Shown here piece after piece: positions 1 to 64,000 of a DNA stretch of 64,000 bases. The notes under the pieces are model-generated. The model made no database searches, was not told the origin of the DNA, and was given only the letters and a program-made list of their open reading frames with translations. Position 1 is the stretch's first letter. Each line of letters starts with the position of its first letter. The position numbers were made by a program, and so were the translations under genes. The stretch is from positions 1 through 64,000 of the forward strand of contig JBBHKE010003452.1 in NCBI GenBank assembly GCA_037447655.1, in the 5' to 3' direction. The DNA comes from Zygnema cylindricum (taxonomy: Eukaryota > Streptophyta > Zygnematophyceae > Zygnematales > Zygnemataceae).

Positions 1-80
1 GGAGGGGAAGGGGGAGGGGGAGGGGGAGGGAGAGAGGGGGGGAAAGGGAGAGGGAGGGGGAGGGTGAGGGGGAGGGGGAG
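1..80. repeat. Purine-rich simple repeat (GGGGGA-like)
   Basis: An almost pure G/A tract with GGGGAG-type units runs from the window edge to about position 80. Similar tracts occur in the introns of the deacetylase gene at the other end of the window. It may continue beyond the left edge. Confidence 0.9.
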
Positions 81-992
81 CTATGGACAAAACCTATGTG
101 GAATGTAAAATTAAGTCGGTTCTTACATAACGTTGATCAACATGGCTAAAATTACTCTACCTTTCATTTTTAGAGTTGATAACACTCTAATTCGTTCACT
201 AGTTTTTTAGCCTAAAATCAAGCGTTGGCAATACTATTTGAAGGGTTAGAATACAAATCTGCCCTGTTCTCAATCCTATGTATTATAATTTCACGCTAAC
301 ACTAATTAAGACTTACAGCTAACAATGATGGGCAGTGTACCCTCGAAGCAGAAGCGTGATTTGTAAGTAGTGTGGCTAAGGAGAATATAAATATCCACAT
401 TTTTTGCAAATACACTTAACTTTACGGATTTCATGAAGTTTAGAGTGATTAAAACAGAGAAAAGGTAATTTTTATTTCAAAAAGTGTGATTGAAAAAACC
501 ATCAAAGTACAAAGGGTTTCAAAAAAGTGAAAAAAACGTTTAATGCTAAAAAATAGCCAAAGTAAACTAAGGGAAAGAAAACATGTGAAGACACCAAATC
601 TAGCTAGACAAATAGCCAAAACCAAGGAAATTTACTAAAGATTACACTATACAAATTGACTACACAACCCTAACAAACTAAACTCCACACCTGCGAAGGT
701 CGTGGATGTGGATTGGATCCCTTGGCGGATGATCCCGCGAAGATCGTGGATGTGGATTGGATCCCTTGGCGGAAGATCTGGGAGGCCACGCCTGGCATCG
801 GCCACCGTGCTCCGCCGTATAAGGGTTGTGGCTTGCGCTCGGGCTGCAGCTGCAACAGAGTATTATAAACTGTGAGGACTGAGTCGTCGTTTGTTATTAT
901 GAGCACTTCAATACCCGTACAGGTGTTCCAGTTGTAGTTTCCAGACGTGTGACGTCTTTACCGTACCATGAATTGAACTTTGAAATATACAA
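81..992. other. Intergenic, no gene seen
   Basis: AT-rich sequence without a supportable coding region. The one visible structure is a direct tandem duplication of a 43-bp unit (about 693-735 and 736-778) containing GTGGATGTGGATTGGATCCC in both copies. The short open frame across it has no protein-like composition. Confidence 0.6.
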
Positions 993-1195
993 CTAATCGT
1001 TATTAGTGTTAAAGTTATTCTTGCCACTTAAAACATATTTACTTCATGCACACTTGTCGGCTTGCTAAACAGAGACAGCCAATCGTAAGGTGAGAATCTT
1101 ACCTTCCAATAGCAACCATCGGATTGACAATCCGACAGGTGTGCACGAAGAAGTGATGATTTAAGCGGCAAAAAAAAAATGTTATTAACGACTAC
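993..1195. mobile_element. Family A MITE, copy 1 (TA-type TIR element)
   Basis: About 200 bp with long imperfect terminal inverted repeats. The left arm holds ATCGTTATTAGTGTTAA and then GCCACTTAAAACAT. The right arm holds the reverse form, TTTAAGCGGCAAAA followed by TTATTAACG. The centre carries CACACTTGTCGG and CCGACAGGTGTGCA as facing arms. Four other copies are at 1445-3193 (interrupted), 36631-36846, 37550-37772 and 49971-50198. No coding capacity. The outer ends of this copy are decayed. Confidence 0.8.
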
Positions 1196-1444
1196 AATAT
1201 AGTATGGGATTTGAACAAGCCCCCATACAAGTGTGGGACCTTCGGCACCTCTTCTGATCAGGTATGATAAATATAAATTTGTGTTTAGGGTTGTTTTTTT
1301 AATTAAAATAAAAAACAAAAACAGATAAAATAAACCCTAAACGTACGGTCACGCGCAGATTACGGGCGACGTAGACGCCTTTAGCACCCCTGCGGGGCCA
1401 AAAAGTTGGAAGATTCAGTACACAACTGTAGCGGTGTGGGGTTA

Positions 1445-3193
1445 TGCAATGTGAATCGCTTTTAGTGTTAGGATACGTCCCCATGTAATTGGTACTTTGA
1501 TAAAGTATTTTGGATTGTTGTGAAGATTCTCCGTACTACTTTGAAGAGCGTCCTTATGTGCGAAAATGAAATCGGAACTTTGACATGTGACGGTTGTAGA
1601 TGTAGTAACTTGTGACGATTGAAGCTTACTACGAAACTTCCGACGATTAGTGACGCCAACAAAAACAGCGACTGTGGTAGACGTCTAGATTTTTGTGAAA
1701 TTGTAGATGTTTCGGGTTTGGTGACATCTTGACGTCATACTCACTTGTGACAACGTCGACGTCATTGATTCAATAACTTTTCGCCATGGTTTCGCGATTT
1801 CGTTTTTTTCTCGATTTGCCATAAAAAAAAACCTAAAAATTGTCAAAATTAATATTTTTTAAATATCTTTCATTTTATACCAATATTGTCGTCTCTCATT
1901 CTAAAAAGTGTGAGATGAAAGTGATGGTGTGAGAGGGAGAGGGGAGAGGCGACGACGGCGCAAAATTTTGCAATCGACCCCATGAATGAAAGTGGAGGTC
2001 TGAGGACCCTGCAATTTTTTTTCGGTACATGTGTGTGACGAGCACTGAGAAAAATAACAAGGACTCTCCCTCGTCCTAAAATTTTCCCACTCTTGTGGCG
2101 CATGCGTGGGTCGTTTTTCATTCGTTGTTTGGGCGGTACTTAAACCAAAATCACCCCCTCGAGGTGATTTTGTATGAAGTTTTTTTTGGGCTGGATTCTC
2201 TTGCCCAGGGGTCGAAAAGGGGAAAACGCCAAAATGCGTTCACATTAAAAGGATCGAGTCCAATCGGAATGCGCAAAAAAATTGACAAATTACACAATGC
2301 GGAAGCAAATTTAACTTAAATCAATTATCAACCAGCTCACATACATTAAATTCTCATGAAGATAGATAGAGACATTACACAATTCAGAAGAGGAATTCAC
2401 ATTAATTCTCGTACATTAATTCTACAATAATTTCTCCTTAATTTCTCCTTAGTTGTATCTAAGTCCCTCACTGGCAAACATTTTAACTTAGTCGCCAAAT
2501 TACATCCAGAAATCTAATTCTAGAAGCGTCACATGTACTTGGACGCAAAATAGAGTACGACGAAAAAATGAAACTACGCGAAACGAAACATCTAGAAGTA
2601 CAGTATTCAAAGTAGGACGTAATCTACACGAAACGAAATTGTTATACGTACTACGCACGAACCGAAATTATTAGAAGTCCTGTACTCAAACGAAATAGAC
2701 CAAAGCGTTCACACTTGATCAAACGAAACCAAAAGTACAAAACAAAATACACGACGTGACGCGCGACAAAACTGACCCATACTAAAAAACAAACCAAAAT
2801 CCCACATTGCAATCCTTACACACATGACGACAAACACGCAGTACATCCAAAGTATGAATAAACGTTCACTCTACTTTGGTAAAAATGATTTTCTAGTCCG
2901 TCTAAAGTGTTTGTCAAAGCTCCCTGAATTTTAGGGCAAAAAGACTGAGAAAAGTAGATACTTCAATACATGGGGACGTACCCTTAATGTTTTTTTAGCC
3001 GCTTAAAACACATTTTTTTATTTCTCCATACAGACTTGTCCGATTTACGGTTGGAGACGACCAATCGAAGGGTGAGAACCTGGTCTTTCAATCGAAACCG
3101 CTGGATTTTCAATCCGACAAATCTGCACACAGAAAGGAAATGTTTTGAGTGGCCAAATAGGCAATAAGGTTAAAAGCGATTCACGGTGTACTG
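1445..3193. mobile_element. Family A MITE, copy 2, split by a family C element
   Basis: The left end (GTGAATCGCTTTTAGTGTTA, ending at 1470) and the rest (TTAATG then AGCCGCTTAAAAC from 2984, ending GCGATTCACGGTGTAC near 3193) together make one family A element. They are separated by the family C element at 1471-2983. Removing that insert and one TTA gives a contiguous family A sequence that matches the uninterrupted copies at 36631 and 37550. Confidence 0.85.
1471..2983. mobile_element. Family C TIR element, copy 1 (PIF/Harbinger-like)
   Basis: About 1.5 kb, starting GGATACGTCCCCATGTA and ending TACATGGGGACGTACCC. It is flanked by a 3-bp TTA duplication (1468-1470 and 2984-2986). The duplication is demonstrated because the element interrupts a family A MITE whose sequence is known from other copies. 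A TWA-type 3-bp target duplication is characteristic of PIF/Harbinger elements, so that class is inferred. No transposase is visible. Homologous copies are at 35263 (inverted) and 44565. Confidence 0.85.
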
Positions 3194-3213
3194 TGTCTCG
3201 CATTGGTTCCCCC

Positions 3214-3275
3214 TTCACATCGTCTTAGGTCGTACCGTATCATTTTGTACCATGTCGTACCATACCCTACCGTAT
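3214..3275. repeat. Degenerate pentamer array (CGTAC/CATAC)
   Basis: Irregular repeats of TACCG/TACCA-like pentamers lie directly outside a terminal inverted repeat. A second, longer array of the same kind (6889-7006) lies outside the matching right-hand terminal repeat. Confidence 0.7.
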
Positions 3276-3929
3276 TACACCGCGAATCGTTATTAGTGTC
3301 ATAGTTTAAATAGTGTTGAACAAAATTTACCGTAATCGATGCTAATTAATAATTTTTTTTTTTAAATAAACGTGTATTCTAATTTCAGCATTTTGCTAAT
3401 TTGGGAATAGCAAAAATGGAATATTCGCCATAATATACAATAATATATGTACTCGTACAAAATAACAGAAATTGTACGCCGTCGTGAAATTTAAACATCC
3501 GTACTTGTCACACTAGTTTACGTGTTACACTAATCCCGTTTTTATAGCGCACGTTTTTATGCGTGCGCGTCTAATTTAATTAATTTTCGGAAATTTTTCA
3601 CTTGAAAAGGTACATTTATTTACGGTTTGACATAGACCGTACGCCACACTATTTAAATATTATTATACTTTCATTCTTTACGCTATTTTGTGCGGTACCT
3701 TAACTAACATCAAGGAAAAATTAAAATCATGTATCCTATTTGAGGAAAAAAATCAAAATTTTAAGAACCCATATTAGCATTGAAGTCCCATGCGTATAAC
3801 ACGCACGGGTGTAACTAACGATTACTACGTAAAGTGCGCATCAAACGATTTCGGAATTTTTAAAATTAATACTTTATTTTGACGTTCAAATTTCAAATTT
3901 TTGAAATATTAAATACCTTAAAAAACTGA

Positions 3930-4240
3930 AAGTGCGACGAACTAGCGGCGAGGCAGGCTCGTCGCTGTACGAACGAGCATCACTGTACCAGCGACCAGAC
4001 TGCCTCGTCCTTGAACCAGTGACCAGATTGCCTGGTTTAGCAACCAGGCATAGCAATTAGGCAGTCTGACGGTTTAGCAACCAGGCATAGCAATTAGGCA
4101 GTCTGACTGCCTACAGCGCCTACCTGCACTGACTGTGGTTTAGCAACCAGGCATAGCAATTAGGCAGTCTGACTGCCTGCACCGACCAGACTATCTGGTT
4201 GCTAAACCAGGGACCAGACTGCCTCGTCGTTGGTACAACA
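3930..4240. repeat. Interspersed 40-bp repeats with inverted motifs
   Basis: The block GGTTTAGCAACCAGGCATAG plus CAATTAGGCAGTCTGAC occurs three times, beginning near 4034, 4073 and 4137. Inverted versions (CTGGTTGCTAAACCAGG; GACCAGACTGCCTCGTC) surround it. Such arrays are often subterminal transposase-binding repeats. This one lies just 3' of the hAT remnant, so that role is an inference. Confidence 0.75.
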
Positions 4241-4425
4241 TGTCCTTGTTAAATAATGTCCAGAGCAAAAAAAAACATGTCCACAATCAAAAAAGACAAA
4301 GTTCACATTGAAACAAAAAAAGAACAAACTTTGTATTAATTTGGTGGATATAGTCTAATTTTCATATTAAAAATATGTCAACTCATTGCAGGCCGTGAAT
4401 ATGTATACATCACCCCTATCCCTCT

Positions 4426-6423
4426 TTACTCCAAATCTATGTCAAACATGTCTTCATCAAACTCTTCTTCTCCTACCTCCCCTTCCTCTTCCTCCCATGC
4501 TACCATTTCCTCTTCATAACTAACATCCCTGGTGCTTTGTAATAATCTGAGATTGCTAAAGACCCAAACCAAATCATTAGCTCTTTTAGCTGTCAATTCG
4601 TTCCTTTTCTTAGAGTGAATATGGTCGTAGGTTGACCAATTCCTCTCACATGAGCTGGCAATTGTGCACTGGGCAAGGATCATAATTGCTACTTTTTTGT
4701 AAGATAGGGGTGACAGCCCCAAACTGCTGCCACCACTTCCAGCATGGCATTTGCTTAGCACACGTCTTTGTCACCTCCCTCCCAAATATGCCCTCTGAAC
4801 CTTTATACTTAGACAACTCATTGTAGGCAGCAGCCTTGTCCTCCACATTTAGTAACATCTTATCAAGCATTATTTGAAAACCTTCCATTACTTTCACATT
4901 TGAAAGTTGACCATAGTCATCACTTTGGTACTCAGGATCGAGTACAAAGTCGGCAGCATATATGGATCGGTGTGCCATCTCCCATCTTGCGATGAAAGAC
5001 ACCTTCAGCTCCTCCAAAATCTGCATGCCTTCATACTTTCGCGCTCCTCCATTGTCAGATAACTTCACCAAGAAGTCACCAATACTGTAAAAACCATGAA
5101 AAACCTTCCCCACATTTGGGCTCCCTTTGTCGCACTCCCTCATCATCCGCACCACAAGTTGTGAAACTGTCACAGCCTCAGTCACTCTCGTCCAAAACTC
5201 CGGGTACAAGATGAGGCCTTTAATCTTAGCACCCCGTGACTTGTATGTAGACTTGCTTAACCAGTGCTTGTAAGCATCATGTAACATCAAGGTCTCCAAG
5301 CTATCCTTCACCTTTAAAAACCTCGGTAGCATGATAAAATTTGTTGCAAACCTGGTCTCTCCAGGTTTCAAAAGCCTAAGTTCTGAAATTTTGTGGAACA
5401 AAGTTGTAGTAATATGATGATTCGTGATAAATTTCAACACCTATTTTGCTTCTCAGACAGGTGTTGAAATAAATGACAACTTACCCCAATCGTGTAACAT
5501 TAGGTCCAATACGTGGGCAGAACATGACGTCCACGTGATGGAAGGATACTTTCCCATGAGCAACGAGGCGGCAGCCTTGTTCACAAGAGCAGAATCTGTC
5601 ACAACTTGCACCACATCCTCCACCCCTACTGCAAGAACGCCTTTCTCTAACACTTGACAAACGTATTTGGCATCCTTGGTTTGCCCTCTAGTGTCTTCAG
5701 CCATGAGAAACATATCTCCTTTAGGGGTGACTGCGAGAATGTTCAGAAGAGGCGTGTCCTCAACGGGTTTCCAACCGTCTAATGTGATGGAGGCACCGGT
5801 AATTTTCATGGTCTCTAGGTAGCTTGCTAAATCGTCAGTGACCGTTGCTTACGTCTCAGACAGAAGTCGATTTCTCATGGTATTTCGGTGAGGTAACTTG
5901 TAAGACGACCCTATCTCCCCGATCTTCTTCACTGCTGCCTTAAAATATTGGTCTTCTAATAGTCGAAATGGCAAGCCATAGGCAAATAAAGCCTTTGCCC
6001 ATGCTGCATCCACCTCCTTCTTGTTATGCCTATTAAATATATTTGTTATTTTCAACTGAACACCTTGTGCCTTGCTATTTTGGCTTGATCTAGGACATTT
6101 AGTGAGTTCATCCAAATCGGATATGACACGTTTCTGAGAGCCATGAGAAGATTTTGTGGTTTCATATGTGTTTAACTCCGCCTTCACCTCATTGGGACAT
6201 AGAATGCAAGCTCTAATGCCGCCATTTTGAACATTTCCAAGCAGGTGGTTTCTAATTCTAGTTGCTTGACCATTGTATTCGAAATTGCAGTATAGACAGA
6301 TACATATTCTGTTATTCCCAAGCAGCTCTCCGTCTGGAGCCTTGACATGCTCCCACTCGATTCCTCGTGCCTAGGCATGGATGCTTCTGGCAAAGTTCTT
6401 GGAACCTTGAAGGGTGGCTTCAA
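4426..6423 (-). pseudogene. hAT-superfamily transposase, DUF659 type, broken
   Basis: Read on the minus strand, five open segments follow one another (6423-6184, 6187-5849, 5809-5453, 5440-4646, 4761-4426). Together they resemble a plant hAT transposase. The third segment carries the DUF659 start (ITLDGWKPVEDTPLLN) and an RNase H-like stretch ending WTSCSAHVLDLML. The fourth carries the helical middle part (GETRFATNF). The last carries the C-terminal hAT dimerisation block with SCERNWSTYDHIHSKKRNEL and an acidic tail. Stops and frame changes separate the segments; the clearest is near 4700, where WKWWQQFGA in one frame continues as LAQCTIASSCERNW in another. No BED zinc finger was seen at the N-terminus. 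Almost certainly inactive. Confidence 0.85.
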
Positions 6424-6589
6424 TGACAGACTAAATGGAGGAATTTATGGCGTCTCCAATGGCGGCTTCTTTATGAAGGAGTGGAGGAAAATTTGCGCGC
6501 GAAAATGAAGCAACGTCTCTTTTTTTTTAAATGTCCGTACAATTTTCCGTACAATTTGAGACGTACGAATTTTACGAAATTTACAAAAC
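6424..6589. other. Flank of the hAT remnant
   Basis: Sequence upstream of the transposase remnant on its own strand. No TIR of the usual hAT form (YARNG start) was found here. Confidence 0.5.
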
Positions 6590-6792
6590 TACACTGTCGA
6601 TCGTATTTAGCGTGTAGAAATTGTTAGAGTAAAGAAAAAATTAGCGTCATTAATTCTAATTCAGTGCCAGGAGACGTGGCAAATTATGGTCCACGTCCTT
6701 AAATAGCGTCATTTATTCTATTTAAGGTTCAAGGGTCAAAATTTAGGGGCCCCGAATTAGTGTTCAACACGCTAAATACGATCGACGGTGTA
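6590..6792. mobile_element. MITE with TACACYGTCGATCG termini
   Basis: About 200 bp with 25-bp terminal inverted repeats: ACACTGTCGATCGTATTTAG on the left, and CTAAATACGATCGACGGTGT on the right, with one mismatch. TA is at both ends. The interior shares the phrase GGTCAAAATTTAGGGGC with the element at 44100-44268. Non-coding. Confidence 0.75.
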
Positions 6793-6888
6793 GCGAATAC
6801 TACGTAGTTTTCGAAAAAAAATCCAAATCCGTACGAATTGGACTTCTATGCAAAATAGTGACTTTGACACTAATAACGATTCGCGGTG

Positions 6889-7006
6889 TACCGTACCATA
6901 CCATACCATACCGTAACTTACCGTACCATACCATACCGTACGGTACCATCTCGTACCATACCATACAGTACCGTACCGTACTGTTCCGTACTCATTCGTA
7001 CCGTTT
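6889..7006. repeat. Pentamer array (TACCG/TACCA)
   Basis: Roughly twenty degenerate five-base units (ACCGT, ACCAT, ACAGT) lie between a transposon terminus and the 5' region of the gene at 7093. The Tyr/His/Pro-rich translation of this tract is an artefact of the repeat. Confidence 0.85.
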
Positions 7007-7092
7007 CCTGACTTCCCTCTCTTTTGTGGCCGTTCAAGTTTTGTGGTTCCATGTCTTCTTAATTTTCTTGAACCTTTTTCAAAGCTTCCGCC

Positions 7093-9377
7093 ATGGTCAT
7101 CCGTCCAAGCTGCAAAAATAAACCAGACGTTTCAGCTGCTGACGTGGCAGCATTTCTCACAAACATTTCACAGATGTCGTCCTCTTCTTCGTTACCTCCT
7201 CCTCCCTCGCCTCGTGCCCTAACCCTAATTCCTCACAGGATCAGTCCTTCGCAAGCCCTAAGTTCTCGTCAAAAACGGACCGGAAATAGCGAAGAAGAAA
7301 CAGACCATGGTTCCGTACCTTCTATTTTGATCTGTCTCCTTTCTTTCTCCTCCCCACTTCCCTTTCTCTCCTCTTCTCCCCCCTCTCTTTTGTCCCTCTC
7401 TTCTCTCGGCACCACTCCGCTGTCATCTCTTCCTTCATTTTCTCTCTCTTGCTCTCCCTCTCTCCCCTCTCTTGCTCTCTACCTCTCTCTCCCTCCCCCT
7501 CCCCCAATTACCGTCAACACTACATTTGTATTTTAAAGCGTCTAATGCCCTTTTCTGGTATTTATTTTTGAACGTTTTTAAAATCACACCTATCAATGTA
7601 TGAAATGTGTGGTTGTCGTGCAATTTACCTTGCCTCAAGTTAGTGTGGATGGCCTTAACTATGTGGATGGGAAAATAATTCGATAAATGTCAAGTCTTGT
7701 ACAAAAATTGAAGGTATTATGTATTTGTTTGTTTTCCTCTAAAAATTGTTCGTTTTAGTTAATTTGTTTTTTAATTCCTTAACTGTTGCCACATTATTTT
7801 TAGTGTATGTTCTAAGCCGACACCTATAAATGCACCGAGGATAGCTATCAGCGTCATGGAATAAGTAATAAGACTGTTTAGTGGTAATATCTATATTTTC
7901 ATGCGAATGATGTGAACCACAGGTTAAGAAAAAAACAATCATTTTTTGTTCGAAGGACAAAAGGAACCAGGCCCAAATTAGTATTACAAAAGCTAAGCAG
8001 TTCGCAGTGTAGTTTTGTCCATAGTGTCTGTTTGTGTGAAAGTTTTGGTTTTTACATGGCCTCTTTTAGTTCTCATATTTACTTTTGTAATTACTGTGGT
8101 TTGGTCTCAATGGAAAGTTGAGAAATTTGTTTAGGCCAAACTAATGACTTTGTTTTGACGGTCTCATTCGATTCACATTTTCTCTTCTGGGGTTTTATTC
8201 TTTTTTTGGATTGATTCTGTTCCACACTATTTTAGACAATGGACAAATACTTGTTCATCTTATGCTTTTCAGCTTTATCCTATCCAATATTAGTGCTGAC
8301 TGATGTGGCAGAGATGTTGTCAATTTTGGTCAATTTGTTTTTTTTTTTTTTTCTATGTTGGTATCGCAAAATAGTTTTCGCCCTTCTTTTTCATTTTTTT
8401 TACCGTTTTTGGTATCTGCACCGAAGCTGTCCTATTTAACTCTAATGACTAACATGGCTGGTTCTTTTGGCTGTTTTTTTTATTTCTTACAGGCTGTTGA
8501 AAATGATGCACATAATATTCACTTGGACTGTTGTAGGCATCGACAAAACTATGGGAAAACAATCGATTGTATTATATCTTCTGGACGGTCCTCCTCCTCC
8601 TCCTCCTCCTCCTCCTCCTCCTCCTCCTTGGTTTCGAAAAACAAATCGACGAATTGCGACTGTTCGGAGAATAACGCAAGAAATGGAGCCGAATCAAATG
8701 CTGTTAGACAATCTTCAACTTCTTCTCCTATTTCTTCTGGTACTCCGTTTGATGAATTCATGGATTCTTGGGTTAAGCCCCTTTTCAATTCTTCAAGGAA
8801 GTTAGAACCGGGAAGACGAGATTCTGAGCTTTTAACAAAACCAAAATCTGTCCCGATTTCATCTTCTTCGTCTTCTTCCTTTTCTCCTTCGGAAGAACCA
8901 AACGATGTCTACAGTTTACCGCCAGGAATGAAAAACTCTCAAAACTCTCGGAGAGAATCGGAGGGTGTTTTGGAGATTTCTGGGTCTTTAGATCCTTCTC
9001 AAGACCGATTCGGTTCACAATTACGAGCATGTAGTCTCCGTCTTAGTCTCTTCCTCCTCATTTGTATCCCTTTAGTCTTCATTTCAATGGTTTGTGTCAC
9101 TTTCGCGTTAACTTTCGCAGTAGTCCTTGTGTTTGTACTCGGAGTTTCGGTAATATTAGCACTATCATGGGCGTTTGTTTTAGTCCTCGTTTTATTGTTT
9201 ACTTCACCGATTGTTTCACCAATTTTAGTGAGGATAAGAAGGCGGCAACCAAATCCGGAGAACGGTTTCTCTCATAGAACCGGGGAATCAGGAGAATATC
9301 ATCGTTGTCCACATGTTGGGTCCACTTTATCGACAGAAAGAAAAAGTAAAACATGTTCTCATTCTCACCCCGAGTGA
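7093..9377 (+). CDS. Unrecognised Ser-rich protein with a C-terminal membrane domain
   Basis: I do not recognise this family. Two exons are proposed: 7093-7314 (ATG in context GCCATGG, donor CC|GTACCT) and 8493-9377 (acceptor TTACAG|GCTG, stop TGA). They join in phase 0 and give about 368 residues. The N-terminal 75 residues are Ser/Pro-rich. Exon 2 begins with a polar stretch (AVENDAHNIHLDCC), then 13 consecutive serines encoded by a TCC repeat, and further Ser runs. Near residue 270-335 comes a hydrophobic region of about 65 residues (from LRLSLFLLICIPLVF to FTSPIVSPILV), long enough for two or three membrane passes or a hairpin. A basic RIRRR and a short polar tail follow. The long hydrophobic stretch recalls lipid-droplet hairpin proteins, but I see no oleosin proline knot. 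The second exon is well supported by its acceptor and length; the first exon and its junction are less certain. Confidence 0.55.
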
Positions 9378-10925
9378 GATTGAGTACAATGCTTATTCTT
9401 TGATTGTTTTTTGAAGTGGAGAAAATAAACAAAGACTCAACGAATGAGTCATTTCGTTTCATTGATATTTTTTTCCAAGAAGTGAAAATAAAAAGGAGAG
9501 AAATTAAATGGGAAATAAGCAAAACTGAAGCCTGAAGGCGTGCTTGGTGTTGAATCTAACACCTAACAAGTTGTACCGTAGCTTCAACGATATTTTTTTC
9601 CGGCTAATTTTTTTTTTTTTTTTCTTTTGTTGTACTACAGTATAGATAGTGTTGTACTATAAGTTTGGTGCAAAAGTAGATGGTTTTTGTGCAATGTTCA
9701 AATGAAAGTTAAGATACAATATCAGCCTTTGTCCATATCTGTGAGGTGACTATATATGTTTTGAACTTACTGCTTGTGATATTTTCGGTGGTGCCATTGT
9801 GATTATTGTTTTTTATGTGTATGACTATTTGGAGAAAAACATTTACTTAGACCTTTGGTTTCTGGATATTGTACTAACCTTTAATATGTGTTAAGGAGAA
9901 TTGTATGGAGAATAAATACGATGCAACAATCAAACGAATCCGATGAAAGTTGCAACTCTATATGATGTAAGTTAAAAAAATCACAAATAAAGTAATGTTT
10001 TGGAGTATCAACTGTGCTAAGCAAAAAATATACAATAATAGTTATTTACCACTTATCTTGTCTCTACACCGACAGTGAACTACCAATTGTAATTATAGGT
10101 TAATCAATGCAATTTTAATAAATGAATTTTGACCCAAAGCCATTAGTTAGTGTCAATAAGACCAATTAGTTGAGTGCCCCACATTGAGCCACGTTGTATA
10201 ACATAATTTACTGTATATAATTCTAATAATGTGCTAACGCTAATAATTCACTCTAAGAGCGACGGGAGTTGTTTTGGAAGGTCGGGCGGATACGGGCGGG
10301 TGATTCATGAAAAAAAAAAAAACGGTTACCGTCGGGTAAGCAAACAATGTCAAAATTGAAGGTTTTGTACTGTCAATACTATCCCAACATTATTGTACGC
10401 TGTTCTCTTGCTATCGTGGAAGGTATAAGGGAGATGTGCCACTAATTTTGTACTTATTCGGGTACGGGCGGGTACGGGTAGTCGCGAGAAATCGAGTTAT
10501 GGTTAGCTTTTTTTTTCGTAAACGCGTTTCGGGTGATGGTTAACAATTTAGGAGTGTGACATAACCGGGTCGGGCGTCGGGTACTCATATTTTGAAAAAA
10601 ACAAAAACGGTCGGTTTCGGTTATCTATAATTTTGACTTTTGCGACCTCTGTTGTCATGCATTTGTTAAAATAATCGTATAACAACTCCGGTGGCGATGT
10701 ATCGTGTACGAATTATCAACATCGCAAGCTATTATAATATCGTATAGTACACAACAACATCATTATTAGGATAAAATAAATGTCACGTAAGATGTTGTAG
10801 CATCGCATACGTACAGAAAAATCTCGTCTCATTTAACAATTTCGCGCGGAATATAGCAGGATACGATGTTGAAATTATATATTACCAAGTACCAACTATA
10901 CGATAAATATCTATAATTATATATT
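9378..10925. other. Intergenic, with CGGG-rich patches
   Basis: Non-coding. It includes the 3' flank of the preceding gene (AATAAA-like signal near 9426). Between about 10262 and 10620, phrases such as CGGGCGGGTACGGGTA and CGGGTCGGGCGTCGGGTA are repeated, each followed by A-runs and AACGG. This looks like a decayed transposon whose ends I cannot place. Confidence 0.55.
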
Positions 10926-11462
10926 GTACACCACGAATCGTAATTAGAGTAAATAACGCTAATTCGGTCGCTCCAAATTTCGACTCTATCACCTTTTATA
11001 GAGTAAATGATTCCAAAATTTTCATTATACTATTTAAAGCAAGGTTTAATTAGCGTGAAAAATTATAATATAGGTTTGATTTAAATAGTGTGGAGAACGG
11101 ACGACGTCCAACCGTGCATAATTGTACTTTTAGAAGTAAAAAGGTACAAACAATGATTTAATAGAATCGCGCTCGCACGTGAAATCGCACTAAACAAAAA
11201 ATAGTACTAACGTCATAATGACGTCAAAACCATACGGATTGACAGATTTTCTACGTCTACGTAATTTAGTGTTCATAATTTCAGCGCGGATAATTATTGC
11301 CGACATAACCCAATATAGAGAACTTAAATAAATTAGAGTAAACTTCCTCTATGAAAAAGTTCTATCACATAAATTAGAGTTCATTACTCTAATTGTTTTT
11401 TTTTTGTTTTTTTACTCTAATTTTTTTATTACTCTAATTAGTAATTACGATTCGCGGTGTAC
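10926..11462. mobile_element. Family B TIR element (about 540 bp)
   Basis: Begins GTACACCACGAATCGTAATT and ends TTACGATTCGCGGTGTAC as an inverted copy. The inner arms are rich in AATTAGAGTAA / TTACTCTAATT. The terminus is nearly the same as that of family A and of the large element at 3276, although the interior differs. Flanking TA is present on both sides. Non-coding. Confidence 0.75.
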
Positions 11463-11828
11463 TGTACAGTACAGTACTGTAGAAGAAACCATGAACTGCA
11501 AAGGCCATAAACATTACCAAGGCCATGGGCAACCATGAATGATGAAAATATCTCGATTACTAAACAAAGAAGATTATTTGCAAAAGCGCTATGGGTTTAA
11601 TCATGAGGTAGAAAGCATGATTGAAATGTAAAATTCTTTACGACCACTATTAAAGGTTAGAGTCGAAAATCCTTACGTACTACAAGCATATCAAACCCTA
11701 AACAACACTAAAAATCTGAAACCGAAAATCACAAAAACAAATACAAAACTATATCAACCCTAACACTACAGTACTCCAAACCCTAAAAACAGCAGAAAAA
11801 GTGCCTCCTCAGCTCACGGCTTAAGACT
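11463..11828. other. Upstream region of the B3/AP2 gene
   Basis: Starts with CTGTACAGTACAGTACTG next to the transposon end. No gene. It precedes the candidate first exon at 11829. Confidence 0.5.
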
Positions 11829-12452
11829 ATGCCACGCGAAAAAGGTCAGAACTACGAATATCATCTATATGCATCGGATGGCATGGTGGTAAGTCAGTAA
11901 TTCCACGACCGTCATTTTACAATGCTCTGTCCAATAAGGGCCGAATCTCTGGCAAGTTAAGGACAACCGCGATAAGTTTGTTGGACTTTACAAGTATGTT
12001 GTCAGAGTTTCCAAGCCAGCCTGGTCTAAAAGTCTCTGATGGTAGTGGACAAAATATGGATATCATTGCTTGTGTGGAAGGTTCCGGAGTTCCCCCCGCA
12101 ACAAAGGAACCGGAGAAATTGTTACAACAGCAATCTTGTGTTGCAATTTTGGACGAAACGGGGATGGTTGATCGAGACCAGTCACATGGCGAGGCAGGGG
12201 AGGAGGTGATTGGAACAAAGGTTTCTGTAAAGGAGAGCTTCATTTCTGACCAAACTAGTGAGCGATTGGGGATCAGGGGAAGAAGCCCTGAGGATGGTAC
12301 TTGTGCAAGGACTGACATAAAAAGGCTCCGAAGTTGCGAATTAGGAGGAGGAGGAGGAGGAGGAGGAGGCAATTATGGAGTTATAACCACTATCAATGCC
12401 CAAAGGTAGAGTCACATAGTCTAACTGGTGTGTTTTGATTCACTGGTATGTT

Positions 12453-12548
<96 letters not shown>

Positions 12549-15500
12549 ATCATTCCACAAAGAACCCCTGTATCATGCAGAGATCTGAGCGTGTATGTCC
12601 TCTTATAGACATGATAGTATGCTTTTCGTGTTTCTTTTTTTATATTTTCTTTGTCGTTTTGAGCAATGGGCTTGCAGGATGCACAGTATTTAGAATTGTT
12701 TTTTGTGTTTTTTGGAGCTGGCATGAAAAACATTTTTCACTATATAGTCAATTTTATTGAGTGGTTTCATTGTTGTGGTATGTAAAAGTTGAATGTTGAA
12801 AGCTGAAGCTTGCTGGCACGATTTTTGTCCTGCAACTGACGCATTTATATGATGCTAATGATGTTTTTTTAATGTTATATCATCCTGTTTGTAAGAGTGC
12901 AGAAAAACTGCCAACTTTACTTTACTTTACTTTACATGGATAACTGCCATTCTCAGCGTTCTGTCAGAAACTTTCTTCACATTGTGTGAAACAATGTTTC
13001 GACAGGATTTTATTCTAGCTTGAGAAGGAGTAGGGTTCATTTGTGCTCTTTGGGCTGAGAATAGACGAGAACAATTGTGCTGAATGTAAATGTTAAATTT
13101 CATTGAACAGTCTGAGGAGTGTTCACAAGATGTCAGGAGTTTTACGAGTTTGTCTCCGAAATTTTGCAGGTGTCGATCAGAAATTATCCCAATCAACCTG
13201 AGTGACTCGGAATCAACGCCTCCGAAAGATAATTCTCTGGTTTTGAGCGGTGAAGGTGGGCGTTCTGCGGAGGATCCGAAAGCTTCGGATAAATTATTTG
13301 TCTATGAACCCTATACCCTCCACATCCACTACAAAGGGTCGGAACTTCCACAATTAAAGTTGTTGAAATCCACTCGGACTCGCTGGCCATCCTGTGCTGC
13401 AAAAGCGGACGAATCTCCTCAAAGATTGTTCAGAGCTTTGGTTTGTGCCCACTTAACACACTTAAGCGTCTATTTGGGACCCATGTACTGGCTCATATTC
13501 CATCGAAGGTCCCCTCTGTTTCCCTTAACATACACAAAGTTCATGGAACATGGAACCTGAGAAGTAAGAAGTAGCCAATGGTAGCCACCTTGCCTCTATA
13601 TTTAAATGGATGAAAATGAAGGTGGGGACGAATAGTTTCAGCTTTGAATCTTGCACCATTTGTATTATGGTAACTTCTCTCTGTTTTGCTTTCTGAGTCC
13701 CGAAGAAAGTGTTGAAGTACCGGCAAATTGCCATGCAGAGAAAGAGAAATGATGGTCAGCTGAAGGCATATGTGAAATAAGACAACCCAAAGGGCAGCTT
13801 TACGTATGTGAAAATCTGCTGTCTAATATTTGAACGATGCTGTCCAATTGCAAACCTGTAGCAGCTGGTATGTTTTTTGCAAGAACTTAACTACTGGAAA
13901 GGCACCCAGTCAGGAAATATCACATGTCAAACCTGTTTGCACATGGTATCCAGTGATTTTTGTTTGGTTGTTTAATGTTTACCTGGACTGCTTGAAGCAA
14001 CAATTTTAAACCGTTAAGTTACCATTGTGGTGGACATTTGCGAGACTATTGCTTACCTTAGTGGTATTCAAAAGTAAGTGGTTTCACTGAAGCTTGCATT
14101 ATGTAGAAAAGTGAAGAGTGTGGACGTCTACGAGGGACATTTTGAGCTGCTTTGTGTTTTTAGTCTGCACGTGTATAGAAATTACAGCAGCATAAAAGTT
14201 AAATTGCATAATCCTGAGTTTCTTAAGCATAAGCAGTCAGTTTTGTATTTCAGTGTGTATTCCAAAATAGAAGCTGTTTTTCACTATAGATCACTACGTA
14301 AAAGTTGTGTTGTAGTACATGGGGTCAACCTTCACAGTATTCTTATGGCCTTCTACAACCAATTAGTGTTTTCTGTTCTCATGTGACGCAGGATTTGCCA
14401 GTGCCTTATATGCAAGACTTCCTTTTGGGACCAGGTGGAAAGTTAACGGTAGAGGATGCAGAAGGCCGGAAATGGGAAATGTCATGGGAGATGGTCACTA
14501 AACCATTTTTTACTATGCGACTTCGTCGGGGTTGGCTCGAATTTGCCCAGAAAAATGGGATCGTCGCAGGCAGTTATGTATTAGTCGAATGTATTTCAAG
14601 CGAACATTTTCGTATGAGATTAGTTGAGCACCAGCAACTGCCGGATACAAGAGTCGTATTGGTTTGTAGTTCCTCACCTTTCACCCGGTTCAATTATTGC
14701 CGCAAGTGGTTTTGATTCAGTGGCATGAAGAATGGAAAAGGCATTACAAGTTTTCCTTTTAAGCAAAGGTCACCACAATAAAAAACATAAACGTGATAAG
14801 AAAATATATCTGGTGACAAATTCCACTTGCTTTGTTCAATTAATGAAAAATTAAGCTCTTGTTTGTTCTTCTAGATCAATATTGTACAATTCCGGCTTTT
14901 AATATAGAACATGAATGAACGTCGAATGCACCTAACTTGGGAGAACTTTCCTAACAGTATTATGGATTATCATTTTTAGCACAGTCAACAGCTTGCTGAC
15001 ACCCACAGTAAATAGTGGTGAATTGTATATGACGCCTGTATGGTGACCAAATTGACTTACTTTCAAACTGCTCCACATAAAAATTTGGTTAAATTTTGAA
15101 CTTCCAGTCACTCTCTCCACTCGTCTAATTGTTACAGGCTACAAACCTGGGTGTGGAAGGGCTGAACTTTGGAACTTAAATTAATTTGATTTTGTATCAT
15201 GGGTGGATACAGGGACGGGGAGCTTTTAATAATGTTCCCAAGGAGCACCGCCTTGCTTTGATTAAGGCAGAAGATAAGAAAAACCAGAAAGTTCAGGAGG
15301 GAAGCAAAGGAGTTGGTCAAAAAAGAAAACAGGAAGTTGAAGTGGCTATTGTGGATGGAAGTGTGAAGAGAAAAAGAGGTAGGCCACGTACGAGGGACAG
15401 AATCAATGGAATTCCCTCCATACCAAAAACCCCAGGTAGCACAAGTATTGTGAAGAAAAGAGGTAAGAATATGGAAGAAACCCATTCAATACAAGTTGTT

Positions 15501-18500
15501 TCTTTTGACACTTTAGAGAAACCTGCTGATGTCATAACTTTGTCAATACAGAGTCAAGGGTTGGGTTTAGATTCAAGAACTGGAAAGTCTGTTACAGAAA
15601 ATGTTGGGTATTTCAGTGAGGCCGGAACTAAGGTTGACTGTAAGGCTTCGTCAAGTACAGCCCTTACTGGAAACGGTTGTCCAAATACAAATTCAACTAT
15701 TCTTAGAAAGGAAGGTGACAGTGAACAAGAACAAACAACAATGACGGAAATGCAAGACAAAGATTCAGATTCTCAAGAATCTCTTGTTTTTCCATGCAAG
15801 TCTAAAAAAGGATGCTCACAACTTTGTATGACCGGGTTCGACTTCTGCATTCTTCATATTTTAGAGGATCCTCAAGCTCCATACTCTTCTTGTAAATACG
15901 GAGATTACGATGTGAATGCTGCCAGAAGTGGACAAATACCGCCCAAAATCTCCAAGTGTCCAATGCCGGTTTATAAGCACAACTCCGATTCCAGGTTGGT
16001 TTTTCATAATATTTTTCCAATTTGTTCATGTCCCCGCATGAATGTTGAACGATTGTTGCCATTAAGGTTTTGTATATGTTACTAGTATTCATGGTAGTTA
16101 GCATCCTCGCTAGATGTTGATCTTGCTTGTTGAGCAAATTTGCGTGCGGCTAAACGCGATATGGATTATACCAATTTGTAGTGTTCTGAAATGCTTGGGT
16201 TTATTATTGTTTTACTAGTGATATATAACGAGCAAGTTCACGATCAAGTAGTGGATACCATTATGTTGAATTATGGATGTGATAGAATGCTCAATGATTT
16301 CATACATGTGGTGGTACATGTTTTGTGCTTGGATGTTTCATGTCAGGCGTGAGATCTTCACTGCCGCGAGTGTTTCCAATGAAACGAGGATTATGTAAAC
16401 ATAAAATTTGACAAAATTTCACGTCATGTAGGGTCAACGTCACGAAATCTTAGTTTTACACGTGTCTTTAAGGTTACTTGTCAGTACTTTTCACCTCAAA
16501 CATACCTCATAACGAACATCGAAAAATCTTCTTTGATACACAAATTAGCTTTTACTGATAAACAGTGGGCGCGATGTGTCACAAGAACTGGTAGTTCCAT
16601 TGGACATGTTTCAAACTCACATAGTAGTTGATGTTGCACATGGAAGATGAGAAATCCAGATTTTCTTGGCTACTGTGGATATTTCCGCCAGATGTTCTAT
16701 ATGTAGGTGTGTTAATATGACCACTATTAAAATTTTTAGTTAAGAAGTTTCTCGTTTTATTTCAGCTGGCACTGAAACATATGACATACAAAACAAAGCT
16801 GGGTCAAAGTGTACCACAAAAAGGACATGCGTATAACATGTATATTTCGTACATAATGGATGAAGCTATATTTTTTGTCATGTATTTCAAAGTATACTTT
16901 TTTCTTTCCTTTTCCACCTATAGCTTTATAGATGGAACTCCATGCGTTGTCGCTGTATGCTTCACAATGTGCGTCACTAGCATAACAAATTTTAAAATTA
17001 GCTATAGAATATAGAGTATAAAACAGTATAGTAGTAAAACGTTTTTGAACAGTCGCACTTTCTCATTTTCGAATATAGATATGTAGGATATAGGAGACCA
17101 AGGACACACACTCTGGCCATTATATCATTTTAACAAAACCTTCAGTTCTGCACATATTCGTACTTATTGATGGTATCGCAACGTGTGTCATGTCAAAAAG
17201 TTGAGACCTTTAAAACTGGTGTAATTTCCCAATTTTGTTTGCCAATTTTTTGTCCTCCAGAAAGCTCAATTACTGTCAAAGCCCACTAACGCCCAACTTT
17301 TTGTTTCTGTTTTATGCAGTTTTTGTCTTCTCCATCGTCCCGGGACTTCTACCGCTTCCATAAAAAAGTATAGAAAAGTTTTATTTGGCAATGATTTTTC
17401 TCGGGTAGTAGCGGCCGCAACTTTGGCTCATGAAGTTATTCAACCACTTTGGGCCATTCCTCCTCAACAGTCTTCTCAAGCAGACCAACAAACCATAGAC
17501 TCTCAAACATTTACATCAGTAAACCCTATTGAAGGTCTATCAAGCGGCCATGAATTGCACCCTTCTAAGAAAAACTCATCCCTGTCTGACTCAAAAAATA
17601 CCCAGGTTTTCACTGGACCAGAGTGTGGGATCTCCCCTTTGAATGAGACAACAAGAGAGCTTAGTAGTAACCCACAACCTCCAAATCTAGTTAGCCCATC
17701 TGTTTTAAGATCCCCAGAAAAAAATTCAAGGTCCCCTTTAGATATAGAGACAGGTATCCAATTACAGTCCGTTAGTAAGGATGGTATTCTTCATACAACT
17801 GAGGCTAAAAACATCGCTGGAGAAGAGATAAGAGAGGATCAATGTTTACTACTAGGTAATCAAGAGGTGGGAGAAAATGTGAGAAAAGAAAACGATGTTC
17901 TTGTCAACAAGCCGAAAGAGATACGCCATATTCCGTCTGGAGATTTTCATACAGATTCTTTGGGAGATTCACAAAGAAACAAAGATTTACCAAGAAACAA
18001 TGTGAAGGCTGTAGGCCTCTTTCCTCTGATGATGAATGACAGAAAGTTTCAACGACAAGGACTGGTCAAAAAAATACAAGAATCAGTTCCTGAATCTAGG
18101 CTTTCGATGACGGGAAAGGAAATGACAGATAGGGGAAATATTGTCCAACAAGCGTACATAAGTCCAACAGCAAATCTGGGAGGAAATCTAAATACCGTCT
18201 ATAAAGACCATGGTTTTACAGAAGCTATAGAGAAAAATACGACTACTAGTGGAAATCCCATAACTCTTAAACCTAAAATTGTGTCCCATTCAATGAATTC
18301 CTCTTTCCCAGCTTTAACACCGAAATCAGTTCAACACCCAACAGCTGGTCCTCTCACGTACATTGGTGTGAGAAGCACAGAATCGGGAGAATTTGTCGCA
18401 GAGATTCCATGTAGCGAATCAGGATGGAAAGTTCAATTGGGGATTTTCTCAAATGCTGAGGAAGCGGCACAGACTTACGATCGTGTGGCTCGAGAGAGAT

Positions 18501-20551
18501 GGGGAGCTCATACTATGACGAATTTTTTTGCTCCAGAGAAGGTGACTAGAGGGAGAAGACTGAGGAAATTGATGAGGGCATCTCATGATTATCAAAGCTC
18601 GTGGAATTCGGATTTATTTGTGGGAGGACATTTCCGTAGGAAGAGCTTGCCAATGTTGGAGAATGTCCAAAAACGAAATGAATCGGAAGGAAAAACGACA
18701 ACTATAGAGATTGGAGAGAAGGGCGGAAAGGGAGAGAAGGGAGGAAAGGGAGAGAAAGCGTCTCTCTCGCATGAAATTGCGGCTGGTTATTCGTTGTTGC
18801 AACTCGCAGGTTTAACTGATAATGGGACTGAGGGGCCTCATCAAAATGATTCCTTTATGAAAACGATAACTGAGGAGAGGTCAACAGAAAAGAACAAAAA
18901 AAGGAAATCAAAAAGGGGTCGTGAACCGATACTTCCTGGAGCGGAAAGTGGGGAGGAGTCTCTCGTTAATACTCAAAGCATCACCACTTTATCTGGAAAT
19001 CAAGACAGACAAGAAGACGAGAATGGGAATTCTCTAGTACTTGCTATTACAGAAAATGGAGAAGGCAATTTAAACAAAGCGGGAGTCTCTCACCGATCTT
19101 CAAAATCGTCGAACAAACAAAAGAGTATTACGAAATTGTCAGAACAAAACATTACTCCAGTGCAAATAGGAGAGGCAAACGGTGATCCTCCTCCGCGAAG
19201 AAAAGGTCAAAGATTCTCTCAACGTCGTCAAGAAGAACCACAGTATTTAGGTGTTGCTTTGAGATTGATGAATGGACGGTATCAGGCTTCTCCATAATGC
19301 TTTTACTAATAAACTTGATCACATCGGCTATTTTGACACCCCTCTGGAAGCTGCTTTAGCCTATGACGTGGCGGCTTCAAAACTGTACGGAACTGAGGCA
19401 AAACTGATCATTTTCCGGCGGATTCCCAGCCGGATTCAACGGGAAAAGTCATAGAAGAACCATCGGAAAGGAGCGAAAAAAGTATAGGAGGAGAGGGAGA
19501 AGCAAGAGGAGGGAGAGGAGGAGAGGGAGAAGCAAGAGGAGGGAGAGGAGGAGGAGGAGGAGGAGGAGGAGGAGGAGGAGGAGGAGGAGGAGGAGGAGGG
19601 GGAGGGGGAGAAGGGGAAGGGGAGAAGGCTAAATTTTCAAAGAAGTCACACAAGGGGACAGCCAAATTGATAGACGGGAACCTGGAGAATGTTGAAGGGA
19701 GAATAGGAGGAGGAGGAGAGGGAGGAGGGGGAGGAGGGGGAGGAGGGGGAGAAAGGCGAGGAGGAGAGAAGGTGAAATCCTCAAAGAGGTCACATCACGG
19801 TACGGCTAAACTGATAAATAGGACCTTGGAGAATGTGGAAGGGAGAACAGGAGTCGTCGTCGGGGGTGGAGGAGGGGGAGGAGGAGGGGAAGGAGGATTT
19901 GGAGGAGGGGAAGGAGGAGGGGAAGGAGGAGTGGGAGGAGGAGGGGGAGGAAGGGGAGGGGGAAGTGAGGTCAAATCCTCAAAAAAGTCACACCAGGTGA
20001 TAGCCAAAGTGGTAGATGGGACCTCGGAGAATGTTGAAGAGAGAATTGAAGGGAGAATTGTAGGGAGACGAGAACTGAAGAGAAAGAGAAAAAGTACAAT
20101 TGAAGTTGTTATTGGTGAGAAACTGGAATTGGGTAAAACTGGAAATAGCGTTGATAATGAAAAGGTCGATAATATTAATAATATCGTGAGAATCGAGGTG
20201 TCCCCGAAAACTGTCGAGAGAGAGGAGAAGGAAGAGGAGAAGGGAGAGGAGAAGGGAGAGGAGAAGATACGGACTTACAAGAAAGGGAAAAAGAGATACC
20301 ACAAAAAGGGAAAAACTGGGGAAGGTAGTACTCAAGATTTGAGCCCATCGAAAAACAAGGAAGGAACAGTCCAAAAGATGTCATCTCCAAAAGTGACGAA
20401 GGAGGAGAAGGTGAGAGTGGTGAATGTCGATTTAGGGGAGAAGGGAAGAAAAAAGAGACGGGATTTAGAAAAAGAACCGAGGAATGTCGTCCGGAAAGAG
20501 GAAAAGACTCAGAGGGAAGGGATTGGGACTAATAATGGTTCGGTTAAGTAG
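11829..20551 (+). CDS. B3 / AT-hook / C3Hc3H zinc / double-AP2 nuclear factor
   Basis: A large nuclear-protein gene. Exons: optional short exon 11829-11888 (ATG, donor GTAAGT; junction unproven), 11996-12405 (safer ATG at 11996), 13170-13440, 14392-14661, 15213-15994 and 17320 to 19297 or 20551. All later junctions agree in phase. Counting from 11996: residues about 222-307 form a B3 DNA-binding domain (RLFRAL, then PYMQDFLLGPGGKL, GWLEFAQKNGIVAGSYVL). Residues about 368-380 carry an AT-hook (KRKRGRPRTRD). Residues about 512-585 match the C3Hc3H zinc domain of KANSL2/INO80D proteins (CSQLCMTGFDFCILHILED, APYSSC, KCPMPVYK, FCLLH). AP2 domain 1 is at about 924-985 (TYIGVRSTESGEFVAEIP, WKVQLGIFSNAEEAAQTYD). 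AP2 domain 2 starts at about 1219 (YLGVALRLMNGRYQAS, then LDHIGYFDTPLEAALAYD), but a one-base shift puts a stop at 19295-19297 and a two-base shift near 19405 restores the frame. Without correction the protein is about 1,236 residues; with net +3 bases it would be about 1,654, with a Gly/Lys-rich tail. Likely a chromatin-linked transcription regulator (inference). Confidence 0.8.
12463..12547. repeat. (AT)n microsatellite in intron
   Basis: About 85 bp of nearly pure AT dinucleotides shortly after the first firm donor site (12406) of the B3/AP2 gene. Its translation into Tyr-Ile runs is meaningless. Confidence 0.95.
19470..19980 (+). repeat. GGA-repeat coding tail of the B3/AP2 gene
   Basis: Three (GGA/GGG)n blocks (about 19480-19625, 19705-19765 and 19860-19970) alternate with a conserved 25-30 residue segment: FSKKSHKGTAKLID..LENVEGR, SSKRSHHGTAKLIN..LENVEGR and SSKKSHQVIAKVVD..SENVEER. 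The non-repeat segments are alike at protein level in one frame only. This argues that the tail is, or recently was, translated rather than being plain satellite DNA. Confidence 0.75.
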
Positions 20552-22975
20552 GAAAAGTAAGAGAGGGAGGGAGGGAGGGAGAGAGGGAGAGCGATAGAGG
20601 TTTGGGTATAATCTTCAAATTTTCCGTTTTTCTATAGAGGAATACGGACAATATTATGTAGGGAAAAATGGGGAAGCTCTCAATTCTTAGCAATGAGATA
20701 GAAAGAAAAAGAAAAAAGAAAAAAAAACAAAAAAAAAAACACAGAAAGTCACGCATTTTATGAGGTATAGAAAGAAATCAAGGTTTATTGTTGAAGAATA
20801 GGTGAATAAAATAATCCGGTTTGAAAAAGGCGTAGAAAATTTGAAAACCTTAAACCAGTCAGCTACACAATATCCATAAAATGGCTTTATGGCTTTTGTC
20901 TTTTTTTTCTTCTCAGTTTTTTTTTTTTTTTTTTTGGAATTAGTGTTCATAAAAATAAGCAAATAGGATTTTTTTTTGCCTATCGCAAACCCCGTTGTGA
21001 TTGGAAGTTGGAGTTTTTTGCGGAGTATCGTTTCGAAATACAGGTGTTTGTTTGAGAAAATCGGAGATTATATGGTTTTCATTTTTTGTAACATTATCTT
21101 TTGTATTTTCATTTTATAGCATATTCAAAGTATTTATAATTGTTGATGGTCATTTTAATACATCTTTTCCACCCTTTGTCGAATACATTCCTCCCTTCTC
21201 TTTTTCCAGGTGGTTTTACCATATTCTAATATTATTAGGAGACGGAAACGAAACAAAAAACGTAAATCTAACGGAAATGGAAACAAAAATGGAAATGGAA
21301 AAATAGGCACCAAGCTCAAAAGCAGAAAACATGTGAAACAGTGAAAAATAGGATTATGGCAAGAGAATACGTTTAAAACTACCACCAAGCTCAAGAGCAG
21401 AAAACATGTGAAACAGTGAAAAAGAGAATTATGGCAAGAGAATAAGTTTAAAACTAAGGACCAAAACACAAAGTTCTAACACCGGTGGATCAAAGCACCG
21501 AACTTGTCTGTTCCATAGTCACTGCAATCTTAAGTATGTTATTAATTGGAAAATAATGTCATCCACTCGAGCGCTCCCATATATTTGGCCAGCATGTCAA
21601 ATACTCGACAATTCTTTTAGGGTTTGGTTTAAGGCTGGAAATTCCTAAAATTTTGGCTCAGGAAGCTTCTGAGAATTTGCCACCAGATGAAACTTCATCC
21701 AGCGCTGGCAAATACTATCTAGCTCATCGAACAGTGTCTCTGGGTACTTTCAGTTCAAAATGTAACGATGCAGTCATCGGGTGCACATCTCGATCCACGA
21801 GCTTTTACCTCCACTCTTTTCGCTCTTTCTTCTTTACACTTTACCCTTTTTTCAATCCCTTTTGTTTTTCACCTTTAGTATCCGGTTTTCGATCCCTCCT
21901 GTTGTGAAGACGATTAAGCTGTTGAAGAATAGTTGTGGTTAGCTCAAATTGTACCGAGTCAAAAAATTTAGTTCCTAAAGTAATGAACGAGTACTTTGAT
22001 AGTTGAAAAAAATAACAGTTCTTGTGATTTGTTCTTTTATGTTTTTTGTGTTTTTTGCATTTAGGTTTTTGACATGTAATGGAATATGCGTTCATGACTT
22101 CTTTGTCCTGTAGTGCTAACAGTTTATTCATTGCACCTCCTTTGTGGAAGACCGAAGATTCACACAAAGATGTCACATATCGTAAGTAACACCACAGTGA
22201 ATTTGTCACAGGTTCCCTCTCCTCTCTCCTCTCTTCTCTCCTCTCTTCCTTCTCTCGTACTGGTTACATATACAGACAAATATTTCCAAAAAATCCCAGC
22301 AAGTTACCAAGAAAAACAAATAAACACCAACGAAATGATATTTAAAGTCAAGTCCCTCAATTGCAGCACAGTTTACCATCCAAAGGCTTCCACTTATGAC
22401 CTTAACATTTCTTTTAACGCCATTATGCATCCTCTTTACACTTTCCCATCTTCCTTTCAATCTCAGAAAGACAAACAGACTTTAACTGCCACAGTAACCT
22501 CGTAGATTGGTTCAAATGTTGAACTGAGATCAAATATTGATCAACAATCCTCCTCATAAGTATATGTTTCAGAAGAGAAAATTGACTTCGAACAGAAAAC
22601 TATCTACTGTTTAAGCCTTTCACATTCTACCTCCCAATTTTGTCTCCCAATTTTGTCCTTAACTGCCCCAGTAGTCAATAGTTACCATACCATATCGCAA
22701 ATGAAATATCGGAGGGAATTAGGTCTTAAGAACTCCCATTGGTCTCGTTCAGGCAGGCACACTTATTAGTGTGTAATTGTATCCTTTACACACTAAAAAG
22801 TCAAAAAGTTTGCAGATTAAATTTGAGATTAAAGACCTGTCTCTCTGAAAATTCACCTGTTGAAAAAAACAAGGAAAAAAGTGCAATAACCTCCATAATT
22901 CATATCATATTATGATTGCCATCAGTGGTATATATACTGGTAGAAAACTCCAGTACTGGCCCTGAAAACTTAGTA
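20552..22975. other. Intergenic, tandem duplication at 21307-21455
   Basis: No supportable gene. Just past the B3/AP2 reading frame there are GGGA repeats (20560-20595), A- and T-runs and AATAAA-like motifs (near 20803) that could serve as its 3' end. A 74-bp unit (CACCAAGCTCAAAAGCAGAA, then ACATGTGAAACAGTGAAAAA) is duplicated in tandem at about 21307-21380 and 21381-21455. Small open frames around 21.6-22.5 kb have no recognisable features. Confidence 0.6.
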
Positions 22976-23190
22976 GGATTTCTCCACGATTGTAACATTT
23001 TCATTTTCTCCCAATGGCCCTAAAACAGCTCTGCCAAACGTAGAGAAAGCTATCCTACCGGGACTTCTCCACCTTCGAAACATTTTCATCTTCTTCCATG
23101 GCTCTAAAACTCCGAAGGCCCTCACAGAAGCTTTCCTACCGGGACTTCTTCACAGTCGAAACCTTTTCATTTTCTCGCATGCGGTCATCT
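22976..23190. repeat. Three degenerate ~75-bp tandem copies at the 3' end of the mL40-like gene
   Basis: The phrases CCTACCGGGACTTCT and GAAACATTTTCATCTTCT/TTTTCATTTTCTC recur three times (near 22990, 23060 and 23140), with ATGGCTCTAAAACTCC-like spacers. The innermost copy overlaps the last codons and the stop of the minus-strand gene at 23136, so the repeat arose from the coding end and its 3' UTR. Confidence 0.75.
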
Positions 23191-23645
23191 ATGAAGTCTG
23201 GCCTTGGAGGCGAAAATGATGCGGCAATTCTTGAAGCTGGAAATGGCGTAAAGTCAGGCACTTTTGCGGCGTCCCTTAGCTTTCCCGCTGGCAGTGCTTC
23301 TATGGCGGCCAGTTTCAGTTTTAGCCTCGTGGATTCACCGGATCGCATCATCCGATGTTCCATCATCTTGAGCCGAGAATACTCCTTTGCCCGAGCCTGA
23401 TCCGCCATGGCTTCCTCAAGAGTACGTTCCACAGTCTTCACATTTGCTGGTTTCAAGGCCATGTCCACAATTTTGGCTGCCTTATCTCTCTCATCACTCC
23501 CTGGCTTTCTCTTCCCCTTAACATCTTTCCCTTCAGAGCCTTTTTTTCCTGATCCGCCTTTTTTGGCCGCCACAGAAGCTGCACTGGCAAGACCGGAAAC
23601 TTGTATTTGTGGGACCATGGAGGTCCAAATATCCATGGTTGTCAT
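23136..23645 (-). CDS. Probable mitochondrial large-subunit ribosomal protein, mL40-like
   Basis: A single open exon on the minus strand encodes 169 residues (ATG at 23645-23643, stop TAG at 23138-23136). A Gly/Lys-rich segment (KKGGSGKKGSEGKDVKGK) precedes a charged helical core (ERTLEEAMADQARAKEYSRL, MMEHRMM) and the block LKLAAIEALPAGKLRDAA, followed by KVPDFTPFPASR. From memory, this order resembles the plant mL40 (MRP-L28 family) proteins of the mitochondrial ribosome; no alignment was possible. Further 5' coding exons are not excluded, as the start is only weakly presequence-like. The stop codon lies inside a locally tandem-duplicated segment, so the extreme C-terminus may be lineage-specific. 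Confidence 0.5.
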   Translation of the reverse strand: MTTMDIWTSMVPQIQVSGLASAASVAAKKGGSGKKGSEGKDVKGKRKPGSDERDKAAKIVDMALKPANVKTVERTLEEAMADQARAKEYSRLKMMEHRMMRSGESTRLKLKLAAIEALPAGKLRDAAKVPDFTPFPASRIAASFSPPRPDFIDDRMRENEKVSTVKKSR

Positions 23646-24504
23646 TTGACCTAACCTCCTCCATCCCGTCTGTCTGAGTAGTACTAAACCCTGCCAAACA
23701 GATAAGACACAAGAATCTCTTAAAGAAACTCACAAAGAAGGCAATAAAAGACGAGACACGGCCAGTAAAGGAAAGAGTCCACTCGCTGCTTCATTGTAGC
23801 ATACGTTTCCACAAACCACGTAACAGTAAGATATTCTGCATTTACTTGAGCAATTTCAATTAGTCACATGTTTCCAAAACCTGAAAGATCTTAATATAAA
23901 AGGTTGACATGCAGGACTTGACCTAAATCATTAAGCTGACATACAGATGTCAATTACACACAAAAAAAACAAACAGAGGCAATTCACCCTTAAAGCAAAC
24001 TGAAGCTCAGCGATACTACTTCCCAACTGCCTCAATTCTACTATTAAGAGAACACACCAACCACCAGCTAATGGCCATAGCAGCAATAACGGAAATAATA
24101 TTGACAACTTTTCATACCAACATTGTACGAGAACACCAAAAACAAGTTCCTACAACATTGTAAAAAGAAGCAGAAGATATTCATTACTGTCTCGCCCCGA
24201 AGATACACACCTAAAAACTAAACAAAAACAGCAAACCCTTTGACAACTCAAGCTGAACCCTAAAAAGGTCATTCTCGAACAAAAACGACGTTCTCAAACA
24301 ACACGTCCTTTCCAAAATATGTCATTTTTCAATTTTTTTCTTTACAGATGTTCAGAAAGAAAACCAAAAAAGTGAAGAAGAAAGGGTCTAACCTGCCACA
24401 TCATGCCCTTTTTGTTGATTCAATACATTACACACAAAGATACAAAGGGCAGAATTATGCTTAAGCCCAAAGCCTCAAAAGAGGCGTAAAAGAAACGACG
24501 AATT
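23646..24504. other. Spacer between two minus-strand genes
   Basis: Upstream region and possible 5' UTR or introns of the mL40-like gene, and the 3' flank of the small ORF at 24505. No other gene seen. Confidence 0.5.
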
Positions 24505-24660
24505 TCAAACCCAGCCCTCCCGGATAACCAGTCCAATAAAGGCGATAAAGAGGGCGGCAAGATACGCGACAATGGGAGGCACAATTGGCTGGTCGTTGGC
24601 TACGAGACAAAGGATGACAGCTATCAATCCTAACAGCAAAGCCACCAGATTAGGATGCAT
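24505..24660 (-). CDS. 51-residue two-pass membrane micropeptide
   Basis: A minus-strand ORF starts at the ATG at 24660-24658 and ends with TGA at 24507-24505. It begins [18 protein letters not shown] and ends [13 protein letters not shown]. The composition is that of a real small membrane protein: two hydrophobic helices of about 17 residues (3-20 and 29-47) separated by a short polar, Pro-containing loop (NDQPIVPP), with a charged RE near the C-terminus. Directly upstream on its strand is a CT-rich microsatellite (the GA array at 24674-24770), as often seen in plant 5' UTRs. I do not recognise the family. It could be a subunit of a membrane complex; no function is claimed. Confidence 0.55.
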
Positions 24661-24673
24661 GCTTGAAAACCAG

Positions 24674-24678
24674 AGAGA

Positions 24679-24770
<92 letters not shown>
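24674..24770. repeat. (GA)n microsatellite
   Basis: About 95 bp of GA dinucleotides, CT on the minus strand, immediately upstream of the small ORF at 24505-24660. Confidence 0.97.
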
Positions 24771-24775
<5 letters not shown>

Positions 24776-25499
24776 AGGAGAGAAATTTCACGAAAGAAAA
24801 TACAATCACGTCACGGAAGGTGACGGAACTACGTCATGGTGTAACAAAGAGACCGTTACGTGCATTTCCTAAAGGATGAAGGGAAAGAGAAGAAAAGAGA
24901 GAAGGAAAAAAAAAGACAAAAAAAAAAGAGAAACAACACAAGCAAAATGACAACGCTAGAAGGACTCGTGAGTCAGATGCTAGTCATCAACTGCGGCGCA
25001 TAACTCACACTACTACTTGTAGTGACATCGCGGAACTCGAATGTCGATGTCCCCTGCAGCATACGTCGCCGTCCGCCGTTTGGTAAAACGCACACACAAA
25101 CGTCCCCAGCTCACTTCAATATGTAATTTTTTATTTTAGTTTGTTGAGCAGCAGTCGAGACGTGGCATGAATTGCTTTTTGAGTCCGTTGAAAATGTGAA
25201 TTGCTGTGGCCCCTGTAGCCGTCTCCAGTACAAACTACATACTTTATGAAGTAGAAGATTTTATGAAGTTCTGGAAATCGTTGCATTTTGCAGTTAATTG
25301 TAGTTTACAACTTTACATGTCCAAGGAAGCTTTTTAGAACGTCTGTAAATGTACGTAACAATTTTTTTTAGTGGAGTTCGTTGTAGTTTACACGTCCAAG
25401 GCAGCTTCCTTTAAATTCTGTAGATTTATGTAATAGAAAAACTTTATGTGACAACAAGAAACTACGCGGAAGGTCGATTCTGAATGCTGCATATTCACA
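24771..25499. other. Shared upstream region of two divergent genes
   Basis: Lies between the minus-strand small ORF and the plus-strand E2 gene. It contains ACGTCATG-type and other ACGT-core motifs (near 24831) of the kind bound by plant bZIP factors. Possible bidirectional promoter; inference only. Confidence 0.35.
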
Positions 25500-28400
25500 A
25501 TGACTCGACTCCGGGAAACTTCTCGTTTACTGCTATCCCTGCGTGGACACGTGGCTACTTGTGGCTCGCTTAGAATAAGTGACTCGCGGGTCGTAAGAAT
25601 GTGCTGTACTGAAGGGTATGCTGACAACAAGACGTCTGTAGCAAGGGAGAGGAGTCCCATAGAGTTGCAGGATTCGAGGAAGAGAATGGTGCATAGTTCG
25701 TCGTTATCCTGGACAATTGGGCGACTTAACTCCGCATTCGAGGTAAACTTTTGGACTGCTTTCACATTTATTATTTTTCTCGTACTTTGATGATACATTG
25801 TCCTGAAGCTGCAAGAAGACAATGGTGTCTGTTTTCATCTTGTCTTTCTGCTGGAAGTATAAATTAGTCATGGTGCATTGGCTGCCTGCTGGGCTCCTCC
25901 TGCTGCTGCAAACATGTAAACTATAGTTCAAAGGTGGGAAAACATACGCGTATATCACGTACAATGCGTGTATAGTATGCGGTGACCACTTATAGCGTTT
26001 CACATTTTTGAACTATGATGTGCCCATTCTCTCAAACTTTGCCATCCTTGTCAGACACTTGTCAATCATATTACTTTTGCTGTATTACACTAGTTGTCAT
26101 TGTCAAAGCATGTTGTATGATATATCATATTATGACGTAGTATAGTAAACACAATGTAGGAAATGCACAGTATATTCTCTATGCCCACAACGTTCTGTTC
26201 ACAATATTCGCTCCCGCGAGAAGGTTTAAATGACGTACCTTTGTGCCATCAAACGCCAGGCTGAGTCATTTTGCAATCTTTCTGCACTTTCTGAAGGTGG
26301 TAAGCCCTAGTGGTTTTTCTTCCCTGGCAAAAAGAAGTTGTAGCTCCAATGCACCCGGACAAGCTGGAGTGTACGAGGTGAAGTTGGCACAGACTGGGGA
26401 AGGAATTGCCGAATGTGAACTCATTCGGTGGTTCGTAGAAGAGGTAAGAATATCCGTCGCACAACAGCATCTTTTGACATCCTTGGCCTGTTGATTAGCA
26501 TGCTTTTTTCACATCTGCCGTGAACACTTAATTGCAACTTTTTTTCTTCAATTGCTGGGGTGGTACAAACTTTTGAGGCTTGACAGTACAATTTCGATAA
26601 TGACCCAGAGTTACTTGTCGCTGTGTTATTCAAATGCACGATGACGTACAGCAGACACATGCATGCAGTTAATATCTCAGGGGTGTCGAATGAAAAGGGA
26701 ATGGTTTGATGAATGCACAAGTTGCTACCAAGCAATTTTTAGCCTCAAGATTTTACATCCCATCCAATCTGTAACTTCGATTTTTAAAGGTGAAGTTTAA
26801 CTTTCAACCACACTTCTGAGTCATTTGCTGGTAGTGAAAGTCATGCCCATGTTAAGTTTGTGGGCCTGCATCCATAGGAGGTCGTATTATTCACCATAAT
26901 TCAGGCTGTTGGAAAATTAAACTTGTCAAGGAGTATTTGCGGCATGCAGGGAGAGACTGTGGCATCTTTTCAGCCAATTTGTGAAGTACAAAGCGATAAG
27001 GCATCAGTGGAGATCACGTCGCGGTATAATGGGAAAGTTATCCGTATGCATTTTACTCCAGGAGAAATTGTCAAGGTATACATTGCATTTGTGTTGTCAG
27101 CAGTGGGTCAATTGACTAAAATAAGGTGTACTTTTTTGCTTAAAGGTCTTTTAATGCCTGGTATATATACAATTGGTTAATTGTCTTTGATAGAAAGGGT
27201 CAGTGACATTTATTGGGCATTGTTATTTTCTTCGCCGCTCCACTGGGGATATTATTGGGAGCCTTAAACAAGATCTTACAGTTAAGAGTTTGGTCAATGA
27301 TCATTTTGATTTCTATGCGATCAAAGTACGTATCGTTTTCCCTCTTCGATAATTTTTAATTTCATACTGAAGCGAAAATGAACATGTGAAACGACATGTG
27401 GTGAATTCTACCAAAAAGGAGGCTGAATGAAATGCTGTATTGTGAATGAGAAAAGCGGAGAATTTGTAGTAGAGATTCTTATGATACCTTTTCCTCAACA
27501 ATTAATAAGGCAAACAACTCAAAAGACTTGTTGTAAAGTTTTTTTTCAGAAGGTGTTTGTTGACAAAGAGTTACCATTCAAATATTACTACGTCCCATCT
27601 TGTGAGTTTTTGCTTTGACTAACTACCCTGGGTCTGAAGGAATTTATGCAACTCGCAGGTGGGTGAGACACTCTGCGATGTGTTGCCTGTTGGAGTGGAT
27701 CTTCCCTCAAACAGTAACCACTCTTCATCTGATTCTATTTCCTCTCAAATGATTCCAAAAGATTCTCAGCATGTTGTGGAAGAGAAGGAGCCACCAGCCA
27801 CAGGGCTGACAGCCAGCAAAGATGTATTAGCCACACCTGCTGTTCGACATATGGCGAAATCCATGGGGCTTAATCTGTCCCGCATCGAAGGCTCAGGAAA
27901 AAGTGGAAGAATTTTGAAGGAGGACATCTTGCAGGCTGTAGCCGAGAAACAGGGAGTGGAGGAAGAGGTGCGAATGGAGGAGACAGCGTTTGAGGGGAGA
28001 CCAGACGAAGAGTCTGAGGGCTGGAGTCCAGGAAGGTCCTCCATTTCATATGAACCTAGGCATGAAGGAGAGGTGTCCGACAATCTGGATTTGAAACATC
28101 GGGCCACAAAGCTGCCTAAAGTTGACAAGGTTATTCCGATCAGGTTCTTTCTTCCCTCTCTCCTCTGTGGCTGATCTCTGTTTTGCAATTTTCTATTACA
28201 AACACCGGTCATGCTAGAATCTGTCTATTCTTGACAAGTTGGTTGAAATCTGAAAAGTAAAAACATGTCCATTTTTTCTCGGCTTGCTTGTTTCTTGGCG
28301 ATACCATATGCAAATCCAGCAGAAATGATGCTTCCGTTGTGCTAAACTCCTCTGAATTACTGCCTTCAATGGGAATTATATGAGTGAACCTACGTGCTTA

Positions 28401-31400
28401 TGTCTTATTTGGTTTTTTATCTCTTATCATTCCTCTATGCTTGTCTTCTGTCGTATCATTTCTCTTTGCTTATAATTCTTGCTATTGTCGTTACTGTACA
28501 GAGGTTATCAACGGACCATGGCAAAAACTATGGCTGCTGCAAATATTGTACCGCACTTTACTTTCATGGAAGAAGTGGAAGTGGATGCTCTGTTGAAGTT
28601 GAGAGCGTCCCTGAAAGACATGGCAAAAGTGGAGGGAATAGAGCTTAGTCCATTATCACTGATGGTGAAAGCTTTGAGCCAAGCGCTGCACAAGTTTCCA
28701 TTATTGAACAGTACAGTGAATTGTGCTGTTACAGAAATTCATTGCAAAGGTGAGCAAAACGATGTCTAAGGAACCTTTGCAAATGGCATTTTCGATAATG
28801 ACAAACATAATTGTGCATTGGGTTTTTTGTTATGGGGATATGTCTTTTAATTGATAACGTCAAATGTTGAACGGCAAAATCACGCGGTGTATGGGGGGGT
28901 GAGAATGAATTTCTTGTTAGCCATGTATTTTCAACGCAAACAAGAATCTCTAAAATGTCGGTGTGTATGTGGAATCAGCTATTTTGCGCTCAACAGCCCT
29001 GTAATATGGGCAAAAGTGTATGATGGGTTTTTCGTTGAATTACGCTCAAAAAATGTCGTTAATTGAAAACTAGTTCAGTATTGGGCCTTCTATCCATATT
29101 GTCTGTATTCTCCGTACCATCTGGAGTGATGTGTCAAGATACAGTTTAGAAAATGATTGTTTAAAACGTTATGGGTTGGGAAATATTGTCTAAACGCCGC
29201 AATGATTCCATTGACGATATATCGGCTCGATAAATCGGTCATCAACAAGTAAAGGAAAATATATACCAAATATCAGTTGGAGACCCTCAATACACTACTC
29301 TAGTAGCGAGTCACGTGGTGCGAACATATCAGTAACAACCATGTAAATGTTGGTCTTCACTTCTTTCACTCTTTCCCATGAAATCTACTGTGATTTTGAA
29401 TCCATGCTTAACTATTGTTACAGTATTTTAAAAATAAAAAAGGACTAGATTAATTTATAAGCATACATTTAATCTTTAAATTAATCTGGAGTGTAGCATG
29501 GGTAATTGCGTTCTATACTGAAACCCGGTATGTAAACCAGAAAAGACAGCACAGTATCATCACAGATCCTACCACGGAGATCACATGGAAGTATACACCT
29601 ATTTTTGTGTGGCCACAAATTGTTGGTACACCACCTCTTTGTGTTCTTATGCTGGACCATACTGGTATCATTTTTTTGAGATGTGCATTCAAATAAGAGT
29701 GCAACACCTTATTTACTAAATGGAATGTATTTGGATTACTATTGAGGCTCTGATTTTGTCTGCAGTGGTTTCTTATCTGTACTAAGGACTCCTCCCGGAT
29801 GAATGCTGATCAATGGTATTTTGAAATCTAAATTGAGAAGTCCGGGTTTTGGAGTGTGGACATGTCTATAGATTTTTTCCGTCACCTTTGGACCTTGGCA
29901 CTGTCTCATGTTCAAATGTTTAAAAACAGTTGAAAATGCTGCCACCCCACACTACATGCATATTATACGGCGGTACAATACGCTTATGCTACGGTGTCGT
30001 CACATATAGCGCTTCTAATTCTTTTCCACATTTGGATTACGCACTAACTGAACTGCATTATGACTCTTGATCAAATTTGTTGAATATGATAGCCGTGGCT
30101 AGTATGGAGAACAGCATTTGTTTGTGGGTCTTTGAGGTTATTTTATCTAGTGTTGGTGAAACAAGTATTTTGGATTCTTTTAACCACCCCACCACCACCA
30201 AACCCCCCATCCCTCGTCCCTCTCCCGTTGTTTTTTTCCTTGTACATTGATGAAGCATACGTTTCATCTGTGTGCATACACAAGTAGCATTATGTTTATA
30301 TTTAAGTATTATTTATGCTCTTTCTAAATCGAGACTTTTCTGATGGTTACCGCTTACCCAGCCCATGGAAAGAGAGATAGAAGGCCACTTCAGTCCAAAT
30401 TTTATGGTTATTTTCAGATTTTTTGACTATTTTATCGATTGTGACAGTGCTGAGCCTGATGTTTTAAATCCATGTCTGGCAAACTGTTAATGGTAGTTAA
30501 CCTTGTACCAGGCATATGTTCAACGTCATATTTTTACGCTTGTACATAAATCAAAGTGGATAATGACTGCCAGAGGACGAATCTGAGTTACCTGCACTAG
30601 TCTTTTTTGTAATGTTCTTTAATTGTTTTGACTTCACAGTATTTAGGAATGTAGCTAGTTCATAAATCCTCCTTAGCATACTGTTAGAACCTCTCTGTGT
30701 TGGACCTGCAGTGCTCAGCAGGAGACATTTATGCTTCTTCTTAATTTTCTTTTACAGCACATCACTGCCTGATGGATATTATCATGTTTATAAGGCCAGC
30801 ATATCATGGTGATTGGAAGTCATTCTTTTTCCATTTTTGCTGTTTCTCTATTCTACCGTAATTTTACATTCGACCCTGTCGAAACAATTTATCTTGCTAT
30901 CCTGAACTTGAACAATTCCTGAACAATTTATCTTGCTCTTGAATTGAATTGCAGGATCACACAATATTGGGGTGGCCATGGCCACAAAAGATGGACTTGT
31001 GGTTCCCAACATCAAACATTGTGAAGATCGATCAATTCTGGAGGTAAGTCTTTGTTTGTTTAATATAATTGTTAGACTTTCTTTCTTGGTTCATTTCAAT
31101 CTGTTTGACAAAACAAGAAGATCAGTTGGACGTCATTTTCTATCTGAGTTTTTGTGTTCAAAGAGTAAACTCTTAGGTTTCATTTTCTTTCTCATTTTGG
31201 TTTTACTTTATTAAATGTAAGTTCTGTTCATTCTTCCAACCTGTGACTTTTTACAGTTTAGATGTGCACAATAAATGGGTTAATTTTCTTTCATATAGAA
31301 TTGCACATGTTTCCTCTTTTGGTGCTTGCATATTGGTTATCCACTCATCAACATACAAACTGATACAAGCTGATGTAAATTGATGCAAACTGTACAAGCT

Positions 31401-34230
31401 GAGAAAAAATCTTCTTGGTTTTTGGCACAATTATGTGGGAAGTACTCAGTTACTGATAAAATATTTGAAAGCGACAAATAGGGAGGGTTGGACAAGAAAA
31501 GGTCGCTTAAGGTTTTAAAATGACTTTCTGATTTCATGTCCACTAACATTTTCTTGTGGACTCTAACCTACTGGGAAACTCTATTGAGGCAATCCAGGCA
31601 GTGTTACGGACAGTCATACTTTTTCACTGTCTCACTGTCCAGAGGCCAGAAAGCCTTCACGTTGCCAATAACACTTATCTAATCTGAAACTGGTTTTCAC
31701 GTGTTGACACTTGTAGCTTGTTAATCATTTTATTCTCTGACTGTATTCTTGCTCCTTTTCTTTATCTTCTTGTTCGTCTGTTTTGGCTGTACAGATAGCA
31801 TGCGAGCTTGCCAGGCTGCGCCAGCTGGCAGCCAACAACAAGTTACCGGTGGAGGATGTTACAGGTGGCACAATCACGGTATCTAATGTAGGCACTATTG
31901 GGGGAACGTACTCAGTTCCATTGGTGAATGTCCCGGAGGTTGCAATTGTAGCCCTGGGAAAAATACAACGGCTGCCACGGTTTGACAAAGAGGGGAATGT
32001 TGTTCCCGTCTCGATGATGCAAGTGAGTGTTCAGGATTTCCCAGTGTGTTTTTTGCATCTGCTCTCAGTATTGTAACCATGGTTATTCAAGGTTTTAAGG
32101 GTTTCAGTACTCTAGTGTGGACAAGTTTAGGGGATGATGGAAATTCAGGCTTGCCTGTTGTGTGACGGGTTTCTGCATTTTCGAAAGTACAGTGAAGATC
32201 TCTGCACTTTTTGGAAGTGAACTTTCTACTACCTTTCAAACATTTTTATTTTCAAGTTTGAGTGTCTTTATTGCTTTTGGCGTCTCGCCTCGTTGTAGGC
32301 CAGTTAAGTTTGAGGTGATGTGTTCAAATCTCTTAAGATGCGAATTTCTGCAGTTTGGCTAAAAAGGTCCTCTAAATCTCGGGTACTAATTCCGTTATGA
32401 CTAGAGTCGCGAGGGTTTAGCTATTGTAAAACCCCTTTGTGGTTTACTCATTTAGTTCCACGTTATAAAGCAATATAGACACCCCTTGACAAACCACTCA
32501 TCCTTGGCACACTAAATCCTTATTGTGTTTGCGCACACGCAAGCACTTTTTCCTGTTAACAGAAAGAGTGCAAGAAGGCTGTCACGGCCACACTAACCTC
32601 TGCTAACAATATTTTGTCATCGACGGTCAAAAACATTTCACATCGACGGTCTTAATGAATCCGGGTCCTTTTTCCGGATTTGTTAGGCAGTTTGACAAAA
32701 GCACAGCTGTACGGAAAACAGAAGTTCGATCTCCCAATTACTTCTTGCATTACCGAACGAATAAAACAAATCAATTTCGATTAGTAAGGCAGATTTGCAA
32801 CAAGAAGCTTTGATGGCATGCATGGGTCAAAGGAAAAAAAGACCTGAAACATTTTTATTTTTGCCCCCTTGCCCTACCTAAACATAATCCACAATATCTA
32901 GTTTTTTTAAATAACCAACTCCATACTTTTTTTTATTTTTTTGGTTATCTTGAGCTAAGGGGACTGGCTTTCTTCAGTTCAGTTTGGATCTGATAGCTTG
33001 AGCCAAGTTGAAAAAAAAAAATTTAAAAAATGAAAGAGAACTGAAACATTACGATGGTTTGTTCTTTTATGTGCGAAAGGGTATGGAAACACTATATCCT
33101 GTTACCCATTCTAAACGTATTCGGTTAAGCCCGTATTGTACCCGAATACTTGTATAATAGGGCGTAACCAGATATATCATTTTTATGCGTTTTCACATGT
33201 TTGAATTATAGTTTTTTCCATGTGAATAGATTTGTGTTTATGGACTCAACGAAGCTTAAAGTATCCGGCATTTATTATTGGCTCAGCAGCCTTTTTTGTA
33301 AGGACATTGCACAATGTTCCTCTAGATGGCAATCTGTGCTGACTGAAATCAACACGGAAGATTGAAAAAACACTTTTTTTTTGCTTGAGACTTTTTTTGG
33401 ACTGGAAGTAAAAAATAACCGTTCCTCTCTGTTGTTGCCTAGAAATATAAGTGAAACTTGGTACTACTCATTCCAAAACGATTGTACCTCTGAGTAATGT
33501 CAAACTGTCTCTTAAAAGCTCCTTAGCCGATTAAAATAATTATTATTACTGCTAGTAGAATTCCAAGAATACATGGTTGTGGGACCAAAACAACAAAAGC
33601 AACAGACACCAGAAAACTAACACCAAAAAAACTAATCCAAACAGAAACAACCCCAATCTAAGGTTGCCAGCTCACCAGCCACTGACCGATTCAAAAGGTC
33701 CTGACAATCTCAAAGTACATGTAGAAGAAAATCTGGTGAGCCATTGTCCTTTTGTAAATCCTGTCCCATTGAATCATCACTGAACCAATGACAATTTAAG
33801 CCTAAAACTTCCCCCTTCATATCCTAACAGTTTTGAGGGTTACTTTCTGGCTCTATGCAAGGAGCACTCTCACCGTTGCATTTTGTCTTTATAAAACCTA
33901 AAACATGTGATGTTAGAAGATGTGATGGGAAAAGATGTGATGGGGAAAAGATGTGATGATGCCAAAAGATGTGATGTTGAAAGATGTGATGTTGAAAGAT
34001 GTGATGGTAAAAGATGTGATGTTGAATGATGTGATGGGAAAAGATGTGATGTTGAAACATATGATGGGAAAAGATGTGATGATCTTAAAAGATGTGATGT
34101 TTACTGGTTCCTCCAGGTGAGCTGGTCGGCCGACCACCGTGTTATCGATGGCGCCACGCTGGCGAGTTTTTGCCAAGAATGGAAGAGTTATTTGGAGAGG
34201 CCGGATCGCTTACTCCTGCACCTGAAATAG
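25500..34230 (+). CDS. BCE2: Branched-chain 2-oxoacid dehydrogenase E2 (dihydrolipoyl acyltransferase)
   Basis: E2 core of the mitochondrial complex that oxidises the 2-oxoacids of Leu, Ile and Val, passing acyl groups from lipoate to CoA. Eight exons: 25500-25742, 26297-26443, 26950-27075, 27659-28143, 28502-28749, 30955-31043, 31795-32022 and 34117-34230 (stop TAG). All have GT-AG borders and consistent phases, giving 559 residues. The first 90 residues are Arg/Ser-rich ([16 protein letters not shown]), a mitochondrial presequence. The lipoyl domain follows ([26 protein letters not shown] with lipoyl-Lys about 147, [11 protein letters not shown]). The E1/E3-binding domain is at about 231-268 ([27 protein letters not shown]). 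The catalytic domain starts with [14 protein letters not shown] and ends with the active-site motif DHRVIDG (His about 529, Asp about 533). The TGEGIAECE and [11 protein letters not shown] signatures favour BCKDH over pyruvate or 2-oxoglutarate E2. The linker before the binding domain is Ser-rich. Intact and probably functional. Confidence 0.93.
33905..34105. repeat. Minisatellite in the last intron of the E2 gene
   Basis: About thirteen imperfect units of 13-18 bp with core AAAGATGTGATG and variable joints (TTG, GGG, ATGCC). The array ends only about 15 bp before the acceptor of the final coding exon. The units touch each other, so this is not a spacer array. Confidence 0.9.
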
Positions 34231-35262
34231 AGAAGAAAAGAAAGCGAGAGGGAGCAGTTTCCACTCAATTGTACATTCAGTTCCCTCTTCAATTCCTCCG
34301 TAAAGTATCAGTTGTACAGTTTCGAATCCGCTGTACAGGGACCGTGGAGATCATGCTTTGCGGTATTCATTTATCGAGGATCCAGAGGATCTTGGGCATT
34401 ATCATTGATTGAAAATTTTCTCTTTTTTTGTTTTTTTCGGTTGCTTTTTGCCTTCTTTTTTTTCCGAGCTTTAATTTTGTTTTTACATCACTCTCGATGA
34501 TGTAAAATGTTCAGAGTGTAGCAAAAGTTGATTCTTTTTATTTTCCTTGTTGTTGCTTCCTTTTTTTAGGGTGGGTTCTTGTCGCTCTTTTTGTTTTTTA
34601 TTGTTGTTTTTCAGTGTTGGTTATGCCACCCCTTTTGTACCCCAAGACTCAGATGGTTTACCATCGTGCTTTTTAATTTATCCTGCAAAGCTTTACAGAG
34701 AGGGTTCAAGGCATAGATTGTACAGGAATTGAAAAATAGTTCTTTGACCCTTTTGATCTGGTTTTATCTCAGGCTCGTCTCTGAGCAGTTACTACTTTTT
34801 TTGTATGTTTATGAGTCTAAACATTTTTTTTGTATAGTTGATATAAATAGCATTTGTTCAAAAGTAGATGTATCACAATCTTCAGTCCCTCGATTTTGAA
34901 ATAGCAGGGGTGAGGGCTCTTTTTTTTGACAAGATCCCAATTGGGTGAAAGAGTGAATATATTGTACAGCCGTTGTATATCCTTAAATTGTGCACATCTT
35001 GTGTATTGTATATTGTATATTGCATTGTGAACGTATTGTATTGTGTTTTGTCTTGTCGTGTCTTGTCTCCCAAATTGGGAAAACCCAAATTGGACTTCTT
35101 TTAACGTTATTAGAGCTCGCACTTGATTTTTTGAGTTTAAAGATTAAAAGTGCGGTATTTTACGAGTAGAAAATCCCAATTTTATTAAATGTGCATATAC
35201 GGTGTGCATACCTTGCTATTTGGCTCAGTACGGCTAAAAACCTACTGATTGAACCCCAAACT
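34231..35262. other. 3' flank of the E2 gene, no gene
   Basis: T-rich sequence with several open frames lacking protein character. A short GTATATTGTATATTG repeat near 35000 and GTATTGTGTTTTGTCTTGTC-like simple sequence follow. No transposon was clearly delimited. Confidence 0.5.
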
Positions 35263-36630
35263 AAGGGGGGTGTGCCCATGTGTTGAAGTATCAGGTTTTT
35301 TTTGGTTGTTTCCCTCCAAAATTCAGTCCCCAACAAGGAATATCTTTTGCTGACCGAAAAAATTGTTTTTACCAATACAATACAATTAACGTCATCTTTA
35401 TACTTTGAATGTACTTCAATTTTGGCGTCTTTTGTGCTCATTTTTGTGTTTTCCTTTTTTCGGCCCACGGGCACGCGTATCAAGCTCATCAAAAAACTTA
35501 AAACGAAAATTACCTCGCCAGGTGACTTTAGTCAAAGTGTCACCGGAACAACGAATGGAAAAACTTTTAGGCGAGTGCCACAGGAATGGGAATTTTTTAG
35601 CACGAGGGAAAGTCCTGGCTATTTTTTTTCCTGCCGTCGTGTGCATGTACGAAAAAGAAAATGCAGGGGTCTCGGATCTCCACTTCCATTAATTTGTCCT
35701 TTGCAAAGCTCTATACCGTCGCTGCCTCTCCCTCTCTCTCACACTACCGCTCTTAGCTCACACTTCTTGGAATGAAACACGATAATACTAGTTTGAAATG
35801 AAAGAGCTCTAAAAAATAATATTTTTAACTACCTTTGGTCGTAGTTTGATGGCACATCTAGTGAGAAAAGGAGAAAAAACAAAATCGGGAAGCCATGGCG
35901 GAAATTTTTGTAATTAGTGACGTCGACTCTGTCGCAAGAGAGCACGACGTCATAATTTCACAAAACCCTAAATATCTAAAATGTCACATAAAACTAGACA
36001 TCTACAAAGTTTGCTATTTTTGTCGACGTCACCAACTGTCGTTAGATTTGTATTCGTCTACTACCGTCACAAGTTGTACCCATGTCTACGACCGTCACTT
36101 TTTGAATTAATGATTTCATTTTTGACAATGGTGTGTATCGAGGAAAAAATTACTGCGATGTATTTGATATTTGATATATCGAATATCGAGAGGTCAGAGG
36201 GCTCGATATAACGCTCCAAAAACCAACAAAAATTATTGCGATGTATTTGGTGTGAGGGGTGTGGCTGTACAAATTTAGTACGGAAATATTGTACGGTAAA
36301 TCGTATGGGGGATCCCCTCGCCCCCAACCCCCTTAACAACTAGGGGCTCGCCACGAGGTGAAGGGGAGAAAGGGGGCTTTTGATTTTTTTTTGAAACCCA
36401 ACGTCGCTTCGATATATCGCGACATAAATTTATTGGCAAATCGAGCTGATATATCGACAAAATACAGTGATATTGGGCTTCTCGATACATCGATTATAGG
36501 GGACCCAAAATTAGGTGTATATCGATTATAGGCAATGGGCCTTCGATACTCAACACTAACTTTTTTGCACATTGGAAGGCTATGCATAGTATGGAGAATC
36601 TCCAACTTGAATACATAGTAACACTTCAAA
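35263..36630. mobile_element. Family C TIR element, copy 3 (inverted, interrupted)
   Basis: Begins AAGGGGGGTGTGCCCATGT. Read on the minus strand it matches copies 1 and 2: GACGTCATAATTTCACAAAA, the CCTCTCCCTCTCTCACAC patch and the ACGACCGTCAC phrases. It is broken at 36126-36558 by a hAT-type MITE and reaches the left end of family A copy 3, with the remnant GTATGGAGAATCTCCAACTT. No coding capacity. Confidence 0.75.
36126..36558. mobile_element. Family E MITE, copy (hAT-like), with GATATATCG-rich interior
   Basis: The right end CGATACTCAACACTA and interior phrases (GATATATCG, ACCAACAAAAATTATTGCGA, CGATTATAGG) match the two better copies at 38586 and 43420. The left end is degenerate (GGTGTGTATCGAGG). 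It sits inside family C copy 3. Confidence 0.7.
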
Positions 36631-36846
36631 GTACACCGTGTATCGCTATTAGTGTTAATAATTTTTTCGCCGCTTAAAACATCTCCGTACACACTTGTCC
36701 AATTTTCAGTTTGAGACCGCCAATCGGAAGCTGAGATCTTACCTTTCAATCGCCACCGACAGATCCACAATCCGACAAGTGTGTACGTAGAAAAGATGTA
36801 TTAAGTGGCAAAAAAACATTAACACTAATAGCGATTCGCGGTGTAC
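36631..36846. mobile_element. Family A MITE, copy 3
   Basis: 216 bp with long inverted arms: GTACACCGTGTATCGCTATT, then CCGCTTAAAACATC and CGTACACACTTGTCC; and in reverse GACAAGTGTGTACG, AAGTGGCAAAAA, TAGCGATTCGCGGTGTAC. A well-preserved copy. Confidence 0.9.
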
Positions 36847-36902
36847 AGGTTACATGGCCACACCCCAATAATGGAATATTTAGATACTTCAGAAGTCCAG
36901 AT

Positions 36903-37090
36903 CATAGTTCAAAAGTAGGTGAAAGTAGGCCCATACAATATGCCTAATGTATGTAAAACATACAATATGACCTTAAGACCCATATTGTATTGGTCGCAAA
37001 ATGAAAAAAAATAGTAACAGGGTTGAGTTGCACATCGATCGATAGAGAATTAAACGTCATGTCTAAATTTTGAAAAGGTGTACGGACCAA
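36903..37090. mobile_element. Family D element, 5' part (truncated)
   Basis: Starts CATAGTTCAAAAGTAGGTG and matches copy 2 (38154 on) through ATAGAGAATTAAACGTCATG at about 37065. The right terminus is not found nearby, so this copy is truncated or diverged. Confidence 0.7.
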
Positions 37091-37441
37091 CGCACGACGA
37101 TCGTTCTTGACTTCAAACCACACTAAATAATGTTTAAATTTTTCAACTGTAAAAATTAGGTCAGAGAGCTGTTGACAATATTTTTCTTTTTTGCGTGTTC
37201 TCAACGGTTTGACCGTTAGTGACTAAAGCTGACCGCGGTCAACAGGATGACGGTCAGCTGGGAAGGACCTCCTTTCTATGTTTCAATTTCTTGTGCGTAA
37301 CGCAATAGATAATTAATTTGTCGTTTTGCTCTTTATTACGGCATCCGACTCTGCGGACTTTTTGTCTTTTTGAATGTCGCAGCAATTATTGTTCATCGGA
37401 AACAGAATTAGTTGGGAGAGCCAAAAAAGTAAGGAAAAAAA

Positions 37442-38022
37442 CTTTGGGGAATTGATCCTCGCAATGACTATTTTGGTTGCGCGCAGTCACCTACGTCAGC
37501 TTGTCAAAGATTGTACATTTTAAGTACACACTGGTACAAGTTGAGTACAGTACAACGTGAATCGCTATTAGGGTTAATGTTTTTTTGCCACTTAAAACAT
37601 CTTTTATCCGTACACACATGTCGGATTGTGGATCCGACGGTTGCGATCGAAATGTCAGATTCTTAGCTTTCGATTGGCAGTCTCAAATTAAAAATCGGAC
37701 AAGTGTGTACGGAGAAAAGATGTTTTAAGTGGGGTAAAAATTATTAACACTACCAGCGATACACGGTGTACCGTTGAGTTTTAGATTTGACGGGCAATCC
37801 GTCGAACAGCTTTGACTTGCCAAATTTTGAAACAACCGGTTAAAATTTTTACGGCCTTGTGAACGCCGACCGTCATAAGAAAATCAGTAATTCACACGGC
37901 CGGCCAAGGTTTACCGGCATCAAATGTACTAATGTGTACTTAAAATGTACAATCTTTAACAAGTTGACGTAGGTGACTGCGCGCAACCAAAATAGTCACT
38001 GCGCTGATCATTCCCCAAACTT
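37442..38022. mobile_element. Inverted-repeat element split by a family A MITE
   Basis: The left arm (about 37442-37533: ATTTTGGTTGCGCGCAGTCA, CCTACGTCAGCTTGTC, TGTACATTTTAAGTACACA) recurs inverted at about 37932-38022. Between the arms lie family A copy 4 (37550-37772) and about 150 bp of other sequence. The outer element type is unknown. Confidence 0.75.
37550..37772. mobile_element. Family A MITE, copy 4
   Basis: 223 bp: GTACAACGTGAATCGCTATT on the left, GCGATACACGGTGTAC on the right, with the inner CGTACACACATGTCGGATT and its reverse AATCGGACAAGTGTGTACGG. It lies between the arms of another inverted repeat. Confidence 0.9.
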
Positions 38023-38153
38023 TATTGCAAACCGTGCGATGGCAAAAAGCTAAAAACCAACAAGGTACAAAATGTGAAAAAAAACAAAAAAATGAACATC
38101 TAAAAGACTACAAGAGCCAAGAGAGAAAGAGACAAAATTAGGGAGATAAAAAG

Positions 38154-39416
38154 CATAGTTCAAAAGTAGGTGAAAGTACACCCATACAATATGCCTATTG
38201 TACGCAAAAAATACAATATACCCTTAAGACTTATATTGTATTGGCCGCAAAATGAAATAAATTAGTAACAAGGTTGAGTTGCACATGGATTGATAGAGAA
38301 TTAAACGTCATGTCTAAATTTGAAAAAAAAACGGACAAAAAAATCTTTTTCTGTGAGTTTTGAGCGACGTTTTATTTAAACCGCCTGATTCGGACGATCG
38401 GACGGTCGCTGATCAAAGTAGCGATCAAAGAAGATCACATGAAAAGCCTATAACACAACTTACGATAGGACTAACGTCAGATTTGGACGATCGGACGGTC
38501 GCTGATCAAAGTAGCGACTTAAGACGATCACATGAAAAGCCCATAACACAACTTACGATGAAGGCGCCGACAAAAGACCTACATTTAGTGTTGGGTATCG
38601 GGTAAATTCATACCGCGATAATTCCGATATTCGATATATCGATTATCGATCGAGCAGACTCCTCGATATATCGTACCGAGACCAACATAAATTATCGCGA
38701 TATATATCGCGATTTATAGTATTTTTAAAAATTTAATATTTTATATTTTAATATAATATGTTATTTTAGCGAAAAAAACATATTGTCTGATGCGCCACGG
38801 ACGACGTGATTTTCGTTCCGTGACTTAAAGGTAGATGCCGCAAAATGTAACCGACAAAAAAGTACAAATTCTATAATTCATATGATTACTTATTTGGGGT
38901 ATGGTTACATGAGGAGGTATCTGTATTGTACGGACATCAAAATTTCTGTATTACAGAGGCCTCGGTTAACATCGCGTATCTTCTGTAAACAGGTTTTTAC
39001 ATACGTGTTTTTATTTGAGTTGTCCTTGGAAGTTGACGATCAAATCTCTAAAATCGTCAAAGATTTGAGAACCGACCATTTTCGTATGTAAATCCGTACT
39101 TGCGTATTACGCACGTGTCTTCGCAAGTGTACCGTGTCAATGTACCTCAAAGATCTCCTTCACTCTGCTGACTTTCAGGAAAAAAACGTATGTCTTTTCG
39201 TCAAAGATTTTACGGTCATCTTGTCCGAAGGCTCGTGACTTTGGAGACTTGTGAAAATTTTCATTATCGGCAAAACATCGCGATATTTCGATAATCGATA
39301 TATCGAGGCGATATATCGATTATCGGGTACCTAAAATTCGGTACAAATCGAATATCGGCAATTGGTCCTCGATGCCCAACACTACCTACAATAGAAAAGC
39401 CTACTTTTGAACTATG
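38154..39416. mobile_element. Family D hAT-like element, copy 2, with nested family E insert
   Basis: Termini CATAGTTCAAAAGTAGG and CCTACTTTTGAACTATG (the right one preceded by AAAAG) with a perfect 8-bp duplication ATAAAAAG (38146-38153 and 39417-39424). This supports the hAT class. The interior has an 80-90 bp direct duplication (CGATCGGACGGTCGCTGATC at about 38393 and 38487). A family E MITE occupies 38586-39384. Non-autonomous. Confidence 0.9.
38586..39384. mobile_element. Family E hAT-like MITE, longest copy
   Basis: 799 bp, TAGTGTTGGGTATCG at the left and CGATGCCCAACACTA at the right, flanked by CCTACATT and CCTACAAT (8 bp, one mismatch). The ends are rich in ATATATCGATTATCG palindromes. 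The TIR start and 8-bp duplication fit hAT. No transposase. Confidence 0.9.
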
Positions 39417-39625
39417 ATAAAAAGAGAGCACTATCCGCAGATACGATTTTTCTCCGCGCAAACTTTTATGGCAGTAAGTACAAATATGTACAAATCTGGT
39501 ACGAACTGACGACAAAAGCTGTTGACTTATTTTGACTTTTGAAGACCGATCTGTTTACTTGATGACCGGCTAACATTTTTAGGTGACATCTGGTAACAAG
39601 TGGAAATGATGAAGAATATGAATAA

Positions 39626-41172
39626 GGGTATGTCCCAATGTACTTGTAACTTAACGAACTTACTTTGTATTTTAGCGCGGATCCGCCGAACCCGGTTTTC
39701 AAGTGTCCCTATGTGTAAGAACATAATTGTAACTTACGTTTGTGACGATTGTATACGTAGACAATACGTGTGACGGTTCCCAACGTCTACAATTTGTGTT
39801 GTCGCACTATATTTTTTGGAACTGCTTGTGACGACGCATATCTTACAGTGACATTGTAGACGTATAGCCTTCCAGCCTGTGCCGTTTTACGTTTGACGAA
39901 AATGTAGGATGAAAAGACGAAATAGGCCAGATCCGGAGGTACATGGTTACCGGGAGGATGTTCTGTCGCGTAATGTAGGAGGAAAAGACAAAAATGTAGG
40001 AGGAAAAGACGAAATAGGCCAGATCCGGAGGTACATGGTTACCGGGAGGATGTTTTGTCGCGTAATGTAGGAGGAAAAGACGAAAATGTAGGAGGAAAAG
40101 ACGAAATAGGCCAGATCCGGAGGTACATGGTTACCGGGAGGATGTTCTGTCGCGTAATGTAGGAGGAAAAGACAAAAATGTAGGAGGAAAAGACGAAATA
40201 GGCCAGATCCGGAGGTACATGGTTCCGGTGTATATTTTTGTAGTTTGGCCTTCTTGTGAAAGCGGTTTTACTTTATTTAAAACATCCCGCTAATTTATTT
40301 TAAGATAAGTCTGAAGTTGACGTGACACTGTCTCTAAAAACACAAGACCACAACTTTTTGTACATTCTAAATCCAAGGATGACGCGAATTAGGGTACAGG
40401 CCCTTGTGGCTAAGTACGGGTTTTTTTTTCTGTCGTTTTCTTTTAAAACTTAGCGATGTACTGCTTAAGCTGTGACCGTATGAAGAAATCGCAAATTTGT
40501 AGAGTACAATTTGTGTCATCGTCGACTTAGGATTTACGAAAACTTGTCTTGTGTTTTTTCGACCCACTGTCACGTCATCTTCAAACTTATCATAAACCAC
40601 ATCGGTAATGTGTTTTTATACAAAGTAAAACCGTTTCCTCAAATAGGAAAAAATATTCCCACGTGTGAAAAGTTTTCAAAAGTTTTTGATGACTGAAAAA
40701 AATACAAGGCTGTTCGTTTTTGTTCGCATGCACATTGTATGATTTTTTTTTGGAGAGGTCTCGATGGTGCAGTGTCATTTCACGTAAAGGTGAAAAATTT
40801 GGGAATGTGAAAAATCTGCGAAATCATGGCGGCCGGATAGGGGAGGTTTAAGCAAAGGCATGTTGTACAGCCACGACTGCAAGGTTGTACGTCTACGATG
40901 TCACACAATGACACGCGACGTGCCATTTTGTTTCAAAAATGACGATGTGTCTTGCAAGTTACGACGCTTCAAAAAGTTTCGAAAAATACGGTGTGGCAAA
41001 ACACATTGTACACGTTGAGAGCCATCACATGCATTGTCGACTGATACAATCGTCACAGATTTAAGTAACTATTTTGAGTAAACACATAGAGGCACTTGAA
41101 ATCCGGGTCTGCCGGATCCGCGCTAAAAACAAAGTAGGTTCGCTAAGTTACAAGTACATGGGGTCGTACCGT
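39626..41172. mobile_element. Family F TIR element, long copy
   Basis: Starts GGGTATGTCCCAATGTACTT and ends with the inverse (AAGTACATGGGGTCGTACC) near 41172. Its inner arms share GCGGATCCGCCGAACCCGG on the left and CCGGATCCGCGCT on the right. The first 271 bp are almost identical to the start of the copy at 41284. It contains the 92-bp tandem array and, from about 40389, an inverted segment homologous to the second half of the short copy, so it is probably a composite. Confidence 0.75.
39900..40229. repeat. 92-bp tandem repeat, about 3.6 units
   Basis: Units start AATGTAGGAGGAAAAGAC near 39973, 40065 and 40157, with a partial first unit from 39900. Each contains GCCAGATCCGGAGGTACATG and GGGAGGATGTTCTGTCGCGT. 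The units are nearly identical, so the expansion is recent. Confidence 0.95.
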
Positions 41173-41283
41173 TATACTCTACAGTTTTGACATTTCTTTG
41201 TACGGGCTCGTATGGTTACAACTTTAGCATTAAAGCCTAGGTTTTAACTTTTAAGGAAAACAACAAACAAAAATAGGTGCTTA

Positions 41284-42059
41284 GGGTATGTCCCTATGTA
41301 CTTGTAACTTACTGAACTTACTTTGTATTTTAGCGCGGATCCGCCGAACCCGGTTTTCAAGTGTCCCTATGTGTAAGAACATAATTGTAACTTACGTTTG
41401 TGACGATTGTATACGTAGACAATACGTGTGACGGTTCCCAACGTCTACAATTTGTGTTGTCGCACTATATTTTTTGGAACTGCTTGTGACGACGCATATC
41501 TTACAGTGACATTGTAGACGTATAGCCTTCCAGCCTGTGCCGTTTTACGTTTGAAGAAGATGCGCTTTGCCTCTGCGTCGCCTGTCCGCTCGACGTGAAA
41601 TGGCATCGGAATTTCGAGACCCCTGAAATAAAAAAATCTGTACTGGACGAAAACAGACAAAACCAAAAAAATTCTGTCTTTTTTTTCGCCGTATTTGAAC
41701 GCAAACGGACAAAACATAGCGAATTCTGTACTTTTCTTTGTCCTTGGAATTGTACGAAAATTTTGGAAAATTACGGCACGTGGGAATACATGTTCCTATT
41801 TGTTTATTGAAAATACCTAGTTTTAAAGCACATCGCGCATGTGTTTTAAACATAAGTTTGAAGATGACGTTTTTTGTCGTGGAAGTGGGTCGAAAAATAC
41901 AAGACGACAAATTTTCGTACATCCTAAATTCGAGGATGACGCAAATTGTACTCTACAAATTTGCGATTCCTTCGTACAGTAGCAACTTAGGCAGTACGGC
42001 GCTAAGTTTTAAAGGAAAACGACATAAAAAAACCCTTACTTGCACATGGGGACATACCC
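41284..42059. mobile_element. Family F TIR element, short copy
   Basis: 776 bp: GGGTATGTCCCTATGTACTT on the left and GCACATGGGGACATACCC on the right, flanked by TTA and TAA. No coding capacity; the open frames inside are repeat-derived. Confidence 0.85.
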
Positions 42060-43419
42060 TAAGTAAATACCGGCAATCCCGAAAATGCTTGCCGTTTCCT
42101 CACTTCATCAGTACGATCTACAACCTTATTAAACCCTATTGAATTAAATACATAATTTGCTACGCCAAGTTGTTTCCGTTTTAACGCGAACTGTATCTAG
42201 TAATCACTATTGTACGTTACGCAAAACGATAAAATAAACATAAGTTAGGGTGAAGTTCCATCAGACGAAAAGTGAAGTTGTTTACAGAAATCAGGGCCTC
42301 TCTGTACTATGCCGTACCTATTATTTTGTTTTTATGAGCGAATAACATTATAGGGAGTCTGGACAATATGCTCCAAAGGTATGGGAGGTAACAATGACCG
42401 TTGGATATTCATTCGCTAAGCATTCGCTTCAAAAGAAATTGTAACTAACAACTCGCCACCAGTTACAAAAAAAATTGAACAACGACACGTAGGATAATGA
42501 GCGTACGTGTCAGGATGGCTATCAACGATATTAAAAAAAAAATGCTTATGGTATATACATTAAAAAATACATGAAACCAATGAGACCATTAGTTATATGT
42601 GAGTGATAAATTCAGAATTAAACCTTCATAATACAAGCTAAAAGTATAAGGCTAAAAAGGTAGCTAAATGATATCTTAAAAACAAAATATAGATAACTAG
42701 GAATTTTTTTTAACCTACAATAAGATTCCCATATACAAAAAGTGCGACCTTGAAAAAAATACTTTAAAAATCTGAAAATATACGAAAATATACGAAATTA
42801 TATGGAAATGTACGAAATTATAAGGGAAGTGTACCTGAAAACACTAAAAGTAAAGAAAATCTAAAGCAGTTGCTATTGTTAGGAACTTACGAGAATGTAC
42901 CTTAAAAACCCTAAAAATCCCCTTTAAATAACCCAAAAAATACGAAAATGTACGGGCATTGTACGTAGATGTACGGAAAACGCAACACATTTGTACTGAA
43001 GTATACGAGAATGTACAAGAATGTACCCTAAAAAACCTAAACGAAATAACCCTAAAAATTACAGAAAAATACGGACACTACATAAATGTACAAGAAATGT
43101 AAGGCGGTTGTTCTAAAACATACAAAATGTACGGAAATTTACCTTGGAAACCCTAAATTCCCTTTAAATAATCCTACAACGTACGGATGTATACGGACAT
43201 TGTACATAGGTGTACGAAAAAATGTATGGGGGCAAAGTAAAGTACGCATTTTATTAACATTTCAAAATCATTCAATGCGCACTCTACGCCCATTTGTTAC
43301 ATCGTGAATCACGATTAGTGTTAAGAAATAATTAATGTACAAAAATAATTAGTGTTGTTACCTCTAATTTGGATTTTCGCGTTTCGGGAAAAAATGTTTT
43401 ACTCTAAAAGTGTAGCCGG
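42060..43419. repeat. AT-rich sequence with degenerate TACGAAAATGTAC repeats
   Basis: From about 42770 to 43230, phrases such as TACGAAAATGTAC, AACCCTAAAAATCCC and CCTTTAAATAA recur two to four times at irregular spacing. Two blocks of about 100 bp near 42915 and 43150 align with each other. A family A/B-type terminus (CATCGTGAATCACGATTAGTG) starts near 43299, but its partner was not found. No gene. Confidence 0.6.
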
Positions 43420-43889
43420 TAGTGTTGTGTACTGGCAAGAAATTTATCGCGATAACACTGATACCGATAGTTATAGGTTATCGAACGATCACGGTTTCCG
43501 ATATATCGCTCCGAGACCAACAAATTCCTTATCGGCGATAAGTGGAAAAAACATAATACGTTATATACTAGTATTTTTTTATATGATGTATTATATATGT
43601 CACTTTATATAGCGTGGCATACCACGTGCAACAATTTTTTTCGTACTCTGTGTAACAGCATAACGACGGTTTAGTACGACAGAATAAACGTACAGTTGTA
43701 TGGTACGAACTCTACAATTATCGGTGATAGCTATCGCTACCGATGTTATCGCGATAAAGATCCGATATTGTCGTTGTTTTATCGACGATAACAACGGTGT
43801 CGATATATCGTGCCAATGTATCGATTATCGGCAAGCGAAAAATAAATAAATATTGATTATCAGCAAAACCTTGTCGATACACAACACTA
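43420..43889. mobile_element. Family E hAT-like MITE, short copy
   Basis: 470 bp, TAGTGTTGTGTACTGG at the left and TACACAACACTA at the right, flanked by GTAGCCGG and GTAGGCGA (8 bp, 6 identical). The interior carries CGATATATCG palindromes and CCGAGACCAACAAATTC, as in the longer copy. Confidence 0.88.
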
Positions 43890-44099
43890 GTAGGCGATAC
43901 AACCTGTGTTGACATATCTGACGATTGAACATGTAAGAACAGGTTCGCGTGATTTTTCCTTGTCTTTATCACAGGAAATCAAATTTAAGTGGGCTTTTAC
44001 ATGGCGACGCACTCAAATTTAAGTGTTTGACGCCTTTTTCGGACATTTGTACGTCTGTATGAAATAATGAGCAGTTTCAACACGGATTGACACGTTTCG

Positions 44100-44268
44100 T
44101 ACACCATACTATTAAAGATGACCATAAATTAGAGTTAATAACGCTAATTAACTAGTACCCTAATTAACGCAAAAAAACAATTATTGTAAATAATTATATT
44201 GCAAGTTCATGGGTCAAAATTTGGGTGCGCCGAATTTGCGTTATCATCGCTATTAGCGATTCAAGGTA
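44100..44268. mobile_element. Small TA-type element related to families A and B
   Basis: Runs from TACACCATACTATT to GATTCAAGGTA. The interior has AATTAGAGTTAATAACGCTA, and GTTCATGGGTCAAAATTTGG as in the MITE at 6590. The ends are weakly inverted. Confidence 0.5.
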
Positions 44269-44319
44269 TATTTTACTCCGTGCTTAATATGCGCAGGGGA
44301 CATCTATGCACAAAACCTT

Positions 44320-44561
44320 AGGCATCTACTATTTCACAAAAAACTAGACGTCTACAATAGTCGTCGTTTTTGTAGACGTCACCAAACGTCGTAAGTTCCG
44401 TAGTCACATTCAATCTTCACAAATTGTATCGACATCTACAACCGTCACATTTTAGAGTTCCTATTTCATTTTCAAACATTAGAACGCTCTAAAAAGTAGT
44501 ACGGAGAATCTTTACAAAAATCCAGAGTACTTTAAAGTAACGGTTACATGGGCATATACCC
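44320..44561. mobile_element. Family C end, head-to-head with copy 2
   Basis: Read on the minus strand from 44561, this is the first 240 bp of a family C element (GGGTATATGCCCATGTAACC, then AGATTCTCCGTACTACTTT). It meets copy 2 at a single TAA (44562-44564), forming an inverted pair. Confidence 0.8.
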
Positions 44562-44564
44562 TAA

Positions 44565-45803
44565 GGGGGTGTCCCCATGTAATCAGTACTTTGATAAAGT
44601 ATTTTGGATTGTAGTGACGATTATGCGTACTAAAGTGTCCCAATGTGCGAAAATGAAATCGGAACTTTGACATGTGACGGTTGTAGACGTAGGTACAACT
44701 TTGTGACGATTGAAGACGACTATGACATTGGTGACGCAAAAAAAAACAGCGACAATTGTAGATTGCTATTTTTTTCTTATTTTGTGACATGGCAGATGCT
44801 TGGGGTTTTGTGACATTGTGGCATCATGCTCACTTGTGACAACGTCGACGTCACATATTCAAGAACTTTCGGCCATGGCTACCCGATTTCATTGTTCCGA
44901 CTTTTCTCACTTGACTTGCCATAGGAATATACATAAAGGTAGTCAAAATAATTGTTTATCAAATATCTTTCATATCATACCAGCATTGTGGTGCCTCGTT
45001 CTAATAAGTGTGAGATAAAAGTGATAGTGTGAGAGAGAGAGGGGAGAGGCGGCGACGACGCAAAATTTTGCAAAGGACCCATGAACAAAAGTGGAGGTCC
45101 GAGACCCCTCCAAAATTTTTCCGTACATGCTCGTCATTTCAGTACATGCGCGTGACAGGGAGAAAAATAGCATAGTTCAAAAGTAGGCGTTTTATGGTAG
45201 GCCTTTGGTAGGCGCAAGTTGTGTTATAGGCTTTTCATGTGATATTCTTAGATCGCTACTTTGATTGCTACTTTGATCAGCGACCGTCCGATGACGTTTA
45301 GTTCTCTATTGAACGATGTGCAACTCAACCGTGTTACTTTTTTTTTCATTTTGCGACCAATACAATATGGGTCTTAAGGTCATACTGTATTGTTTTGCGT
45401 ACAATAGGCATATTGTATAGGCCTACTTTCACCTACTTTTGAACTATGAAAAACAGCGAGTACTCTCCCTCGTCCTAAATTTTTTCCACCCGTGTGGCGC
45501 TTGCGTGGTTCGTTTTCCATTCGCTGTTTGGGCGATACTTCAACTAAAAACATCCTCTCGAGATGATTTTTGATGAAGTTTTTTGATGGGCTGGATCCTC
45601 TTGCCCGGGGGTCGAAAAGAGGAAAAGGCCAAAATGCGTTCATATGATGACAAACATTCAGTACATTTGAAGTATCGATTTCACGTTCACTACACTTTGG
45701 TAAAAATAATTTGTTGTATGGCTAAAGTTTTCCTCAAAGTTCCCTGAATTTTGGGGGAAAACGACAGAGAAAAGTCGATACTTTAATACGCGGGGACACC
45801 CCC
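44565..45803. mobile_element. Family C TIR element, copy 2, with nested family D insert
   Basis: Starts GGGGGTGTCCCCATGTAATC and ends CGCGGGGACACCCCC. It is colinear with copy 1 (1471-2983), including GACAACGTCGACGTCA, the AGAGAGAGGGGAGAGGCG patch and TCCCTGAATTTTGGGG. A family D MITE splits it at 45171-45448. Copy 1 has about 540 bp more in the middle. Confidence 0.85.
45171..45448. mobile_element. Family D hAT-like MITE, copy 3
   Basis: 278 bp with CATAGTTCAAAAGTAGGCG and CCTACTTTTGAACTATG termini. Flanks AAAAATAG and AAAAACAG are an 8-bp duplication. The homologous site in family C copy 1 (GAGAAAAATAACAAGGACTC near 2047) is empty and has a single AAAAATAA, which confirms the insertion. 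Confidence 0.92.
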
Positions 45804-46383
45804 AAAGTAATGTATCTGTACGGACAGAAGTAATTGATGTTCCAAAAGATTTTGATCTGGCACTTCAGTAATGACGAAGTAAAAAAGTGGATAGGAGTCT
45901 AGATAAAAATGGAACGACGGACAAAATTTTGTAATTCCCTTCCGTATGCGTCGGCGAAATTCGTGCCGGGGCAAAATTCGTGCCGGGGCGAAATTCGTGC
46001 CGGAGCGAAATTCGTGCCGGCAAATAGCGTTTCCTTAAACAATCGCTTCCACAGTTTTGCACACTTGGCAGATTTACATTTGTACTCTCCATTGCATCCA
46101 GCGCCTGAAGAAAATTTAGTCAACGAGGTGAGAAAATTTAGTCAACGAGAGTCCTTGCCAGACTGGCATGATCAAATTAGGACCAGGTCAACAAAAAGGA
46201 CAGTCTCGAATCGCGTGTCTTTTGACCACGTCAACTGCCTTTCCGTACATCCTTTTCTTCTCATATTTAAACCGCATGAAACCAGACCATTTCAAGGAGA
46301 AAGAGAAAAACAAAGATACAAGACACATTTTCCTTGTTTTTAACGCCTCCACCAAAGTGTCACACTGTCACCCTCCTTCACAT
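45804..46383. promoter_or_regulatory. Upstream region of the subtilase gene with a TATA-like box
   Basis: Contains four tandem 17-bp units (GCGAAATTCGTGCCGGG type, 45952-46022) and a TATA-like TATTTAAA at about 46264-46271, some 115 bp before the start codon at 46384. The role is inferred from position only. Confidence 0.45.
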
Positions 46384-46915
46384 ATGGCTTTTTGCCGAGT
46401 AGTACTGACGCTACTCCTTACCGCATTATTCAGCCGCCAATCCGATGCTGCCACGTCTACAGACAAAACGAAAACGTACATCGTCCACGTGGACGGCCAC
46501 GCGTTCCCTGTGGCTTCCAAACTGCATCCGTCTCTTACCAAATCCGTTTCCTCACGGAACTCCTTTATCGCCGCCAATGTCCGACGTAACAACGAGCTTT
46601 TGTCGCGTGTGGACGTCTTGTAAGCTTCCGTACCGTGACGTCATCATGACGTACCATTGTAGGAAAACCCTGAAACGAGTTTGTTGAGGAAAATTTTGTG
46701 GAGTTTCAAAAGAAAGTGAACCAAAAAAGAAAAAAGAGGAGGAGAGAAAAGGTTTTGCAAAATTATGATGATCGTTAAAATCCAAAATCCTTCCTTATAA
46801 TTTCGTGCTATTTTTAATCGGTGCTCTAAAACTCTCTAGTCGTTCTCTCACATAAGAGTTATTCCTGCATTCCCAAAATTACCTTTATAAGAAGGTCCTT
46901 TGAAAGTGTGTTTTG

Positions 46916-46976
<61 letters not shown>

Positions 46977-49655
46977 ATAGGTCCTCCTCTAAGCTGTATG
47001 ACTACCACTACGCCATGAATGGCTTCGCAGCTTCTCTCACTCAACAGCAGGCGAAGGATTTACGAGGTACGTTCCACACTATAATTGATGTGGATATCTT
47101 GTTGTTATTTATTAAAACGAGAAAGATTTGCGTGGGCCGACGTACTTTGGAATATTTTTGTCGTTACTTCAGTCTTTTGTAAGAGGAAGAAAAGATATAA
47201 GCTGGAAGAAATAAACTTAAATGTACCCGAATTTTAAGCTGATTTGAGAAACGTCGAATCTATTGTAGTAGATAAAGTGGAAAAGTGTTCTCTAAGCCCT
47301 TGTTAAATTGACAATGCCATCATTTTCTTCATGTACAGCTTTGCCCGGTGTGAAATCAGTCGCACCCGATACGTTGAAGAACATTACAACAACATATAGC
47401 CCCACCTTTTTGGGTCTAAATGACCCCCCCCAAAAAAACCCTCCCGGACTTTACACGAAACATAATGGAACTGGAATGATAATCGGAATGATAGATACCG
47501 GTACGTGACGTGACATTGTTGACGTGACATTGTTGACGTGACATTGTTGCAATATGGAATATCATTCAACCAAAAACTCGTAAATTGTTGGATTGAATGC
47601 TGATGATTTATCACTGATGGAATTAACTTCATTCACAAAGAATCAATTTTTGTCATGAAGTTTTTTTTGGGTGTTGTTGTAATCATTACTTATTCTGTTT
47701 TATGTTTTTCGAATCTAGGCATCTGGCCTGAAAATCTGAGCTTCAATGACCACGGATACCCTCCTCCCCCGAAAAAATTTAAGGGAATTTGTCAAGCTGG
47801 TGAAAGTTGGGAAACAAGCACCTGTAACAGGTGAGTAAGACTTACCAAACTGTAATTTTTTCATTAACCAAAAAAACGTTTCTATTTTGTGTATAGACTC
47901 AAATAGCAGATGTTGTTCTTCTTACATCATTTTTCCACATATTCCCATTTTTTTTCTACTTATTTCTCTTTGAGGTAAAAGCTAAACAAGACACCGCTGG
48001 TGTTAGAGTTTAGGTAAACCTTCTCAGTTGTGTATTGGCTGCATAACAAAAACCGAAGAATTTTTTCTTACATTTCACATTCGATACCATTAAAGCAGTT
48101 TACTACATTGCCCACCTTAATTAGTTTGGGTGAAAAGAAGACTACGGAAGCACGTCAAAATGCCACAACCACCTCATCTCCTTTGAAAGAGTTCCCGCAC
48201 AGGTTTTTTCTTAAAGACACATGAACCCACTCTAAATTATGTGCATGCGTCGAAGCTCCAACCTAGATATACTAATACCAGGAGTAAATTTTTTCAACTC
48301 ACCACGTGTTGGGAATTCTCATGTTTATGATAAAAAATTTTCTCAACCAACATTACACCCAAATTTGTAGGAAAATTATTGGTGCTCGATACTTCTTGGC
48401 TGGATATGAAGCGTCATCGACTATACCGGTCGGATCGGATTATCGATCGGCTCGGGATATGCTTGGCCACGGTACCCATACGGCTTCTACGGCAGCCGGA
48501 TCTCAAGTTTCTAAAGCGAGTATTGGAAATCTCACTATGGGTCAAGCACAAGGAGTAGCTTTTGGCGCGCATATAGCCGTTTATAAGGTTAGTTCCTTAA
48601 ATTTTAAAACAAGCAGTAGTTTTGGACTTTTACTAATTTTGGCCACATAGAACATGGGGTGCGCTATGGAGCTCACAAATCCGCACAGAAGGGTAAGCTC
48701 GATAAATTTAAACCCTACAATAGTTTTGGAATTTTACGACCTTTGCCTACATTGAACAATGTTTTTTCTCTACTTTTCAACAGCATTGTCATTTGTTTAA
48801 GCACCTATAAGTTAGAAATCACATATCCATACATACAAAGCTGAATTCTACAACTTTTGAGGTTTTCTTAAGTATAAAATTATACTTTGACTACGTTTGC
48901 TTAGAGTGGGAATTTTTTTTTTTGATTGCAGCTCGTGGACAAAAGGTTCACACGATTCAAGGTCATTATTTGTGGTTCCACATGTTTTACACAAGTAGTG
49001 GCATGATAGCCATTAGCTTTTTATTTTGAAGTTCCTCCATTTTATTTCCCTAATCCTATGCATGAGATAGTGTGGAAAGCATCCAGTTGAGGATATATTT
49101 ACCAACATTAGTGTGGATTAGCATGCGCAACACGTATATAACTCGCTAACAAACTACACTAAAATCCGTGGAAGATACAAAATCTCCACTAGTTGAACAT
49201 CACAAAAGATAATATTTCTTACCACGGTGAACCCATCACCTTATCTTATGCTCTCAAAGACCCTTGATCATAGAATAACGACAAACAAGTACTACTTGCA
49301 GGTTTGTTGGCCAGAGGGTTGTTATGATTCGGACATCATCAGCGGCATTGAATATGCGATTTATGATAAAGTTGACGTCATCTCCATCTCTCTTGGTGGT
49401 AGTACATCAGGATTTCCTTTAAGTGATGGTATTTCAACGGGAACCCTAATGGCCACGATTTCCGGAATACCGAGTGTAGCCGCCGCCGGAAATTCCGGAC
49501 CGACGCCGGAATCAGTCGAAAATGTCGCTCCGTGGATTTTTAGTGTGGCTGCTTCTTATCTCCCAAGGAGTCCAATAACTTCAGATTTGATTTTCGACGG
49601 AAAAATTAAGGTCGCTCAGAAATACGTCTATTTGGGAGATTCGTCACGTCTCGCG
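46384..49655 (+). pseudogene. Plant-type subtilase (S8 protease), 3' half missing
   Basis: Six exons join in phase: 46384-46619, 46981-47066, 47339-47500, 47719-47830, 48371-48587 and 49302-49655, giving 389 residues. A signal peptide (MAFCRVVLTLLLTALFSRQS) precedes an I9 propeptide (KTYIVHVDGHAF, LYDYHYAMNGFAASLT). The peptidase domain shows the catalytic Asp block (GMIIGMIDTGIWPE, Asp about 159), the His block (LGHGTHTAS, His about 232) and the oxyanion Asn block (AAAGNSGP, Asn about 335). Plant subtilases run to about 750 residues, with a PA domain, the catalytic serine (GTSMS) and an Fn3-like domain. None of these is visible between 49656 and the next gene at 51035, which is filled by a MITE and telomere-like satellite. 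The last donor (GCG|GTACGT) has no partner exon here. As it stands the protein would be secreted but catalytically dead. A very long intron is excluded only if the following deacetylase gene is truly next. Confidence 0.8.
46919..46975. repeat. (CT)n microsatellite at a splice acceptor
   Basis: About 50 bp of CT dinucleotides forming the polypyrimidine tract directly before the acceptor of subtilase exon 2 (TCTCATAG|GTCC). Confidence 0.95.
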
Positions 49656-49970
49656 GTACGTTTTTCGTTTTTTGGGTTGAAAAACCTAATGAAAACTTAG
49701 AGCCAAAATTAAGTAGTAAAAAAAGAGAGTACAAAATAGAGTACCGCCGTTTCTAAAGGAAAAAGCACAAAGAAGAAAAGTTTAACCAGAAAAAAATGTC
49801 AATGCTTACTACTGGCAGTCATCTGAATTTGATTTATTTAATTTTTCAAACAAAAGGAAAAATGACGTTCTTGTTAGAGGTAGCGTAGCGCCTTGCACTC
49901 TAATTCTGCGTCTTGTCACAAGTGCGACCTTTTATAAGGAATCCCCTTCGTATTACGTTCATGTAAACTA

Positions 49971-50198
49971 GTACAACCGTGAATAGTAATTAATGTTAAT
50001 AATTTTTTCGTCTCTTAAAACATCTTTTCTCCGTACACACATGTCGGATTGTGGATCTGACGGTTGCGATTGAAAGATTATATTCTCAGCTTACGAATGG
50101 CGGTCTTAAATTGAAAATTGGACAAATGTGTACGGAGAAAAGATGTTTTCAGTGGCGAAAATATTATTAACGCTAATTACGATTCACGGTTGGTGCAC
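49971..50198. mobile_element. Family A MITE, copy 5
   Basis: GTACAACCGTGAATAGTAAT on the left, TTACGATTCACGG near the right end, and the facing arms CGTACACACATGTCGGATT and AAATTGGACAAATGTGTACG. It lies 315 bp after the last readable subtilase exon. Confidence 0.88.
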
Positions 50199-51034
50199 AC
50201 ATCCTAATCTGTACGAATGTGTACACAAGGTACAATTTGTTGTTAAAATAGCAGAACAACATACGCGAAAATAACCACAGTACTTTACTGAAGTATCAAA
50301 TAAAATACAGTAATTTCTTTATTTATTGAAATACAATATGATACAAAATCTATCTGCATTCCGTATCCCGTATCTTTCATGTCACTCTTGTCCGCGATCT
50401 GTCCTCTTAACCCTAAATCGCTCAAATTTTGCCACGTAGCCCTAACTGCCGAAGCTTAGCCCTAACCGCAAACCACTTTCATATTCAACTCAACCCTAAC
50501 CCTAACTTGAACCCTAACCCTAACCCTAACCCTAACTTGAACCCTAACCCTAACCCTAACCCTACATTTTAGAACACTATCCCTTCAATATCCCTTCCGT
50601 ACCTTCAACTCCCTACCTTCCACTCGTTTCTCAAAGGTTAACTTTAGGTCATCCCTAGTTTAACCCTAGTTTAACACAACCCTAGTTTAAGTTCAACTCA
50701 ACCTATCTTAACCCTATTGTAATTCAATCCTATTCCAACTCAACCTTAGGTTATCTCAACCCTAGATCAACCCTAGCTTAACTCAACCCTAGCTTAACTC
50801 AACCCTAGCTTAACTCAACCCTAGTTTAACTCAACCCTAGTTTAACTCAACCCTAGCTTAACTCAACCCTAGCTTAACTCAACCCTAGTTTAACTCAACC
50901 CTAGGTTAACTCAACCCTAGTCTAACCATAGATTATAAATAGCCTAATAACCTAGGTTAACCCTAGTGTAACACATAACCTTATTCTTAATCTTAGTTCA
51001 ACCGTAGTTAAACTGTAAGATAACCCTAACGCCC
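50199..51034. repeat. Interstitial telomere-like and 16-bp satellite repeats
   Basis: From about 50488 to 50572, AACCCT units (CCCTAACCCTAACCCTAA; TTAGGG on the other strand) are interrupted twice by CTTGAACCCT. From about 50740 to 50930, about eleven 16-bp units of the type AACCCTAGCTTAACTC follow. Related ACCCTAG phrases continue to about 51020, just before the deacetylase start codon. The canonical plant telomere unit has one more T (TTTAGGG). Confidence 0.9.
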
Positions 51035-52525
51035 ATGGAAATAGACCCTCCAGCACAAGCTTCCAAAAAAGGAGGAGGAGGAGATACATTATCCACACCT
51101 TTTCTTGTCAATGGAGATAACCTAATCCCTGAGACTATAGCTACCGTGTCCGAAGAAGGAGGAGGAGAGGGAGGAGGTGGACGGGGAGGAGGTGGGGGAG
51201 AGGGAGGAGGAGGGGGAGAAGGAGGAGGAGGGGGAGGAGGAGGGAAGGGGGAGAAGGGAAGAGGAGGGGGAAGGAAAAGGGAGGGGCCATGGATGGAAAG
51301 GTCCAATGATGGTAATGGAGAGGGACGGGAAGTAGAAGGCGAGAAGGGAGGTGGAGGAGGAGCAGGAGGAGAAGAAGAAGAGAGAGGAGAAGAGAGAAGT
51401 AGGAGGAGGAGGAGGAGAAGCGTAGGGCTTATGTCGGCGGAGGAGAAGAGAGAGGCGGAGGAAGAATCTAGGAAGCTTCTGGAAGCTGAGTTGCAGGAAA
51501 TTACCGGGAAGGAGGGAGTGGGACTGACAGAACTGATGGATATGTATGTGAACGAAAGTCACAAGGGAGGGGAAGAGGGAGAGGAAATGGATTCCGACGA
51601 CGAAGAGGAGTCGGAGGAGGAGGGAGAGGAGGAGGCGATACCTTTCTGGGTTTGTGTTAACTGCACGTTCAAGAACAGCAACGAGAAGGTTGTCTGTGCG
51701 GTAAGTGGGGGAGAGGGAGAGGGAGGGAGGAAAAGGGAGGGAGAGAGAGAGGATTTCTTTTTTGGGAAGTTTCTCTCTCTCTCTCTCTCTCACACACACT
51801 CTTTCTCTCTCTCTCTCACACACACTCTCTCTTTCTCTCTCTCTCTAGACCTCCATCGCCATCTCCCTCTTTCTTTCTCTCCCTCTGTCCCTCTCTTCCT
51901 CTCCCTCCTTTCTCCTTTTGTCTCTCTTCCTCTCTCTCCTTTCGCTTTGTCTCTCTTTCTCTCTTCCTCTCTCCCTCCTTTCCTCTTCCTCTCCCTTTTC
52001 TTCCTCTCTCCCTCTCTGTCCCTCTTCCTCTGTCCGTCTCTGTCCCTCTATTCCTCTCACCCTCTCACCCTCTTTTCCGTTCTCCCCGTCCCTCTCGTTT
52101 TCTCTCCCTCTTCCTCTCTCCCCCTCTCCCGCTCTCCCTCTTTCCCTCTCTCCCTCCCTCCCTCTCCTCCATCAATTTGGTCACAATTTGATAGATTTTT
52201 TTTTTAGTGTCTGGTTGCCTTTTTTCGACTCTCCTTTTTTTTTTTTTTTTTTTTTATTTTGCGTTGTTTTTTCCCTGTTTTAATTTTTTTTTTTTTTTCC
52301 TATTTTGCGTTGTTTTTTCCCTGATTCAAGTTTTTTTTTTTTAAGTGCAATTTTAGAATTCACAATTAAATATTTTTACTGTTCTTTTTCACTTTGTTTT
52401 TCTCTCTTTTCCTTTTCTTCACTTTTTTTCTCACTAGTTTTGTTTTTTCGCTTTTTTTTCACTTTTTTTCTTTTCTCACTTTTTTTTTTTTGACTCTTTT
52501 TTGACTTTTTTTTTTACCCTTTTTT

Positions 52526-52580
<55 letters not shown>

Positions 52581-54216
52581 TTTTTTTTTTTTTTTTCCCA
52601 GTTATGTAAAGAATACCGTCTTTCCGAAATTTTAACAAAAGGTTTCGCCGCAAACCCCGAGGCTCCAAAAATTTTGACCCATTTTTTGCCGAAAAATACT
52701 TCGGATTCCGAAAAAAATATTGTTTCCGAAAAAATTATCGTTTCCGAAAAAACTGTTGTTTCCAAAAAAACACTCGATTCTGAAAAAAAAATTGTTTCCG
52801 AAAAAGTAATCGCTTCTGAAAAAACAGTCGATTCTGAAAAATCGATCGATTTCGATAAATCGAGATCAGAAAAATCGGAGAAACCGGAAAAATCAGAAAA
52901 GTCGGAAAAATCAGAAAAACTAGAAAACTCCTTTGTTGGAGAAAAAGAGATTGTTAAAGAAATTGGTATTTCTGAATCGAATAACACCGGTTTCTTAAAT
53001 TTTACGGCTCCGAATTTAAATCGAACAGCGGTCGGTTTTGACGAACGAATGCTCCTTCATGAAGAAGTTAGTATTATTTTTTTCTCTCTCCTTTTTGTTT
53101 TTTTTTTTTTGTTACTTTTTTTTTTGTTTTTTTTATTGTTGCTCTTCCCTTTTTTTTTCTGACGATATTCGACGACTCGGAGCCGAACGGAGAACTTTAT
53201 TCGTTCGTCAGCCTCGATTTCCGATTTGACTTGAGTTATGCTTGATGATCTTGGATGAGCGGATCTGTTTTATCGGAACGTTTCATCCGAAGACCGGACC
53301 GAAGTTGAGATTATGACCAACTTTAGGTTTTTTTTTCTTTTTTTTTTTTCTTTTTTTAAATTATTTGTTTATTTGTTTTTGTTTATTTCGTTTTTTCATT
53401 GATTTATTTTTTCCATTTTTGTTTTTGTTAACGATTTTATGATTTTTCTTAATCGATGTAGTAAACCTAATTTTTCCTCTCCCTAAATTGGATAAAATAT
53501 TAAGGTTACAAATAGGGTAAAATTTATTTTAAATCACATTTATATTCATATTTGTAATTTTTTTTTATGTTTGCATTTATACGTATGTTTGTATGTCTAT
53601 TCCTATTTATATTTTCTATATATATATATATATTTATAATTGTATTTATATTATATTTTACATTTTATTTATATTCTATTTCTATTTCTATTTATATTTT
53701 ATAGTTATATGTATAATTATATTATATTTCTATTTTTATTTACATTTATATTGATGTTTATATTTTAAATTTTTATTTATATTTACATTTATATTTACAT
53801 TTATATTTTTTTACAGGTCTTTTCCCGGGACGAGCTTTTCCTTTTCCGGTTCGAGAAATCACACAAACTGAACTGGAAGAGGTGAAAACTTAAGCATTTT
53901 CTAACATTTTTGCTATATTTGTTTATTAGTTTGTTTGTTTGTTTGTTTTTTTTTTTTAATCTTTTTTCTGTTGATTTGCATGCTGATTTTTTTTGCTACT
54001 TTTAGGGATTGCCCAAATTTTCCTAGTTGTTCGTTCCGCCCTCCCTCCCTCCCTCCTCCCTCCAGTCGTTCGCCTGTCCATCTCTCTTTTTTTTTGTGAA
54101 GGAAAAAAAAAGTGATGAATCGTTCTTTGTGCGTTTGTTGTTTTTTTGTTTTTTTTGTTTTTGAGGTTTTAAACTGAGCTTTATATTTTTTTCACTTAAC
54201 CCATATATATTTGTGT

Positions 54217-54295
<79 letters not shown>

Positions 54296-57200
54296 TATAC
54301 ATATGCAGATACATATACATATAAGGATAGAAAATTAATAAAAACATGTTAATATATACTTTTTTGTTATTTTTTCCGATAAACCCAAAAAAAAAGAAAT
54401 AATAATAAAAACAAGAGTAATAAAAAATAAAATAATTATAACAAATAAAAAGGAGGGGTGCAGGTCCACACATCCTTTCATGTGAAGGAGGTGGAGGCAA
54501 CCGCCAGTCTCCCACAATGGTATATTTATTTTTCATTTTAATTTATTATTATTATTATTATTATTACTTTTATTATTATGACTGTTATTGTTATAATAAT
54601 TATTATTATTTTTATTATGGGTCTTCTTGTTATATTTAAATTGCAGTTTGGTTTGAGTTTTTTTTTGGGGCGGTTTTCGACGTAATTTTATTATTTACCG
54701 AGTCCAAAGTCTTTGCCCTAATTGACACAATTGACCCCTAATTTAAAGCTAATTTAACCCAAATTTGAAAACCTAATTTACACCTAGTTTGAACCTAATT
54801 TAGTCCAAATTTAGCCCAAAGTTGATCCAAATTGTGAAAATTAAACAACAAACCTTTCGGAATTAAAAAATAAGAGTCGCGTACGACTTAAAAGTACCAT
54901 TAAAATTATTTTGTCTTTTCTGCAGGAGGTTTCCAGTGGACACCGACCTAGTCCAAAATCTGTACCAGATTTAGCCTGAATAGAGCCCTAAAAGAGCCCT
55001 AATATATCCCTAATTTAGCCCTAAGTCTGTCAAAATTTAGAAAATTATGCATCAAATTGTGCGAGATGAAAAGATATGAATTGCTAAGAGTCAAAATTGA
55101 CATTTATTCTATTTTAATTTTTCGCAGGAGGTTTACAGCGGTCACCAAGCTAGTCTGAAATCTGTACCAGGTTTAGCTGCCCTAATTTAGCCCTAATTTA
55201 GCCCTAATTTAGCCCTAATTTAGCCCTTATTTAGCCCTAACTAAGCTCTACATTTCAGAAAATTAAACATCAATTGTGCGAAATAGAAAAAATCGAATTG
55301 GGTTAGGGTCAAAATTGACATTTATTTTATTTTAATTTTTCTGCAGGAGGTTTACAGCGGACACGTATGCGAATGAGCACTCAGCTCTGGCGGCAAGACT
55401 GGCGGCCGGAGTGTTCGATCAGAAGCCATGTCTTGGCTATTCTCTCCTTCTTTCTCATAGTCAATATGATCTTCTCTCCTCCATCCCCTCTGACTCTCGC
55501 TCTGGCCTCTTCCTCCACCCTCCAGGTCCGTCCCCCTGGGCACCACGCGGAGAGAGAGACGGTGATGGGCTTCTGTCTACACAACAATGCGGCGGTCGCG
55601 GCGAAAGCGGCTCAAAAAGTCGGCGCCAAAAAAATTTTAATCATCGATTGGGTAAATTAATTTTTGTGTTTCTTTGATTTTGTTTTATAGTTTTTTTTTT
55701 TAATTTGGGTAGATATAGATAGCTATATGTAATGTTGTGTATCGGTGAATTTCCTATTGCGATAATTCCGCGAACCTATATATATCGCTCGGAAACGAAT
55801 AAATTTGAAAGCGAAAGCGGGTTAAGGGTAATTCAGTAACATTTTTATTGTTGTTGTTATTGTTGTTGTTATTGTTGTTGTTATTGTTGTTGTCATTATC
55901 ATTTTTTCTATTACTATTGTTGTTATTGTGATTACTATTATCGCTATCATTATTATTGTTGTTGTTATTATTGTTGTTATCATTATTATCATTACCATTT
56001 TCATTATTATTGTTTTTTTATAGGTTTATTATTGCCTCCATTGTCACTATCATTATTATTGTCGTTGTTTTTATCATTATCATTTTTACAGTTGTTGTTA
56101 TTGTTATTGTTGTCATTATTTTATTGTTGTTGTTGTTATGATTATTATTGTTATCGTTATCATTATCATTATCATTATTATAGTTCTTGTTATTGTTGTT
56201 ATTATTACCATTATGATGATCATTATTATTGTTTTTGTTCTTTTTATTATTACTATTATTATCATTATCTTTATTGTTGTTGTTGTTATGATTATTATCA
56301 TTATCATTATTATTGTTATTGTTGTTGCTATTATCGTCACCATTATTGTTGTTGTTGTCATTGTTATCATTTTTGTTGTTATTATTGTTTTTATTGTGAT
56401 TGTTATTATTGTTATTATTTTGTAAGTCGTTTACACTATTTTTTTTGTTAAATTTGGAAATTTGGAATTATTTTATATTTGTTAGATGCATTTGTAAATT
56501 CTATAGATTTTGACACAATTTTATTTTTTTTCGAATTTCGAAAGACATTTCACCATAGTTTTGAAATGTTTACGTCGGAACTTATTTTTTCAAACCAATA
56601 ATTTTTGATTCTTAATGTATTAGTTTCTCTCTCTTTCTCTTTTATCAAAACGAGTGTTTTGTTTGTTTGCTTTTTTTTAGTTTCATGAAATTAATTAATT
56701 TATTAATTAACTTATTTATTTATTGATTTATTGATTTATTTTTTTGTTTATACATTTATTTGTTTATTTATTTGTTTGTTTATTTGTATGTTTATTTTTT
56801 TATTTTTTTTACTTTTTTTCTGGCAGGATGTCCACCACGGAAACGGAACGCAAGAAATTTATGAAAGTGATCCTTCGGTATTCACTTTCGAAAAATCCTT
56901 TTGTGAAGGAGAGGAGGGAGAGAAGGGAGAGGAGGGACAGGAGGGACAGGAGGGAGAGGGACAAAAAATGGTTCGGGAGAGTAGGAAAGAGGGAGAGGAT
57001 GGAGAGGGAGAGGGAGAGGGAGAGGGAGAGGAAAGAGAGTGGAGAGGGAGAGGGAGAGGGAAAGGGAGAGGAAGAGGGGGAGGGAGAGGGAAAGGGAGAA
57101 GGCTAGGGCGAGGGAGAGGCAGAGGGATATTCACTTTCCTTCAGTATTCACTGCTCGAAAATCCTCTTGAGGAATAATATGACATATGGTTTTGGGAGAG

Positions 57201-57378
57201 GAGGGAGAGGGATAAAAATGGTTGGGGGAGGAAAGAAGGGAAGAGGGATAGAGGGTGAGGGAGAGGGCGGGGGAGAGGGATAGGGAGAGGGCGAGGGAGA
57301 GGGAGAGGAGTTTTGTCCCTCTGATTTTAAATTCATGAATGTTGTAATTTTTCTTTCGCTACCATTGACTTTGATTAG

Positions 57379-57435
<57 letters not shown>

Positions 57436-60342
57436 TCCCTCTCCCTCTCCACTTCTCTCTAATGAATATTTGTTTTTGTATTGTGTTTCCCCTAGTTTGA
57501 CGCTTTGTCTTTTTCCTTTCCTTTCTCTTTCTTTTTTCTTTTTATTGTATTTAATTGTTTTTCTTTTTATTTTTTTTGTTTTTGAAAAAAAAAAAAAAAC
57601 AGGTATTATATGTTTCTCTCCATCGACACGAGGGAGGGAGATTTTATCCGGGAACCGGGGCACCCACCGAGGTAGAAAGAGAGGAGGGGGAGAGAGAGAG
57701 GGAGTGAGGGAGGGAGAGGGAGAGGGTGAGGGAGAGGGAGAGAGGGNNNNNNNNNNNNNNNNNNNNNNNNNNNNNNNNNNNNNNNNNNNNNNNNNNNNNN
57801 NNNNNNNNNNNNNNNNNNNNNNNNNNNNNNNNNNNNNNNNNNNNNNNNNNNNNNNNNNNNNNNNNNNNNNNNNNNNNNNNNNNNNNNNNNNNNNNNNNNN
57901 NNNNNNNNNNNNNNNNNNNNNNNNNNNNNNNNNNNNNNNNNNNNNNNNNNNNNNNNNNNNNNNNNNNNNNNNNNNNNNNNNNNNNNNNNNNNNNNNNNNN
58001 NNNNNNNNNNNNNNNNNNNNNNNNNNNNNNNNNNNNNNNNNNNNNNNNNNNNNNNNNNNNNNNNNNNNNNNNNNNNNNNNNNNNNNNNNNNNNNNNNNNN
58101 NNNNNNNNNNNNNNNNNNNNNNNNNNNNNNNNNNNNNNNNNNNNNNNNNNNNNNNNNNNNNNNNNNNNNNNNNNNNNNNNNNNNNNNNNNNNNNNNNNNN
58201 NNNNNNNNNNNNNNNNNNNNNNNNNNNNNNNNNNNNNNNNNNNNNNNNNNNNNNNNNNNNNNNNNNNNNNNNNNNNNNNNNNNNNNNNNNNNNNNNNNNN
58301 NNNNNNNNNNNNNNNNNNNNNNNNNNNNNNNNNNNNNNNNNNNNNNNNNNNNNNNNNNNNNNNNNNNNNNNNNNNNNNNNNNNNNNNNNNNNNNNNNNNN
58401 NNNNNNNNNNNNNNNNNNNNNNNNNNNNNNNNNNNNNNNNNNNNNNNNNNNNNNNNNNNNNNNNNNNNNNNNNNNNNNNNNNNNNNNNNNNNNNNNNNNN
58501 NNNNNNNNNNNNNNNNNNNNNNNNNNNNNNNNNNNNNNNNNNNNNNNNNNNNNNNNNNNNNNNNNNNNNNNNNNNNNNNNNNNNNNNNNNNNNNNNNNNN
58601 NNNNNNNNNNNNNNNNNNNNNNNNNNNNNNNNNNNNNNNNNNNNNNNNNNNNNNNNNNNNNNNNNNNNNNNNNNNNNCCCTCTCCCTCTCCCTCCCCTCC
58701 CCCTCCCCCTCTCCCTCTCCCTTCCTCTCCCTCCCCCTCTCCCCCTCCCCCTCCCCTCCCTCTCCCTCTCCCTCTCCCTCTTCCCTCAATCTCTCTCCCT
58801 CTTTCTCTCCACCCCAGGTTGGGTCCAGCCTAGGCTCGGGGTTCTCTGTGAATATAGCGTGGCCATGTGGCGGGATTGGAGACTCCGATTATTTGCTGGC
58901 GTTTAAACACATCGTTTTGCCCATTGGTCCGTTTATACCGTTATAAACCCGTTTAAATCCGTCGCTTACCCGTTTAGACCCATTTAAACATTCATCTTCC
59001 CTTGAATCTTCTTTTCTTCACATGTTTATGTGTAGATGTATGTGTATTTGTTTATGTTTATATGTTTGTAGTGTACAGCTTCCGATTATATTCTGGCGTA
59101 AAAACACATCATTTTGCCTATTGGTTCGTTTATAACCCTGTTTAAACCTCCGTTTAAACCTTATTTTCTTCGCATGTATATGTGTATATGTATTTATGTT
59201 TGTTTGTATTTATATGTTTGTATATGTACATGTGTTTCTTTCTCTATCTGTTGCCCTCCCCGTTTTCTCTAACTCTCTCACTCTCTCCGACACCCTCTCC
59301 GTTTTCTCTCCTTTCTCACACTCTCTCATGCTCTCACTCTCACCCTTTCGCCCTCTCACCCTCTCACTCTCACCCTCCCACCCTCGCACCCTCGCACCCT
59401 CTCACTCTCACCCTCCCACTCTCACCCTCCCACCCTCTCACCCTCGCAGCCTCTCTCCCCCTCACCCTCTATTCTTCATCCCTGGCCCTAACTCTCTCTC
59501 CTTTTTGTCTTCCTTTCTTCACTCGCCCACTTTCTCCTTTCTCTCTTCTTCTCTTTTTTCCTCACACTCTCTCTCTCTGTTGTTGCTGTTTCTTTTCTCT
59601 TCCCTTTTGCTCACTTACACCCTCTCCCTTCCTCTCTCTTCGTTGTTTCGCACTCCCTCACTCTCGTCATTTTCTCTCAGCTTTCACTCACTCGGTCTCA
59701 CCCTCCCCTTACTCATCCTTCTTTTTCCATCCTGTCTCTCTTCTCACTATCTCCTTTTTCGGTCCTTTCTCTCTCTCCTTTCTCTCGTACTGTGTTTCCG
59801 TCCTCACTCTCTCACACGCCCTCCTTTTTCTCCCCCGCCCCTTTTCTCTCTCCCTCCCTCCCTCCCTCTTTCCCTCCTCCCTCTCCCTCCCTCTCCCTCC
59901 CTCCAGCCCGTAAATTCTCCCCGGATCTCACGATTGTATCTGCGGGATTTGACGCGGCGCGAGGCGACCCTTTGGGGGCCTGCGATGTGAGGCTTTCTCA
60001 TCCCTGGGGGGGGAGGGAGAGGGAGAGGGAGAGGGGGAGGGAGAGGGAGATGGGCAGTATATTGCTGATGTCATCATTCTGGCAACTATGGATGTCATCA
60101 TTTGTTTTTTGCTGATGACATGATGTGGAATTTCTTGACGTTGTCATTTGGAATTCGCTGACGTCATCATTTGGAATTTGCTGACGCCATCATGTGGCAG
60201 GTGACGCCTGGCGGGTACGCGGAGATGACAGCGATGCTGGGGGAGGTGGCGGGAGGGAGGACGCTGGTGGTGCTGGAGGGAGGGTAAGGCTGTCACTCCC
60301 TCTTCCTCTCTTCCACCTCTATCGCATGCCCTCTCTTTCAGC

Positions 60343-60379
<37 letters not shown>

Positions 60380-60429
60380 GGCCCTCTCTTTCCATCTCTC
60401 TCTCATTCTAGCCCTCTTCCATACCTCTC

Positions 60430-60463
<34 letters not shown>

Positions 60464-63230
60464 CATCTCTTCCACAGCCTTCGCTATCTCTCTCAGTTTC
60501 ACTTTTGTCTCTCACCTCCCATTCTCTCCATCTCGAGCTCTTCCTCTTTCCCGCTAATCCACCTCTCCCTTGCCTACAGTTTTACCTCCCTCTCTCCCTC
60601 TCTTCCACCTCTCTCTGTCTCCCTTCCATTTTCCTCTTCAACTCTTTTACGTTTCTTGTGTCCTCTCTTCATCCTCTCTCACTCTCTCTTTGACCTCTCT
60701 ATTTCTCTCTCCCACCTTTGTCTCCTTCTATCTCCCTCCTCTCCCGTCCTGCCCGTCTCTCCCTGTTTCCCGCCTCCTCTCTTTCCTCCCTCTCTGCATC
60801 TTTCTCCTCAAGCTCTGCCTTCTCTTTATCCTCTCCCTCCCTCTCTCTCTCTCCTCCACCCTGTTCCTCCCTTTGTTAGGTTCTCATGAGTCTTATTTTC
60901 AAAAAAAAAAAAAAGTCTCCTTTGGAGTTTTAAAAAGTAGTCTAAATTTGTCTTTTATGTGACATTTGTTTCAGGTACAATTTACGCTCTATTTCGGCTT
61001 CAGCCACTTCAGTTTTGAGGGTGATTTTCTCTCTCTTTCTCTCTCTCTCCCTCTCTCTCTTCTCTCCCTTTCCCTCTCTTGTCTCCCTCTCTCTCACTCT
61101 CTCTTTCCTCGCTCTCCTTTCCCCTCTCCTTTAACTCTGTAATTAGCTCCCTCTCTTCTCTCTCTCCCTCTCCGCCTAAGCTCTCTTTCTTTGCCATCCT
61201 CATTTGGTTTCGTATTATCGGTCTCTCTTATCTCCCTCGATATTTTTTTCTCTCTCTCTCTCATCTTTGTTATTTTTTGTCTTTGGAGGAAGAGAGAGAA
61301 GAATACCACACCCACTCCTCCTCTCTCTCCCTCTTCTTTGTTTAGACTTTTGACTTTCTTCTGTTTTCTTCTTTCCGTTTAAAGTGCATCTTGTCTCTCT
61401 CCCTCCCTCCCTCTCTTCCTCTCTCTCTCCTTCCCTCCCTCCATCCATCCCTCCGCTCCTTCCCCCTCCCTCCCTCCCCTCCCCTCCCTCCCTCCTCCCT
61501 CCTCTTCCCCTCCGTCGCTCCTCTCCCGCCTCCCTCCTTTCCCCGTCCCTCTCTCTGTCTCTCTTTCTGTCTCTTTCTCTCTTCGGGCAGGTTTTTTTTT
61601 GGGAAAAAAAAAAATTCCCCGCCTCCCCTCCCTCCCCTCCCTCTCCTCCCTCCCCTCCCTCTCCTCCCTCCCCTCCCTTCCCTCCCTTCCTCTCCCACTC
61701 TCTCCTCTAGCTTTTTTGTTTTCTTTTTTACACTTTTTTTTCTATATATTTTTTTATATTTTTTTTTTGTGCTTTTTTTCTTTTTTACCTCGGCCAGGTT
61801 TTGCTGGGAGACGAAATTTCTCCGCTGCCCGAATCTTCTCGGCCAACCAGAGCCGGACAGCTGGCGCTTTTGCAAGCCGTCGCGTCACACGAAAAGTTTT
61901 GGCCGGAATTACGATTGGAAACAGAAAAAATAAAAAAAATCGTCTTCGAAAAACCTTTTTCTCCCTTCGATTTTTTTTCGATCGTTTCGGCGCCAGAAGG
62001 AGACCTGGATAGGTTTTTCCCGGAGTTCCGGGATTTTTTTTCGTCTTCATTGAAAAGGACGAATCGTACCGCAAAAGCTTCTGGTAATTCCGAGAAATTG
62101 ATGACTGGTACTATTTTGGAGGTGGAAAAGGGTACAAATGGGGTTTTGGGGGGGAAGGGAGAGAGAGGAGAAGGAAATGGAGGAGGGGTAGAGTGGGGAA
62201 AAGACGAGAAAAAAAATGTCGATGGTGAGGTTTCGCGCGAGGAAAAAAAAAAATTTGTGGAAGAAAAAGTTTTCGGAAAAGAAACGGTTTTAGACGAAAA
62301 GGCTTTAATCGGAAAATTTTTGGGAGAGACAAGAGCAATATTTGGAGAGGCAACAGTTTTGGTCGAGGGAGAGAGAGAGGGAGGGAGAGTGGGAGAGAGA
62401 GAGGGAGGGGGAGAGGGAGAGGGAGGGGGAGAGGGAGAGGGAAATAAAGATTTAGGAAGAGGAAACGCAGGAGAAGGAGAAATGTTTGAAGTTGTAAAAA
62501 GTTTAGGAGTTGAAGAAAAGGAAAAAGGAAAACAAAAAGGAAAAGGAGAAGAAAAAGAAAAAGAAAAAGAAAAAGGAAAAGAGAAAGAAAAATTATCGAC
62601 CGAAAAAGTGTTTTCGGAAGAAATTTTTTTCCTCGAAGAAAAAATCGTAAAAAAAAACGAAAAAGAACTTTCGATTTTGCGAGAAAATTTCGCAAACGGA
62701 ATGCCGTTTGCTGAAACGGAATCAGAACAGACGAAAAAAAAGGAAGAAAATGAGACCGGAAAAAAATGAAGAAAATCAAAATTTTGAAAAATGGGGACAA
62801 AGGGGGACGGAGGTAAGCGGTAGTAATTGTGGGAGGTGGAGGGAGAAAAAGAGGGAGAGGAAGGGGGAAAGAAACGGAAGAGATAAAAGGAAGTGACTGG
62901 GAGGAGGAAGAGGAGGAAGAGGGAGGGAAAGGAAGGGTGCTTAGAATGGGGAGGGAAAGGGGGGGGAAGAGAAAGGGAGGGGAAGGAAAGGGAGGATGAG
63001 AGGGAGAGGGCCAGGATGGAGGGAGAAGGAGAGGGACAGGCAGATGGAAGGCAGATGGAGAGGCAGTGGGAGAGGTGTAGAGGGAGTGGAAGAGGGAGAG
63101 GCAGAGGAGGAGAGGGAGGGGGGGAGTTGACTATTTCCTGACGTGTTTTCCAAACTTTCGCGTACGGAATAAGATGATTATTTTATTTTACTTTTACCCT
63201 TTTTATTTTTTATATCCTTTTCATATGAAT

Positions 63231-63301
<71 letters not shown>

Positions 63302-63647
63302 GTCTCTCTCTCTCTCCCCCTCCCTCCCTCCCTCCCTCCCTCCCTCTACCCTCCCCTCCCACCCTCCCCCCCCCCTCTCCCCTCTCCCTCTCCTCTCGCT
63401 CTTTCTCTCCCTCTCAGGAATGAAGCTAAAACGGTCGAATAAAATGGGAAGATCGGGGCTCCCGATTTGGTGGAGAATAGGACGAAAAAAATTTGTTTAT
63501 GACGTTTGGACCAAGGGAATCAGAGGAAAAAGACAAAGATTTCCAGTGAATAAAGACGAAAACGACGAGCGATTTGCAAGACAGTTTTCGGTGAATAAAG
63601 ACAAAAAAGTGATGAGGTGGCGACGCAGAAACGGAGGGGTAAATTGA
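51035..63647 (+). CDS. HDA15: HDA15-like class II histone deacetylase with RanBP2 zinc finger
   Basis: Removes acetyl groups from histone lysines in the nucleus. Exons: 51035-51700, 52602-53066, 53817-53881, 54464-54519, 55347-55410 (3' end provisional), 55526-55651, 56827-56877, 57603-57671, 58818-58926, 59907-59986, 60201-60283, 60975-61020, 61798 to 62107 or 62224, and 63418-63647. N-terminus: Gly- and Glu-rich, coded by GGA repeats. RanBP2 finger: WVCVNC, then VVCA|LCKEYR (Cys 207, 210, 221, 224). Then hexapeptide VSEK repeats. Catalytic domain: [123 protein letters not shown] and [15 protein letters not shown]. The catalytic His pair, zinc ligands and Tyr are all present. C-terminus: [19 protein letters not shown], Lys/Arg-rich. 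Weak points: the HPERPDR segment expected between exons 2 and 3 is not cleanly readable (near 53286-53331), about 20 residues before VRPPG are missing, and the second-last exon's end is ambiguous. The run of N (57747-58677) lies wholly in an intron. Probably functional, with local sequence or model errors. Confidence 0.88.
51701..52601. repeat. Deacetylase intron 1: purine tract, then pyrimidine tract, then poly-T
   Basis: After the donor GTAAGT, about 60 bp of GGGAGA-type purines give way to about 400 bp of CT-rich sequence, then T-runs including more than 70 almost uninterrupted T at 52527-52596, up to the acceptor TTCCCAG. Confidence 0.9.
52700..52930 (+). repeat. Hexapeptide VSEK repeats coded in deacetylase exon 2
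   Basis: About eight 18-bp units encode xxVSEK-like hexapeptides ([48 protein letters not shown]). A run of SEK tripeptides follows. Codons vary (TCC/TCT/TCG for Ser) while the peptide is kept, which suggests selection on the protein. Likely a flexible linker or coiled segment between the zinc finger and the catalytic domain. Confidence 0.85.
53067..53816. other. Deacetylase intron 2 with a degenerate HPERPDR-like segment
   Basis: Mostly T- and AT-rich. At 53286-53331 the sequence CATCCGAAGACCGGACCGAA spells HP in one frame and RRPDR in another, followed by ATTATGACCAACTTTAGG. Class II deacetylases have HPERPDRxxxI at this point. No acceptor/donor pair gives an open, phase-correct exon, so the expected exon appears frameshifted or misassembled. 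Confidence 0.5.
54205..54300. repeat. (TA)n / (TATG)n / (CA)n compound microsatellite
   Basis: About 95 bp of ATATAT and GTATAT units followed by ACACAC, in the intron before the VHTS exon of the deacetylase. Confidence 0.95.
54720..55363. repeat. Tandem ~210-bp repeat carrying three splice acceptors
   Basis: The block ending in a T-rich tract, GCAGGAGGTTT, ACAGCGG and AC occurs three times, with the acceptor AG followed by exon-like sequence at 54926, 55128 and 55347. Only the third copy continues into the conserved DTYANEHS exon. Between them are many TTTAGCCCTAA units and the phrases TCTGTACCAG and AATTAAACATCAA. Spacings are 202 and 219 bp. Confidence 0.88.
55731..55802. mobile_element. 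Family E MITE fragment in a deacetylase intron
   Basis: TAATGTTGTGTATCGGTGAA, then ATTGCGATAATTCCGCGAAC and ATATATATCGCTCGGAAACG match the left 75 bp of the family E elements at 38586 and 43420. The right end is absent. Confidence 0.75.
55842..56432. repeat. ATT/GTT trinucleotide repeat
   Basis: About 590 bp of imperfect TTATTG/TTGTTA/TCATTA triplets in the intron between the IIDW and DVHHGNG exons. All long translations across it (Ile/Tyr/Leu runs) are artefacts. Confidence 0.97.
56878..57602. repeat. Deacetylase intron with 5' purine and 3' pyrimidine tracts
   Basis: From about 56910 to 57312 nearly all GGGAGA-type purines, in two blocks separated by a repeated phrase (TTCACTTTC, GAAAATCCT). 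Then (CT)n at 57382-57430 and T/C-rich sequence up to the acceptor. The short exon before it ends in the middle of the conserved [13 protein letters not shown] motif. Confidence 0.9.
57672..58817. repeat. Deacetylase intron with 931-bp assembly gap
   Basis: Left side: 75 bp of GAGAGG/GGGAGA purines. Then N from 57747 to 58677. Right side: about 120 bp of CCCTCT pyrimidines up to the acceptor CCCCAG|GTTG. The exons on both sides join without loss (GTGAPTE to [16 protein letters not shown]), so no coding sequence is missing. The composition flips strand across the gap. Confidence 0.95.
58927..59906. repeat. Deacetylase intron, CT-rich with CACCCTC repeats
   Basis: The first 300 bp contain a partial duplicate of the preceding exon end (TCCGATTATATTCTGGCGTA, AAACACATCATTTTGCC at about 59087-59119; compare 58884-58922), followed by GTTTAAACC phrases. 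The rest, to the acceptor at 59906, is pyrimidine-rich. Confidence 0.85.
60284..61797. repeat. Two pyrimidine-rich deacetylase introns around a 46-bp exon
   Basis: Introns 60284-60974 and 61021-61797 are almost entirely CT-rich, with (CT)n runs. The 46-bp exon between them encodes [15 protein letters not shown], including the catalytic Tyr. Minus-strand frames here (Arg/Glu-rich) are not genes. Confidence 0.85.
62225..63417. repeat. Region between the last two deacetylase exons: Lys/Glu frame, purine block, (CT)n
   Basis: The frame from 61798 stays open to 62769 with Glu/Lys-rich sequence, but the phase that fits the final exon needs a donor at 62107 or 62224 (GATG|GTGAGG). The next good donor (GAG|GTAAGC at 62813) has the right phase but lies after two stops in that frame. 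From 62820 to 63125 the strand is purine-rich; from 63232 to 63416 it is pyrimidine-rich, including a 65-bp (CT)n run. Confidence 0.7.
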
Positions 63648-63735
63648 ACCGTCGGAGTTTTTTTTTCGGTGGTCGGATAAATTTTAAGGTAAAAGGGAGG
63701 GAGGAAGAGGGTGAGAAAAATGGGGGAGAGAGAGA

Positions 63736-63809
<74 letters not shown>

Positions 63810-64000
63810 CGACGAGAGAATGAGAGGAGAAAGTTGGTTGGAGAGAGGGAGGACAATGGGAGAGAAAGGGAGAAGAGAAAGATGATGGGGGAGAGGGAGG
63901 AAAATGAGAGGATGAGGGAGGAGAAAAACGGGAGAGAGAGGGAAATCAATGGGAGAGAGGTAAAAGAGTAATGGAAAGAGGGAAAAAATATGGAGGAGAG
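63648..64000. other. 3' flank of the deacetylase gene, GA-rich
   Basis: (GA)n and GGGAGA purine repeats to the window edge. No further gene visible. Confidence 0.8.

What the first reader, a model, noticed from the sequence alone, without database searches (positions are those of the whole stretch)
11996..20551. Unusual domain chain: B3, AT-hook, KANSL2-type C3Hc3H zinc, two AP2 domains in one gene
Seen: phase-consistent exons link a B3 domain, an AT-hook (KRKRGRPRTRD), a zinc domain with CILHILEDPQAPYSSC and FCLLH, and AP2 domains. Known: RAV factors have AP2 followed by B3 in a short protein; C3Hc3H belongs to KANSL2/INO80D chromatin-complex subunits. I know no described family with B3 first, then a chromatin-complex zinc module, then AP2. 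Inference: a factor that may recruit NSL- or INO80-type machinery to sequence-specific sites.
Basis: partly seen in the sequence, partly recalled or inferred. Interest (0 to 1): 0.88.

Follow-up and report, generated by a model that had tools for sequence, protein, structure and literature searches.

The report
B3-zinc-AP2 plant transcription factor gene
This gene joins several kinds of gene-regulating domain in one protein, an unusual layout already reported in yew, ginkgo and a liverwort; here it appears, in a divergent and partly broken form, in what looks like an alga related to land plants.

Summary
The domain chain is real. Five exons with consistent GT-AG ends and phases give 1,236 open codons holding a B3 domain, an AT-hook motif, an eight-ligand C3Hc3H zinc module and an AP2 domain. 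A second AP2 domain follows, but two mutually cancelling frameshifts split it; after them the first frame stays open for 382 codons. One splice is well supported: it supplies the zinc module's last Cys and His, and a second gene of this genome has the same intron position and phase. The other three rest mainly on phase and consensus.

"No described family" is wrong: B3 + zf-C3Hc3H + three AP2 proteins of Taxus, Ginkgo and Marchantia were reported in 2019 (PMC6781369). This gene differs: two divergent AP2 domains, no Agenet match. NSL/INO80 recruitment has no support beyond the zinc family name.

If so, the layout predates land plants. Verdict: divergent variant of a known, uncharacterised family; moderate interest.

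The parts
11996..12405 (+). exon 1 (start codon uncertain; Gly-rich end)
   Evidence: open frame, GT donor at 12406, in phase
13170..13440 (+). exon 2; its last codons (SPQRLFRAL) may form the first strand of the B3 domain (by eye)
   Evidence: AG acceptor and GT donor, in phase
14392..14661 (+). exon 3; B3 domain 14392-14619
   Evidence: Pfam PF02362 33.9 bits spliced, 38.3 bits for the exon with six bases before it; genome search 37.8 bits
15213..15994 (+). exon 4; AT-hook, linker, first six ligands of the C3Hc3H module
15366..15398 (+). AT-hook motif KRKRGRPRTRD
   Evidence: read from the translation; AT-hook consensus recalled; no Pfam match at E <= 1
15795..15994 (+). zf-C3Hc3H, first part: C512, C518, C529, H532, C544, C566
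   Evidence: PF13891 44.1 bits; Cys and His positions, choice of ligands by eye
17320..17335 (+). zf-C3Hc3H, last two ligands C580 and H583 (FCLLH), supplied by the splice
   Evidence: same intron position and phase in the C608 gene (L007 8669/9165)
17320..19294 (+). exon 5, open part
   Evidence: open frame, best coding score in frame 0 (the codon table was trained on these same exons)
18359..18526 (+). first AP2 domain (divergent)
19241..19403 (+). second AP2 domain, split: 19241-19294 in the exon frame, 19296-19403 in the next frame
   Evidence: PF00847 18.6 bits, E 0.0023, below cut-off, for the second part; 26.9 bits, E 9.9e-8 with a local profile; both parts joined by X align over 55 residues at 41.8% to an AP2 of this genome
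19406..20551 (+). C-terminal low-complexity Gly/Glu/Lys-rich tail, back in the exon 5 frame, with three similar copies of a KSSKKSH-containing unit; stop codon ends at 20551
   Evidence: 382 codons including the stop, no stop inside; 0 of 5000 shuffles open

Best explanation
A gene for a multi-domain transcription or chromatin factor of the TcA3Bz1 kind (B3, then zf-C3Hc3H, then AP2 domains), in a divergent form, with one copy found in this assembly. Most likely mechanism (inferred): the B3 domain and the AT-hook hold the protein on DNA, the B3 with a specificity unlike that of auxin response factors. The C3Hc3H zinc module is a second nucleic-acid or protein contact. The AP2 folds have lost most residues that read the GCC box and act as weakened or retuned DNA or protein contacts. 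The Lys/Glu/Gly-rich tail is disordered. Shown: exon chain, domains, order, zinc Cys/His set, frame breaks. Inferred: nuclear location, DNA binding, regulatory role. The frame breaks in the second AP2 are either assembly errors or very recent mutations, because the tail after them is still open in the first frame.
For: Open spliced frame and junctions; Pfam B3 and zf-C3Hc3H over cut-off; AP2-1 by PDB sequence, fold and local profile; eight zinc ligands, two supplied by the splice, and the same phase-2 intron directly before [FY]CLLH in the C608 gene; same set of domains reported in Taxus, Ginkgo and Marchantia (PMC6781369); 1 of 7 matches to the exon 5 DNA is the gene itself, the other 6 are 44-51-base pieces. 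The ARF motif RGQPxR is absent from this B3 (alignment), as the paper reports for TcA3Bz1. AP2-1 keeps 1 of 7 GCC-contact residues of ATERF1 (residue list and numbering recalled; alignment: R147I, R150 kept, R152T, W154S, R162P, R170K, W172Q).
Against: Two AP2 domains, not three. No direct sequence comparison with TcA3Bz1 or PTQ32953.1 could be made (protein search off). Pfam AP2 is below cut-off, and the own-genome PF00847 search missed it. Adding exons 1-2 does not raise the B3 score (38.3 bits for the exon, 33.9 for the whole protein). The B3 model is of low confidence (pLDDT 53), its best fold matches are not significant (E 0.42-0.52, mostly kinases after row 3), and PDB sequence matches for B3 are weak (E 0.14 and 1.3). 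Junctions 12405/13170 and 14661/15213 have no support beyond phase and consensus. No transcripts.
Confidence: 0.7

Rival explanations
1. Two neighbouring genes: a B3 gene (exons 1-3) and a zinc-AP2 gene (exons 4-5), joined only on paper.
For: Two Physcomitrium proteins with zf-C3Hc3H and three AP2 but no B3 are reported (PMC6781369); the 14661/15213 junction has no domain across it; the frame of exon 3 stops at 14715 if the intron is read through.
Against: Phase-0 GT-AG junction, with exon 4 following in frame; the fused set of domains is reported in three land plants, in Taxus as a unigene from transcriptome data.
Confidence: 0.1
2. A decaying gene: the frameshifts in the second AP2 and the lost DNA contacts in the first mark a pseudogene in progress.
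For: Two frame breaks, with seven stop codons in the exon frame between them; AP2 domains divergent from the 20 other AP2 rows compared (AP2-1: best matches 44-49% over 41-45 residues; AP2-2: 41.8% over 55) and at 16.4 Pfam bits.
Against: The rest of the frame, the B3 domain, all eight zinc ligands and the 382-codon tail are open; the two shifts cancel, so the tail frame was kept until very recently or the shifts are errors.
Confidence: 0.14
3. An adaptor that brings NSL- or INO80-type complexes to DNA sites.
For: The zinc module belongs to PF13891 (44.5 bits), the family of KANSL2 and INO80D (recalled).
Against: No interaction evidence; no PDB sequence match for the module at E <= 10; PF13891 matches at three other places of the genome, whose identity as KANSL2 or INO80D was not tested.
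Confidence: 0.15

Closest known systems
TcA3Bz1 / Gb_05581 / PTQ32953.1 (MARPO_0093s0032), the three-AP2 AP2/EREBP subgroup (PMC6781369)
   Same: B3 N-terminal to AP2, zf-C3Hc3H in the same protein, B3 without the ARF RGQPxR motif
   Different: two recognisable AP2 domains, both divergent, the second frame-broken; no Agenet match (Agenet reported for PTQ32953.1). The place of the zinc module in TcA3Bz1 is in a figure that I could not see; AT-hook and tail could not be compared
Physcomitrium three-AP2 proteins with zf-C3Hc3H (PMC6781369)
   Same: zinc module N-terminal to AP2
   Different: those lack B3; this one has B3 and two AP2
RAV (AP2 then B3)
   Same: AP2 and B3 in one protein
   Different: reversed order and an added zinc module; the genome has an AP2-B3 pair in RAV order on C2006
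KANSL2 / INO80D (zf-C3Hc3H; recalled)
   Same: C3Hc3H module with eight ligands
   Different: sits in a protein with B3 and AP2; no other family feature was tested

Membership tests
TcA3Bz1-type AP2/EREBP subgroup | B3 domain N-terminal to the AP2 domains | tested here: met
TcA3Bz1-type AP2/EREBP subgroup | zf-C3Hc3H domain in the same protein | tested here: met
   44.5 bits, cut-off 27, on the predicted spliced protein
TcA3Bz1-type AP2/EREBP subgroup | three conserved AP2 domains | tested here: not met
   one intact divergent and one split AP2; no third in 10000-24000
TcA3Bz1-type AP2/EREBP subgroup | B3 lacks the ARF RGQPxR motif | tested here: met
   alignment with an ARF chain (6sdg); family statement
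TcA3Bz1-type AP2/EREBP subgroup | sequence relationship to TcA3Bz1 or PTQ32953.1 | not testable with these tools
   protein search switched off; sequences not held
RAV | AP2 followed by B3 | tested here: not met
   order is B3, zinc, AP2
Auxin response factor | RGQPxR DNA-contact motif in B3 | tested here: not met
   alignment
KANSL2 / INO80D | zf-C3Hc3H with all eight ligands | tested here: met
KANSL2 / INO80D | member of the NSL or INO80 complex | not testable with these tools
   needs biochemistry

The most novel reading that the evidence does not exclude
The B3-C3Hc3H-AP2 layout arose before land plants and is still present in Zygnematophyceae, with later loss in flowering plants (absence there is the Taxus paper's statement). 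In this alga the AP2 modules have lost their usual DNA-reading residues, so an AP2 protein reads DNA mainly through B3 and the AT-hook.
Probability: 0.4. Interest if true: 0.55.

Novelty: new variant of a known kind. Interest (0 to 1): 0.4.

Why it matters
It would move a neglected transcription-factor family, reported from bryophytes and gymnosperms in the one paper found, back to the algal relatives of land plants. It would also give a natural case where a multi-part DNA-binding protein has changed which part reads DNA. That paper says that the roles of these proteins are still to be found, so a Marchantia knock-out would be a direct test.

Tried and rejected
Single-sequence structure models gave low confidence: B3 pLDDT 53; AP2-1 pLDDT 50 overall, with block means 51, 79, 63, 82 and 74 for residues 11-60. 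The B3 fold search was not significant (first three of 449 rows are B3 structures at E 0.42-0.52, followed mostly by kinases). A first AP2 tree was invalid because minus-strand loci had not been turned and the start of the second AP2 was read in the wrong frame; in the redone one support around both window AP2 rows is low (0.54 and 0.65), so no placement is claimed. A motif pass failed (no row found) for the same reason of orientation and a poor pattern. An intron across the frame breaks was considered: no GT-AG pair of plausible length restores the AP2 frame by eye (not computed). Programmed frameshifting was considered and not pursued, two shifts within about 110 bases making it unlikely (judgement, not a test). 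Considered whether the C608 gene is a full paralogue: with the spliced protein, blastp found only the C3Hc3H stretch (38% over 68 residues) in 40 kb of C608, while phmmer at E <= 0.1 found nothing, not even that stretch; Pfam saw only zf-C3Hc3H in the three C608 ORFs scanned. A search for photosystem proteins (PF00223) to name the organism did not complete. Paper searches for NSL in plants and for streptophyte genomes were seen as listings, apart from the papers named in the full report.

Full report
What was checked. The five exons 11996-12405, 13170-13440, 14392-14661, 15213-15994 and 17320-19294 join with GT-AG ends and consistent phases into 1,236 open codons. Pfam finds B3 (33.9 bits, cut-off 30.1), zf-C3Hc3H (44.5, cut-off 27) and a sub-threshold AP2 (16.4, cut-off 33.3) in that order. 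The own-genome PF00847 search did not list the window's AP2. It is secure by other means: PDB sequence matches (WRI1 E 4.7e-10, ATERF1 E 8.5e-7), fold matches (rows 1-9 of 159 are AP2 structures, best ATERF1 E 1.2e-3), and a profile from 16 of the 21 AP2 rows of the same genome (five truncated rows left out, several of the 16 identical), which scores it 36.0 bits, E 1.4e-10.

Support for the splices. The zinc module has Cys and His at C512, C518, C529, H532, C544, C566, C580 and H583 in the spacing of the family; the last two lie on exon 5. The gene on contig C608 has a C3Hc3H module whose intron sits at the same place and phase, directly before YCLLH. This junction (15994/17320) is therefore well supported. 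The exon 2/3 splice puts SPQRLFRAL before the B3 match, which looks like the first strand of a B3 domain, but only by eye: the Pfam match starts at profile position 16 and the exon alone scores more (38.3 bits) than the whole protein (33.9). The other two junctions rest on phase and consensus alone. The open frame extends upstream of 11996, so the start is uncertain.

The second AP2. Its start (QYLGVALRLMNGRYQASP, 19241-19294) runs into a stop at 19295. Its second part (NAFTNKLDHIGYFDTPLEAALAYDVAASKLYGTEAK, 19296-19403) is in the next frame. The exon 5 frame resumes at about 19406 and runs 382 codons (stop included) to 20551. Of 5000 first-order Markov shuffles of that stretch none was open, nor of 5000 for the less repetitive part 20060-20551 (this keeps dinucleotide content only on average, and the tail scores low for coding because of its repeats). 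Joined by X, the two parts align over 55 residues at 41.8% identity with an AP2 of the same genome. The two shifts cancel. They are either assembly errors or recent. No second copy was found to settle it: the exon 5 DNA search gave 7 matches, 1 being the gene itself and 6 being 44-51-base pieces of a purine-rich repeat.

Domain quality. In the alignment with ATERF1, AP2-1 keeps 1 of 7 GCC-box contact residues (positions and numbering recalled from the 1gcc work, not from a call), with one Arg-to-Lys change. Of the 20 other AP2 rows compared, 20 keep WLG and 15 keep GVR (four of the other five are truncated there, one reads GVV). The B3 lacks the RGQPxR motif of auxin response factors (alignment). 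Its PDB matches are weak (VRN1 E 0.14, ARF 6sdg E 1.3).

What is known. PMC6781369 (BMC Plant Biol 2019; [quoted passage not shown] Gb_05581 of Ginkgo has the same domains, and Marchantia PTQ32953.1 has them plus an Agenet domain. Two Physcomitrium proteins have zf-C3Hc3H and three AP2 without B3. A Picea protein is highly similar at its N-terminus with one AP2. The paper states absence from Selaginella and angiosperms, no protein with more than two AP2 in Picea abies, loblolly pine and Gnetum, and that the B3 of TcA3Bz1 lacks RGQPxR. The only paper naming TcA3Bz1 or the Marchantia gene was this one (1 of 1). In the listings (20 of 720 shown) and 47 I saw no other title or abstract start with this layout; those papers were not read for it, apart from the ones named below. 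So the layout is already described, and this gene is a variant of it: two AP2 instead of three, no Agenet match at E <= 1. By the paper's three-AP2 criterion it is not a strict member.

The genome. G000 has 352.8 Mb in 2,689 contigs. It gave 21 AP2 matches of 26 candidates, 9 B3 matches of 12, the window's among them, and 4 zf-C3Hc3H matches of 6, the window's among them; these counts are lower bounds. Contig C2006 carries AP2 and B3 in RAV order (that they form one gene was not tested), a sign that RAV exists separately. C1071 carries three ERF-type AP2 domains in 5 kb; no B3 or zinc match was listed there. The AAA_6 dynein search found 4 pieces at one place, closest to cytoplasmic dynein 1 in the 60 of 84 PDB rows shown, and no flagellar set, which argues against bryophytes, Chara and other lineages with flagella (recalled biology; the search scores only its best candidates). 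Size, Copia-like reading frames (by eye) and one contig pair 85-96% alike fit Zygnema cf. cylindricum SAG 698-1a_XF (359.8 Mb, 3,587 scaffolds, two k-mer peaks read as diploid, elsewhere called probably polyploid, 29.8% Copia; PMC11096116 passages with Table 1). This is an inference; the contig numbers differ and no marker gene was compared. The main text of PMC11096116 holds no 'AP2', 'B3 domain' or 'C3Hc3H'; I read its section 8 and passages. PMC11341676, PMC9520294 and PMC12266102 were seen as passages only, which say nothing on this layout.

Mechanism. Most likely a nuclear DNA-bound regulator with B3 and AT-hook as DNA anchors, a zinc module for a further contact, and AP2 folds with a changed surface. 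Recruitment of NSL or INO80 machinery remains a guess from a family name: no PDB relative of the module was found at E <= 10, and PF13891 matches lie at other places of the genome as well.

Noticed in passing
C1071:106780-111573 (L042): Three ERF-type AP2 domains on one strand within 5 kb, in at least two open frames: a possible three-AP2 gene without B3 or zinc match.
   Followed up: partly
C2006:199708-203676, minus strand (L036, L047, L049): RAV-like order, AP2 then B3.
   Followed up: partly
C1490:41316-43021, minus strand (L053, L054): A single dynein heavy chain place, closest to cytoplasmic dynein 1, with one TGA inside the first match; could be a contaminant contig (not tested).
   Followed up: partly
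C608:144674-152471 (L007, L008): Gene with a 1,665-codon open frame ending in zf-C3Hc3H, followed by an exon with an AATLAHD motif like AATLAHE of the window gene; function unknown.
   Followed up: partly
window 46132-49697 and 26234-34227, + strand: Subtilase gene (Peptidase_S8 33.1 bits) and an E2 acyltransferase-like gene (E3_binding 54.2 bits); extents by eye.
   Followed up: no
window 56731-57177, + strand: Histone deacetylase fragment (25.3 bits, under the cut-off of 27.9) shortly before an N gap and long simple repeats.
   Followed up: no
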